From: Tupaia tana
Taxonomy: Eukaryota; Chordata; Mammalia; Scandentia; Tupaiidae
NCBI GenBank assembly: GCA_026018925.1
Contig: JAKSZU010000009.1
Coordinates: 85,944,139 to 86,008,138, forward strand
Length of the DNA stretch: 64,000 nt
Direction: 5' to 3'
Both the position numbers and the translations under genes were made by a program. Numbering within the stretch: the stretch's first letter is position 1; each line of letters starts with the position of its first letter. The notes under the pieces are model-generated. The model was not told the DNA's origin. It did not search any database and was given only the letters and a program-made list of their open reading frames with translations. This document shows positions 1 through 64,000 of the stretch, in pieces.

Positions 1-591
1 ATAAACAAAACTTGAAAGAATTTACCAGCACCAGACCATATCTCCAAGAAGTTCTTAAGGGAGTGCTATGTCAGTAAAATTAAATGATGACACACAGAAG
101 TAAGAGTTCAAAAACTAAGAATATGGGCAACTTAATTGTAGGGACAAACTCTGGAGTTGAATATTATATCCCAGAATTCAATCTGGAAGATGGAACCACA
201 ACAGAAGTAAGATTAAGTACATGAGACTGAACTGATCAAACAGCATTCTGTGACTTGACTAAAATATTGCTGCTTTTCTTCTAAGCTTTGTTGTCCAGTT
301 TTAGGGATTTTTATACTGTCTTGAGCTGTCAAAAGTTCATGTACCTAGTATTTGAACAGAATACTAACTTGTTTCTAGGCTTTAAGTTTCAAGGAAATCT
401 CCTTACCAGTTCAAAACTGCTTTTCTTGAAATTACCAGCTGAACTTGCTATTGAAAGTAGTTAGATTGCTTATGATATTGTGTGATCAACAAAGTGTTGG
501 GGGAAAAGGAATTGAAGACAACTGCAGACAGCAGAGATAGTGTTATAAGAGGGTGGGAAAGGGCAGAGGTTCAGACATGGGATAAAATATA

Positions 592-634
<43 letters not shown>

Positions 635-778
635 CTAGAAATTGAATATTATTGATGATAACATGGATGATTAAGCCACTATGCAGTTTATTCTAGATGG
701 GAAACAACATTTAGTATGTTGTGACGATGCTCAGGGAATGAATGTAAATTAATTAAAAAAAAAGTTTCAGGAGAAAAA
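1..778 (+). mobile_element. HAL1-like LINE, 3' part (runs off the left edge)
   Basis: The first ~40 bases match the end of L1-type ORF1 as seen at 14720-14760 and 59440-59480. Instead of an ORF2, the sequence passes straight into a non-coding 3' region that is shared with the elements at 14.8-15.7 kb (plus strand) and 24.6-25.9 kb (minus strand). An ORF1 followed directly by a 3'UTR is the defining layout of half-L1 (HAL1) retrotransposons. The element ends in A-rich sequence around 750-780. It has no coding capacity here. The family name is inferred from layout, not from a library match. Confidence 0.6.
587..630. repeat. (AT)n microsatellite
   Basis: Alternating AT with a short GTGT interruption, lying inside the HAL1-like 3' region. 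A similar AT run sits at the equivalent place in the minus-strand copy at 24716-24740. Confidence 0.9.
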
Positions 779-799
779 AAACACTAAGGCTGTTATCGA

Positions 800-1265
800 T
801 TTTTTTTAAAAAAAATGCATATTTGATGACTGCAGTAAGCTATATAGCCCCAGCTAGGTACTACTTTATAGTATGCTCATTCTACTCACTGAGGTTTATA
901 GCTAAAGTCAGACTTGGGTTCATGTATATGTATATATCAGCTGCACTTGCTTTTGGAAATATCTAGACTAATTAAGTTCATTAACTAATCAAAAACGTGG
1001 GAGGGAAAGTCATAGAAAGAAATCATGGATACCAGAGACAATGTGGGAGGAGGGTGGGACATGGCAGAGGGTGAGGGATAGGGAATCAAGGATGGCAAAA
1101 AAAAAAAAAGGCAAAATATACAGGACATAAGAAATGGAAAATTATTTCTTGACAACACATATGTTAATATGTGTGATTGAGCCAATATACAGTGTATTCA
1201 AAATGGAAAATTAATTTTGTATGCTATAATGATGGATAGTGAATTAATGTAAAAAAATAAATTTA
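800..1265 (+). mobile_element. Second HAL1-like 3' end, 5'-truncated
   Basis: This stretch repeats, with divergence, the 3' region seen at about 420-760 (shared landmarks include the CAGCTG-ACTTGCT stretch, the purine-rich GGGAGG block and the GAATTAATGTAAA end). It also matches the reverse complement of 24600-24900 plus 25467-25560. It ends in A-rich sequence near 1250-1280, so it looks like a separate truncated insertion next to the first one. Confidence 0.5.
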
Positions 1266-1299
1266 AAGGAAAGAAAAAAAAGCACACAGTGTCTTTCTT

Positions 1300-1586
1300 C
1301 CATTTCTTTTTTTTTTTTTTTTTTTTGAGAGGTTTTTGCTATAGGGCAAGTGCACTTGCCAGACAGACAGAGTGAGACAGAGAGACAGAAAGTGAGAAAT
1401 CACCCCCCAGGAGGGATGGCCACACCACAATCCCTTCTCCTCCATTCTCCTCTTGGGATCTTGGGCACGGACGCACATGCACCCGGCGTGAGTTTTAAGC
1501 CACTGGGTCCAGGACGTGAACCGTTGTCGACTATATGGGAGTCCAGCAACATAGCCATTACATTAACTGCTGGTCCCCCATTTCTT
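1300..1586 (-). mobile_element. tRNA-derived SINE, full length
   Basis: The SINE reads on the minus strand; its poly(A) tail appears as the T run at about 1307-1326. Its tRNA-like head, with the B-box region, lies near 1500-1577. The 9-bp repeat CCATTTCTT at 1300-1308 and 1578-1586 is the target-site duplication. Same family as at 6433, 15918, 29437 and 43315. Confidence 0.9.
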
Positions 1587-2395
1587 GAAAAAATAGAAGA
1601 CATTACCAAAATGTCCAAGAAAGAATTTAGAATATTCATGGTGAACAAATTCTATGAGTTGGAACAGAAAAGAGACAATGAACTACAAGAGCTAAGAAAG
1701 TCCTTCCATGTTATGAAGGAAGAAATGGACACACTAAGAATCAGATGGAACTATTAGAGGTGAAGTCTGTACTACAGGAAGTCAAAAACTTTCTCAAAAG
1801 TATTAAAAGTTGATTAGACCACGCTGAAGATCGAATCTCTGATGTTGAAGATAAAACTTCTGACCTAGAGAAAACCATCAAAATGACAGAGAAAATAACA
1901 ACAACAACAAAAAAACATAAGGATAACATAGAAGAAATACTAGATTCCATTAGACGTCCTAACATCCAAATAATTGGAATCCCAGAAGATGAAGAAACTA
2001 ATAATGGCATGGAAAATCTATTCCATGAAATCGTGGAAAAATATTTCCCAAGTCTAGAGAGGCACTCAAGCATCCAGACCCAAGAAATACAAAGGACCCC
2101 AAATAGAATCAACCCAAGAAGATCTTCTCCAAGGCATATCTTAGCCAGACTGGCAAAGACCACAGATAAAGATGATATACTAAAACTGGCAAGAGAGAAA
2201 TGACAAATGACTTATAAAGGTCACACAATCAGGCTAACACCAGACTTCTCAACAGAAAACCTTCAAGGAAGAAAAGAATGGGAAGATGTATTGAAATTGC
2301 TAAGAGAGAAACAATTTCAACCAAGATTATTGTATCCTGCAAGATTACCCTTCACATGGGAGAAAAAGATTAAAATCTTCTCAAACAAAACCTAA
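1587..2395 (+). pseudogene. L1-A ORF1 remnant (ORF1p, RNA-binding chaperone)
   Basis: Homologous to the 279-residue ORF1 at 58623-59462, but lacking the N-terminus. The coiled-coil part is seen from about 1600 to 1890, the RRM core with the PNIQIIGIPEDEE motif near 1960-2000, and the C-terminal domain to the stop at 2395. In-frame stops interrupt it near 1755, 1811 and 2201. In L1 elements ORF1p coats the L1 RNA as a trimer and has nucleic-acid chaperone activity. This copy cannot make it. Confidence 0.88.
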
Positions 2396-5365
2396 AAGAA
2401 TTTGCCAACACCAGGCCAGCTCTTCAAAAAACCCCAAAGAAAGTACTGTTCCAGGAAAACAAAAGAAGCAACAGCCAGAAAAAAAAGGAGTAAAAGCCAC
2501 CTAAGACAATGGAAAAATTAAGCAAGGGGACAGGTCCAGTGACATCGATAATAACATTGAATGTTAATGGATGAAATTTTCCAATCAAGAGATGCAGACA
2601 GGATGAATGGATTAAAAAACAGAAACCCTCTGTCTGTTCCCTGCAGGAAACCCACTTCATGGATAAAGACATACATAGACTGAAAGTGAAGATTTGGAAA
2701 AAGGTTTTCCATGCAAACGGGAACCAAGAAAGAGCTAGAGTCGCATACTAATTTCTGACAAAATACGCTTTAAAACAAAAATGTTCGAAGAGACAGAGAA
2801 GGGCACTATATTGTAGTAAAAGGGTCAATCGATCAAGAAGATATAATGCTTATTAATATCTATGCGCCTAACACAGGAGCACCCAAATATGTGAAGGTAA
2901 GACTGTTTGATATAAAAGGGGAGATAGACTGCAACACACTAATAGTTGAAGACCTCAACACTGCACTATCCCCTCTGGACAGATCATTTAGACAAAAAAA
3001 TAGGTAAAGAGATAAAGGATCTAAATGATACCATAAATCAAATGGACTTTAAAGACATCTATAGAATTTTCCATCCAAAAACCTCAAGATACACATTTTT
3101 CCCACCACCACGTGGAACCTTCTCGAAGATTGACCATATCATAGGGCACAAAGCAAGCCTCTACAGATTCAAAGCCATGGAAACTATACCCAGCATATTC
3201 TCCAACCATGATGGAATTAAACTTGAGTTTAACTTCAAGAGAAATACTCCAAAATACTCAAATACATTGGAACTAAATAACCTATTCCTGAATGATTCCA
3301 TAACTACTGAAGAAATAAAGACTGAAATCAAAAGGTTCATAGAAGCCAATGACAACAAGGACACAAGTTTCTATAATATTTGGGACACTGCTAAAGCAGT
3401 CATAAGAGGGAAGCTCTTAGCAATTAGTGCACATAAGAGGAACATGGAAGGAAGGCAAATAGATCACCTAACATCATGCCTCACAGAATTGGAAAAGCAA
3501 CAGCAAAAAGATCCAAGAAAGAACTCCAGAAGAAAGGAAATAATAAAGATACGAGCAGAAATAAATGAAATAGAAAATACATGAACTATACAGAAAATAA
3601 ATGAAAGTAAAAGCTGGTTATTTGAGAACATATACAAAATTGATACTCCACTAGCGAGACTTATTAAGAAGAGAGAAAAGAACCAGGTGAATTAGATCTG
3701 CAATAAAGCAGGAAAAATAACAACAGACATAGTACAAATACAAAACATTATGAGAGGATACTATGAACATCTGTATGCCAAGAAACAAGATAATCTGGAT
3801 GAGATGGACAAGTGCCTTGGCACATATAATCTACCTAGATTGAGCCAGGAAGATACAGAATGTCTGAATAGGCCCATAACAAGACAGGAAATTGAATCAG
3901 TAATAAATAACCTCCCAACAAAGTAAAGCCCTGGCCCTGATGGATTCACCTCTGAATTCTACAAACGTTTCAAAAGAAGAGTTAACCCCCCATTCTGCTC
4001 AAGTTATTTCTAAAGATCCAAAAAGGTGAATGTCTCCCTAATTCATTCTATAAAGCCTCTATCACCCTTATCCTTAAGAGAGATAAGGACAGGACAAGGA
4101 AGGAAAACTATAGACCAATATCCCTGATGAATACAGATGCAAAGATTCTCAAAAAGATACTAACAAATTGTATCCAACAACTTTATAAAAAAGATTATAC
4201 ATCATGATCAGGTAGGCTTTATCCCAGGATTGCAAAGTTGGTTCAACATACGCAAAACCATAAATGTAACATACCATATGAATAGGAAGAAAGATAAAAA
4301 CCATATAGTCATATCAATTGATGCAGAAAAAGTATTTGATAAGACACAACATCCCTTCATGATCAAGACTCTCAGCAAAATCGGCATAGAAGGGCCATTT
4401 ATCAACACAATAAAAGCCATCTATGAAAAACCCATAGTAAACGTCATCCTGAATGGAGAAAAGCTGAATGACTTCCCACTAAACACGGGAAGAAGACAAG
4501 GATGGCCACTTTCTCCGCTCCTTTTTACTATAGTACTGGAAGTCCTCACCAATGCAATCAGAAAAGAGGAAAAATAAAATGTATTCAAATAGGAAAAGAA
4601 GAGGTGAAACTCTCTGTTTGTAGATGAAATGATTATATACATAGAAGACCCAATGGTTTCCATGAAAATTTTTCTGTAAGTAATACATGAATACAGTAAA
4701 GTTGCAGGATACAAAATTAATATCCAGATATCTATAGCATTTCTATATATGAACAGCAAGAAGACTGAGATAGAACTGAAAAAAGTTGTTCCATTTACCA
4801 TAGCCACCAAAAGTATAAGATATTTAGGGATAAATCTAACCAAAGAAGTTAAAGACCTCCACAAGGAAAACTACAAGAAGATAAAAAAATAAATGCAAAA
4901 TGACACAAAAAAGTGGAAGGACATCCCATGTTCCTCGATTGGAAGAATTAATATAATCAAAATGGCAATTCTACCCAAATTAATCTACCTATTTAATGCA
5001 ATGCCAAATCAAAGGACCAGACACATTCTTCACAAATCTAGGAAAGAATCATTAAGTTTGTCTGCAGTCATAAAAGTCCCCGTATTGCCAAAGCAATTCT
5101 GCACAAGAAGAGTGGAGTGGGCGGCATCTCACTCCCTGACCCAAAAATATACTACAAAGCTGTGGTAATCAAAACAGTATGGTACTGACACAGAAACAGA
5201 CATGTGGACCAATGGAACAGAATAGAGTCCCCAGAAATAAATGCCCAAACATACAGTCAACTGATTTTTGACAAGATTTACCAGTCAATCCAGTGGGAAA
5301 AGGAAAACCTCTTCAGCAAATGGTGCTGGAAAAACTGAATTTCAACTTGCAGAAAGGTGAATCTG

Positions 5366-6325
5366 AGATGTGGAGGTGAGAGTGGAAGCAGGTGTGAGTG
5401 GATACAACAGAAGGAAGTATGGTTGCCAAAGTGCTTGAGTCCATCGGCAAGTTCGACCTGGCCTTAGCTGTTGTGGGGGGCGTGGTGAACTCTGCCTTAT
5501 AAAATGTGGACACTGGGCACAGAGACGTCATCTTTGACTGATTCCGTGGAGTACAGGACATTGTGGTCGGGGAAGGGACTCACTTTCTCATCCCCTGGGT
5601 ACAGAAGCCAATTATCTTTGACTGCCACTCTTGGCTGCGTAACGTGCTGGTCATCACCGGCAGCAAAGATTTACAGAATGTCAACATCACGCTGCGCAAC
5701 CTTTTCCGGCCCATGGCCAGCCAGCTTCCTCGCATCTTCACCAGCATTGGTGAAGATTATGATGAGCATGTGCTGCCGTCCATCACTACCGAGATCCTCA
5801 AGTCCGTGGTGGCTCGCTTTGATGCTGGAGAACTCATCATCCAGAGGGATCTGGTCTCCAGACAGATGAGCAATGACCTTACGGAACGAGCAGCAACCTT
5901 TGGACTCATCCTGGATGACGTGTCCTTGACGCATCTGACCTTCGAAAGGAGTTCACAGAAGCAGTGCAAGCCAAACAGGAGGCTCAGCAGGAAGCGGAGA
6001 GGGCCAGATTCATAGTGGAAAAGCCCGAGCAGCAGAAGAAAGCCACCATCATCTCTGCCGAGGGCGACTCAAGGCAACCGAGCTCATCACCAACTCACTG
6101 GCCACAGCGGGCGACGGTTTCATCGAGCTGCCCAAGCTGGAGGTCACGGAGGACATTGCATACCAGCTCTCGCGCTCTAGGAACATCACCTACCTGCCCT
6201 CGGGCAGTCCGTGCTCCTCCAGCTGCACCACTGAGGCCACCCGCCTGGCTGCATGGTTCTTGACACAACGTCCTTCCACCCCCACCCAAGAAATCACTGT
6301 GCCATTTCATGATTGCCTTAAAATC
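5366..6325 (+). pseudogene. PHB1: Processed pseudogene of prohibitin 1
   Basis: An intronless copy of prohibitin mRNA. The coding-equivalent region runs from the ATG at 5419 to the TGA at 6232-6234, close to the usual 272 codons. Recognisable blocks include [12 protein letters not shown] at the N-terminus, [33 protein letters not shown] and [17 protein letters not shown]. Prohibitin forms ring complexes with PHB2 in the mitochondrial inner membrane. Here codons 28 and 41 are stops and the reading frame shifts near 5945 and 6070. About 50 bases of 5'UTR and about 90 bases of 3'UTR are present. There is no poly(A) tail, and the copy sits directly inside L1-A ORF2, joined to L1 on both sides. 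Confidence 0.93.
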
Positions 6326-6421
6326 AAGTCAAGGTGGATCAAAGATCTAAATCTAAGACCCCAAACTATAAAACTGCTCCTGGAAAACACTGGGGAAACT
6401 CTGGGAGAAACATTGGGGGTA

Positions 6422-6713
6422 GGGAAAGGCTTTTTTTTTTTTTTGGAGAGGTTTTTTCGCTATAGGGCGCGTGCGCTCGCCAGACAGACAGAGAGAGACA
6501 TAGAGACAGAAAGCGAGAAATCACCCCCCAGGGGGTTGGTCACGCCGCAATCCCTTCTCCTCCATTCTCCTCTCGGGATCTTGGGCACGCACGCACACGC
6601 GCCCGGCGTGAGTTGTAAGCCACCGGGTCCGAGACGCGAACCGCGGTCGACTACGTGGGAGTCCAGCGACATAGCCATTACGCTCGCTAACTGCTGGTTC
6701 CCGGGAAAGGCTT
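6422..6713 (-). mobile_element. tRNA-derived SINE in L1-A ORF2
   Basis: One of the better preserved copies in the window, with high CpG content. The T run (reverse poly(A)) begins at 6431 and the tRNA-like head ends near 6702. The target-site duplication GGGAAAGGCTT is at 6422-6432 and 6703-6713. L1 sequence continues without loss on both sides. The CpG richness suggests a fairly young insertion. Confidence 0.93.
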
Positions 6714-7905
6714 CTTAAATAAAACTCCAACACACAGTCGATAATCCCCAAAATAGACAAGTGGGATTACATCAGACTAAGAAGTTTCTGCATGGCAAAA
6801 GTCACAGTACTTAGTGTGAATAGACAGCCCTCAGAATGGGAAAGTATTTTTGTAAACTATGCATCAGATAAGAGACTGACCATAATTCACAAGGAATTCA
6901 AGCAGCTGTTCGGAAAAAAAAAATTCAATCCTATTAAAAGATGGAAGAATGAGTTGAAAAAAACCACTCTCTAAAGATGACATACAAATAGCTAAAAGGC
7001 ATATGAAAAAATGCTCAGCATCCCTCATTGTAAGAGAAATGCAGATCAAAACAACAAGATACCACCTAACCCCAGTCAGAATGACTAAGGTAAAAAAAAA
7101 AACATGATAAGTGCTGGCAGGGGTGTGGTGAAAGGGGCACTCTCTTAGACTGCTGGTGGGAATGTAAGTTGGTCCAACCACTGTGGAGAACAATTTGGAG
7201 ATTCCTCAAAAATCTACAAATTGAACCATATGATTCAGAAATCCCACTCCTTGGTATCTACCCAAAGGACAGAAGAATACTTAATTGGAAAAGTGCTTGC
7301 ACATTGATGTTTATTGCGGCACTATTCACAATTGCTAAGTCATGGAAACAACAGAAATGCCCATGAACTGATGAATGGATAGAAAAACTGTGGCACATAT
7401 ACTCAATGGAATAATATTGAGTCATAAAAAACAACAAAACCCTGGCTTTTGACAGGATGTGGATGAATATGGAAGACTTGCTGCTGAGTGAAGCAAGCCA
7501 GGCTATGAAGGAGAGGCATTGTATGTTCCCACTTAATATATATGGAGTGTCCGCACTCTATGATTGAAACTAATTGACTAAAGGATATAGAAACAATATA
7601 TAGATGTAAATACCAGATATAGTGTGTATTAAAGAGGAGGGTCTGAGGAAAGACATTTGGGGGAGGGATAGTGAGGCAAAGCATTAATGGCACAAAGAGA
7701 TGTGGTATTGTCTGTTGAAGATATTTTGTAGTTTTATCAACTGTGCTAGGAAGAAATGTTCACTTGTTGAAATATCCACTTTATAAGACAAATAATAATG
7801 TGATTAAATGTATAAAAGAAAATGAAATGAAAAAAGAAATTAATTAATTTTTTAAAAACGAAATGAAAGAATACTCAAAAAAAAAAACCCAGTTTAGAAT
7901 ATTGC

Positions 7906-8320
7906 AGCTGTTTTTTAAACATTACTTGTTAAAGAGAAAGCAGAACAAAATCCTCCTGGTGACAGTCTGTATTGCGTCTAATGCATTATTGAACAGGACA
8001 GGGATTTCCATTTGGATTTTACTTTCAAATTAAGAATACATCCAATCAGAGTTGACAAATTACATCTGCTATATTCTAGTTGACAGAACCATTAAAGGTG
8101 ATACACCTATGCTAGTTAACCTAGTATCTTGGAGTATTTTGGTGAAAAGCTATGATCAACAAAACCTGTATGAGCAGAATCAACCAAAAAATGGCTACAA
8201 AACACTAAAAATGTCCAAGAATATTTAGCTAATAAAACATTGAAGAAATTGTTTTACAAATTTTCTATTTGTCTTTGTTGTGGTAACTTGAAAAATAAAC
8301 TATTTACCATTAAAAAAATT
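7906..8320 (+). other. Non-L1 segment with its own poly(A) signal, possible L1 3' transduction
   Basis: Sequence downstream of the L1-A tail that I do not recognise. It ends with AATAAA at 8294-8299 followed 13 bases later by an A run at 8312-8318, the arrangement of a polyadenylated transcript. CACAGTGCAATGTCTATCTT at 8321-8340 partly resembles CACAGTGTCTTTCTT at 1285-1299 just before L1-A. If that is a decayed target duplication, the whole stretch was carried by L1-A. It could instead be a separate 3'UTR retrocopy. No ORF of note. Confidence 0.35.
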
Positions 8321-8559
8321 CACAGTGCAATGTCTATCTTGAGAGCCATAGCACATATTTAGTGAGAAGTTCTTCCTGATTGCCCAGTGATAGCACAGGG
8401 CATGGGCTGATGTAAAGTACACTTGCAAACAAGCTAGGGTTCTTGTAGCCTGCCCCATAAGTCCTATCACATTTTCTGCCCCCCAAATGGGCTTTCCTGT
8501 TATTTCTCATCTTTCCTTGCCTCACCAAAAGAGTCAAGTCTTTCACAATGGTCCAATTT

Positions 8560-9249
8560 TCAGTGCAGAGTATTTTTTTATTAGCACAATTTTATTTACT
8601 AACCAAAAGAATGGCTCGAATTAAATCAACACTTGGAAATAGTTGCATGTAAAATGCTTGCGATAAAGGTAGTCAAACACAGTAATGAAAAAAAAAAGTA
8701 GTATGGAGATTTGCTCATTGAACTGAGCTTGTTCATTCTCACAGCTAATTCCTGTCTGAAGTGATGATGGAATTTTTATTCTACTTTTTTATAGACTTGA
8801 GTACAGGTGACATTATTCATGATACAGTCCACCACTAATTTTCCATCTTGCAATTTTCTTGTTATTGCGCTTTCTGTCCCATCCCATTCTTGATGTTGAA
8901 CCAACGCACCATCCTTAAAGTCACAGACAGTCTGAGTTTTTCTGCCGTCAGCTGTAGTTTCTTCAAACTTTCCTCCCAGGGTACAAGAAAACTGTGTTGT
9001 TTTAAAGTGCTTTCAGTTTTTACAGTGAGATTATCCCCATCACAAGTGATAACACAATCTGGTTTGGCAATTGCACTCATTTTTCACAGAGCTATTCCCA
9101 CACCTAGTTCCTTCATGTATTCATCAAAGTCTTTGCTGTCCACCAGGTGCCATCTCCCTTGCAGCTGCTGAAAATCAGCCATGGTAGGCAAGCACAACAG
9201 ACAGGGCAGGGACCTAGGTGAGGAGCTCATAGTCTCAGTGCAGAGTATT
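8560..9249 (-). pseudogene. FABP5: Processed pseudogene of FABP5 (epidermal fatty-acid-binding protein)
   Basis: The coding-equivalent region runs on the minus strand from ATG at 9182 to TAA at 8776-8778 without introns, near the usual 135 codons. It opens with QQLQGRWHLVDSKDFDEYMK, continues with KPDCVITCDGDNLTVKTEST and ends with VTCTQVYKKVE. FABP5 is a cytosolic beta-barrel carrier of long-chain fatty acids. A TGA follows GVGIAL (probably a CGA arginine codon originally) and at least one frameshift follows near 8990. A short 5'UTR, a ~200-base 3'UTR with AATAAA and a poly(A) (T run at 8571-8578) are present. A perfect 15-bp target duplication, TCAGTGCAGAGTATT, lies at 8560-8574 and 9235-9249, typical of L1-mediated retrocopying. 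Confidence 0.95.
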
Positions 9250-9674
9250 AAGCATTCATATATGAGTACTTCTTTATAGCCCAAAACTCTGCCCACTGAC
9301 TGCTTTGGTGTTACCTCAACTCAACTCAAATTGAATCTACCTCAAGATGAAATGCCATGTCCATTCATGATTAAGTATCACCTTTCCTGGACTAATCTGT
9401 ATATGACTATCGAGATGGAGGTCCTCTCTTTTTTGGTGGTACGTCCTCAGAACTTTGGGGTGGAGGGCATAGGTTCTGGTTTTGGGAGGCCACAGGCCCC
9501 AGTAACATCTACATTTCCTCTGACAGTGGGCTTGTAGATAGTGAGCTACACTGTTGGAGATATGCATGACACTTTGTCTGAGTGGTGGCAGAATACCATC
9601 TTTAGAATATACTTCCCACTCACCTCTTGATGGTAAATAGTGCTAACTGTGACTAAATTATCTTTGGTTAAGGA

Positions 9675-9935
9675 TTTTTTAAAGAGATTTTTTTCCTTAG
9701 GGCCTGTGTGCATTGCCAGAGAGAGAGAGAGATAGACACATGAGAAAGTGAGAATTCACTCCTCAGGGGGGATGGCCATGCCACAGTCGTTTCTCTTCCA
9801 TTCTCCTCCTGGGATCTTGGACATGCATGCACACATGCCCAGTATAATTTTTCAAGCCACCAGGTCCAGAACTTGAACTGCTGTAGACCATGTGGGAGTT
9901 CAGTGATGTAACCACTTTTCCATCTGATGGTCCCA
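9675..9935 (-). mobile_element. tRNA-derived SINE, diverged
   Basis: Same family as at 6433: reverse tail near 9675-9690, the GAGAGAGA / GACAGAAAG-like block, the TTCTCCTCCTGGGATCTTGG block and the tRNA-like head ending in GATGGTCCC near 9930. CpGs are mostly lost, so it is an older copy. Confidence 0.85.
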
Positions 9936-10204
9936 GGATTTGGTTTTGATAAGAGCAGTATAAACTGAAAACAGCAGCTGTTCTGTCCTTAACCAGCTAT
10001 GTTCAGCTCTTCACTATAGCTACGACCAAAATTCTAATGGAACATGGGTCTTACCTTGTTGCTGCCATAATGCCTCTTCCATTCCATCTTCAGTGATAGA
10101 TACATCTACTTCAACTCCACACTGGCCATCCCTACAAATTTATCCCATTCTACAATAGTGTTTGCCTTTTCAAAAACCCATTATTATTTCTGAGTTCAAT
10201 TCCA

Positions 10205-10500
10205 GACTACTCCCCTTTCTAAAGTTTTATTTAATATTTAATGTTTTTAATTGACACATAATAATTGTTTATACTGTATGGAATACAATGTGATTTTTCA
10301 GTACATGAATACAACATGTAATAACAAAATTGTATTAATTAGTATATCCATTATCTCAAACATTTATCATTACTTTGTGTTGGAAACATTTAAAATCCTC
10401 TGAAATAAGTTATAGTGGGCTATAGCACAGTAGAATAACCGTAGTTAACAATAAGTGCTTGTATAATTCCAAATAGATAAAAGAGACAATTTTGACTGTT
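10205..10500 (+). mobile_element. Ancient L1 3'UTR-like fragment
   Basis: AT-rich stretch containing TTTTTAATTGACACATAATA and, further on, CAAACATTTATCATTACTTTGTG. These phrases are typical of the 3'UTR of old mammalian L1M-type elements, recognised from general familiarity rather than a library search. No coding sequence. Confidence 0.45.
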
Positions 10501-10517
10501 CCTTTTTTCTTTGTTTC

Positions 10518-10770
10518 CTTGTTTTGAGAGATTTTTGCTATAGGGTGCATGTGTTCACCAGAGAGACAGAGATAGAGAGACAGAAAGTGAGAAATCACCC
10601 CCTCAAGGGAGATGGCCATGCTGTAATCCCTTCTCCATTCTTCTCTTGGAATTTTGGGCATGCTCGCTCACACACCCAGTGTGAGTTTCATGCTGCTGGG
10701 TTCAGGACACAAACAATGTTCTACCATGTGGAAATCCAACACCTTAACCACTATGCAACTTGCTAGTCCC
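10518..10770 (-). mobile_element. tRNA-derived SINE
   Basis: Reverse tail region at 10518-10530, body with CTATAGGGTGCATGTG, and tRNA-like head ending CTTGCTAGTCCC near 10770. Diverged copy. Confidence 0.85.
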
Positions 10771-11694
10771 TTGACTGTTTCCTATTTAATCAGCTGATAT
10801 AGAGGTTATAATATAAGGGCTCTCTTGTACCCCAATAGTTCCACAAAAGCCTGTATTTTCCTCACCATTATGGGTAGAGGGTATATTATATTATATTATT
10901 ACTTTATGCACTGATTCCTACCTGACCAGATAATTCCCAGGAATTTTACACCAGTGCTTGGTCCCTGCACCTTGTTTGGGTTCATTACGTATCTTTGTGA
11001 CAGGAAGTGTTCAATCATGGTGGTTAGGGTAGTACATAGTAGAAAAAGATGCTCAGGGGTTAGTGTGATATTATCAATATAATGTGGCCAGGGGGAAAGA
11101 AACAAAGTCAATGTCACAGACCACCATCCTATGGCAGATTAAAGGTCTATATCTCTATATTACCACCTTTTCAATCTCCCAGAGTCACATGACTGGGCTT
11201 GATTAGTGAAAATATGGATTAAGGCCTTCCTTTCATGCCCTGGGAAACCTCCTGGGGCAACAGGTAAGTGTTGCCACAAATCTGCAAACTGATCCTTGGT
11301 GGGTGTCAAATCTGGAAACCACATCCACCCTAATTTTCGGGTTTAGTTGTGATAAGATTGAATTGAGCAGAATAGAAGATGAAAGGATGCTACAAAGGTG
11401 ACTGGGCCTCAGAGAAGTTTTCATCACCAGTCATGATGTCTGGGACCACCTGACCTCCCATGGCTACTACCTTAAAACCAATGACCGGCTCCATCTAAAT
11501 CCCCAACACTAATAATCCAGTATTCCTTTATTTTCTGGATGCTATACTTCCACTTTTCCTTTCTTTTCTGATGTTTCAGTGTTTAAACTTTATTTTCCTA
11601 GGCTTTTGTTCAATGTGGTCATTTGTGCTTTTTAGATATACAAGAGAGTGTTCTCTGCATCCTAGTATACAGTAATTTGCAACTATTTAATATA

Positions 11695-11852
11695 TTTTTT
11701 GGAGAGGGTTTTATTTTTTGCTATAGGGCACATGCGCTCGCCAGAAAGATAGAGAGAGACAGAGAGAGACAGAAAGCAAGAAATCAATCATCCCCCAGGG
11801 AGGATGGCCATGCCGCAATCCCTTCTCCTTCATTCTCCTCTCAGGATCTTGG

Positions 11853-11892
<40 letters not shown>

Positions 11893-11988
11893 CCGGCTTG
11901 AGTTTAAGCCACCGGGCCCGGGACTAGAACCACGGTCGACTATATGGGAGTCCAGAGCGACATAGTCATTACGCTAGCTGCTAGTCCC
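11695..11988 (-). mobile_element. tRNA-derived SINE with (CA)n expansion
   Basis: The family's CTATAGGGCACATGCGCTCG start and tRNA-like head are clear. The short CACACGC stretch of the family has expanded to a (CA)n run at about 11852-11890, a microsatellite born inside a SINE. Confidence 0.9.
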
Positions 11989-12034
11989 ATACACATATTT
12001 TTAAAAAAAAAAAAAAAAAGAAAAAAATCTATAG

Positions 12035-12237
12035 ATACTGTCTCTTCTCTCTGACTTCTCCTTTCTCTTGTTAATTTCAGAATCCTTGTACCTGAGGTGA
12101 GCCCAGTCCTGCCCCTTTAACCAGAAAGCCTCTCCCCCTAACTTCTATTCTGGCCCAATACCTAATGAAGCAAAGTATGGGGTCTCTGTCTTCATTTTTT
12201 CTGTCTCTCTTTCCCACGCCCTTTCTCTCAAAATTAT

Positions 12238-12280
<43 letters not shown>

Positions 12281-13075
12281 TTTCCAAATATGTAAGTGCT
12301 GTCTCTTGTCTCTGACCATTCCTTTCTCTTGTTAATGTCAGAATCCATGTGCGTCTGAGGTGGGCCTTGTCCTGCTCCTTTAACAGGAAAGCCTCTGCTC
12401 CAAACCGCTCCTTCTGGCTGAACACATCTCTGTTGTCTTTCTTTCTCTGTCTCTTTCTCTTGCTCTCTCTTTCTCTCAAAATTTTTCCAAATGTTTAAGT
12501 ACTGTCTCTTGTCTCTGACCTCTCTCTTGCTAATTTCAGAATTTATGTTCATCTGAGTTAGGCCCAGTAATAATATCTCTTTAACAAGAAAGCCTCTGCC
12601 CCAAACTTCTTCTGGCCCAACAACTAGCAAAGCAATGTAGGGGGTCTTTGTCTTCTTTCTGTCTCTGTCTCTCTCTCTACCTCTCCCTTTCCACATTTAT
12701 ATATGTGTGTGTGTGTGTTTTCAAAATCTGTAAGTGCTGTCTCTTTTCTCTGACCCCTTCTTTCTCTTGCTAAATACATAATCTATGTGCAACTGAGGTG
12801 GGCCCTGTCCTGACCCTTTAACCAGAAAGGCTCTGCCCCAAACTTCTACTTCCAGCCCATCACCCAGCGAAGCTAGGTAGGGGGTTTCTCTTTCTCTTTT
12901 CTATCTCTCTTTCTCTCCCTCTCCCTTTTTCTCAAAATTTTCTGCATATATATGTTTTTTTTTTCAAAATCTGTAAGTATTGTCTCTTGTCTCTGACTTC
13001 TCCTTTCTATTGCTAATTTCAGAGTTCATGTGCATCTGAGGTAGGCCCAGTCCTGTCCCTGTTGAAGTACACTTG
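12035..13075 (+). repeat. Five-unit tandem repeat, candidate HAL1 promoter monomers
   Basis: Units start with CTGTCTCTT near 12037, 12299, 12503, 12737 and 12979, giving periods of about 200-260 bp. Each has a pyrimidine-rich stretch, a TTAATTTCAG-like motif, CTGAGGTG(G/A)GCC, a CCTTTAACCAGAAAG block and a TCTCT-rich end. A (GT)18 run fills part of the first unit at 12241-12276. The repeat directly precedes the HAL1-like 5'UTR, in the same place where rodent L1 elements carry promoter monomers. The promoter role is inferred. Confidence 0.7.
12241..12276. repeat. (GT)n microsatellite
   Basis: Uninterrupted GT dinucleotides inside a tandem unit. Confidence 0.95.
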
Positions 13076-13819
13076 TGCACCCCCTGTATTTTTTTTTTTG
13101 GCTTGTTTAAAAAAAAATCCTTTTTCATTGTTTTTGTTTTGTTTTGCTTTTTTTCTTTTGCCTTTTTTTTCTTTTTCCCTCTTTCTCTTTTTCATTTACC
13201 TGACTTTCTCATACCTCAACTTCACATATTGAGTGTCTAGACCATTCTATGTACCCAGTAGTAAAACATCTGAATACTTTTAGGGTTATAGAAAATCTCA
13301 ACCCCCACTGAGTTGCTACAGAATAGGAGAAACTCATCTTCAATAATCTGAGATCAAATTTCTTTCTGTGGATTCCACATTACAAAACACAGTAGTAAAG
13401 GAGAAATAGGCATAGAAATACCTCACAGCAAAGTGAAGCATATGAGTTTACAGTAGCAGAAATCTCCAATAAATTAGCCAAATGTGAATATACCAGGAAA
13501 TGACTAAAATTCAGAGAAAAGAGACTGCAAAGAGAGCAGCAGAGAGACATTTGGAGTTGAAGTGTGCACAGCTCATCTCTTCCCACACTCTGAATTCTTT
13601 GTTGAAACCCCACAGCTAAGCTCAGGTGCACATATTCCCTAGAAAATGTGAGACCTTTGTTATATTATGTTCCATTGACAAAAGTGCAGGTTGCTTAGTG
13701 AGGATCAGGAAAACAGAACTGCATAAATATTGTAGTCTATCTCCTCCCACACACTTCTAACACTCATAATTAACTCCAAGAAAGTGGGAAGTAACATTAA
13801 TCCATCAGGTGACTAGAAA

Positions 13820-14720
13820 TCACAACATGGGGTGCAAGAAATATGGGAAACCAAGAAAAATCTCTCCCCAAGGGAAAAGAACAGCCTTTCATCATCCACA
13901 GACAGTACAATGGAATTCATGGAAATGTCAGATAAAAATTTAGAATATTCATAGTGACAAATATGACAGAGATGAAAGAGAATAGAGACAATTAATTCCA
14001 GATTCAGTTGAAAAGAAATAAATTCCAGGATGTGAGGAAGTTCTTGCACATTCTGAAAGAGGAAATACACACCATAAAAGACAATCAAATGGAACTATTA
14101 GAGACAACATCTATAAGACAGGAAATGAAAATCTCCCTTGAAAGTATTAAAAGTAGCTTAGATCACGCAGAAGATAGAATCTCAAATGTAGAAGACAGAA
14201 CCTCTGACCTAGAAAAATTTACCAAAAAATACCGAGAAAATAATCCCCCCCAGGATAAGAATAATATATGAATAATACTAGATACCATTAGATGCCCAAA
14301 CATCCAGATAATTGGTATCCCAGAAGGTGAAGAAACTGAAGGCATTGGTAATCTATTTTATGAAATCCTGGAAGAAAACTTTCCAAACCTAGAGAGGCAT
14401 TCAAAGATCCAAACCCAAGAAATAAAAAGGATCCCTAATAGAATCAACCCAAAAGTACCTTCTCCAAGGCACATCACAGTCAAATTGACCAAAACCACAG
14501 GCAGAGACTAGATACTAAAATTGGCAAGAGAGAAATCTCAAGTTACCTACAAAGACATCCCATCAGGCTAACAGTGGACCTCTCATAGGAAACAATGCAA
14601 GTAAGGAAAGAATGGGAAAATATATTCAGAGTGGTGAGTGAAAAACAATTTCAACCAAGAATACTATGCCTAGTAAGATTATCCTTCATATGGAAAGAAA
14701 AGAGAAAAAGATTTTCTGAT
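13820..14720 (+). pseudogene. HAL1-like ORF1 remnant
   Basis: Related to L1 ORF1. The longest open piece, 14008-14271, covers the coiled-coil part (DHAEDRISNVEDRTSDLEKF). The RRM motif PNIQIIGIPEGEE follows at about 14297-14337 in another frame, then NLERHSKIQTQEIKRIPNRI and PRHITVKL. In-frame stops occur at about 14509 and several times after 14560. ORF1p would bind the element's RNA. After the ORF1 end the sequence goes straight to 3'UTR with no ORF2. Confidence 0.8.
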
Positions 14721-15680
14721 AAACAAAACCGGAAAGAATTTACCAAAACCTACCAGCTCTTTGAGAAGCTCTGAAGGAAGTGCTAACTATACCAGGAAAA
14801 CTAAAGACAGACAGACATAAATAACAGAAAAAAAAAAAAAGCTAACTTGATGGTAGGGACAAGTCAGAAATAATAATAATGTTGAATGCTAACTTCCAGG
14901 ATTTTAATGGAAAAATCAGACCACAGTAACACTGCAAATTTGACAAAAGAGAGATTACATGAGACTGAACTGTTGAAATAGAATTCTATGACTTTTGTCT
15001 AAAATATTACTGATTTTCTTCTATGCTTTGTCTTCCAGATTTAAGTATTATTATTTTCTTTTTAGTGGTTGATAGGTTCAGTAATTTGTTAAATAAAATT
15101 TTTAAATTGAAACAAACATTTCTTCCTTCCTGACCCTTATGCAATTGGAAAATATTTGTGAGCATTCTTATTTTGTCAGAATGATTATTTGCATAAGTTC
15201 AATAACACAATAGTATCTGCTGCCTTGCATCAGAAATTGAATTCTTGTGGGGTTTTGTGCAAATAACAGACCAAATTGAGATTAACCTAAGTTTGTTTTT
15301 TGTTTGTTTGTTTGTTTTTTTGTTTTTTGTAATATCTCTCTTTAGTAAAAGGGGAAATGGAGAGAGAGAAATATGTTTCAGAAGAAAATTACAGTGCACT
15401 TGTCACTATATTATACCTTTGTCCATATTTTTTAGCTTAAGATATTTTGTGATTCAATAAAGTGTTCAGAAAAATAGTATGGAAGGGAAAGAGGAAGAAA
15501 AAAAAAAGCAAGTAAAAGTGTGCCTAATTGACAAAACGTAAGAAGCTATTGGCTGATGATAATGTATATAGTAATATCTGTCTTGACTGACATGCATGGC
15601 ATTTGTGCTGGAAAAAGAACTGTTGTATGCTATAAAGACATGTGATTAAATGTAAATTTAAAAAAATGAAAGACCATAAG

Positions 15681-15897
15681 TGTTGAAGTCAGAGTCCACT
15701 GGTTTTTTCTATATGTATTCTTTTAAACTGAAGGATTACTCTATGAATTCTAGATACATAAAATACAAATTTTAAATGCACAGTGTTTAAAATATACGTA
15801 TAATTTTTACATCAGTAAAATTACCAAATCAAGATATGCAACATTTACTTATATGTGAATGTGATGCCACATACTACATAGTCTCTAAGTGTTATAT
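15681..15897. other. AT-rich spacer, nothing recognised
   Basis: No coding potential and no clear repeat. Phrases such as TTTAAAATATACGTATAATT could be from an ancient L1 3'UTR, but this is not secure. Confidence 0.4.
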
Positions 15898-15947
15898 CCC
15901 ATATTATCTGTTTTTTTCTCTTTCTTCTTTTCTTTCTTTCTTTCTTT

Positions 15948-16007
<60 letters not shown>

Positions 16008-16278
16008 AGAAGCTTTTGCTATAGGGCTTGTGCACTCACTAGAAAGACAGAGTGAGACAGAGAGACAGAAAGTGAGAAAACTCTCCCCAGGGGGATGGCC
16101 ACGCCGCAATCCCCTTCTCCTCCATTCTCCTCTCAGAATCTTGGGCACACACGCACATGCGCCCAGGGTGAGTTTAAGCCTAAGCCACTAGGTCCAGTAC
16201 TTGAAATGTGGTCAACCACATGGGAGCTCAGTGACATAGCTATTACACTAACTACTGGTTCCCCATATTATCTGTTTT
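15898..16278 (-). mobile_element. tRNA-derived SINE with very long poly(T)/poly(A)
   Basis: The target duplication CCCATATTATCTGTTTT is at 15898-15914 and 16262-16278. The reverse poly(A) is a T run of more than 50 bases at about 15949-16006, preceded by a TTTC-rich stretch. The SINE body and head follow to 16261. The long tail suggests recent insertion or later slippage growth. Confidence 0.93.
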
Positions 16279-16355
16279 ATAAATACAAAATACCTTGTAA
16301 TATGGTTGGAGGCTAATAAAAAAGTTGCACTCTATTTCTACGACTTACAGTTTTC

Positions 16356-16930
16356 ATTATCTTTAATTTTTTTATAAACCATAGTTTAGTTTATTTTTAA
16401 CACCCATCATGCCATGAATTCATAGGGAAAAGGTCCTAGAAGCTCAGGTTCCTTTCCATTGGTTCTCACAAGTGTGCTTCTTTGAGTGAAGCAGGCGGGC
16501 ACTTGAGTTGAATCCAGGTACCTTTTTCTTTCGCTTCCTTCTTTTTCTGGTCATTTTCCATCACAAGTTTTAGAAAGCTCTCTCTGCTCTTAGAATGCTT
16601 AATATGCTTAATACACACATTAATTCTCTTGGCAAGAATCTTGCTCTTAACATGTTTGTTTATGACAATGCCAAGAGCATGCTGGGTAACATTGTAGACT
16701 CTTTTAGCTTTGTCATGGCAACATTTGTGGGGCATTCTTTTTCAAATAGTACTCATCCCCTTGATGTCTACAATACCACCTTTCTTGTAGATTTGCATGT
16801 ATGTTGACAAAGGAGTCACTTCATGTTTTCTAAAAGGCCTAGAGACATATATTGGATGCCTCTCCTCTTTCCCTTTGTGTTCATCGTTTTGGTGAATTAC
16901 TGGAAGATAGCAGTTCTTCTATTATCTTTA
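16356..16930 (-). pseudogene. RPL21: Processed pseudogene of ribosomal protein L21
   Basis: Minus-strand coding-equivalent from ATG at 16884 to TGA at 16407-16409, close to the usual 160 codons and without introns. Recognised blocks are NTKGK at the start, SRPFRKH, then after a frameshift [39 protein letters not shown] and [17 protein letters not shown]21 is a 60S ribosomal subunit protein. The frame breaks before the methionine at 16735 and after 16466. A 3'UTR and A-rich tail (T run at 16366-16373) lead to a 10-bp target duplication ATTATCTTTA at 16356-16365 and 16921-16930. Confidence 0.93.
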
Positions 16931-17229
16931 GATGTTTTTATCCTCTTTTATAAGAATCAGAGCATCCCAGGTTATAGACTGGTTTTTGAACTAATAGGAA
17001 TCTTTTTAATAGGGATATTTAAACAGTATGTGAGTATAACTCATTTATACTTTTGTCAATCTATTTTATGTTTTCTTGATAATTTATGTTACATTTTCTG
17101 TTTTAACCACATTTTCTCTAATCCAAAAAAATGAATGTACATATTCTGTTTTTGTTAAGACATATCTCAATGTCAAATTTATTTGTTCAAACTATTTTTT
17201 TAATTTTTATTTTTCTTAAAAGAATTATT
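16931..17229. other. AT-rich spacer, nothing recognised
   Basis: No coding sequence, tandem repeat or mobile-element end could be supported in this stretch between the RPL21 retrocopy and the next SINE. Confidence 0.5.
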
Positions 17230-17371
17230 TTATTTAACATTGTTTATTTATTTTTAATTTGGCAAGAGAGGGACAGAGCTAGAAAGAAAGAGAGAGATAA
17301 AGTGAGAAAGCAAGCCACCAGGTCTGGAACTCGAATCACATTCGGCCATTTGGGTGTCCAGCATCCTTAAC
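17230..17371 (-). mobile_element. Short tRNA-derived SINE, left part, split by the provirus
   Basis: A shorter SINE type with an AG-rich tail (17265-17310) and a tRNA-like head whose B-box region is at about 17325-17345. It stops at CATCCTTAAC (17362-17371), where the provirus enters, and resumes at 24537. It resembles the plus-strand copy at 38848. Confidence 0.75.
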
Positions 17372-17823
17372 TGTAAGGGCGCCGGCCGCCTGGCTCGGCA
17401 GGCTTTCTGTCCAGAGGGTACGCGACCCCCAATCAACCACAAGAGTCGGTTCTTGATGCAAAATGCAAGAGGTTTTATTTTTCCAGCCGGCTGGGGTCCA
17501 AGGAAACACCTGACGCAGCAGGCCTGAGCGAGGACCCCGTTTTTAGGGTTATAGGTCTTTTTATAAGCAGGAGAAGGTATGCGGAAGTTTAACGGGTAGT
17601 TCATTTCCAGGGGGAAGAGTGGCAGTCTTGTGACACACGTGCATGGGTTGTCTTTCTAGTTCCTTGTCCACATTCCATTTGCTCCATTCCTGGAGGTTTG
17701 CATAATTAAGTCTGTCGGGGCAGTTTGTCACAAGGGCAGTTTATCACAAGGGCGTCCAGCAAAAGCAAAGGTTAAATTTTATCTCTACAGAGCAGAAAGG
17801 CATAATTTAAATTTATTCTTACA
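17372..17823 (-). repeat. Provirus 3' LTR
   Basis: Begins and ends with the TG...CA dinucleotides (read on the minus strand it starts TGTAAGAATAAAT and ends GCCCTTACA). On that strand AATAAA lies in the TTGCATCAAGAACC-side region near 17472-17480 as a TAAAA-rich stretch used for polyadenylation, position not certain. Nearly identical to 24085-24536. Confidence 0.95.
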
Positions 17824-17835
17824 TTCCCCCATTTT
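17824..17835 (-). other. Polypurine tract
   Basis: AAAATGGGGGAA on the minus strand, directly before the 3' LTR. This is the plus-strand DNA primer site of retroviral reverse transcription. Confidence 0.93.
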
Positions 17836-17867
17836 GCGTTTTTTGGGAGAAGTTTTAATCATAAAAC

Positions 17868-18621
17868 TTATGGACCCACAAGAGCATCAGCATAATTTTC
17901 TGACTGTTGGAGAGTCTGATATTGTTGTCGGAGCATGAGTACTTGAACTGCGCTTACTCGCTCACGGACGAAAGTGACTAGGCAGTTTAAAATGCAGGGC
18001 ACGAAGGTTAAGATGAGAAGGAGTATAATTAGGGGACCGAGCAAACTAGAGACCTTTGCAAGCATCCCAGGTGTTAGGTCCTCGCCAGGGCCCTCTAGTA
18101 ACAGTTATCAGAGGGTCTGGGTGTGGCGGATTCCAAGAAATGTAGCCGGTGGACACACAGTCCCAATAGTAACAGAAGAAATGTGTGGGGCCCTCACATT
18201 TGTAAGAGTTGCTACCAGGGCAGACATAAAAGTAATGATTGTAGGTGCCTGATTTAGTGCCCGGAACGGCGCATCCATACTGCAGCCTGAAGGGATCAGG
18301 GATGGACTTAGTCCACAAGTCACCCACAAGGTCACAGAGATCAAATTCTAGGGTGTGAAACCAAGTCCCCAATGGGGCCGTGCGGGTGGTGATGTTAACA
18401 ACGTGGTTATCGCTCACACAGGAGATTACCCAAGAAAGGGACAGGGGCTTATGGGGGTTGACACTACTTATCGCAGGCACAGGCATCAGGAGGAGCAAGA
18501 CTGCCACCGTGAATGCGGAGCTTGAGTGGGTGATCCAGTTTTTCCACCTTCCAAGTGGGGTCTGGCGGAGGCACTGGTTTAGCATGGGAGGTGTGGATCC
18601 AAGAAGCGATGCCATCAACAT
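17868..18621 (-). pseudogene. env: Provirus env remnant with a large internal deletion
   Basis: The envelope glycoprotein normally comprises a surface and a transmembrane subunit. Here an open stretch at 18621-18046 covers the hydrophobic signal peptide (AVLLLLMPVPAIS) and the first part of the surface subunit (NPHKPLSLSWVI, CVSTGYISW). Immediately after it, 18065-17868 in another frame gives only the membrane anchor (GPLIILLLILTFVPCI) and cytoplasmic tail. The rest of the surface subunit, the cleavage site, fusion peptide and ectodomain of the transmembrane subunit are missing, an estimated 1 kb or more. The two parts are out of frame. The start overlaps the end of pol, as in gammaretroviruses. 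Confidence 0.9.
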
Positions 18622-21600
18622 TTATCGCCGTTGGAGTGGTCAGCAGCACCAGTTGTGGCTCCTTCCACTGAGGTTTGAGGGTGGCTGCTCTATGTCGTCA
18701 GATGAACACTGAATCTCCAACCTGGAACTGGTGAGGCACCTGGGAGTCTCCTGGCTTGTAGGCCTCTGCAAGTTGGGCCCAAGTTTCTTTTTGGACAAAT
18801 TTAAGAGCTTTTAGTCTAGCATAAAGAGACTGAGAAGCTTGAGAGTGGGAACAAGAGAGGCATACGTTAGTCAAAGGCAGAGGTGCCCCATATAGATTCT
18901 CGAAAGGGGTTAAGGCGAAGGGGCCAGGTGTATTTCGCGCGCGGAACAGGGCAAGGGGAAGGAGGACTGTCCAATCTTTTATGCCAGTCTCTAAAGCTAA
19001 TTTTGTCATGGCCTCTTTTAGGGTTCTATTCATTCTCTCAACCTGTCCTGAACTTTGGGGCCTATAAGCACAATGCAATTTCCAGTCAGACCCCAGGATC
19101 CTGGCCAGTCCCTGACTAATCTGGGCAACAAAAGTGGGGCCGTTGTCGGACCCAATAACCAGTGGCACCCCGAATCTCGGGAAGATTTCTTCTAGGACTA
19201 TCTTTGCAACTGTCTGAGCAGTCTCTTTTTTAGTGGGGAAAGCTTCGACCCACCCTGAGAATGTATTAAACAAAACTAGCAGATACTTGTAGCCATATTT
19301 GCCTGGCTTTATTTCAGTGAAGTCTACTTCCCAGTAGCTTCCCGGACGATGTCCACGAAGCCGTTTTCCTTGTGGTGTCTTGTCTGGGTAGGCGTTAACT
19401 AATTGGCAGGGTCTGCATCGGTTTACTATTGTTCCGGCGAGTCTGCGCAGGTTTATGAAATGGAACGAGGACTGCCGGACTGAGGTAATTAGATGTTTTG
19501 AGCCTAGGTGTGTCAACTTATGAAGCTGATCGAGGAAAGCAATTGCTTATTCTTGAGGGAGGATAGTCTTTCCCTCGACAGTCTTACGTACCCCCTCTGG
19601 GGTCACCGAGTGAGGTCCCATTTTATTTATTTCCAGTAGGTCTTGTTCGGAATATGAAAGAGTCTCATCCGAGGGACCTGAGTCGATTGCCTCATGTAGT
19701 GGTAGTATATTAAGCCCCTGGGCCGCCCGCTTAGCCGCCTGATCTGCTCGCTGTTTTTCCTCTGCTACCCGGGATTTTGCCTTTTGATGCCCAGGGCAGT
19801 GGATAATAGCTACCTTCTTAGAGAGGTGTATAGTCTCTAGCAATTCCAAGCTCTGTTCTTTATGTTTGATATCTTTACCAGCTGAGGTCAGTAAGCCTCG
19901 TTGTCTATAGATAGCCCCATGAACGTGGGCGGTAGCGAAGGCATACCGGCTATCAGTGTAAATATTTATGACCTTTCCCTCTGCCAGATGCAGGGTGTGA
20001 GTCAAGGCTATGAGCTCAGCTATTTGGCCTGAGGTTGCCTCGGGCAAGCTACTCACCCAGACAGTCTAGTCGTCATCTACTACAGCCGCCCCTGCCACCC
20101 TTTTACCTTCTATGATGTAGCTGCTTCCGTCAGTGAACCAGGTCAGCTGGGCAATTGGTAGCAGCTGATCTTGTAGATCCCGTCGGGTTCCGGTTTCTTC
20201 CGCCAGGACTTCTTGGCAGGTATGGAAGACAGCCCCCTTGGTGGAGGTCTCTGGCAGCAGCGTGGCAGGATTGAGAATGACCGGGGGTCCAAACTGGACC
20301 CTGTCCTTGTCTAATAAGAGACTCTGGTAATGAGTCATACGAGCATTGGACAGCCATCGGTCGGGGGGCTGCCAGATGATGCTCTCTAAAGCGTGGGGGG
20401 CAATGACTAGTAATTTTTGTCCGATAGTCAATTTGTCAGAATCTTTTACCAGTGTCACCACAGCCGCTATCGATCTCAGGCAAGCTGGCCATCCCCCAGC
20501 CACTGGGTCCAGTTTTTTTTGAGAGATAGGCCACCGGTCTTTTCCAAGGCCCTAAGGGTTGTGTGAGTACCCCGCAGGCCACCTCCTTTTTTTTCATCTA
20601 CATATAGAGTGAAAGGTTTTGTCACATCAGGCAGGGTCAAAGCCAGGGCAGATAGTAAGGCTTTTTTTATGTCATCAAAAGCCCGTTGTTGGTCAACACC
20701 CCACTCGAAGGGGGCTCCCTCTTTGGTCAGTGGGTAAAGAGGAGCAGCCATAGCGGCGAACCCCGGTATCCATAGGTGGCAGAATCCCGCCGTCCCCAAG
20801 AATTCTCGCACTTGCCAGGGCGTGCGAGGAACGGGGATCTGGGTTACAGTCCGTTTCCTGGCTTTGGTGAGCCACCTCTTTCCACCCCTTAAAGTATAGC
20901 CCAAGTATGTTACCTCTTGTTGACAGATTTGGGCCTTTTTAGCAGAGGCGCGATACCCCAGGCGGGCCAGTTCTTCTAGCAGCAGTCCAGTGCCCTGCCG
21001 ACATGTTTCTTTGGTTGCTCCTGCGAGCAACAAGTCGTCTACATACTGTAGGAGGGTTACCTCAGGGTGGCTGGCGCGGAAGTGTGCGAGGTCCTGATGG
21101 AGGGCTTCATCAAAAATAGTAGGCGAGTGTCAGAAACCCTGAGGGAGCCAAGTCTATCTTAACTGTCCCGTGATCCCAGTGTTCGGGTCCCTCCATTCAA
21201 AGGCAAATATATTCTGGCTGGAGGGGTGCAGTCACAGGCAGAAGAAAGCGTCCTTTAAGTCTAAGACAGTATACCAGTCCCGTTCTGGAGGTAGAGAACT
21301 TAGCAGGTTGTATGGATTAGGTACCGTGGGATGGATGTCCTGTACCCGCTTATTGACCTCCCGCAAGTCTTGCACAGGGCGATAGTCACTTGAGCCGGGT
21401 TGTTTTACAGGCAGCAAGGGGGTATTCCAAGGTCACTGGCATTTTTTTTAAGAATACCCAGGTGTAGGAGGCGTTGTATGTGAGGCCTGATATCTTCTCG
21501 GTCTTCTTTGGTTATAGGGTATTGGCGTAGTGCCACAGGGGTAGCTGTAGATTTTAGTTCTATTAGTATTGGGGGCCTGTTGGTGGCTAACCCCATTCCA

Positions 21601-22061
21601 GCTGTCTTGGCTCAGGCTTTAGGATATTTTTGCAGCCAAGCATGAAGGGGGCCAGTGTTACTATCTTGACTTTCAAAAAGCCGGTGTTCATCTTGTAGGT
21701 GTACAGCTAGGACTAATGTCTGCCCATCCGGAGTAACCTTTGGACCCCGTGGGGTAAAATTAATCTGTGCCCGCATTTTGGTAAGTAAGTCTCTCCCAAG
21801 GAGGGGTGCCGTTCATTCAGGAATGACCAAGAAGGAGTGGGTCACTAGGCCCCTCCTGAGGTCAACTGTTCTATTGGTGGTTCATGGATACTGCTGGTGC
21901 CCAGTTGCCCCTATGACCCAAGATTTTTTCTTGGAAAGTGGCCCCAATGGTGCCAGTAACACTGAGTGTTGGGTCCCAGTGTCGACTAAAAAATTAATTG
22001 GCTTCCCCTCCATTTTTAGAGTTACCCCAGGCTCGGGGAGGGGCTCCGAGCCCCGTCCCCC
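18464..22061 (-). pseudogene. pol: Provirus pro-pol (protease, RT, RNase H, integrase), broken
   Basis: Follows gag across an in-frame UAG. The protease active site VDTG is at about 21975-21986. RT begins near 21600 (MGLATNRPP), with [20 protein letters not shown] near 21370 and the YVDD catalytic box at 21034-21045. RNase H has TDGSS near 20125 and YTDSRYAFATAH near 19940. Integrase has D, D and E catalytic residues in VDFTE, GSDNGPTF and SGQVERMNR (19320-19040). Stops in the reading frame occur at about 21813 (protease), 21612, 21232, 21153, 20066, 19547 and 18698. Frameshifts lie near 21430 and 20510-20580. The polyprotein would copy and integrate the viral genome; this copy cannot. Confidence 0.94.
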
Positions 22062-23668
22062 CTAGTCTGAGTCCTCATGCAGGGCAAGTACTTCGACCGG
22101 AGGGGGCTGCTGCACTTTGTTTTTCTTGGCCCTTTTAGGACAGTCTTTTGCCCAATGTCCTTTTTCTTTACAATAAGCACACTGGTCTTTGTCTAGTGGG
22201 ATACGACCAGGCTTTGGTCCCTTGTTGGGGCCCCGTTCTTGTCCCCTTTCCCACACTACAGTGGCCAGGATCCAAGCTAGGTTTTTTTCTTGTCTTTTTT
22301 CCTTTTTACTCTCTCTTTCCTCCCTTTCTTTTTCCTTCCTCTTTTCTCTTTCTTCTTCTATTTCTCTTTTATAATATACTTTTACTGCTTCTTTAACTAA
22401 GTCCTGTAAAGAGAGATCCTGCAACCCATCGAGTCTCTGGAGTTTTTTCTTAATATTTAATGCTGATTGTCCAATGAAGGCCACAGCTACGGAGGCTCTC
22501 TGTCCCTCAGAAGCAGGGTCAAAAGGGGTAAACCACCTGAATGCCTCCATGAGACGCTCAAGAAACACTGATGGGGGTTCTGTAGCCCCCTGCATAACCT
22601 CTCTTACCTTAGCCAAATTAGTGGGGTGCCTGGCAGCTCCACGGAGGCCAGCCACTAGAGCCTGGCGATAGACTGTCAGTCGCTCCCTACCTTCTGCCAT
22701 ATTGTAGTCCCGGTTGGGTCGAGAGAGAGGAAAAGCAGCCTCAATAAGGTTAGGAAACTGAGTGGGACGTCCGTCAGCCCCCAGGATATTTTTTCTTGCT
22801 TCGAGTAAGACCCTCTCTCTCTTCGGTGGTGAAGAGAGTCTGCAGGAGCTGCTGGCAATCGTCCCATGTTGACTGATGAGAGAACATTAGGGACTCTACC
22901 AGGCTGGTTAGGCGCTGGGGGTCCTCGGAGAAAGGGGGGTGATTAGTTTTCCAGTTGTAAAGGTCAGAGGAAGAAAAGGGCCAATATTGGAGAGGCTGTA
23001 GGGGAGGTAGCCCCTCGTCGGTAGGCGGAGGTGGGGGCCCATAGGCCCGTAAGGGCAGTGCCACAGTGATATCGGGAGACGGGAGTGCGCGACATTGACT
23101 CCTAGTGCCCTGAGCAGGCCCTAGAAGGGCACCCTCAGAGGGGGCAGAAGGACCAAGTCTAACGTTAGGTGGCACTCCGGGGTCTCTGCGCCTTTCTTCA
23201 TCTAGCGGAAGGGACGGGGGATATGGGGGAGGGGTGTCTAGGAAAAGGAGGTCTTGGGTCTCTGGATAGATTCGCTTAGGACTTTTGATAAGGTCTGTAC
23301 CCTCTGGAGGGTTGGGGGACTGGGCCACCAGGACCTGAGGGGGGTTTGGGTGGGGCCTGGGCAACCATGGTCGAACCCACGAAGGTGGGTTTTGGATCAG
23401 ATCTTGCCAAACGATGATGTATGGTTGCTGCTCCAGATGACTTCCTGGTCCCTTCTGAAAGACAATGTCTTTGACGGAAAGGATAGCGTTAAGGTCAAAC
23501 GTGCCTTCGGGTGGCCACCCGACACCAAAGGTGGGCCGGCCACTCAGAGGCACAAAACGTCTGCCAGAGTCCCTTTTTAATTTCTACAGACAGGTCACGA
23601 CCTCTTTCCTTCACTTCAGTCCAGTGTCTGAGAGTCAAATTTAAATGAGTCACCACAGTCTGCCCCAT
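22062..23668 (-). pseudogene. gag: Provirus gag (matrix, p12-like, capsid, nucleocapsid), broken
   Basis: Starts at ATG 23666-23668 with MGQTV, the N-myristoylation signal of gammaretroviral Gag. The matrix region runs to about 23250, followed by a proline-rich section containing a PPPY-type late-domain motif (DTPPPYPPS, about 23230). Capsid starts near 23070, with the major homology region [19 protein letters not shown] near 22580. A highly charged E/K/R stretch leads to one CCHC zinc knuckle ([14 protein letters not shown], about 22180-22140). It ends at UAG 22062-22064, the expected read-through stop. Frameshifts: an apparent 4-nt GGCC duplication near 23535, and an indel near 22810. Gag would assemble the particle. 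Confidence 0.95.
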
Positions 23669-24063
23669 CGTCAACGGTTAGGTTAAGAGTATAGACAACA
23701 GAACAAGGAACAGGACAAGACAAACAGAAAGTAACTACCGATTTTTGTTTTCCACAATCTTAGGACAGATTCAGACGGGCGCAGGCCAAAATATGTACCC
23801 GATCTGCACCCTTACCGTAGGAGACGATCAGGCGTCCCTAATCCTCCTCCGCCCTTAGGGCGTCCCCCAGCGCTGCAGCCTGTGGTTCTCCAGGCACGTC
23901 TCCCAACCACAGTTCAGCTATTTTACAATAGGCCGAACGACTGTGGAACCTGAAACAGACTATTGGGTACCACACCAAAACAAACAAGAAAGTCGACAAA
24001 CAAACAGGGGTTTTTTTAGGCTTACCTCCAAGGCCAACGTTGTAGATGACAGGTAGCCACGAT
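23669..24063 (-). other. Provirus 5' leader
   Basis: Non-coding stretch between the primer-binding site and the gag ATG, where gammaretroviruses keep the splice donor and packaging signal. I did not identify those elements individually. Confidence 0.7.
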
Positions 24064-24081
24064 ATCCCAGATGAGCCCCCA
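24064..24081 (-). other. tRNA-Pro-type primer-binding site
   Basis: Reads TGGGGGCTCATCTGGGAT on the minus strand, three bases after the 5' LTR. It fits the proline tRNA site used by many gammaretroviruses with two changes (G to A and C to T). Confidence 0.85.
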
Positions 24082-24084
24082 AAA

Positions 24085-24536
24085 TGTAAGGGCGCCAGCC
24101 GCCTGGCTAGGCGCGCTTTCTGTCCAGAGGATACGCGACCCCCAATCAACCACAAGAGTCGGTTCTTGATGCAAAATGCAAGAGGTTTTATTTTTCCAGC
24201 CGGCTGGGGTCCAAGCAAACACCTGACGCAGCAGGCCTGAGCGAGGACCCAGTTTTTAGGGTTATAGGTCTTTTTATAAGCAGGAGAAGGTATGCGGAAG
24301 ATTAACAGGTAGTTCATTTCTAGGGGGAAGAGTGGCAGTCTTGTGACACATGTGCATGGGTTGTCTTTCTAGTTCCTTGTCCACATTCCATTTGCTCCAT
24401 TCCTGGAGGTTTGCATAATTAAGTCTGTTGGGGCAGTTTGTCACAAGGGCAGTTTATCACAAGGGCGTCCAGCAAAAGCAAAGGTTAAATTTTATCTCTA
24501 CAGAGCAGAAAGGCATAATTTAAATTTATTCTTACA
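24085..24536 (-). repeat. Provirus 5' LTR
   Basis: Contains the promoter and enhancer for the provirus. 452 bp, about 12 differences from the 3' LTR by eye. The target duplication TAAC follows at 24537-24540. Confidence 0.95.
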
Positions 24537-24563
24537 TAACCACCATGCCAACTACTGGCCCTG
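24537..24563 (-). mobile_element. Short tRNA-derived SINE, right part
   Basis: The last bases of the SINE head (CACCATGCCAACTACTGGCCC) resume right after the provirus. Joined to 17371 across the TAAC duplication, the head reads continuously as ...CCTTAACCACCATGCC.... Confidence 0.8.
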
Positions 24564-24710
24564 TTATTTTTTTTTATTTTAAATTTATTTACTTTGTATT
24601 CATTCACTGAACATCATTACAGCATACAAAATGAGATTTCACATCCAGAATACACTGTACAGTGGCTTAATCATACATGTTATTGTCAACAAATAATTTT
24701 TCATCTCTTG

Positions 24711-24741
<31 letters not shown>

Positions 24742-24924
24742 TAATTCCCTATTTCTCACCCTCTGCCATTTTCCGCCCTCCTCCCATACTGTCTCTGGTA
24801 TCTAGCGTTGCTTTCCATGCCCTTTTTCCCACATTGTGTTGATTCACAAAATATCTTAATTAATCTAAATACTTTCAATAGCAAGTTCAGCTGATCTATA
24901 CATATCTTTGAACACATGTTTGAC

Positions 24925-25466
24925 TTTAGGTGTGGAGAGCAGCCAGGCTGAGAAAACATGTGACCTTTAGACACATGCAGAAAAGAGCTTCCATAAGCTA
25001 CTCTAGCAGGGCTATTGAGAAGCATTTGCATACAAAAGCACTATCTGTCTGCTGTCAATGGTTATCTTCCTGCTGTTGTTGATACTCAGTACCCCATACT
25101 GCCAGTATTGGGCTAAAGGAAGTCGCACGTATTTATCAGATTGTCACCCCTAAAAAAAGATCAGAGAAATTACATGGTGCCAGTCACTTTCACATCTTCA
25201 GAGTATTAACATCCCAAAACAACTGGCTTTGCACGTCATTTCCTTCTCCCCCATTATCTTTGCATCCCATTTCCACTACCTCCATTTTCTGCCCTTTAAA
25301 AGAATAAACCTGAGGCCAGTTCCTGGTCACAATTTCTCCATGAGAGAAGTTGGGCCCACCGGATCCTCGCTTTTCTATACTTGTGTGTCTTTGTGTGCTT
25401 GTTATTGCATCTATTTGCAAACCACTCAGAAAAACATGTTCATGCTGAGTAGTCCCAGCATTTAGG
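24925..25466 (+). mobile_element. Solo LTR with 6-bp target duplication
   Basis: A 530-bp unit, 24931-25460, starting TGTGGAGAGCAG and ending AGTCCCAGCA. It is flanked by TTTAGG at 24925-24930 and 25461-25466. AATAAA at about 25302 sets the plus orientation. Removing it restores HAL1-like 3' sequence. Six-bp duplications are usual for class II (betaretrovirus-like) ERVs; the class is an inference. Confidence 0.85.
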
Positions 25467-25959
25467 CATAAAACTCAGTGAGTAGAATGAATATACTATG
25501 AAGTAGCAACTAGCTGAAGTTATATAGCTTACAATAGCCATTAAATAGGCATTTTTAAATATATGTTTTTTAATTTCAAGAAAAGAAGTTTTAGCTTTAA
25601 TAAATCAAAATCAAAGAATGTTAAGAGAAATTTGCTTAAGATTTAAAGCCAGGAAACAGGTTAAGATTCTGTTTAAATACTAGGGACATGAAGCTATCAA
25701 GAGCTCAAAAGATTACAAAAATCCTTAAATCTAGAAAACAAAGCATAGAAGAAAATCAGTACTGTTTTAGTCAAAAGTCATAAAGTTCTAATTCACTGGT
25801 TCAGTCTCATGTACTTACTCTCTCTTCTGTTGTGGTCTGATCTATCTGTTTAAATTCTGGAAGGTAACATTCAACTCCAGACTTGTCCCTACCGTAAAGT
25901 TGGCCATTTTTTTAGTTGTTTTTTAACTCTTATTTCTGTGTGTCTGTATTTAGTTTTCC

Positions 25960-27590
25960 TGGTATAGTACTCCCTGCAGAACTTCCTGGAGAGCTAGTCT
26001 GGTCTTGGTAAATTCTTTCATGCTTTGCTTATCTGAGAATGTTTTTAAATTTTCTTCTCATATGAAGGATAATCTTGCTGGGTACAGTGTTCTATACTAT
26101 AGAAATTGTTTTTCACTTACCACCTTTAATATATTTTCCTATTTTTTCTATGGACAGAAGCCTGACTACTTTTCCTATTTTCCAAAAATCTTTTCAAAAG
26201 GGACTGGGGAAGTCATGCCCACAAACATTAACAGACCATTTATTTTCTATTAACAGGATTCTTTCTACCTCCTGTCCCTGGTATAGTATCTTTGAGATGT
26301 ATATTTCAACCAATTACAGTATATTCTTTTGCTTATCTCTTCCCAAGACACAGAACTTCCCTTTTCTTTGAGATGTAGATTAAGACTTTCTTTAACTAAT
26401 CTCTTCCCAAGACACAGATCTTCCCTTCCAATCACCAACCTAAGAATTGTGGAACCCACTTATAACCTACAAGCCCCTGCTTCTATATGTCCCACCTTTT
26501 TGGGTCAGTCCAATGGAAAAATCTCTTCACTACATGTTGTCTGTCAATCTCAAAAACAAATAAAAGGAACCCCTGTACATGATCACCCTGAGAAAAGGCA
26601 TATATGTCTCTTCTCCGGGCCTAGTTCACTCATGTTTGGCTTGGAAATAAACCGCATTGAGTATTAATTATTAATTTTTACAGTTGGTTATTTTTCCATC
26701 AACACTTCCTTACTTGCATTGTTTCTGATGAGAGGTCCACTGTTAGACTTATGGGATATCCTTTGTAGGTAACTTGACATTTCTTTCTTGCCAATTTTAG
26801 TATCTTGTCTCTGTCTGTGATTTTGGTCAAGCTGGCTATGATGTGCCTTAGAGAAGATCTTCTTGGGTTGATTCTGTTAGGGGTCCTTTTTATTTCTTGG
26901 ATCTAGATCTTTGAATGCTTCTCTAGGTTTGGAAAGTTTCCTTTCAGGATTTTATTAAATAGATTACCAATGCCCTTATTAGTCTCTTTACCTTCTGGAA
27001 TACCAATTATCTGCATGTTTGGACATTTAATGATATCTAGTATTTCTCCTATATTATTCTCATTTGGGGGGAGGCTATTTTCTCAATCTTCATGGTGAAA
27101 TTTTCTAGGGCAGAGATTCTGTTTTCTACATCTGAGATTTGATCTTCTGTATAATTTAATCTGCCTTTAATACTTTCAAGGGAGATTTTGATTTCCTGTG
27201 TTACAGTCTTTATCTCTAACAGTTCCATTTGATTCTTTGTTAAGGTGTGTATTTCCTTTTCAAATCCTGAAAGAACTTCCTCACCTCCTGGAACTCATAG
27301 GCTCTTTTCTCTTGCATATTCTGAAGTTAATTGTCTCCCTTTTTTCATCTCTGTTAGCTTTGTCACTATGAATGTTCTAAATTCTTTATCTAACATTCCC
27401 AAGAGTTCTATTGTACTGTCTGTGGATAAAGAGGGTTTGTTTTTCTTCCTTGAGGGAGAGATATTTTCTTGGTTTCTCATATTTCTTGTGCTTCTCTGGT
27501 GATTTTGGGTCATCTGATTGTATATACATTTCTTCCTAATTTCTTTAAGTTCAGTCTGAGTGTTCAGAGGTATGCAGGAGTAGGTGATCT
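25960..27590 (-). pseudogene. HAL1-like ORF1 remnant, minus strand
   Basis: Minus-strand translation gives L1 ORF1-type sequence in pieces. The part at 27594-27295 shows DSTIELLGMLDKEFRTFIVT, matching the L1 N-terminal KEF-TFMVTKF motif. Later frames carry the coiled coil and the RRM region (about 26990-26800). It is broken by stops and by the LTR-like insertion. Confidence 0.72.
26150..26703 (+). mobile_element. LTR-like insertion inside HAL1 ORF1
   Basis: Foreign sequence splitting otherwise continuous HAL1-like ORF1. It has an AATAAAAGG box near 26557, a TCTCTTCTCCGGGCC stretch and GGAAATAAACCGC near 26643, the order expected of a TATA box, R region and poly(A) signal of a retroviral LTR. 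Near 26300-26440 an internal ~75-bp piece is repeated in tandem (CTTTGAGATGTA...CCCAAGACACAGA). I could not fix the borders or a target duplication. Confidence 0.45.
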
Positions 27591-27834
27591 GCAATCTCTT
27601 TGCAGTTCCATTTTTTTCCTGTGTGAGGCAGATTCAGTGGGAATTGCAGAATATTCTGACTCTAATAATATTCAGATATTTGGCTACTGTTCACTTAGAC
27701 TTGTTTAGGCACTCAGTGTGTGCAGGGTGAGCAACAAAATTATAAAGGTAAAAGAAAAAGGAAAAGAAAGCAAATAAAGAGAAAAAGAAGAAAAAAAATT
27801 TAATTTATTTATTTTTTAAAAGCAAAGAATGAAA

Positions 27835-28787
27835 ACCTTTAGTCCCTGAAAGGAATTTTTCACAGCTCAAATGCAAGAGGCTTCTCAGAAGGCCTGTGCT
27901 TTTGCCTCTCCTAAATGGGAGGGAAAGGAAAGGTGAGAATTAGCAAGATAAAGGAGAATCTGAGAGCCAAAAAAAAACTTTACAAAAAAAAATTTTTTTT
28001 AAATAAAATATATAGAGAGACAGAGAGGATACAGAGGATGTCCTACCACTCTAGATTGGGGTCTATAGGGTAAAGTCTTAGCAGAAAATCTTCAGTAGTA
28101 TTAGTCCCTGAAAGGAATTGTTCATAGCTCAAATGCAGGTGGTTTCTCAGAAGGCCTGTGCTCTTGTCTCTCCGAAATGGGAGGGAGAGGAAAGGTGGGA
28201 ATTAGCAAGATAAAGGAGATCTGAGAGCCAAGAAAATACTTTACTTTAAAAAATAAAAATAAATAAAAGAGAGAGAGAAAGAGACAGAGAGAAGGATACA
28301 AAGGGTACCCTACCACTATAGATTGGAGTCTGGAAGGTGAATTTTCAGCAGAAAATCTTCATCAGTTTTGTTCCCTGAAAGGAATAGTTCACATCTCAAA
28401 TGCAGGAAGCTTCTCAGAAGGCCTGTGCTTTTGCCTCTCCTAAATGGGAGGAAAGGGAAAGGTGAGAATTAGCAAGATAAAGGAGGATCTGAGAGCCAAA
28501 AAAAAAATTTTACCATAAAAAAATTTTTAAATAAAATATATAGAGAGACAGGGAGGATACAGAGGATATCCTACCACTCTAGATTGGGGTCTGTAGGGTA
28601 AAATCTTAGCAGAAAATCTGCAGTAGTATTAGTCCCTGAAAGGAATTCTTCATAGCTCAAATGCAGGTGGTTTCTCAGAAGGCCTGTGTTCTTGTCTCTC
28701 CGAAATGGGAGGGAGAGGAAAGATGGGAGTTAGCAAGATAAAGAAGAACCTGAGAGCCAAGAAAATACTATACCTTAAAATTTTTTT

Positions 28788-28849
<62 letters not shown>

Positions 28850-28965
28850 ATACAAAGGGTACCCTACCACTCTAGATTGGTGTCTGGAGAGTGAAGTCTC
28901 AGAAGAAAATCTTCAGTAGTCTTAGTCCCTGAAAGGAATCATTCACAGCTCACATGCAGGAAGCT
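27835..28965 (-). repeat. Four-plus-unit tandem repeat, candidate HAL1 5' monomers
   Basis: The phrase (A/T)GTCCCTGAAAGGAAT recurs near 27841, 28103, 28372, 28632 and 28923, giving units of about 260-290 bp. Each unit contains a CTCTCC-AAATGGGAGG block, TTAGCAAGATAAAG, an A/T stretch and an AGAGAGAGA stretch. Alternate units are most alike (27841 with 28372, 28103 with 28632), suggesting a two-unit duplication. It lies at the 5' end of the minus-strand HAL1-like element but differs in sequence from the block at 12035-13075. Confidence 0.75.
28792..28846. repeat. (AG)n microsatellite
   Basis: Long GA run, an expansion of the AGAGAGA stretch present in each tandem unit. Confidence 0.95.
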
Positions 28966-28970
28966 TCTCT

Positions 28971-29424
28971 GTATGAACTATTAAATGACACAGCAAATAT
29001 GTTTTTTCTCCATACAACATGTACATAAAATGAGGTTTTGTCTATTCCCTGCCCAACCAGTGATTTAGAAGTTTTGTTTTTATACTATCAGCTTTAACAT
29101 TATGGGCAATCTTGTTACCCTCCCCCACATAATTGGAAATAAGATAAATAAACTGGTACCAGCTGCTTTTTCCAGTTTTGTCAGTTTAACGTTTAGAATG
29201 CCTTCACTACTCCTGTCCACAATGACAGCACTTTTATCATACTTAAGTTTAGCTTAAGAACATGCATATCTTTATCTACAACACTATATTCTAAGAATAA
29301 AACAGTGCTTATTTGTACAACATACTGAACATTTGGCATGCCTTTTCACAGTTTAAAACTATATAAACTAAAATTTTAGACCCAACTTACAAGTCTATTT
29401 TTGTATTCATTTTTATCATTAATG
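28971..29424. other. Unclassified AT-rich stretch
   Basis: No ORF or clear repeat. It reads like a gene 3'UTR on the minus strand (for example CAGCTGGTACCAGTTTATTT), but I cannot name a source and found no poly(A) or target duplication. Confidence 0.35.
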
Positions 29425-29693
29425 CTCCTTAACTAGATTTTTTTTTTTTTTGGAGAGGTTTTTGCTATAGGGTGCGTGCGCTCGCCAGACAGAAAGACAG
29501 AGACAGAGAGACAGAAAGCGAGAAATCACCCCCCAATCCCTTCTCCTCCATTCTCCTCTCGATATCTTGGGCACGCATGCACACGTGCCCGGAGTGAGTT
29601 TAAGTCACTGGGTCCGGGACTCGAACCGCGGTCAACCACGTGGGAGTCCAGCGACATAGCCATTATGCAAACTGCTGGCCCCTCCTTAACTAG
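29425..29693 (-). mobile_element. tRNA-derived SINE, young
   Basis: CpG-rich copy with target duplication CTCCTTAACTAG at 29425-29436 and 29682-29693. The body lacks about 20 bases of the central GGGATGGCC region compared with other copies. Confidence 0.93.
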
Positions 29694-29811
29694 TTTTAAT
29701 GCTTTTAAGTTTTTTATACAATTGCCTCCCTACTCCATTTTTTAACACATGTTCTCTACTGGTTTCTGTAAATAATGCAGCAGATTTTTCAGGGAAAGTT
29801 CTTGGTTGATG
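29694..29811 (-). mobile_element. Old L1/HAL1-type fragment, left of L1-B
   Basis: Continuous in sense with 37014 onward once L1-B (29821-37004) is removed. The combined text around AAACTCTGCATATCTGAAAA looks like old ORF1-region LINE sequence, but identification is weak. Confidence 0.35.
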
Positions 29812-31157
29812 TACTTTCTTTTTTAAAAAATTTTTTAATATACATTCAATTGTATTATTTAGCTTACAATGTGAACATTTCAATATGTGAACATTGCTCC
29901 CCAGTCCAGTTGATCAAAATATCTTCAACCAATAACACCACACCTCCCCATCCCATCAATGCTCTGCCTCTGTGTCCCTCCTCCAAATGTCCTTCCTTAG
30001 GCTCCACTCCTCCACACACACCAGATCTGGCATTCACACCCATCTCTTGTGTTTGTACAATCTTTAGTCAATCAGTTTCGGTCATAGAGTGTAGACACTC
30101 AGGATATATTGAGTGGAAACATACAATGTATGTCCTTAATATCATGGCTTCCCTCACTCAACAGTAAATCTTTCATATTCTTCCACTTTCTGTCAAAAGC
30201 CAGGGTTTTGTTGGTTTTTATGGCTGAATAGTATTCCATAGAGTATATGTGCCACAGTTTTTCAATCCATTCATCCTTACGGGGGCATTTGGGTTGGTTC
30301 CATGTCTTAGCAATTATAAATAGTGCTGCAATAAACATCGATGTGCAATCACTTTTCCAATGAAGAGTTCTTCTGCCCTTTGGGTAGATATCAAGGAGTG
30401 AGATTGCTAGATCATGTGGTAGTTCCATTTGTAGATTTTTGAGGAATCTCTAAATTGTTCTCCACAGTGGCTGGACCAATTTACATTCCCACCAGCAGTG
30501 TAAAAGAGTTCCCCTTTCACCACACCCCCGACAACAGTTATCATTTTTTTTTTTAATCTGAGACATTCTGACTGGGGTTAGGTGGTATCTCATTGCTGTT
30601 TTGATCTGCATTTCCCTTATGTTGAGAGATGTTGAGCATTTATTCATATGCCTTTTGGCTATTTCTATGTCAGAGAGTTTTTTTTTCAGAGAGTTTTTTT
30701 TTTCAACTTCTTCTCCCATCTTTTAATATGGTTGATCATCTTTTCTCCAAGCAGCTGCTTGAGTTCTTTGTGTATTCTGGATATCAGTCCCATATCTGAT
30801 GCATAATTTACAAAAATATTTTTCCATTCTGAGGGCTGTCGATTCACGCTAATTACTGTGTCTTTTGCCATGCAGAAACTTCTTAATCTGATGTAATCCC
30901 ACTTGTCTATTTTGAGGATTATCGACTATGCATTGGGGGTCTTATTTAAGAAGACCCACATTGGAGATCCCCAATGTCTCCCAGAGTATCACCAGTGTTT
31001 TCCAGGAGCTGTTTTATAGTTTGAAATTTTAGGTTTAGATCTGTGATCCACCTTGACTTGATTTTTGTCAAAGGTGAGAGGTAGGGGTTCAGATTCATCT
31101 TTCTGCAGGTGGAAATCCAGTTTTTCCAGCAACATTTGTTGAAGAGGTTTTTCTTTT

Positions 31158-31520
31158 CCCAGTGGATTGACTGGTATCCCTTGTCAAAAATCAGTTGACT
31201 GAATGATTGGAAATTTATTCCTGCGGATTCAATTCTGTTCCATTGGTCCACATTTCTGTTCCTGTGCCAATACCATGCTGTTTTGATTACCACAGCTTTG
31301 TGGTATATTTTTGGGTTGGAGAGTGAGCTTTTCATTTTCCCACTGGATTGACTGGTAACCCTTGTCAAAGACCAGTTGACTATATGTTTCAAAATTTATT
31401 TCTGGGGACTCTATTCTGTTCCATTGGTCCACCTGTCTGTTTCTGTGCCAGTATAAGGCTGTTTTGATTACCACAGCTTTGTCGTATATTTTTGGATCAG
31501 GGAGTGAGATGCCACCCACT
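31158..31520 (-). repeat. Diverged internal duplication within L1-B ORF2
   Basis: The stretch CCAGT/CCACTGGATTGACTGGTA... through GTATATTTTTGG occurs twice in direct orientation, about 180 bp apart. The two copies differ at many positions, so they are not a simple fresh duplication. Confidence 0.85.
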
Positions 31521-32371
31521 CCACTCTTCTTGTATAGAATTGCTTTGGCAATACGGGGTCTTTTATGATTCCAGACAAATTTTATAATTGTCTTTTCTAG
31601 ATCTGTGAATAATGTGTTTGGTACTTTGATTGGCATTGCATTAAATATGTAGATTAATTTTGGAAGAATTGCCATTTTGATTATATTAATTCTTCCAATC
31701 AAGGAACATGGGATGTCCTTCCACTTTTTTGTGTCATTTTCAATTTCTTTTTTTAGCTTCTCATAGTTTTCCTTGTGGAGGTCTTTAACTTCTTTGGTTA
31801 TATTTATTCCTAAATATTGTATTCTTTTGGTGGTTATGGTAAATGGAATAACTTTTTTTCAGTTCTATTCCAGTCTGCCTGTTATTCGTATATAGAAATG
31901 CTATAGATTTCAGGATATTGATTTAATATCCTGCAATTTTACTGTAATCATGTATTACTTCCAGTAATTTTTCCATGGAGATCATTGGGTCTTCTATGTA
32001 TACAATCATGTCATCTGCAAATAGAGAGAGTTTCTCTTCTTTTCCTATTTGAATGCCTTTTAGTTTTTCCTCTTTTCTGATTGCATTGGCGAGGATTTCC
32101 AGTACTATAGCAAAAAGGAGTGGAGAAAGTGGGCATCCTTGTCTTCTTCCCGTGTTTAGTGGGAAGTCTTTCAGCTTTTCTCCATTCAGGATGATGTTTC
32201 TATGTGTTTTTCATAGATGGCTTTTATTGTGTTGAGAAATGGCCCTTCTATGCCGATTTTGCTGACAGTCTTGATCATGAAAGGATGTTGTGTCTTATCA
32301 AATGCTTTTTCTGCATCAATTGATATGACTATATGGTTTTCAGCTTTCATTATGCCAATATGGTGTATTAC

Positions 32372-33583
32372 ATTTATTGCTGGGACCATGCAGTTAACAC
32401 AGGCTGAGTATGAAAGAAGTGCCCCTCGTGCCTAGAGCAAGGACTCTGCTGAGGAGAACTGTTTGCAAGGTCGACAGTTTTATGAGTTCTGGACCTCACA
32501 AATTGTGTTGCTGTACTGTCCTGCACTCAATTTCTCTGCCATGGGCCTTATTGCCATAACTCAGTACCCCATAAAGGCACCCCCAGCCTTACTATAATTT
32601 TTACAATAATCCTGAAAGAATGGGGATCCACTAAGGCAGCAGCTGTGTAGGACGGTGGCTGCGAACAGGAGTTACTCCCATTAGACTCACCCCACCCTCC
32701 TAGAAAATGTCAACAAAGAATGCTACATTCACTTCTCCTACTAGGGATTACATAGATAAGCATTAGGTTAAAGCTATTAATGGGAAAAACGATCTCAGTA
32801 GCCGGGAGGGACTCAGGGACTCGTCCATGAGGTGCTGTTACCCCAAAGACCATAAGCCACCCTTACTCTTAGGACAAGGGCAAATTGCCATTCCCCAAGC
32901 CACAGTCATTAGCAGCATGTAGAGGGTCCCAAGTACACAGTAACCTTCAAGTCAGCTACTCACAAGACCACATTCCTTTCCTATGTAGACTCACCCTCTT
33001 AGCTGTAGACTACCCCAGAGATAACATAAGTATTTCACTTTAGTATATACTAACCTTGTCTTTACTAAACCAGACAGGATTTATTTCTAGTAATTGCTAC
33101 CACCCTAGCCTGAAGCTAAAGTTCTCAAAAAGCTGACCTGAGGCCAATCTGGGATTAAAGTGATCAAGCTGGTCTGACTGAAGTGGTCAAGATTCCTGGG
33201 AGCCCTCTCATCCAAAGACCCTCCCTGGTAATCAAGATCAAAGAAGAGAATACACCTGAAAAATGGACTTCCTCATTCTAAAAATTATGACTGTTTATAC
33301 CTAAACAAAACAGATGTCATGTTTTATGATTATTGTTCCTATACTTTGAATGCCTTACCTTTTAGAGCAAAATGCTTCACTTACTTCCCTTCACTACTGT
33401 AAAAACTCCTTCTATAATAAATACGCATGACTTCTGGCCATCAGGGCTGCAGTCTAGAGTTTACTCTGGCTGCAGTCGGCTGAGAACATGCTAAAGGAGC
33501 GTGAGGTCTCAGTCTGATTCCTGTTCACCCGCGTCGCCTTCCTGTGCACCCACCCCGGCTGGGGCACGGCTCCGGCAATTTAT
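32372..33583 (+). mobile_element. 1.2-kb solo LTR in L1-B with 6-bp target duplication
   Basis: Unit 32378-33577 starts TGCTGGGACC and ends GGCTCCGGCA, flanked by ATTTAT at 32372-32377 and 33578-33583. L1 ORF2 is continuous when it is removed. AATAAA near 33417, followed by a GC-rich end, fits a plus-oriented LTR. Length and 6-bp duplication suggest a class II (betaretrovirus-like) LTR. I see no internal viral genes. Confidence 0.85.
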
Positions 33584-35433
33584 GGTTTTGCGTATGTCGA
33601 ACCAACCTTGCATTCCTGGAATAAAGCCTACCTAATCATGGTATATGATCTTTTCTATAAGTTGCTGGATACGATTTGCTAGTATCTTGTTGAGAATCTT
33701 TGCATTTGTAATAATCACAGATATTGGTCTATAGTTTTCTTTCCTTGTTCTTTCCTTATCTGTCTTATGGATAAGGGTGATAAAGGCTTCATAGAATTAA
33801 TTAGGGAGAGATTCACCTGTTTGGATCTTTAGTAATAACTTGAGCAGAATATGGGTTAACTCTTTTTGGAAAGTTTTGTAGAATTCAGAGGTGAATCCAT
33901 CAGGGCCAGGGCTTTTCTTTGTTGGGAGGTTATTTATTACTGATTCGATCTCCTGGCTTTTTGGGGGCCTATTCAACATTTCTATATTCTCCTGGCTCAT
34001 TGTTGGTAGATTATATTTGTCCAGGAATTTTTCCATCTCATACAGATTGTCTTGTTTCTTAGCATATAGATGTTCAAAGTATCCTCTAATGATGTTTTGA
34101 ATTTCTACTATGACTGTTGTTATATTACCAGCTTCATTGCAGATTTGATTCACCTGGTTCCTTTCTCTCTTCTTCTTAATACGTCTCGCTAATGGTGTAT
34201 TGATTTTGTTTATCCTTTCAAAGAACCAGCTTTTACTTTCAGTTATTTTCTGTATAGTACGTTTATTTTCTATTTCATTTATTTCTGCTTGTATCTTTAT
34301 TATTTCCTTTCTCCTGGAGTTTTTTGGATCTTTTTTCTGTTGCTTTTCCAATTCTGTGAGGCATGATGTTAGGTGTTCCATTAACCTTCTTTCCATCTTC
34401 CTCTTATGTGCACTAATTGCTATGAACTTCCCTGTTATGACTGCGTTAGCAGTGTCCCAAAGATTATGGAAACTCATGTCCTCATTGTCGTTGGCTTCCA
34501 TGAATTGTTTGATTTCAATCTTAATTTCTTTGGTAGTAGTGGCGTCATTCAGGAGTAAGTTATTTAGTTTCCATGTATTTGGGTATTTTTGAGTATTTCT
34601 CTTGAAATTAAAATCAAGTTTAATTCCATCATGGTTGGAGAAGATGCTGGATGTAGTTTCTATGTCTCTGAATCTGTAGAGGCTTGCTTTGTGCCCTATG
34701 ATGTGGTCAATCTTCAAAAAGTTTCCATGTTAGGGTGAGAAAAAAGTGTATCTCATGGTTTTTGGATGGGAAGTTCTATAGATGTCTGTTAAGTCCCTTT
34801 TATTTATGGTATCGTTTAGATCTATTATCTCTTTACCTATTTTTTGCCTAGATGATCTGTCCAGAGGGGAGTGTGTTTTTGAGATCTCCAACAATTATTG
34901 TGTTGCAGTCTATCTCCCCTTTTAGATCTAACAGTCTTTCCTTCACATATTTGGGTGCTCCTGTGTTAGGTGCATAGATATTTATAAGCGTTATATCTTC
35001 TTGATCTATAGAGCATTTTACTATGATATAGTGCCCTTCTTTGTCTCTTCAAATGTTTTTGTTTTAAAGCCTGTTTTGTCAGAAATTAGTATTGCAATTC
35101 TAGCTCTTTTTTGGTTCCCATTTGCATGAAAACCTTTTTCCAACTTTCAGTCTATGTATGTCTTTCTCCATGAGGTGAGTTTCCTGTAGGCAACAGATAG
35201 AGGGTTTCTGTTTTTTAATCCATTCAGCCAGTCTGTGCCTCTTGATTGGAGAATTTAATCTGTTAACATTTCATGTTATTATCGATGTTACAGGATCTGT
35301 ACTGACATTTAAGTTGGCCTTTGTCTTAGCTGCCTTTTATTTCTTTGTTTCTGGCTGTTGATTCTGTAGTTTTCCTGAAACAGTACTTTCTTCAGTGTTT
35401 CTTGAAGAACTTGTCTGGTGTTGGCAAATTCTT

Positions 35434-36352
35434 TCAGGTTTTGTTTGTCTGAGAAGATTTTTTTTTCCCATATGAAGGATAATAATCTTTTTTTTCCTGT
35501 ATGAAGGATAATCTTGCAGGATATAATAGTCTTGGTTGAAATTGTTTCTCTCTTAAAACTTTCAGTATGTCTTCCCATTCTTTCCTTGCTTGCATTGTTT
35601 CCATTGAGAGGTTCAGTGTTTGCCCAATGGGATGGCCTTTGTAAGTCTCTTCTTGTTTCTCTCTTGCCAGTTTTAGTATCATGTCTTTATCTGTGATCTT
35701 GGACAGTCTGGCTAAGATTTGCCTTGGGGAAGATTTTCTGGGGTTGATTCTATTTGGGGTCCTTTGTATTTCTTGGGTCTGGATGGTTTAGTGCCTCTCT
35801 AGACTTGGGAAATTTTCTTCTAGGATTTCATGGAATAGATTTTCCATGCCGTTATTAGTTTCTTCACCTTCTGGGCTGCCAATTATTCTGATGTTTGGGC
35901 ATCTAATGGAGTCTAGTATTTCTCGTACATTATCCTCGTGTTTTTCTGTTATTTTCTTGATCTTTTTGGTGCTTTTTTCTAGGTCAGAGATTTTATCCCT
36001 TACATCAGAGATTCGATCTTCAGCATGGTCTAATTGACTCAATACTTTCAAGACAGTTTTTGATTTTCTGTATTACAGACTTTATATTTAATAGTTCCAC
36101 TTGATTCTTTCTCAGAGTGTCCATTTCTTCTTTCATATCATGGAAGGACTTCCTAATATCCTGTAGTTTGTTGTCTCTTTTCTGTTCCAACTCACGGAAT
36201 TTGGTCACCATGAATGTTCGAAATTCTTTGTCTTTCATTTTGGTAACGTCCTCCATATTTATGAGACATGGAGAGGAGTTACCATTTTCCTTTGTTGGAG
36301 ACATATTTCGTTGTTTATTCAGACTTGAGGTTCTTCTTCTACTTCTAGCCAT
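35434..36352 (-). pseudogene. L1-B ORF1 remnant
   Basis: Starts MARSRRRTSSLNKQRN at 36352, which shows the ancestral L1 ORF1 N-terminus that is broken in L1-C. Frame 1 (36352-36020) covers the N-terminus and coiled coil. Other frames give the RRM (PNIRIIGSPEGEE near 35900) and the C-terminus. A 30-odd-base local duplication near 35465-35515 disturbs the end. ORF1p is the RNA-coating chaperone of the L1 particle. Confidence 0.9.
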
Positions 36353-36689
36353 TGGAAGATGTATTCTCTTTTGGAAACCTCTTAGGGGAACTTTTCTCCG
36401 AATAGAAGTAAATGTGTTTCCCTTTGGCTGGGAATTGATGCTTACTGAAGTTGCTCTTCTGTTGTTTTTACCAATGTGCTCTCAAGAGGGGTACTCTACT
36501 GGGGATCTGAAAAGCAGTATCTCCTTTTTCACAGGTGAATCAGTACAAGGGAGAATCCCAGAGAAACTTACCTTACTAAGGAATTTCAGATATCTGATAC
36601 CTGTCTAGTCCCTCAGGCAGGGTGCAAAATGAAGAGGACAGGACAATATGAGACGAAATAAAAGACAACAGAGAAAAATAAAGAAAATT
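36353..36689 (-). promoter_or_regulatory. L1-B unique 5'UTR
   Basis: Matches 58233-58574 of L1-C. Lies between the last monomer and the ORF1 start. The promoter role is by analogy with other L1 families. Confidence 0.75.
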
Positions 36690-37004
36690 TCACCAGAGGC
36701 CTGTAGCTGGACCTGGTGCCTGCTGCCAGGGAAAGGGCCATTTAAGAGGTAGGGTCTTGGGCTGAGGAGTCTGGAAGTGAGGCGGGGGTCAGAGGTGACC
36801 CTGCCTCACTATCCCTTGCTGGCCGGAGGCCTGTAGCTGAACCTGGTGCCTGCTGCCAGGGAAAGGAGTCTAGGAGGCAGGGTCTTGGGCTGGGGAGTCT
36901 GGAAGTGAGGCGTGGGTCAGAGGTGACCTTGCCTCCATATCCCTTGCTGGCCAGAGGCCTGTAGCTAAACATGGTGCCTGCTGCCAGGGAAAGGACAGTC
37001 TCTA
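36690..37004 (-). promoter_or_regulatory. L1-B promoter monomers (about 2.3 units, short type)
   Basis: Two units of about 130-150 bp, homologous to the array at 44.36-58.2 kb but clearly diverged. Shared landmarks are GGCCAGCAAGGGATA, the GGGTCA-GAGG-TGACC palindrome (36786-36801 and 36914-36929), ACTTCCAGACTCC and CCTGGCAGCAGGC. Neither unit has the 87-bp GT...AG segment seen in most L1-C units. The outermost unit begins at an AGACT motif, as in L1-C. Confidence 0.85.
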
Positions 37005-37013
37005 TACTTTCTT

Positions 37014-37244
37014 AAACTCTGCATATCTGAAAATATCTTCCAGTTCACAGAGAAATTATAACTTGACAAGCTATACAATTCCTTACTCTAAATTATATTC
37101 CCTTAAGACTCTGTAGATATTGTTTCATTGTCTTCTAGCATTTAGAGTTTTAAGAGAAAACTCTGATATTACCCTGACTTTTGCCCTTTACAGGTAAACT
37201 GGTTGTTTTTTGTCAGGATATTTGTAAAATTTTTATTTTTCCTT
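37014..37244 (-). mobile_element. Old LINE ORF1-region fragment
   Basis: Decayed sequence resembling the ORF1 region of old L1/HAL1 elements in reverse (for example ATTGTTTCATTGTCTTCTAGCATTT). It is the right-hand continuation of 29694-29811. Confidence 0.4.
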
Positions 37245-37850
37245 GAAATTTAGAGGATCCAGTTTTATCATTCTGCAGGTGGATACCCAGTTTTTCCAGC
37301 ACAATTTGCAAAAGAGGTTTTCCTCTTCCCACTGGATTGATTGGTATTCTTTGTCACAAATCAGCTGTCTGTATGTTTTGCGTTTTATTTCTGGGATCTA
37401 TATTCTATTCTATTGATCCTCTTCTCTGTTTTTATGCCAATAACATGCTGTTTTCGCTATCACAACTTTATATTATATTTTGGGGTCAGAGAGTGAGATG
37501 CCGCCTATTCTGCTCTTCTTGAGCAGAATTGCTTTGGCAATATGAGGTCTTTCATGATTCCAGACAAATTCTATGATTTTTTTTTTTCTAGGTCAGTGAA
37601 GAATGTCTCTGGTAATTTGATTGTAATTGTGTTAAATATGTAGATTAATTGGATAGAATTGTTGTTTTGATTATATTAATTCTTCCAATCCAGGAACATG
37701 GAATTTCCTTCCACTTTTTTTTTGTCATTTTCAATATTTTTTTAAAGATATCATAGTTTTCTTTGTAAAGATCTTTGAATTTCTTAATTAGGTTTATCCC
37801 TAGGTATCTTATACATTCTGTGGCTTCTTCATGCTTTTTTGACTTATAAT
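37245..37850 (-). mobile_element. Older L1 ORF2 fragment
   Basis: Reverse of L1 ORF2 sequence corresponding to about 61950-62440 of L1-C: TTCTGCAGGTGGATACCCAG, CCCACTGGATTGATTGGTA and TTAATTCTTCCAATCCAGGA. More diverged than L1-A, -B and -C. Confidence 0.85.
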
Positions 37851-38847
37851 CTTTCCGTTTCTTCCACAGAGTACAGATATTCAGTATATATTAATTGGGG
37901 GCATACAATGCCTCTCATTCATACTCTGGCTTGCCTCACTTAGTATTTAGTCTTCTGTCAGATGCCAGGGTCTCTTTGTTTTAGTCGTTGAATAGTATTC
38001 AGTACTGTATATGTGCCACACTTTTTCTGTCCATTCATTTAGCCTTGGACGTTTGAGTTGATTACATGTCTTAGCAATTGTTAATAATGCTGCACTAAAT
38101 ATGGATATGCAAGTGTTTTTCTGACTGAGTGTATTCCTATCCTTTGGGTAGATACCCAGAAGTGGAACTGATAGATCATATGGTAGTAACATTTGTACAT
38201 TTTTGAGGAAGCTCAATATTGTTTGCCCCAGTGGCTATACTAATTTACATTCCTGTCAACCATATAGGAGAGTTCCTTATCCATGACAGCTTTGCCAGCA
38301 TTTTCTATTTTTTCAATCTTGCCATCCTGATTGGCATTAGATAGTATCTCATTAGAGGTTTGATTTCCATTTCCCTTATGATAAGGGATAATGAGCATTT
38401 TTTATATTCCTGTATATTCTGGTTATCAGTTCCTTATATGAGGCATAGTTTACAAATATATTATCCCATACCAAGGGCTGTGTCTTCACTCTAATTGTTT
38501 TGTTATTGTTGTTGTTGTTCTGCAGAAACTATTTAACCTAATATAATCCCACTTGTCTTTTTGGGGGATTATTGTCTGTGCTTTGGAGGTCTTCTTTAAG
38601 AAGTTTTTGGCTACTTCAGTGTCTTCAAGGGTCTCCCCTGTATTTTCCACCAGTAGTTTTATTATTTGAGGTTTTTATGTTTAGAGTTTTGATCAATTTT
38701 GAGTCGATTTTTGTTAATGGTGAGTGATAGTATTCCAGTTTTATTTTTTCTGCAGGTGGATATCCAGTTTTTCTAACACCATTTGTTGAAAAGATTTTCT
38801 TTTCCTCACCAGATTCCTTATATCCTTCATCAAGATCAGTTGGCTGG

Positions 38848-38985
38848 GACCAGCAGGTGGCATGGTGGTTAAAAGCATTGGACTCCCACATGATTGTTTG
38901 TGGTTCAAACCCCAGACCTGGTGGCTTGCTTTCTCTTTCCCTCTCTCTCTTTCTGATCAAACTGGAAAATAATAATAATAAATAA
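38848..38985 (+). mobile_element. Short tRNA-derived SINE, plus strand
   Basis: Head GGGACCAGCAGGTGGCATGG with GGTTCAAACCCC as B box (about 38911-38922), then a CT-rich stretch (CTTTCTCTTTCCCTCTC) and an AATAATAATAAATAAAG tail. It lacks the long middle part of the main SINE family and is probably a related or ancestral type, also seen split at 17230/24537. Confidence 0.85.
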
Positions 38986-39555
38986 AGTTAAATAAAAATA
39001 ATTCTTTAATTTAAAAAATGAGTTTGCTATGTGTTTTGGGGTTTATTTCTGAGTTCTCTCTTATGTTCCATTGGTCTACATGCCTGTTTTTGTGTCAATG
39101 CCATGCTGTTTGATTATCACCAATATCTGATATATTTTGGGTTCTATGATTGACTTGTTTTTTACTTTATTCTTTTTGCACAGTATTACTTTTGTAATAC
39201 AGAGACTTTTATGATTCTAGACAAATTTTATAATTGGTTTTCTAATTCTGTGAAAAATTAAATTTGTAAACTAATTTGGATAGAATTAACATTTAGACTA
39301 CATTTATTTTCCCAATCTAAGAACATGGATATCTTCCCGCTTTTGTTTCATTTTCAATTTGTTAAGTTTTTCATAGTTTTCCTTGTAGAGGTCATTCACT
39401 TCCTTGGTTAGGAAACCTAGGAACTTTATATATTTGTGGCCATTGTAAATGGGAGTGCTTTCTTCAATTCTACCTCAGTCTATTCACTGTTGGTGTATAG
39501 AAATGCTATATATTTTTGTATGTTGATTTTGTATCCTGTTGCTTTACCGTATTCA

Positions 39556-39775
39556 CTTCTTTAAGAGAGATTTTTGCCTTAGGGTATGTGTGCTCACCAG
39601 AGAGACAGAAAGACAGAATGCGAGAAATCATCCTCCCAGGGAAGGTGGCCACACTATGATCCCTTCTCTTCCATTCTCTTCTCGGGATTGTGGGAATGCA
39701 CATGCTCCCTGTGTGAGTTTTAGGCCACCAGATCTGGGATTTAAACTGTGGTCAACTATATGAGAGTCCAGGATA
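39556..39775 (-). mobile_element. tRNA-derived SINE, old copy
   Basis: Family landmarks TTTTTGCCTTAGGGTATGTG, GACAGAATGCGAGAAATCA and a decayed tRNA-like head. Inserted in ORF2 of the older L1. Confidence 0.8.
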
Positions 39776-40774
39776 TCTTTAATTTCCAGGAGTTTTTTTA
39801 GAGGATTCTTTTGGGTTTTTATGTCTATAATCATATCATCTGGAAATAGAGATAATGTCATTCTTCTTTCCCTATTTAAATGTCTTTAATTTATTCTCTT
39901 ATCTAATTATATTTTCTTGGACTTCTAGTATTGTATTTAAAAGGAGTGAAGTAAGTGATCAGCCTAGTCTTTTGCCAGTTTTTAGTGAAAATGTTTTCAG
40001 CTTTCTCCCATTCAGTATGATGTTGCTATGCGTTTTTAACAAATGGTATATATTGTTTTGAGAAATGTCATTGAATATGATTGGCTAGTATTTGCTGAGA
40101 ATTTTTGCAACTGTATTAATCAAAGATATTGATCTGTAGTTTTGTTGTTGTTGTTATGTCCTTGTCTGTTTTGAGGATAACACTAATGGAGCCTTCATAG
40201 GATGAATTTTGGAGGATTCCTACTTTTTGGATCTTTAGAAATGGTTTTAGTAAAATGGAGGTTAGCTCTTCTTCAAAAGTTTAGCAGAATTCAAAATTGA
40301 AACCATTGGACCAGGGTTTTTCTTCTCTGAGAGACTATTTACTACTGATTCAATTTCGTGTCTTTTCTCATGCATTTAAAAATTATTTTCTATTTGTATT
40401 GTTGTTGTTGTTGTTTCCTCAGTTCCCTGAGGTGTGTTGTTAGGTGGTCTATTTGCCACCTTTCCATCTTTTTCTTATGGGCACAATTGTTATAAACTTC
40501 CTTCCCCTTATGGCTGCTTTCACTGTGCCCCATAAATTATAAAAATTGGTGTGCTTGTTAGCATTGATTTTAATGAATCTTTTAATTTCAGTCTTGATTT
40601 CAGGAGTAGGTTATAGAAGTAACCTACAGGAGTAGGTTGTGTAGTTTTCAGGTGTTTGTGTATTTTTGAGGGTTTGTTTTTTGTAGTTAATTTCAAATTT
40701 AATTTCATTGTGACCAGAGAATATGCTAGATATAGTTTCTATACCTTTGAATTTGTAAAGGCTTGTTTTATTTC

Positions 40775-40905
40775 ATTTAATTTTCTTTTAATTTCTTTTA
40801 TGCATTCAATAACTATACAGCTTGTAAAGTGAATTCTCCCAACATGAATACGCTTCACACCAGTCCAGTTGAGGATGCTATACACATTAACATCAATAGA
40901 CAATA
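40775..40905 (-). mobile_element. Short L1 3'-end fragment
   Basis: Resembles 29835-29930 (L1 3' end in reverse: CATTCAATAACTATACAGC, CACACCAGTCCAGTTGA). It interrupts otherwise continuous ORF2 of the older L1, so it is a very short 5'-truncated insertion. Confidence 0.55.
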
Positions 40906-43303
40906 GGTGGTCAATCTTTGAAAATGTCCCATGTAGGAGGTGAGAAAAATGTATATTTTGGGTTAATGGGTGGAAAGTTGAATAGATTGTCTGTCAAGGC
41001 CATTTAATTTATGGTATTTTTTGGGATCCTGTATCTCTTTGCTTATTTATTTGCCTAGATGATCTATCCAAAGGAGACAGTAGGTTGTTGATATCTCCAA
41101 TGATTAGTAAGTTGCAGTCTATATCTCCCTTTAGATCTACTAGTCTTTCTTTCATACACTTGGGTGCATCATTATTGGGTGCATAGACATTTATAAGTGT
41201 TATATCTTCTTGAATTAGACTTCTTAGTATTTTATAGTGTTTCTTTGTCTCTTCTTACAGTTTTTATCTTAAAGTTTATTTTGTCTGATGTCAGCATTGT
41301 GACTTTAGCTTTTTTAAAATTTCCATTCACTTGGAATATCTTTTTCTAGTCCTTCACTTTCAGTCTTGTACATCTTTATACATGAAATGTGTTTATTATA
41401 GGCAGTACTTAGAGGGCACCTTTTTTTATAATCTGTTCACTCAGTCTATGTTTTTCATTGGAGAATTTAATCTACTAAAATTCAACATTCTTATCAATAT
41501 TTGCAGACTTATACCTGACAATTTTAGTCATTTTCTTAGTTGTTTTTTGTTCTCTTATTTCTACTTTTCTCGGTTTAATTTTCCTGGTGTAGTACTCCCT
41601 TCAGTTCTTCATGAAGAGCTGGCTTAGTTATATAAATTCTTTCAGTTTTTGTTTATCTGAGAATAATTTTATTTCTTCTCCACAATTGAAAGATAACATT
41701 GCTAGGCATAGTATTCTGGGTGGAATTGTTTTCCTTTTGCAGTTTTGAATACATCTTCCCATTCTTTCTTTGTCTGAGTCATTTCAGTTGAAAGTTCTGA
41801 TGTTAGCCTGATGGAATAACCTTTATATGGAACTTGACACTTCTCTCTTGCTATTTTTAGAATCTTGTCTTTGATTTTTACAAATCTGTGATATGCCTTA
41901 GAGGGGATCTTCTTGTGTTGATTCTATTTAGTATCGTTTGTTCTCCTTGGGTTTGTATTTCTTTATGTTTCTCTAGATTTAGAAAGTATTCAGAGAGTGA
42001 AGGAGATTTTCTGTGCCATTATCAGCTCCATCACCTTCTGGAGTTCCCATTTCTCAGATATTTGGTGTTTAATTGTGTTTAGAATTTCCTGTATTTTATT
42101 CTCATTTTTATTTGTTTTTTTTTTATACTTTTTCATGGTTTGGATTAAGTCAGAGGTTTTATTTTGCAGATCAGTTTCTTCTGCAAGGTATAATCTGCTA
42201 TTGATGCTTTGAAAAGATTTTTATTTCTTGCATTGTATTCATCATCTCTAGAAGTTTCTGTTTGATTTTTTGTTAGATTATCTATCACTTTATGGAATTC
42301 CTCTTTCATGTCATGAAATTATTTTGTAATCTCCTGGAGCTGGTTGTCTGTTCTTATATCTCACTGAGTTTAGTTATGATGAATAGTCTAGATTCTATTT
42401 CTGACATTGCTGAGATTTCTAGTGCTTTTTTCCCCCCATAGTTAATGAGGAGTTTCTGTGTTCTTTTGAGGGGAGTATACTTCCTGATTTTCTCCTGTTT
42501 CTGGAGGCTTTGCTTTGTGTTCTAGACATCTGGTGAGGCACTTTCTTTTCTCTATTAATTTGAGTTAGGTCTTGGGGATTTATGCTTGTGCATATATTTG
42601 GTATATTTTATATTTGTGGTATATTTTAGCTCCACACCAGTTTCTCCTCTGTTTATAAAATTTCCAATTCTGACATGGATAAGTGCTGACTTGAGGTGGC
42701 TGACCTTAAGGTGATAAGTAAGGTCACACATCACCTGGGATGTGTGAGCCTGATGAACATCTTCATCTCTGGTTCTGGGGCCCCCAGAGGGCCTGGCTGG
42801 TGATGGAAGACTCAGCCAAACAGCCCTGATGCTTTATTGTCTCTTGGATCTGCAGAGACCCTTGTATGTGGGAGAGATTCCATGACCCCAATCAGCTTTA
42901 TTTTTAAATATAATTTTCCATTTCTTATTAACAGTTAATCATTGTAGATCTTTATAGCACACAATTTAGTTTTTCAAAGCATGCATGCACTGCATGTTAA
43001 TCGAGTCAAAGATATTACCATACATATCATTTTCAACAAAGAATATTACATTCTTGTATCTGTTAAATACCTTTTCCTGAGCCCCTTCCTCCCATTCCTT
43101 ACTATCTAGTCCCGTCTATACAGTTTCTGATATCTATGCTTTCCCTCCCTGCTATTATATCTTTGAATCTTTTAGTTTCTGCCAGAGTGAAAACATTCAG
43201 TATATATTGAGTGGGGATATACAGTGTATGTCTTTCATAGTCTGGCTTGCTTCACTTAGCATTAAATTTTCTATATTCATCCACTTTTTATCAGATGATA
43301 GAG

Positions 43304-43604
43304 TTTCATTGTTTCCATTTTTTTTTGTGTGTTTTTTTTTTTTTTTTTTTTGGAAAGGTTTTGCTGTAAGGCTTATGGGCTCAGCAGAGAGACAGAGAGA
43401 CAGAAAGCGAGAAATCAACCCCCAGGGGACATGGCCATGCCTCAATTCCTTCTCCTCCATTCTCCTCTCAGGATCTTGGGCACACACTCACATGCACCGG
43501 GCATGAGTTTAAGCCACCAGGTCCAGGACTCGAACCACTGTTGACTACATGGGAGTTAGTGACATAGCCATTACGCCAACTGCTGGTTCCTGTTTTCATT
43601 GTTT
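43304..43604 (-). mobile_element. tRNA-derived SINE in L1-D (first of three)
   Basis: Target duplication TTTCATTGTTT at 43304-43314 and 43594-43604. Reverse tail at about 43319-43352, head ending CTGGTTCC near 43590. Confidence 0.9.
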
Positions 43605-43640
43605 TTATGGCTGAGTAGTATTCCACAGTTTTTCAATCCA

Positions 43641-43907
43641 GTCATCCATTTTTTTTTTTTTTTGGAGAGGTTTTTGCTATAGGGCATATGCATTCACCAG
43701 AAAGACAGAGAGACAGAAAGTGAGAAATCACTCCCCAAGGGAGATGGGCATGCCACAATCCCTTCTCCTCCATTCTCCTCTCAGGATCTTGGGCACAGAT
43801 GCACACATGCCTGGTGTGAGTTTAAGCCACCAGGTCCGGAACTTGAACCATGATTGACGACATGGGAGTCCAGCAACATATCCATTATGCCAACTGCTGG
43901 TCCTGTC

Positions 43908-43911
<4 letters not shown>
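43641..43911 (-). mobile_element. tRNA-derived SINE in L1-D (second of three)
   Basis: Flanked by GTCATCC at 43641-43647 and 43905-43911. Reverse tail at 43648-43663. Confidence 0.9.
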
Positions 43912-43938
<27 letters not shown>

Positions 43939-44177
43939 GAGAGGTTTTTGCCATAAGGCACGTGCGCTTTCCCAACGGACAGAGAGAGACAGAGAGACAG
44001 AAAGTGAGAAATCACCCCTCAATACCTTCTACTCCATTCTCCTCTCAGGATCTTGGACATGCACGCACATGTGCCTGGCATGAGTTTTAAGCCACCAGGT
44101 CTGGGACTCAAACCGCAGTCGACTACAGGGAGTCCAGTGACATAGCCATTACGCTAACTGCTGGTCCCGAGTCATCC
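43905..44177 (-). mobile_element. tRNA-derived SINE in L1-D (third of three)
   Basis: Flanked by GTCATCC at 43905-43911 and 44171-44177. It shares the 43905 copy of the duplication with its neighbour, so one of the two inserted into the target duplication of the other. Confidence 0.9.
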
Positions 44178-44936
44178 ATTTTTGAGCATTTAGTATGAGT
44201 TCATGTCTTAGCAGTTGAAAATAATGCTGCAATAAACATATAACAGATGTGCCGGTGTCTCTCTAACTAAGTGTATTTTTATCCTTTGGGTAAGTACCCA
44301 GAAGTGATAGTACTGGGTCATATGGCAATTCTATTTCTTGGTTTTTAAGGAAACTCCAGATACTTTCCGTGCCTGCAGCAGGCGAAAGCCTCTCCTACAA
44401 GCCTCTGGCCAGCAAGAGATACTGAGGGAGGGTCACCTCTGACCCCCACCCCACTTCCAGAGCCCCAGGCTCCAGACTCTACCTTCTAGGTAAGTAGGTA
44501 GGATATCCCTGCCCCGGCTTTTTCCTTGAAACCCCTCCATTCTCTTGTTAATACCTAGTTCTTCTTCTCCCTCCAAATTTTCAGTGCATGTCAGAAGGCG
44601 AAAGGATCTCCTAAAAGACTCTGGCCAGCAAGGGATACTGAGGGAGGGTCACCTCTGACCCCCACCCGACTCCCAGACCCCCAGGCCCCAGACTCCACCT
44701 TTTAGGTAGGTAGCTAGGATCTCCCTGCAGCAGCTTTTTTCTTGAACCCCTCTATTCTCTTTTTAATACCTAGCTCTACTTCTCCCTCCAGAATGTTCCA
44801 GCCTGCCAGCAGGTGAAAGGCTCTCCTACAAGCCTCTAGCCAGCAAGGGATACTGAGGGAGGGTCAGCTCTGACCCCACCCCACTTCCAGACCCCCAGGT
44901 TCCAGACTGCACCTTCTAGGTAAGTAGCTAGGATCT

Positions 44937-47900
44937 CCCTGCCCTGGCTTTTCCTTCAACTCCCTCCATTCTCTTGTTAATACCTAGTTCTTCTTCTCCC
45001 TCCAGAATTTCAGTGTCGGTCAGCAGGGGAAAGGATATCCTACAAGACTCTGGCCAGCAAGGGAGACTGAGGGAGGGTCAACTCTGACCCCCACTCCACT
45101 TTCAGACCCCCAGGCCCCAGACTCCACCTTTTAGGTAGGTAGCTAAGATTCCCCTGCCATGGCTTTTTTCTTGAACCACCTCCATTCTCTTGTTAATACC
45201 TAGCTCTGCTACTCCCTCCAGACCTTCCCTGCCTGTCAGCAGGCGAAAGGCTCTCCTACAAGCCTCTGGCCAGCAAGGGATACTGAGGGAGGGTCACATC
45301 TGACCCCCACCCCACTTCCAGATCCCCAGGCCCCAGACACCACCTTCTAGGTAGGTAGCTAGGATCTCTCTGCGGCGGCTTATTTCTTGAACACCCTCCA
45401 TTCTCAGGTTAATACCTGGCTCTGCTTTTCTCTCCAGAATTTCCTAGCCCAGCAGCAGGCAAAAGGCTCTCCTACAAGCCTCTGGCCAACAAGGGATACT
45501 GAGGGAGATTCACCTCTGACCCCCACCCCACTTCCAGACCCCCAGGCCCCAGACTCCACCTTCTAGGTAGGTAGCTAGGATCTCCCTGTGGTGGCTTTTT
45601 TCTTGAACCCACTCCATTCTCTTGTTAATACCTGGCTCTGCCTCTCCCTACAGAATTTGGTGCCTGTCAGCAGGCGAAAGGCTCTCCTACAACACTCTGG
45701 CCAGCAAGGGATACTGAGGGAGGGTCTCTTCTTACCCTCACCCCACTTCCAGACCCCCAGGCCCGAGACTCCACCTTCTAGGTAGGTAGCTAGGATCTCC
45801 CTATGGTTACTTTTTTCTTGAACCACCTCCATTCTCTTGTTAATACCTAGATCTGCTTCTCCATCCAGAATTTCAGTGCCTGTCAGCAGGCAAAAGACTC
45901 TCCTAAAAGCCTAGGGCCAGCAAGGGATACTGAGGGAGGGTCACTTCTGACCCCCACCCCACTTCGAGACCCCTGACCCCAGACTCCACCTTCTATGTAG
46001 GTAGCTAGGATCTCCCTGCAGAGGCATTTTCTTGAACCCCCTCCATTCTCTTCTTAATACCTACCTCTGCTTCTCCCTCCAGATTTTTCTTGCCTGCCAG
46101 CAGGCGAATGGCTCTGCTACAACCCTCTGGCCAGCAAGGGATACTGAGGGAGGGTCACCTCTGACCCCCACCCCACTTACTGACGCCCACGCCCCAGACT
46201 CCAACCTTCTAGGTAGGTAGCTAGGATCTCCCTGCCCTGGCTTTTTACTTGAACCTCCTCCATTCTCTTGTTAATACCTTGGTCTGCTTCTCCCTCCAGA
46301 CTTTCCTTGCCTGCCAGGAGGTGAAAGGCTCTCCTACAAGCCTCTGGCAAGCAAGGGATACTGAGGAAGGGACACCTGTGACCCCCACCCCACTTCCAGA
46401 CCCCCAGGCCCCACACTCCACCTTCTAGACTATCCGTGCCTGCCAGCAGGCTAAAGGCTCTCCTACAATCCTCTGGCCAGCAAGAGATACTGAGGGAGGG
46501 TCACCTCTGACCGACACCCCACTTCCAGACCCTGAGGCCCCAGACTCCACCTTCTAGGTAGGTAGCTAGGATCTCCCTGCGGTGGCTTTTTTCTTGAACC
46601 CCTCATTTCTCTTGTTAATACCTAGCTCTGCTTCTCCCTCCAGACATTCCCTGCCGGCCAGCAGGCAGAAGGATCTCCTAAAAGCCTCTGGCCAGCAAGG
46701 AAACTGAGGGAGGGTCACCTCTCACCCCCACCCCACTTCCTGATGCCCAAGCCCCAGACTCCACCTTCTAGGTAGGTAGCTAGGATCTCCCTGCCCTGGC
46801 TTTTTACTTGAACCTCCTCCATTCTCTTGCTAATACCTAGCTCTGCTTATCCCTACAGATTTTGGTGCCTGTCAGCAGGCGAAAGGCTCTCCTACAACAC
46901 TCTGGACAGCAAGGGATACTGAGGGAGGGTCTCTTCTTACCCCCACCCCACTTCCAAACCCCCAGGCCCGAGAATCCACCTTCTAGGTAGGTAGCTAGGA
47001 TCTCCCTATGGTTACTTTTTTCTTGAACCACCTCCATTCTCTTGTTAATACCTAGCTCTGCTTTTCCATCCAGAATTTCAGTGCCTGTCAGCAGGCAAAA
47101 GACTCTCCTACAAGCCTCTGGCCAGCAAGGGATACTGAAGGAGGGTCACCCCTGACCCCCACCCCACTTTGAGACCCCTGGCCCGAGACTCCACCTTCTA
47201 TGTAGGTAGATAGGATCTCACTGCAGAGGCTTTTTTCTTGAACCCCCTCCATTCTCTTCTTAATACCTAGCTCTGCTTCTCCCTCCAGATTTTCCGTGCC
47301 TGCCAGCAGGCGAAAGGCTCTCCTACAAGCCTCTCGCCAGCAAGGAAACAGAGGGAGGGTCACCTCTGACCCCCACCCCACTTCCTGACGCCCAGGCCCC
47401 AGACTCAACCTTCTAGGATGGTAGCTAGGATCTCCCTGCCCTGGCTTTTTACTTGAACCTCCTCCATTCTCTTGTTAATACCTAGCTCTGCTTCTCCCTC
47501 CGGACGTTCCTTGTCTGCCAGGAGGTGAAAGGCACTCCTACAAGCCTCTGGCAAGCAAGGGATACTGAGGGAGGTTCACCTCTGACCCCCACCCCACTTC
47601 CAGACCCCCAGGCACCAGACTTCACCTTCTAGGTAGGTAGCTAGGATCTCCCAGCATTGGCTTTTCCTTGAACCCCCTCCATTCTCTTGTTCATACCTAG
47701 CTCTGATTCTCTCTCCAGACTTTTGGTGCCTGTCAGCAGGCAAAAGGCTCTACTACAAGACTCTGGCCAGCAAGGGATACTAAGGGAGGGTCACCTCTTA
47801 CCCCCACCCCACGTCCAGACCCCCAGGCCCAGACTCCACCTTCTACGTAGGTAGCTAGCATCTCCCTGGGGCAGCTTTTTTCTTGAACCCGTTCCATTCT

Positions 47901-50900
47901 CTTGTTAATACCTAGCTCTGCTTCCCCCTCCAGATTTTTGGTGCCTGTCAGCAGGCAAAAGGCTCTCCTAAAAGCCTCTGGCCAACAAGGGATACTGCGG
48001 GAGGGTCACCTCTGACCCCCACCCCACTTCCACACCCCCAGGCCCCAGACTCCACCTTCTAGGTAGGGAGCTAAGATCTCCCTGCTGAGGCTTTTTTCTT
48101 GAACCCCCTCCATTCTCTTCTTAATACTTAGTTCTGCTTCTCCCTCCAGATTTTCCGTGCCTGCCAGAAGGCGAAAGGCTCTCCTCAAAGCCTCTGGCCA
48201 GCAAGGGACACTGAGGGAGGGTCACCTCTGACCCCCACCCCACTTCCTGACGCCCAGGCCCCAGACTCCACCTTCTAGTTTGGTAGCTAGGATCTCCCTG
48301 CCCTGGCTTTTTACTTGAACCTCTTCCATTCTCTTGTTAATACCTAGCTCTGCTTCTCCCTCCGGACTTTCCTTGCCTGCCAGGAGGTGAAAGGCTCTCC
48401 TACAAGACTCTGGCAAGCAATGGAGACTGAGGGAGGGTCATCTCTGACACCCACCCCGCTTCCAGCCTCCCAGGACCCACACTCCACCTTCTAGACTTTC
48501 CGTGCCTGCCAGCAGGCGAAAGGTTCTCCTTCAAGCCACTGGGCAGCAAGGGATACTGATGGAGGGTCACCTCTGACCCACACCCCACTTCTAGACCCCG
48601 AGGCCCCAGACTCCACCTTCTAGGTAGGTAGCTAGGATCTCCCTGCGGAGGCTTTTTTCTTGAACACCCTCCTTTCTCTTGTTATTTCCTAGCTCTGCTT
48701 CTCCCTCCAGACTTTCCCTGCCTGCCAGCAGGCTGAAGGCTCACCTACAAGCCTCTGGCCAGCGAGGGATATTGAGGGAGTTTCACCTCTGACCCCCACC
48801 CCACTTGCAGACCCCCAGGCACCAGACTCCACCTTCTAGGTAGGTATCTAGGAACTCGCAGCAGTGGCTTTTTCTTGAACCCCCTCCATTCTCTGGTTAA
48901 TACCTAGCTCTGCTTTTCTCTCCAGACTTTCCTAGCCTAGCAGCAGGCAAAAGGCTCTCCTACAAGCCTCTGGCCAACAAGGGATATGGAGGGAGGGTCA
49001 CCTCTGACCCCCACCCCACTTTCAGACACCCAGGCCCCAGACTCCACCTTCTAGACTTTCCATGCCTGCCAGCAGGCGAAAGACTCTCCTACAAGCCTCT
49101 GGTCAGCAAAGGATACTGAGGGAGGGTAACCTCTGACCCACACCAGACTTCCAGACCCCGAGGCCCCAGTCGCCACCTTCTAGGTAGGGAGTTAGGATCT
49201 CCCTGCCCTGGCTTTTTCCTTCAACTCCCTCCATTCTCCTGTTAATACCTAGTTCTTCTTCTCCCTCCAGAATTTCAGTGCCTGTCAGCAGGCAAAAGGC
49301 TCTCCTACAAGACTCTGGCCAGCAAGGGAGACTGAGGGAGGGTCACCTCTGACCCCCACTCCACTTCCAGACCCCCACGCCCCAGACTCCACCTTTTAGG
49401 TAGGTAGCTAAGATCCCCCTGCCATGGCTTTTTTCTTGAACCACCTCCATTCTCTTGTTAATACCTAGCTGTGCTACTCGCTCCAGAATTTCCCTGCCTG
49501 CCAGCAGGCGAAAGGCTCTCCTACAAGCCTCTAGCCAGCAAGGGATACTGAGGGAGGATCACCTCTGACCCCCATCTCACTTCCAGATCCCCAGGCCCCA
49601 GACACCACCTTCTAGGTAAGTAGCTAGGATCTCTCTGCGGCGGCTTATTTCTTGAACCCCCTCCATTCTCAGGTTAATACCTGGCTCTGCTTTTCTCTCC
49701 AGAATTTCCTAGCCCGGCAGCAGGCAAAAGGCTCTCCTACAAGCCTCTGGCCAACAAGGGATACTGAGGGAGATTCACCTCTGACCCCCCACCCCACTTC
49801 CAGACCCCCAGGCCCCAGACTCCACCTTCTAGGTAGGTAGCTAGGATCTCCCTGTGGTGGCTTTTTTTTTGAACCCACTCCATTCTCTTGTTAATACCTG
49901 GCTCTGCCTCTCCCTACAGACTTTTGGTGCCTGTCAGCAGGCGAAAGGCTCTCCTACAACACTCTGGCCAGCAAGGGATACTGAGGGAGGGTCTCTTCTT
50001 ACCCTCACCCCACTTCCAGACCCCCAGGCCCCAGACTCCACCTTCTAGGTAGGTAGCTAGGATCTCCCTATGATTACTTTTTTCTTGAACCACCTCCATT
50101 CTGTTGTTAATACCTAGCTCTGCTTCTCCATCCAGACTTTCAGTGCCTGTCAGCAGGCAAAAGACTCTCCTAAAAGCCTCGGGCCAGCAAGGGATGCTGA
50201 GGGAGTGTCACCTCTGACCCCCACCCCACTTCGAGACCCCTGACCCCAGACTCCACCTTCTATGTAGGTAGTTAGGATCTCCCTGCAGAGGCTTGTTTCT
50301 TGAACCCCCTCCATTCTCTTCTTAATACCTGGCTCTGCTTCTCCCTCCAGATTGTCCGTGCCTGCCAGCAGGCAAAAGGCTCTCCTACAAGCCTCTGGCC
50401 AGCAAGGGATACTGAGGGAGTATCACCTCTGACCCCCACCCCACTTCCTGACACCCACGTCCCAGACTCCACCTTCTAGGTAGGTAGCTAGGATCTCCCT
50501 GCCCTGGCTTTTTACTTGAACCTCCTCCATTCTCTTGTTAATACCTAGGTCTGCTTCTCGCTCCAGACTTTCCTTGCCTGCCAGGAGGTGAAAGGCTCTC
50601 CTGCAAGCCTCTGGCAAGCAAGGGATACTGAGGAAGGGACACCTCTGACCCCCAGCCAACTTCCAGACCCCCAGGCCCCACACTCCACCTTCTAGACTAT
50701 CCATGCCTGCCAGCATGCTAAAGGCTCTCCTACAAGCCTCTGGCCAGCAAGGGATACTGAGGGAGGGTCACCTCTGATCGACACCCCACTTCCTGTTGCC
50801 CACGCTCCAGACTCCACCTTCTAGGTAGGTAGCTAGGATCTCACTGCGGTGGCTTTTTTCTTGAACCCCTCATTTCTCTTGTTATTACCTAGCTCTGCTT

Positions 50901-53900
50901 CTCCTTCCAGACTTTCCCTGCCGGCCAGCAGGCGGAAGGATGTCCTACAAGCCTCTGGCCAGGAAGGAAACTTAGGGAGGGTCACCTCTCACCCCCACCC
51001 CACTTCCAGATCCCCAGGCCCAGACACCACTTTCTAGGTAGGTAGCTAGGATCTCCCTGCGGCGGCTTATTTCTTGAACCCCCTCCATTCTCGGGTTAAT
51101 ACCTAACTCTGCTTTTCTCTCCAGAATTTCCTAGTCCGGCAGCAGGCAAAAGGCTCTCCTACAAGCCTCTGGCCAGCAAGGGATACTGAGGGAGATTCAC
51201 CTCTGACCCCCACCCCACTTCCAGACCACCAGGCCCCAGACTCCAACTTCTAGGTAGGTAGCTAGGATCTCCCTGTGGTGGCTTTTTTCTTGAACCCCCT
51301 CCATTCTCTTGTTAATACCTAGCTCTGCCTCTCCCTACAGACTTTTGGTGCCTGTCAGCAGGCGAAAGTCTCTCCTACAAGACTCTGACCAGCAAGGGAT
51401 ACTGAGAGAGGGTCTCTTCTTACCCCCACCACACTTCCAGACCCCCAGGCCCTAGAATCCACCTTCTAGGTAGGTAGCTAGGATCTCCCTATGGTTACTT
51501 TTTTCTTGAACCACCTCCATTCTCTTGTTAATACCTAGCTCTCCTTCTCCATCCAGACTTTCAGTGACTGACAGCAGGCAAAAGACTCTCCTAAAAGCCT
51601 CGGGCCAGCAAGGGATACTGAGGGAGGGTCACCTCTGACCCCCACCCCACTTCAAGACCCCTGACCCCAGACTCCACCTTCTATGTAGGTAGCTAGGATC
51701 TCCCTGCAGAGGCTTGCTTTTTGAACCCCCTCCATTCTCTTCTTAATACCTAGCTCTGCTTCTCCCTCCAGACTTTCAGTGCCTGTCAGCAGGCTAAAGG
51801 CTCTCCTACAAGACTCCAGCCTGCAAGGGAGACTGAGGGAGGATCACCTCTGATCCCCACTCCACTTCGAGACTCCAGGCCCCAGACTCCACCATCTAGG
51901 TAGGTAGCTAGGATCTCCCTATGGTTGCTTTTTACTTGAACCACCTCCATTCTCTTCTTAATACCTAGCTCTGCTTCTCCCTCCAGACTTTCAGTGCATG
52001 TCAGCAGGCAAAAGACTCTCCTACAAGCCTCTGGCCAGCAAGGGATACTGAGGGAGGGTCCCCTCTGACGCCCTCCCCACTTCGAGACCCCTCGATCCAG
52101 ACACCACCTTCTATGTAGGTAGCTAGGATCTCCCTGCAGAGGCTTTTTTCTTGAACCCCCTCCATTCTCTTCTTAATACCTAGCTCTGCTTCTCCCTCCA
52201 GATTTTCCGTGCCTGCCAGCAGGCGAAAGGCTCTCCTACAAGCCTCTGGCCAGCAAGTAAACTGAGGGAGTGTCACCTCTGACCCCCACCCCACTTCCTG
52301 ATGCCCTGGCCCCAGACTCTACCTTCTAGGATGGTAGCTAGGATCTCCCTGCCCTGGCTTTTTACTTGAACCTCTTCCATTCTCTTGTTAATACCTAGCT
52401 CTGCTTCTCCCTCCGGACTTTCCTTGCCTGCCAGGAGGTGAAAGGCTCTCCTACAAGCCTCTGGCAAGCAAGGGAGACTGAGGGAGGGTCACCTCTGACC
52501 CCCACCCCGCTTCCAGCCTCCCAGGCCCCACACTCCACCTTCTAGACTTTCTGTGCCTGCCAGCAGGCGAAAGGTTCTCCTTCAAGCCACTGGCCAGCAA
52601 GGGATACTGATGGAGGGTCACCTCTGACCCACACCCCACTTCCAGACCCCGAGGCCCCAGATTCCACCTTCTAGGTATGTAGCTAGGATCTCCCTGCGGT
52701 GGCTTTTTTCTTAAACCCCCTCCTTTCTCGTGTTAATTCCTAGCTCTGCTTCTCCCTCCAGACTTTCCCTGCCTGCCAGCAGGCTGAAGGCTCACCTACA
52801 AGCCTCTGGCCAGCGAGGGATATTGAGGGAGTTTCACCTCTGACCCCCACCCCACTTCCAGACCCCCAGGCACCAGACTCCACCTTCTAGGTAGGTAGCT
52901 AGGAACTCCCAGCACTGGCTTTTTCTTGAACCCCCTCCATTCTCTGGTTAATACCTAGATCTGCTTTTCTGTCTAGACTTTCCTAGCCTAGCAGCAGGCA
53001 AAAGGCTCTACTACAAGCCTCTGGCCAACAAGGGATACTGAGGGAGGGTCACCTCTGACCCCCACCCCACATTCAGACACCCAGGCCCCAGACTCCACCT
53101 TCTAGACTTTCCATGCCTGCCAGCAGGTGAAAGGCTCTCCTACAAGCCTCTGGTCAGCAAGGGATACTGAGGGTGGGTAACCTCTGACCCACACCCCACT
53201 TCCAGATCCCGAGGCCCCAGTCTCCACCTTCTAGGTAGGTAGTTAGGATCTCCCTGCCCTGGCTTTTTCCTTCAACTCCATTCTCTTGTTAATACCTAGT
53301 TCTTCTCCCTCCAGAATTTCAGTGCCTGTCAGCAGGCAAAAGGCTCTCCTACAAGACTCTGGCCAGCAAGGGAGACTGAGGGAGGGTCACCTCTGACCCC
53401 CACTCCACTTCCAGACCCCCTGGCCCCAGACTCCACCTTTTAGGTAGGTAGCTAGGATCCCCCTGCCATGGCTTTTTTCTTGAAGCACCTCCATTCTCTT
53501 GTTAATACCTAGCTGTGCTACTCGCTCCAGAATTTCCCTGCCTGCCAGCAGGCGAAAGGCTCTCCTACAAGCCTCTAGCCAGCAAGGGATACTGAGGGAG
53601 GATCACCTCTGACCCCCATGCCACTTACAGATCCCCAGGCCCCAGACACCACCTTCTATGTAGGTAGCTTGGATCTCCTTGCGGCGGCTTATTTCTTGAA
53701 CCCCCTCCATTCTCGGGTTAATACCTAGCTCTGCTTTTCTCTCCAGAATTTCCCAGCCCGGCAGCAGGCAAAAGGCTCTCCTACAAGCCTCTGGCCAACA
53801 AGGGATACTGAGGGAGATTCACCTCTGACCCCCACCCCACTTCCAGACACCCAGGCCCCAGAATCCACCTTCTAGGTAGGTAGCTAGGATCTCCCTGTGG

Positions 53901-54800
53901 TGGCTTTTTTCTTGAACCCCCTCCATTCTCTTGTTAATACCTACCTCTGCCTCTCCCTACAGACTTTTGGTGCCTTTCAGCAGGCGAAAGGCTCTCCTAC
54001 AAGACTCTGGCCAGCAAGGGATACTGAGGGAGGGTCTCTTCTTACCCCCACCTCACTTCCAAACCCCCAAGCCCTAGAATCCACCTTCTAGGTAGGTAGC
54101 TAGGATCTCCCTATGGTTACTTTTTTCTTGAACCACCTCCATTCTGTTGTTAATACCTAGCTCTGCTTCTCCATCCAGACTTTCAGTGCCTGTCAGCAGG
54201 CAAAAGACTCTCCTAAAAGCCTCGGGCCAGCAAGGGATACTGCCGGAGGGTCACCTCTGACCCCCACCCCACTTCGAGACCCCTGGCCCCAGACTCCACC
54301 TTCTATGTAGGTAGCTAGGATCTCCCTGCAGAGGCTTGTTTCTTGAACTCCCTCCATTCTCTTCTTAATATCTAGCTCTGCTTCTCCCTCCAGATTGTCT
54401 GTGCCTGCCAGCAGGCGAAACGCTCTCCTACAAACCTCTGGCCAGAAAGGGATACTGAGGGAATGTCCCCTCTTACCCCCACCCCACTTCCTGACGCCCA
54501 TGCCCCAGACTCTACCTTCTAGGTAGGTAGCTAGGATCTACCTGCCCTGGCTTTTTACTTGAACCTCCTCCATTCTCTTGTTAATACCTAGCTCTGCTTC
54601 TCGCTCCAGACTTTCCTTGCCTGCCAGGAGGTGAAAGGCTCTCCTACAAGCCTCTGGCAAGCAAGGGATACTGAGGAAGTGTCACTTCTGACCCCCACCC
54701 CACTTCCAGACCCCCAGGCCCCATACTCCACCTTCTAGACTTTCCGTGCCTGCCAGCAGGTGAAAGGCTCTCCTACAAGCCTCTGGCCAGCAAGGGATAC
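44937..54800 (+). repeat. Higher-order repeat within the monomer array
   Basis: Groups of about 20 units recur. The variant CTTTTTCCTTCAACTCC is found near 44948, 49210 and 53260. The variant GAGGGTCTCTTCTTACC is near 45720, 49987 and 54030 (also 46930 and 51410). The variant GGTTCTCCTTCAAGCCACTG is near 48530 and 52573. Spacing is about 4.26 kb for the first pair and about 4.05 kb for the next, and the third block fades after about 54.8 kb. Confidence 0.8.
46429..46558 (+). repeat. Short (intron-less type) monomer, example
   Basis: TTCTAG joins directly to ACTATCC at 46428/46429, without the 87-bp segment. The same kind of junction occurs at 48494, 49054, 50695, 52545, 53105, 54738, 55083, 56079 and 56637. 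Confidence 0.9.
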
Positions 54801-57630
54801 TGAGGGAGGGTCACCTCTGACCCCCACCCCACTTCCAGACCCCCAGGCCCCAGACTCCACCTTCTAGGTAGGTAGCTAGGATCTCCCTGCAGTGTCTTTT
54901 TTCTTGAACCCCCTCCATTCTCTTGTTAATATCTAGCTCTGATTCTCCCTCCAGACTTTTGGTGCCTGTCAGCAGGCAAAAGGCTCTACTACAAGCCTCT
55001 GGCCAGCAAGGGATACTGAGGGAGGGTCACCTATGACCCCCACCCTACTTCCAGACCCCCAGGCCTAAGACTCCACTTTCTAGACTTTCCGTGCCTGCCA
55101 GCAGACGCAAGGATCTCCTACAACCCTCTGGCTAGAAAGGGATACTGAGGGAGGGTCACCTCTGACCCCCACCCCACATCCAGATCACCAGGCCCCCGAC
55201 ACCACCTTCTAGGTAGGTAGCTAGGATCTCCCTGCGGCTTGTGTTTTCTTGAACCCCCCCCCCCCATTCTCTGGTTAATACATAGCTATGCTTTTCTCTC
55301 CAGACTTTCCTAGCCTAGCAGCAGGCGAAAGGCTCTGCTCCAAGCCTCTGGCCAACAAGGGATACTGAGGGAGGGTCACCTCTCACCCCCACCCCACTTT
55401 CAGACACCCCGGCCCCAGACTCCACCTCCAAGTTAGGTAGCTAAGATCTCCCTGTGGAGGCTTTTTGTTGAACCCCCTCCATTCTGTGGTTAATACCTCG
55501 CTCTGCTTCTCCCTCCACAATTTCCCTGCCTGCCAGCAGGCAAAAGGCTCTCCTACCAGCCTCTGGCCAGCAAGGGATACTGTGGGCTGGTCACCTCTGA
55601 CCCCCACCCAACTTAGAGACCCCCAGGCAACAGACTCCACCCTCTAGGTAGGTATCTAGGATCTCCCTGTGGCGGATTTTTTCTTGTACCTCCTTCATTC
55701 ACTTGTTAATACATAGCTCTGCTTCTCCCTCCAGACTTTCCCTGCCTGCCAGCAGGCTTAAGGCTCTCCTACAAGCCTCTGGCCAGCAAGGGATACTGAG
55801 GGAGGGTCACCTCTGACCCCCAACCCACTTCCAGACCCACAGGCCCCAGACTCCACCTTCTAGGTAGGTAGCTAGGATCTCACTGTGGAGGCTTTTTTCT
55901 TGAACCGCCTCCATTCTCTAGTTAATACCTACCTCTGTTTCTCCCTCCAGATTTTCCAAGCCTACCAGCAGGTGAAAGGCTCACCTACAAGCCTCTGGCC
56001 AGCAAAAGATACTGTGGGAGCATTACCTCCGACCCCCACCCCATTTCCAGACCCCCAGGCCCCATAATCCATCTTCTAGACTTTCTGTGCCTGCCAGGAG
56101 TCGAAAGGCTCTTCTACTAGCCTCTGGCCAGCAAAGGATGGTGAGGGAGGGTCACTTCTGACCCACACCCCACTTCCAGACGCCCAGGCCCCAGACTTCC
56201 CCTTCTAGGTTGGTAGCTAGGATCTCCCTGCAGTGGCTTTTTTCTTGAACCCCCTCCATTCTCTTGTTAATACCTAGCTCTGCTTCTCCCTCCTGATTTC
56301 CCAGCCTGCCAGCAGGCAAAAGGCTCTCCTACAAGACTCTGGCCAGCAAGGGATACTGAGGGACGGTCACTGCTGACCCACACCCACTTCCAGACCTCCA
56401 GGTCCCAGACTCCACCTTCAAGGTAGCTAGCTACGACTCCCTGTGTCAACTTTTTTCTTGAATCCCCTCCATTCTCTTGTTAATACCCAGCTCTGCTTCT
56501 CCCTCTAGATTTTCTGTGCCTGCCAGAAGGAAAAAGGCTCTCCTACAAGCCTCTGGCCAGCAAGGGATACTGCGGGATGGTCACCTCTGACCCTCACCCG
56601 ACTTCCAGACCCCCAGGCCCCATAATCCATCTTCTAGACTTTCTGTGCCTGCCAGCAGGTGAAAGGCTCTCCTAGAAGCCTCTGGCCAGCAAGGGATACT
56701 GAGGGAGGGTCACCTCTGACCCCCAACCCACTTCCAGACGCCCAGGCCCCAGACTTCCCCTTCTAGGTAGGTAGCTAGGATCTCCCTGCAGTGACTTTTT
56801 TCTTGAACCCCCTCCATTCTCTTGTTAATACCTAGCTCTGGTTCTCCCTCCAGACTTTCCCAGCATGCCAGCAGGCGAAAGGCTCTCCTACTAGCCTCTG
56901 GCCAGCAAGGGATACTGAGGGAGGGTCACCTCTGACCCCCAACCCACTTCCAGACCCCCAGCCCCCAGACTCCACCTTCTAGGTAGGTTGCTAGGATCTC
57001 CCTGCGGCAGCTTTTATCTTGAACCCCCTCCATTCCCTTGTTATTACCTAGCTCTGCTTCTCCCTCCAGATTTTCTGAGCCTGCCAGCAGGCAAAAGGCA
57101 CTCCTACAAGCCTCTGTCCAGCAAGGGATAATGAGGGAGTTTCACCTCTGACCCCCACCCCAATTCCAGACCCTCAGGCCCCAGACTCCATCTTCTAGGT
57201 ATGTAGCTAGTATCTCCCTGCAGTGGCTTTTTTCTTGAACCTCCTCCATTCTCTTGTTAATACCTAGCTCTGCTTCTCCCTCCAGATTTTCCATGCCTGC
57301 CAGCAGGCTTAAGGCTCTCCTACAAGCCTCTGGCCAGCAGGGGATACTGACGGAGGGTCACCTCTGACCCCCACCCCACTTCCAGACCCTCAGGCCCCAG
57401 ACTCCACCTTCTAAGTAGGTAGCTAGGATCTCCCTTCAGCGGATTTTTTCTTGAACCTTCTCCATTCTCTTGTTAATACCTAGCTCTGCTTCTCCCTCCA
57501 GACTTTGCTTGCCTGCCAGCAGGCTTAAGGCTCTCCTGCAAGCCTCTGGCCAGCAAAGGATACTCAAGGAGTGTCACCTCTTACCCCCACCCCAATTCCA
57601 GACCCCCAGGCCCCAGACTCCACCTTCTAG

Positions 57631-57717
57631 GTAGGTAGCTAGGATCTCCCTGTGGCGACTTTTTTCTTGAACCCCCTCCATTCTCTTGTTAATACCTAGC
57701 TCTGCTTCTCCCTCCAG
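57631..57717 (+). other. 87-bp intron-like segment of a long monomer, example
   Basis: One well-preserved instance. It begins GTAGGTAGCT right after TTCTAG (donor TAG/GTAGGT), carries TTGTTAATACC about 25-30 bases before the end (TTAAT fits the yUnAy branch-site pattern), then CTCTGCTTCTCCCTCCAG (pyrimidine tract plus CAG acceptor). Equivalent segments are in about 58 units. Splicing itself is not shown by the sequence. Confidence 0.6.
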
Positions 57718-57786
57718 ATTTTCCCTGCCTGCCAGCAGGCTTAAGGCTCTCCTACAAGCCTCTGGCCAGCAAGGGATACTGAGGGA

Positions 57787-57802
57787 GGGTCACCTCTGAC
57801 CC
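57787..57802 (+). promoter_or_regulatory. GGGTCA-CCTC-TGACCC palindrome, example
   Basis: Perfect 6-bp inverted arms around 4 bases, followed by a CCCCACCCCAC run in most units. It resembles two nuclear-receptor half-sites (AGGTCA type) facing each other with spacing 4, next to a CACCC box of the SP/KLF kind. Present in the large majority of units, and kept in L1-B. Binding is not shown. Confidence 0.5.
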
Positions 57803-58197
57803 CCAACCCACTTCCAGACCCCCAGGCCCCAGACTTCACCTTCTAGGTAGGTAGCTAGGATTTCCCTGCGGCTGCTTCTTTCTTGAACCCCCTCCATTTG
57901 CTTGTTATTACGTAGCTCTGCTTCTCCCTCCAGATTTTCTGAGCCTGTCAGTGGGCAAATGGCACTCCTACAAGCCTGTGGCCAGCAAGGGATACTGAGG
58001 GAGTTTCACCTCTGACCCCCACCCCAATTCCAGACCCCCAGGCCCCAGACTCCACCTTCTAGGTAGGTAGCTAGTATCTCCCTGCAGCGGCTTTTTTCTT
58101 GAACCTCCTCCATTCTCTTGTTAATACCTAGGTCTGCTTCTCTCTCCAGACTTTCTGTGCCTGCCAGTAGGCGAAAGGCTCTCCTCCAAGCCTCTGG

Positions 58198-58574
58198 CAA
58201 AATCGTGTGCTGCGCATTAGTGCGGCGGGCAACTTTTTCTTTATTTTTCTCTGTTGTCTTTTTTTTTCGTTGAATATTGTCCTCTCCTCCTCATTTTTTA
58301 CCCTGCCAGACAGACTGGACAGGTCTAGAATCATATATCTGAAATTTTCTAGTAAGGTAAGTGTCTCTGTGATCCTCCCTTGTACTGATCCCCCTGTGAA
58401 AAAGGAGATACTGCTTTTTAGACACTTCTGTAGAGTTCCCCTCCTGAGAGCACATTGGTAAAAACAACAGAAGAGAGACTTCAGCAAACATCTATTCCCA
58501 TCAAAAAGGAGACCCTTACTTCTAGTGGGAGAAACATTCTCCCAAGAGGTCTTTAAAAGGGAATTAATCTTCCA
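58198..58574 (+). promoter_or_regulatory. L1-C unique 5'UTR
   Basis: Follows the truncated last monomer. Positions 58233-58574 match L1-B 36689-36353. Positions 58198-58232 (CGTGTGCTGCGCATTAGTGC and neighbours) are CpG-rich and have no counterpart in L1-B. It probably forms the downstream part of the L1 promoter and the leader for ORF1. Confidence 0.75.
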
Positions 58575-58622
58575 ATGTCTATAAGTTGAAAAAGAGCCTC
58601 AGGTCTGAATAAACAAGGAAAT

Positions 58623-59462
58623 ATGTCTCCAACAAAGGAAAACGCCCCTCCATGTCTCGTATATATGGAGGACATTACCAAAATGACAGACAAAGAATTT
58701 CAAACATTCATGGTGACCAAATTCTGTGAATTGGAAAAGAAAAGAGACAATGAACTGCAGGAAATTAGTAAGTCCTTCCAGGATATGAAAGAAGAAATGG
58801 ATACTCTGAGAAAGAATCAGGTGGAACTATTAGAGATAAAGTCTATAATACAAGAAATCAAAAACTCTCTGGAAAGTATTAAGAGCCCATTAGACCATGC
58901 TGAAGATCAAATCTCTGATGTAGAAGATAAAACCTCTGATCTAGAAAAAAACTACAAAACGATCAAGAAAATAACTAAAAAACATAAGGATAATATACGA
59001 GAAATACTAGACTCTATTAGACGCCCAAACATCAGAATAATTGGCATCCCAGAAGGTGAAGAAACTAATAGCGGAATGGAAAATCTATTCCATGACATCC
59101 TGGAAGATAATTTCCCAAGCCTAGAGAGGAACCGAACCATCCGGACCCAAGAAATACAAAGGACCCCAAATAGAATCAACCCCAGAATATCTTCCCCAAG
59201 GCACATCTTAGCCAGGCTGTCTAATGTCACAGGAAAAGACATGATACTAAAACTGGCAAGAGAGAAACGAGAAGTAACTTACAAAGGCCATCCCATAAGA
59301 CTAACACCAGACCTCTCATCAGAAACAATGCAAGCAAGGAAAGAATGGGAAGACATACTGAAAGTGTTAAGAGAGAAACAATTTCAGCCAAGACTATTAT
59401 ACCCTGCAAGATTATCCTTCATTTGGGAAAAAAAGATTAAAATCTTCTCAAACAAAACCTGA
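58623..59462 (+). CDS. L1-C ORF1p (RNA-binding chaperone), open reading frame
   Basis: 279 codons without a stop. Residues about 20-115 form a coiled coil with heptad pattern (ELEKKRDNELQEISK, DHAEDQISDVEDKTSDLEK). The RRM starts near residue 135 with PNIRIIGIPEGEE and goes to about 230. The basic C-terminal domain (LREKQFQPRLLYPARL) ends at FSNKT. ORF1p trimers coat L1 RNA in the cytoplasm and act as nucleic-acid chaperone. The ancestral start, seen in L1-B, aligns with ATG 58575, but a TGA four codons later (58587) cuts off the basic N-terminus. Translation could only begin at 58623. About 112 bases separate it from ORF2. Its partner ORF2 is broken. Confidence 0.85.
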   Translation: MSPTKENAPPCLVYMEDITKMTDKEFQTFMVTKFCELEKKRDNELQEISKSFQDMKEEMDTLRKNQVELLEIKSIIQEIKNSLESIKSPLDHAEDQISDVEDKTSDLEKNYKTIKKITKKHKDNIREILDSIRRPNIRIIGIPEGEETNSGMENLFHDILEDNFPSLERNRTIRTQEIQRTPNRINPRISSPRHILARLSNVTGKDMILKLAREKREVTYKGHPIRLTPDLSSETMQARKEWEDILKVLREKQFQPRLLYPARLSFIWEKKIKIFSNKT

Positions 59463-59574
59463 AAGAATTTGCCAACACCAGACCAGCTCTTCAAGAAATC
59501 CTGAAGAAAGTACTGTTCCAGGAAAACTAAAGACGCAACAGCCAGAAACAAAGAAATAACAGGCAACTAAGACA

Positions 59575-62500
59575 ATGGCTAACTTAAATGTCGGTACAGA
59601 TCCTGTAACATCGATAATAACATTGAATGTTAATGGTTTAAATTCTCCAATCAAGAGACACAGACTTGCTGAATGGATTAAAAAAACCCAGAAACTCTCT
59701 ATCTGTTGCCTACAAGAAACCCACCTCATGGAGAAAGACATACATAGACTGAAAGTGAAGGGTTGGAAAAAGGTTTTCCATGAAATTGGGAACCAGAAAG
59801 AGTTGGAGTTGCGATACTAATTTCTGACAAAATAGGCTTTAAAACAAAAAGTGTTTGAAGAGACAAAGAAGGGCACTATATCATAGTAAAAGGCTCTATA
59901 GATCGAGAAAACATAATGCTTATTAATATCTATGCTCCTAACACAGGAGCACCCAAATATGTGAAGGAAAGACTGTTAGATCTGAAAGGGGAGATAGACT
60001 GCAACACACTAATTGTTGGAGATTTCAACACCGCATTATCCCCTCTGGACAGATCATCTAGTCAAAAAATAGGTAAAGAGATCAAGGATCTAAATGATAC
60101 TATAAATCAATTGGACTTAACAGACATCTATAGAACTTTCCACCCAAAAACCACAAGATATAGTTTTTTCTCACCCCGACATGGAACTTTCTCGAAGATT
60201 GACCACATCATAGGACACAAAGCAAGCCTCTGCAGATTCAGAGGCATAGAAACTATTTCCAGCATCTTCTCTGACCATGATGGAATTAAACTTGAGTTTA
60301 ATTTCAAGAGAAATCCTCAAAAATACCTAAAAACATGGAAACTAAATAACCTACTCCTGAATGACTCCACTATTACCGAAGAAATAAAGACTGAAATCAA
60401 AATATTCATGGAAGTCAATGACAATGAAGACAGGAGTTTCCATAATCTTTGGGACACTGCCAAAGCAGTCATAAGAGGGAAGTTCATAGCAATTAGTGCA
60501 CATAAGAGGAAGACAGAGAGAAGGCTAATGGATCACCTAACATCAAGCCTCAGAGAATTGGAAAAGCAACAGAAAAAAATCCAAAAAATTCCAGGAGAAA
60601 GGAAATAATAAAAATCCGAGCAGAAATAAATGAAATAGAAAATAAACGTACTATACAGAAAGTAAGTGAAAGCAAAAGCTGGTTCTTTGAAAGGATAAAC
60701 AAAATTGATACCCCACTAGCGAGACTTATTAAGAAGAAGAGAGAAAGGAACCAGGTGAATCAAATCTGCAATGAGGCTGGTAACATAACAACAGACATAG
60801 CAGAAATTCAAAACATCATTAGAGGATACTTTGAACATCTATACGCTAAGAAACAAGATAATCTGGATGAGATGGACAAATTCCTGGACAAATATAGTCT
60901 ACCAAGAATGAGCCAGGAAGAAATAGAAAGTCTGAATAGGCCCAGAACAAGCCAGGAGATTGAATCAGTAATAAATAACCTCCCAACAAAGAAAAGCCCT
61001 GGCTCCGATGGATTCACCTCTGAATTCTACAAAACTTTCAAAGAAGAGTTAACTCCCATTCTGCTCAAATTATTTCTAAAGATCCAAAAGGGTGAATCTC
61101 TCCCTAATTCATTCTATGAAGCCTCTGTCACCCTCATCCTCAAAACAGATAAGGACAGGACAAGGAAGGAAAACTATAGACCAATATCTCTGATGAACAT
61201 AGACTCAAAGATTCTCAACAAGATACTAGCAAATCGTATTCAACAACTTATAAAGAAGATCATACACCATGATCAGGTAAGCTTTATTCCAGGAATGCAA
61301 GGTTGGTTCAACATATGCAAAACCATAAATGTAATACACCATATTAATAGGAAGAAAGACAAAAACCATATGGTCATATCGATTGATGCAGAAAAAGCAT
61401 TTGATAAGATACAACATCCCTTCATGATCAAGACTCTTAGCAAAATCGTCATAGAAGGGCCATTTCTCAATACAGTAAAAGCCATCTATGAAAAACCCAT
61501 AGCGAAAATCATCCTGAATGGAGAAAAGCTGAAAGCTTTCCCGCTAAACACAGGAACAAGACAAGGATGCCCACTTTCTCCTCTCCTTTTCAATATAGTA
61601 CTGTAAGTCCTCGCCAATGCAATCAGTAAAGAGGAAAAAATAAAGGGCATTCGAATAGGAAAAGAAGAGGTGAAACTTTCTATTTGCAGATGACATGATT
61701 GTATACAAAGAAGACCCAATGGTCTCCATGGAAAAATTACTGGAAGTAATACATGAATTCAGTAAAGTTGCAGGATATAAAACCAATATACAGAAATCGA
61801 TAGCATTTCTATATACGAATAACAGGCAGACTGAGATAGAACCAAAAAAAGTTATTCCGTTTACCATAGCCACTAAAAGTATTTAGGAATATTTAGGAAT
61901 AAATCTAACAAAAGAAATTAAAGACCTCCACAAGGAAAACTATGAGAAGCTAAAAAAAGAAATTGAAAATGACACAAAAAAATGGAAGGACATCCCATGT
62001 TCATGGATTGGAAGAGTTAATATAATCAAAATGGCAATTCTACCCAAATTAATCTACCTACTTAATGCAATGCCAAAGTACCAGACACATTCTTCACAGA
62101 TCTAGAAAAGACAATCTTAAAATTTGTCTGGAATCATAAAAGACCCCGTATTGCCAAAGCAATTCTACACAAGAAGAGTGGAGTGGGCGGCATCTCAATC
62201 CCCAATCCAAAAATATATTACAAAGCTGTGGTAATAAAGACAGCATGGTATTGGCACAGAAACAGACATGTGGACAAATGGAACAGAATAGAGTCCCAAG
62301 AAATAAGTGCCCAAACATACAGTCAACTGATCTTTGACAAGGGGTACCAGTCAATCCAGTGAGAAAATGAAACCCTCTTCAGCAAGTGGTGCTGGAAAAA
62401 TTGGACTTCCACTTGCAGAAAGATGAATCTGAACCCCTACCTCTCTCCTTTGACAAAAATCAAATCAAGGTGGATCAAGGATCTAAATCTAAGACCTCGA

Positions 62501-63430
62501 ACTATAAAGCTGCTCCTGGAGAATACTGGGGAAACTCTGGGAGACATTGGTGTAGGGAAAGACTTCCTAAAGAAGACCCTCAAAGCAGAGTCCATTGTCC
62601 CCAAAATAGACAAGTGGGATTACATCAGACTAAGAAGTTTCTGCATGGCCAAAGACACAGTAGTTAGTGTGAATCGACAGCCCTCAGAATGGGAAAATAT
62701 TTTTGTAAATTTTGCATCAGATAAGGGACTGATAACCAGAATACACAAGGAACTAAAAAAGGTGTTTGGAAAAAAGATGGTCAACCCTATTAAAAGATGG
62801 GAGAAGGAGATGAAGAAAACACTCTCTAAAGATGACATATGAATGGCCAAAAGGCATATGAAAAAATGTTCAACCTCCCTCATTGTAAGGGAAATGCAGA
62901 TAAAAAAAACAATGAGGTACCACCTAACCCAAGTCAGAATGTCTAATATTAAAAAAACAAAAAATGATAAGTGTTGTCGGGGGTGTGGTGAAAGGGGAAC
63001 TCTTTTACACTGCTGGTGGGAATGTAGATTGGTCCAAACACTGTGGAGAATAATTTGGAGATTCCTCAAAAATCTACAGATTGATCTGCCATATGATCCA
63101 GGGATCCCACTCCTCGGTATCTACCCAAAGGACAGAAGAATTCTTCATTGGAAAAGTGCTTGCACATCAATGTTTACTGCGGCACTATTCACAATTGCTA
63201 AGTCATGGAACAAACCCAAATGCCCCCGTATGGAGGAATGGATTGAAAAACTGTGGCACATATACTCTATGGAATACTACTCAGCCATAAAAACCAACAG
63301 AGCCCCGGCTTTTGACAGAAAGTGGAAGAATATGGAAGATGTACTGCTGAGTGAGGCAAGCCAGGCTATGAAAGAGAGACATTGTATTTCCCTACTTAAC
63401 ATATACCGTTTGTCTGCATTCTATGTCTGA
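59575..63430 (+). pseudogene. L1-C ORF2 remnant (endonuclease / reverse transcriptase)
   Basis: Starts MANLNVGTDP. The endonuclease has TLNVNGLNSP and CCLQETHL (59610-59730), NIYAPN (about 59925), VGDFN and SDHDGI (to about 60290). RT includes [15 protein letters not shown] (about 60995), [16 protein letters not shown] (about 61378), [12 protein letters not shown] (about 61560) and the FADD catalytic box (61682-61693). The Cys-rich C-terminus [18 protein letters not shown] is at about 62975-63030, and the stop at 63428-63430. Breaks: frameshifts near 59805, 60600, 61660 and 62085, and stops near 59853, 61604 and 62362. ORF2p performs target-primed reverse transcription. Only about seven breaks make this the youngest-looking L1 body here. 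Confidence 0.93.
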
Positions 63431-63707
63431 AACTGATTGACTAACAGTTGAACAAACACAAGAGATGGGTGTGAATGTCAGATGAGGTGTACGTGGAGGA
63501 GTGGGGCCTAACGAAAGACATTTGGAGAAAGGATACAGAGGTAGAGCATTGACAGGATGGGGCGGTGTGGTGTTACTGTTGAAGATATTTTGATCAACGG
63601 GTCTGGGGAGAAATGTTCACATATCGAAATGGTCTCATTGTAAGCCAAACAATATGATTGAAAGTATATACAAAAATAATAATAATAATAAATAATGTGA
63701 AAAAAAA
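63431..63707 (+). other. L1-C 3'UTR and internal A-rich tail
   Basis: Matches 7567-7860 of L1-A. Ends with an (AAT)n stretch at 63674-63692 and an A run near 63698-63706, the normal L1 3' end. Confidence 0.85.
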
Positions 63708-63957
63708 TTAGCTAAATTCTTCTCACGTAGAAGGAACGATCGAGAATAGCAAGAAAGTGTTTCCACCAAACAATGTTAATTTAAGTTTTCTGCTTTTAGA
63801 TGTTCACTTAAAATATCCATTTTCTACCATATTCTTGAGTTTTCATTTCTCGCCACAGTATCACTATCTTAACCCAGGGTAACTGAGGGTGTTGATGTTT
63901 ATTTACAGTGGAAAACTCTATGGCCCAATATAATTCTAATAAGATGTTAAAAAAAAA
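63708..63957 (+). other. 3'-transduced flank of L1-C
   Basis: About 240 bp of sequence not found in the other L1 copies, lying between the L1 tail and the terminal A run at 63949-63957, with the target duplication only after it. AATATA at 63927-63932, a weak variant poly(A) signal, is about 17 bases before the A run. The source locus is unknown. Confidence 0.75.
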
Positions 63958-63967
63958 GGAAACTCCA

Positions 63968-64000
63968 TATTGCTTTATTTACTTAAAAATTTATATATGT
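63968..64000 (-). mobile_element. Resumption of L1-D flank
   Basis: TATTGCTTT directly follows the duplication and would continue the L1-D text (…GAAACTCCA-TATTGCTTT…). Too short to be sure before the window ends. Confidence 0.4.

Follow-up and report, generated by a model that had tools for sequence, protein, structure and literature searches.

Background

Among the closest described counterparts of the locus reported here is the monomeric 5′ untranslated region (5′UTR) of mouse L1Md elements (A, Gf and Tf), in which ~200-bp tandem units, variable in number, stand before a non-monomeric tether and ORF1. According to the passages of PMC6454616 that deal with array length, 99% carry no more than 10 monomers, and the longest array, at chr3:6296898-6308206 in mm10, is made of 50 type A monomers. 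In the set of 5,765 covered by PMC9022269, seven loci exceed 10 intact monomers. Outside rodents, tandem repeats are described in the 5′UTRs of horse-lineage L1s; one type has two to three of them, according to the relevant section of PMC5872511. Two other phenomena are pertinent. In human spliced integrated retrotransposed elements (SpIREs), the 5′UTR is spliced before retrotransposition, one large part of a unique 5′UTR is lost and promoter activity drops (PMC5860796, in the parts concerned). Moreover, parts of L1 have turned into tandem repeats, such as the cetacean common satellite (3′ end) and Phodopus PROsat (ORF2); the sections consulted of a survey of L1-derived satellites name none derived from the 5′UTR (PMC9659126).

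The L1 studied here lies in a window of 64 kb, the whole stretch of Tupaia tana DNA that was analysed, and has the layout of the mouse elements: ~200-bp tandem units, then a tether, then ORF1. However, its array holds 68 full units, compared with the 50 in the longest published monomer array that we found, and a second L1 probably has more; the likeness to mouse is one of layout. In contrast to mouse, most units contain an intron-like block and the monomer also forms a satellite. Unlike in SpIREs, this block is small and recurs from monomer to monomer; a unit that loses it is still a monomer, but a shorter one. Unlike in the cetacean and Phodopus satellites, the source part is the 5′ monomer, a putative promoter.

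Results

The element has the hallmarks of a LINE-1, with RNA-binding domains in ORF1 (Transposase_22, E 7.2e-28; Tnp_22_dsRBD, E 8.2e-16), endonuclease (Exo_endo_phos) and reverse transcriptase (RVT_1) domains in two pieces of a broken ORF2, a poly(A) end and a target-site duplication (Table 1). The preliminary description had proposed that about 68 units of one orientation run into the L1 5′UTR and ORF1, all within a single 12-bp duplication. This is borne out: the array, with its partial last unit, spans 44359-58199, and AAGGAAACTCCA occurs exactly twice in the 64-kb window, at the two ends of an insertion 19.6 kb long (array, L1 and 3′ transduction). The window contains zero N. The insertion site is inside an old antisense L1; when the joined flanks were compared with four L1 sequences, alignments passed the junction by 4-8 bases and stopped, and none spanned further. 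Homology to L1 stops near 63677-63707, and the DNA beyond is extra, transduced sequence. An acceptor-like site lies immediately upstream of the partial 69th monomer (first base past the site, 58150). The tether carries another (first base past the site, 58310) and a near-consensus donor, AAG/GTAAGT, with its GT at 58357-58358.

Table 1. Features of the insertion and its monomer array (window positions; a slash marks a junction)
Feature	Position	Strand	Details
Target-site duplication, left copy	44347..44358	.	12 bp, AAGGAAACTCCA; exact match
Monomers, head to tail	44359..58147	+	68 full units
69th monomer, partial	58148..58199	+	52 bp; abuts L1 5′UTR
L1 5′UTR without monomers (tether)	58200..58622	+
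L1 ORF1	58623..59462	+	open, 279 aa
L1 ORF2 region	59575..63430	+	split into several frames
L1 3′UTR and first A-rich stretch	63431..63707	+
3′ transduction	63708..63948	+	241 bp
Second poly(A) stretch	63949..63955	+
Target-site duplication, right copy	63956..63967	.	12 bp; exact match
Block duplication, units 4-11	45004..46640	+	second copy, units 25-32 (49269-50907); 4.6% different
Block duplication, units 19-31	48148..50693	+	second copy, units 39-51 (52199-54736); 4.4% different
Intron-less junction, unit 10 to 11	46422..46432	+	CTTCTAG/ACT
Nine other intron-less junctions			starts of units 21 (48493), 24 (49053), 32 (50694), 41 (52544), 44 (53104), 52 (54737), 54 (55082), 59 (56078) and 62 (56636)

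All 68 core matches in the array (44411-57984) have one orientation; 57 of the 67 spacings between them measure 209-220 bp and 10 measure 129 bp. Similar units follow one another in matching order in runs of up to 13; when the order of the units was shuffled 300 times, no run exceeded 4. These results led us to reject chance or a simple repeat as an account of the array. Ordered block duplications have offsets ranging from 6 to 41 units, those of the two main ones being 20 and 21. Unit pairs differ by 13.9% on average. Clustering at 7.6% divergence gives 29, 36 or 38 lineages (single, average and complete linkage, respectively), and at 10.6% it gives 6, 21 or 28. The former counts favour a long array carried in; the latter speak against one, as does the transition/transversion ratio, which is 0.70 in the array versus 1.3-1.9 in the fuller ORF2 comparisons. 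The palindrome GGGTCACCTCTGACCC, which we take to resemble a receptor site, has 22 exact occurrences in the array and 60 with up to 2 mismatches.

New in this analysis is the composition of the monomer: the 216-bp unit seems, from its sequence, to combine a block of 129 bp with a GT-AG mini-intron of 87 bp. The transduction and the block duplications are likewise absent from the preliminary description. Spacings of 100-260 bp were counted in 18 arrays; those outside this range, at least 15 in eight re-checked arrays and due to missed units or inserts, were left out. The spacing is all-or-none: 251 of the 434 are full (at least 209 bp), 179 are intron-less (129 ± 5 bp) and 4 are other, three of these exceeding 129 bp by 61 to 79 bp and one falling more than 5 bp below it, with none at +6 to +60. 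The long part varies in length between subtypes, and the block stays near 129 bp. All ten intron-less junctions of the window have the sequence TTCTAGACT; CTAGA is present in all ten and in 168 of the 179 short units of the 18 arrays. The consensus donor and acceptor rank at the 98.9th and 99.2nd percentiles among the GT and AG sites of the window's first 44 kb. Against the intron reading, an automatic cut finds GT and AG at the respective ends of only 163 of 209 long parts in the length classes listed.

A predicted chimeric junction, from monomer donor to 5′UTR acceptor, has one match in the genome (C531:182070835, in a putative L1 5′UTR), and its reversed control has none. The sequence loss would resemble that of SpIREs in that its ends fall on a predicted splice donor and acceptor. 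Analogous use of the strong tether donor at 58357 was not seen: 0 matches were found with an exact 19-base anchor followed by a non-G and then a non-T, a search that would overlook copies whose anchor has changed or whose first bases differ. The most conserved 24-mer of the unit sits at the donor, and no 24-base stretch is conserved beyond the expectation from shuffles (p = 0.25), so that conservation does not clearly set the splice sites apart from the remainder of the unit; the least conserved stretch varies more than expected (p = 0.03). As a separate observation, pyrimidine-to-pyrimidine changes are slightly enriched near the acceptor (38:33 versus 168:260 in the block; p = 0.027, one test); we do not count this as evidence for splicing.

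Within the window, the only core matches outside the array are two on the minus strand (36787 and 36915), in an older L1, L1-B. The preliminary description gave L1-B about two diverged units; alignment confirms two full units and adds a third, partial one. In the whole genome there are 94,449 core matches, versus 824 young L1 heads, counted as matches to a 40-mer of the young-family 5′UTR, a count that excludes older heads such as L1-B. In a second L1 elsewhere, the sampled array is spread over 24 kb. In a sample of the starts of 20 small contigs, the monomer covers ~90% or more in four. The body of the window L1 has no match in the stretches read of C1 (10 kb), C4 (10 kb), C10 (5 kb), C500 (5 kb) and C442 (20 kb), beyond which an L1 may follow. 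In these stretches the monomer forms long head-to-tail arrays free of L1 body, that is, a satellite. The earlier phrase "a satellite being born" therefore understates what is found. Monomers do lie mainly away from L1 ORF1 when the young heads are taken as the count, an outcome that had been named as fatal to the reading of the locus. It is not, because the array joins the L1 directly, and the layout supports an L1 with a giant array of putative promoter monomers.

The only other genome match found (2.95 Gb) to the transduced 241 bp is at C242:94820381-94820629, beside an olfactory-receptor gene. Within the 3.2 kb read at that site (1.5 kb of it upstream), neither the L1 body nor the monomer has a match. 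The 12-bp duplication and a transduction with an L1-free counterpart indicate that the array and the L1 act together as a single retrotransposed unit. The two copies of the transduced DNA differ at 5 of 241 positions (2.1%; 95% interval 0.7-4.8%). For the window L1, the terminal branch is at most 1.75% in ORF2 plus 3′UTR and measures 3.4% in the 5′UTR. Divergence in the 5′UTR is about double that in ORF2, and array divergence may therefore overstate age. Between each of the two main block duplications and the transduction, the difference in divergence is not significant (Fisher p 0.09 and 0.09), and the proposition that the blocks are clearly older than the insertion was rejected.

Discussion

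The above observations are, on balance, probably best explained by a single ~19.6-kb insertion through target-primed reverse transcription (TPRT), with a long array copied via RNA, monomers that bear introns, and a satellite outside L1. A source L1, formerly at C242:94.82 Mb and absent from the present assembly, would have started transcription inside its own monomer array; the transcript would have run past the poly(A) signal and taken in 241 bp of flanking DNA. This long RNA would already have held probably some 20-38 diverged monomers, or more, and would have been copied into the present site by ordinary TPRT. Unequal exchange over 20-21 units may then have enlarged the array, around or after the insertion. 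Each monomer would consist of two parts, a block of 129 bp and then a GT-AG mini-intron that measures ~87 bp here and more in other subtypes; the 129-bp units may have arisen where splicing removed this intron from L1 RNA before reverse transcription. Outside L1, monomers of both forms would have become satellite.

Two origins of the array had been suggested in the preliminary description, expansion after insertion and the copying of a very long L1 RNA. The divergence of 13.9% between units, compared with 2.1% for the transduction, favours arrival through RNA for much of an already diverse array, with the 20-21-unit duplications placed around or after insertion; because these two duplications are close in age to the insertion, growth of part of the array afterwards is possible. 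In its full form, in which an ordinary L1 brought in a handful of monomers and a locally fast-mutating array then grew by unequal exchange, the growth account is consistent with the ordered block duplications at offsets of 6 to 41 units. The two largest (4.4-4.6%) would fit a near-insertion age if the array changed at about twice the rate of the body, and 36 of the 37 other monomer places among the matches listed, which need not each adjoin an L1, match the monomers over 0.3-1.1 kb. However, a mean pair divergence of 13.9% would require the array to change about 7 times as fast as the transduced DNA, or about 3 times as fast if the upper end of the interval is taken, compared with roughly twofold in the adjoining 5′UTR, and we consider this account unlikely. 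DNA picked up beside the source is not favoured either, as the C242 stretch read, with its 1.5 kb upstream, has no monomer match. Arrays are hard to assemble, and the length given here is that of the assembly; nevertheless, an artefact is highly improbable, given that there is no N, that the duplicated blocks differ by more than 4%, that the array is bounded by the target duplication and a usual L1 junction, and that a second long L1-linked array is present in the samples.

The two forms of the monomer could also go back to a single old event that removed or inserted the 87-bp part, with AG at either end, and that inheritance and unequal exchange then carried through the arrays. The 2-bp AG overlap at the ends is consistent with this, as are the short units of C50 and C500, which are about equally near to foreign short units and to the long units of their own arrays. 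The older L1-B has intron-less junctions only, so that the change may have gone in either direction, and the exact spliced product of the 5′UTR donor was not found. On the other hand, long forms of several length classes meet one identical short form, both ends coincide with ~99th-percentile splice sites, and one predicted chimeric junction exists in the genome. Moreover, short units of the window array, C442, C597 and C1 lie closer to the nearest long unit of their own array than to any short unit of the other five arrays compared. A single event is thus less probable than splicing, yet it is the alternative that we take most seriously. A satellite that existed first and was later taken over by L1 as a promoter would account for monomers far outnumbering young L1 heads, and replacement of L1 5′UTRs is known from the part of PMC5872511 that treats it. 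But the stretches of C1, C4 and C10 are only 0.7-1.4% from their own consensus, for which recent homogenisation is an alternative cause, the older L1-B already has diverged monomers, and the satellite shares the difference between intron-bearing and intron-less units, which is sensible only in transcribed DNA. We therefore regard this order of events as rather doubtful.

Conclusions

We tentatively propose, at somewhat less than even confidence, that the monomer is a repeated mini-exon plus mini-intron, that splicing and retrotransposition keep making short monomers, that long arrays survive as RNA, and that arrays which outgrow their L1s give rise to a satellite with tens of thousands of units. 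The intron reading predicts germ-line RNA in which 129-bp blocks are joined at CTAG/A. The transduction and the exact target duplication provide a clock beside the array, so that RNA copying and in-place growth of giant arrays can be tested against each other at one locus. The finding ties together L1 promoters, L1 RNA splicing and the birth of satellite DNA, which are usually studied apart. If the proposal is true, splicing of transposon RNA has shaped a satellite.

The array and its L1

Scanning the window with a 34-base unit core, at most 9 mismatches being allowed, gives 68 hits between 44411 and 57984, all in one orientation; this bears out the preliminary description of about 68 head-to-tail units. 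The 67 spacings between them are 209-220 bp (57 spacings) or 129 bp (10 spacings). As had also been described, the array leads into L1 5′UTR and ORF1, with a 52-bp partial unit meeting the 5′UTR. The ORF1 frame is uninterrupted over 279 aa and carries L1 domains; ORF2 is broken, and two of the fragments contain its endonuclease and reverse transcriptase domains. The proposal that the whole insertion lies within one 12-bp duplication holds: an exact search of the whole window found no copy of the 12-mer beyond the two flanking ones. With the insertion removed and the flanks joined, alignments to four L1 sequences cross the junction by 4-8 bases; none continues more than 8 bases beyond it, and the right flank there changes to other sequence. 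By eye, the old L1 resumes 181 bp further on, after a similar CTCCATATTG motif, as if the right flank contained a small older insertion. L1-B, an older minus-strand copy, has two core copies in the same scan, on the strand opposite to the array, in line with the two or so units ascribed to it.

Elsewhere in the window, several long ORFs look, by eye in the ORF list, like a gammaretrovirus-like provirus with gag, pol and env. A frame that we take to resemble prohibitin, within the L1-A span, is probably a processed pseudogene.

Coordinates of the features (window positions unless a contig is named)
Feature	Position	Remark
Prohibitin-like frame	5542-6015	plus strand
Provirus-like ORFs	18046-24368	minus strand
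Left 12-mer AAGGAAACTCCA	44347-44358	array begins at next base
Monomer array	44359-58199	includes partial unit
Acceptor-like site in L1 5′UTR	58310	
Predicted donor in L1 5′UTR	58357	nearly ideal
Right 12-mer AAGGAAACTCCA	63956-63967	
Match to transduced segment	C242:94820381-94820629	
Match to predicted junction	C531:182070835-182070872	2 mismatches
Window-type monomers	C375:8234406-8258875	scattered near matches
Window-type monomers	C442:2918031-3022200	scattered matches
Regular monomer array	G000:C397:26959252-26961311	period ~348 bp

An intron-like part in the monomer

Judged from its sequence, the monomer looks like an exon-like block followed by an intron-like part. The 87-bp part of the long units, absent in short ones, has a consensus that begins GTAGGTAG and ends CTTCTCCCTCCAG. 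Spacings of 100-260 bp (n = 434) were counted in 18 arrays: the window array; nine L1-linked arrays (X106, X110, C375, X116, C419, C342s, C309, X117 and C50); C597, joined to an L1; the satellite contigs C1, C4, C10 and C500; and C442, C1086 and 600 bases of a second C375 array. In this set 179 spacings are 129 ± 5 bp and 251 exceed 129 bp by at least 80; three exceed it by 61-79, one is more than 5 below it, and none falls 6 to 60 above it. CTAGA is present in 168 of the 179 short units, all 10 short junctions of the window read TTCTAGACT, some short joints in C4 carry 1-3 additional bases, and both L1-B junctions are of the short form. The long part measures 85-88 bp in most cases of the window type, 88-100 bp in C1086, 91-94 bp in C309, C342s, C50 and C500, and mostly 112-124 bp in C1, C10 and C4.

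When the long parts of the listed length classes are delimited automatically, 163 of 209 have both GT and AG at their ends, a count depressed by small shifts near these ends; for the window it is 43 of 53. Under simple, generic splice-site matrices, the donor of the consensus ranks at the 98.9th percentile of GT sites in the window's first 44 kb and its acceptor at the 99.2nd percentile of AG sites there; among the 57 long window units the donor reaches 6 or more in 42 and the acceptor 8 or more in 43. A monomer donor fused to the 5′UTR acceptor was predicted to occur as genomic DNA. This 38-base junction (at most 3 mismatches) has one match in 2.95 Gb, on contig C531, and its reversed control has none; a genome search with an exact 19-base anchor found no copies spliced from the 5′UTR donor. 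Human SpIREs show, in the available text, that an L1 RNA with 5′UTR splicing is able to retrotranspose (PMC5860796). Splicing is favoured, rather than demonstrated, as the origin of the short units.

Source and age of the insertion

Homology with other L1 copies stops near 63677-63707. For the 241 bp of transduced DNA that follow, one other genomic match was found, on contig C242, with 5 differences over 241 aligned bases, adjoining an olfactory-receptor gene (Pfam 7tm_4, E 1.5e-49). Similarity stops at the start of the second poly(A), and in the 3.2 kb read at this site (1.5 kb upstream) neither the window L1 body nor the monomer has a match. Because the match lies there, free of L1 and ending at the second poly(A), a source L1 at C242, absent in the assembly, was the parent of the window copy. 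Since the array sits between the duplication and the L1, the simplest reading is that it travelled together with the L1 from this source.

Divergence amounts to 2.1% in the transduced segment (95% interval 0.7-4.8%), and the terminal branch of the window copy is 1.75% for ORF2 plus 3′UTR (tree of 8 L1 copies and L1-B) and 3.4% for the 5′UTR (12 5′UTRs, L1-B among them). If the array evolves at the pace of the 5′UTR, pairs of units formed after insertion would differ by ~6.7-8% at most. Clustering gives 29, 36 or 38 unit lineages at 7.6% divergence and 6, 21 or 28 at 10.6%, according to the method used; given that ceiling, an array already long at insertion is therefore favoured. The window units differ by 7.9% from their own consensus and by a mean of 13.9% from each other. 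Units 19-31 match units 39-51 in order (111/2,537 differences, 4.4%), as do units 4-11 and 25-32 (76/1,636, 4.6%). Thirteen ordered runs of three or more units are listed, and 23 of the 68 units belong to none of them; the longest spans 13 units, while shuffled unit orders (300 shuffles) reach at most 4. We favour block duplications around or after the time of insertion and make no claim to a greater age for the blocks. Transition/transversion is 0.70 in the window array and 0.3-1.4 in nine others, and 0.5-1.6 for 5′UTR pairs against 1.1-3.5 for ORF2 pairs; in the L1 copies compared, 5′UTR divergence is about double that of ORF2. This odd pattern of low ratios and a more diverged 5′UTR weakens any array-based dating.

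The monomer in the rest of the genome

A 53-base monomer core (at most 3 mismatches) has 94,449 genomic matches. There are 50,513 intron-less junctions (28 bases) and 68,742 intron-bearing ones (29 bases, both at most 2 mismatches), and 824 young-family L1 heads (40-base 5′UTR piece, at most 3 mismatches). Monomer heads number 934 for the window type against 62,590 for a satellite type, and window-type monomers join the 5′UTR at 36 places. Among 20 small contigs read at their starts, the unit covers about 90% or more in four (C1, C4, C10, C500). Ten contain a 312-317-bp satellite (C2, C3, C5, C250, C350, C400, C600, C800, C1000, C1100), two a 214-bp satellite (C150, C700) whose unit resembles the monomer only weakly (37 bases, E 0.003), and two begin with an L1 body of the window L1's family (C50, C900); the starts of the last two show none of these. 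In C50, 31 units, many nearly identical, precede an L1.

On contig C375, near matches span 24 kb, the low end leads into L1 5′UTR and ORF1 in the same orientation, and a 600-base sample from within is array; this L1, its array sampled at points, therefore seems to have a still longer array than the window L1. On C442, scattered matches to the window type extend over 104 kb, with no L1 body in the 20 kb that were read. Among the matches listed, 36 of 37 other monomer places have 0.3-1.1 kb of matching monomers, C397 has at least 2 kb, and 12 of the 37 lie on the window's own contig, C1197.

In the available text of one study of mouse L1, more than 10 intact monomers occur at seven loci in a set of 5,765 (PMC9022269), and the L1-derived satellites on record in another come from 3′UTR and ORF2 (PMC9659126). 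By title and abstract, the mostly open-access literature searched on L1 promoter monomers, L1 satellites and spliced monomers showed no such case. The window locus is an extreme member of the monomer-type L1s, not a unique one. What is new here is an intron-like monomer whose long part is lost all-or-none, the tie between an L1 promoter monomer and a large satellite, and the dated insertion of the window L1.
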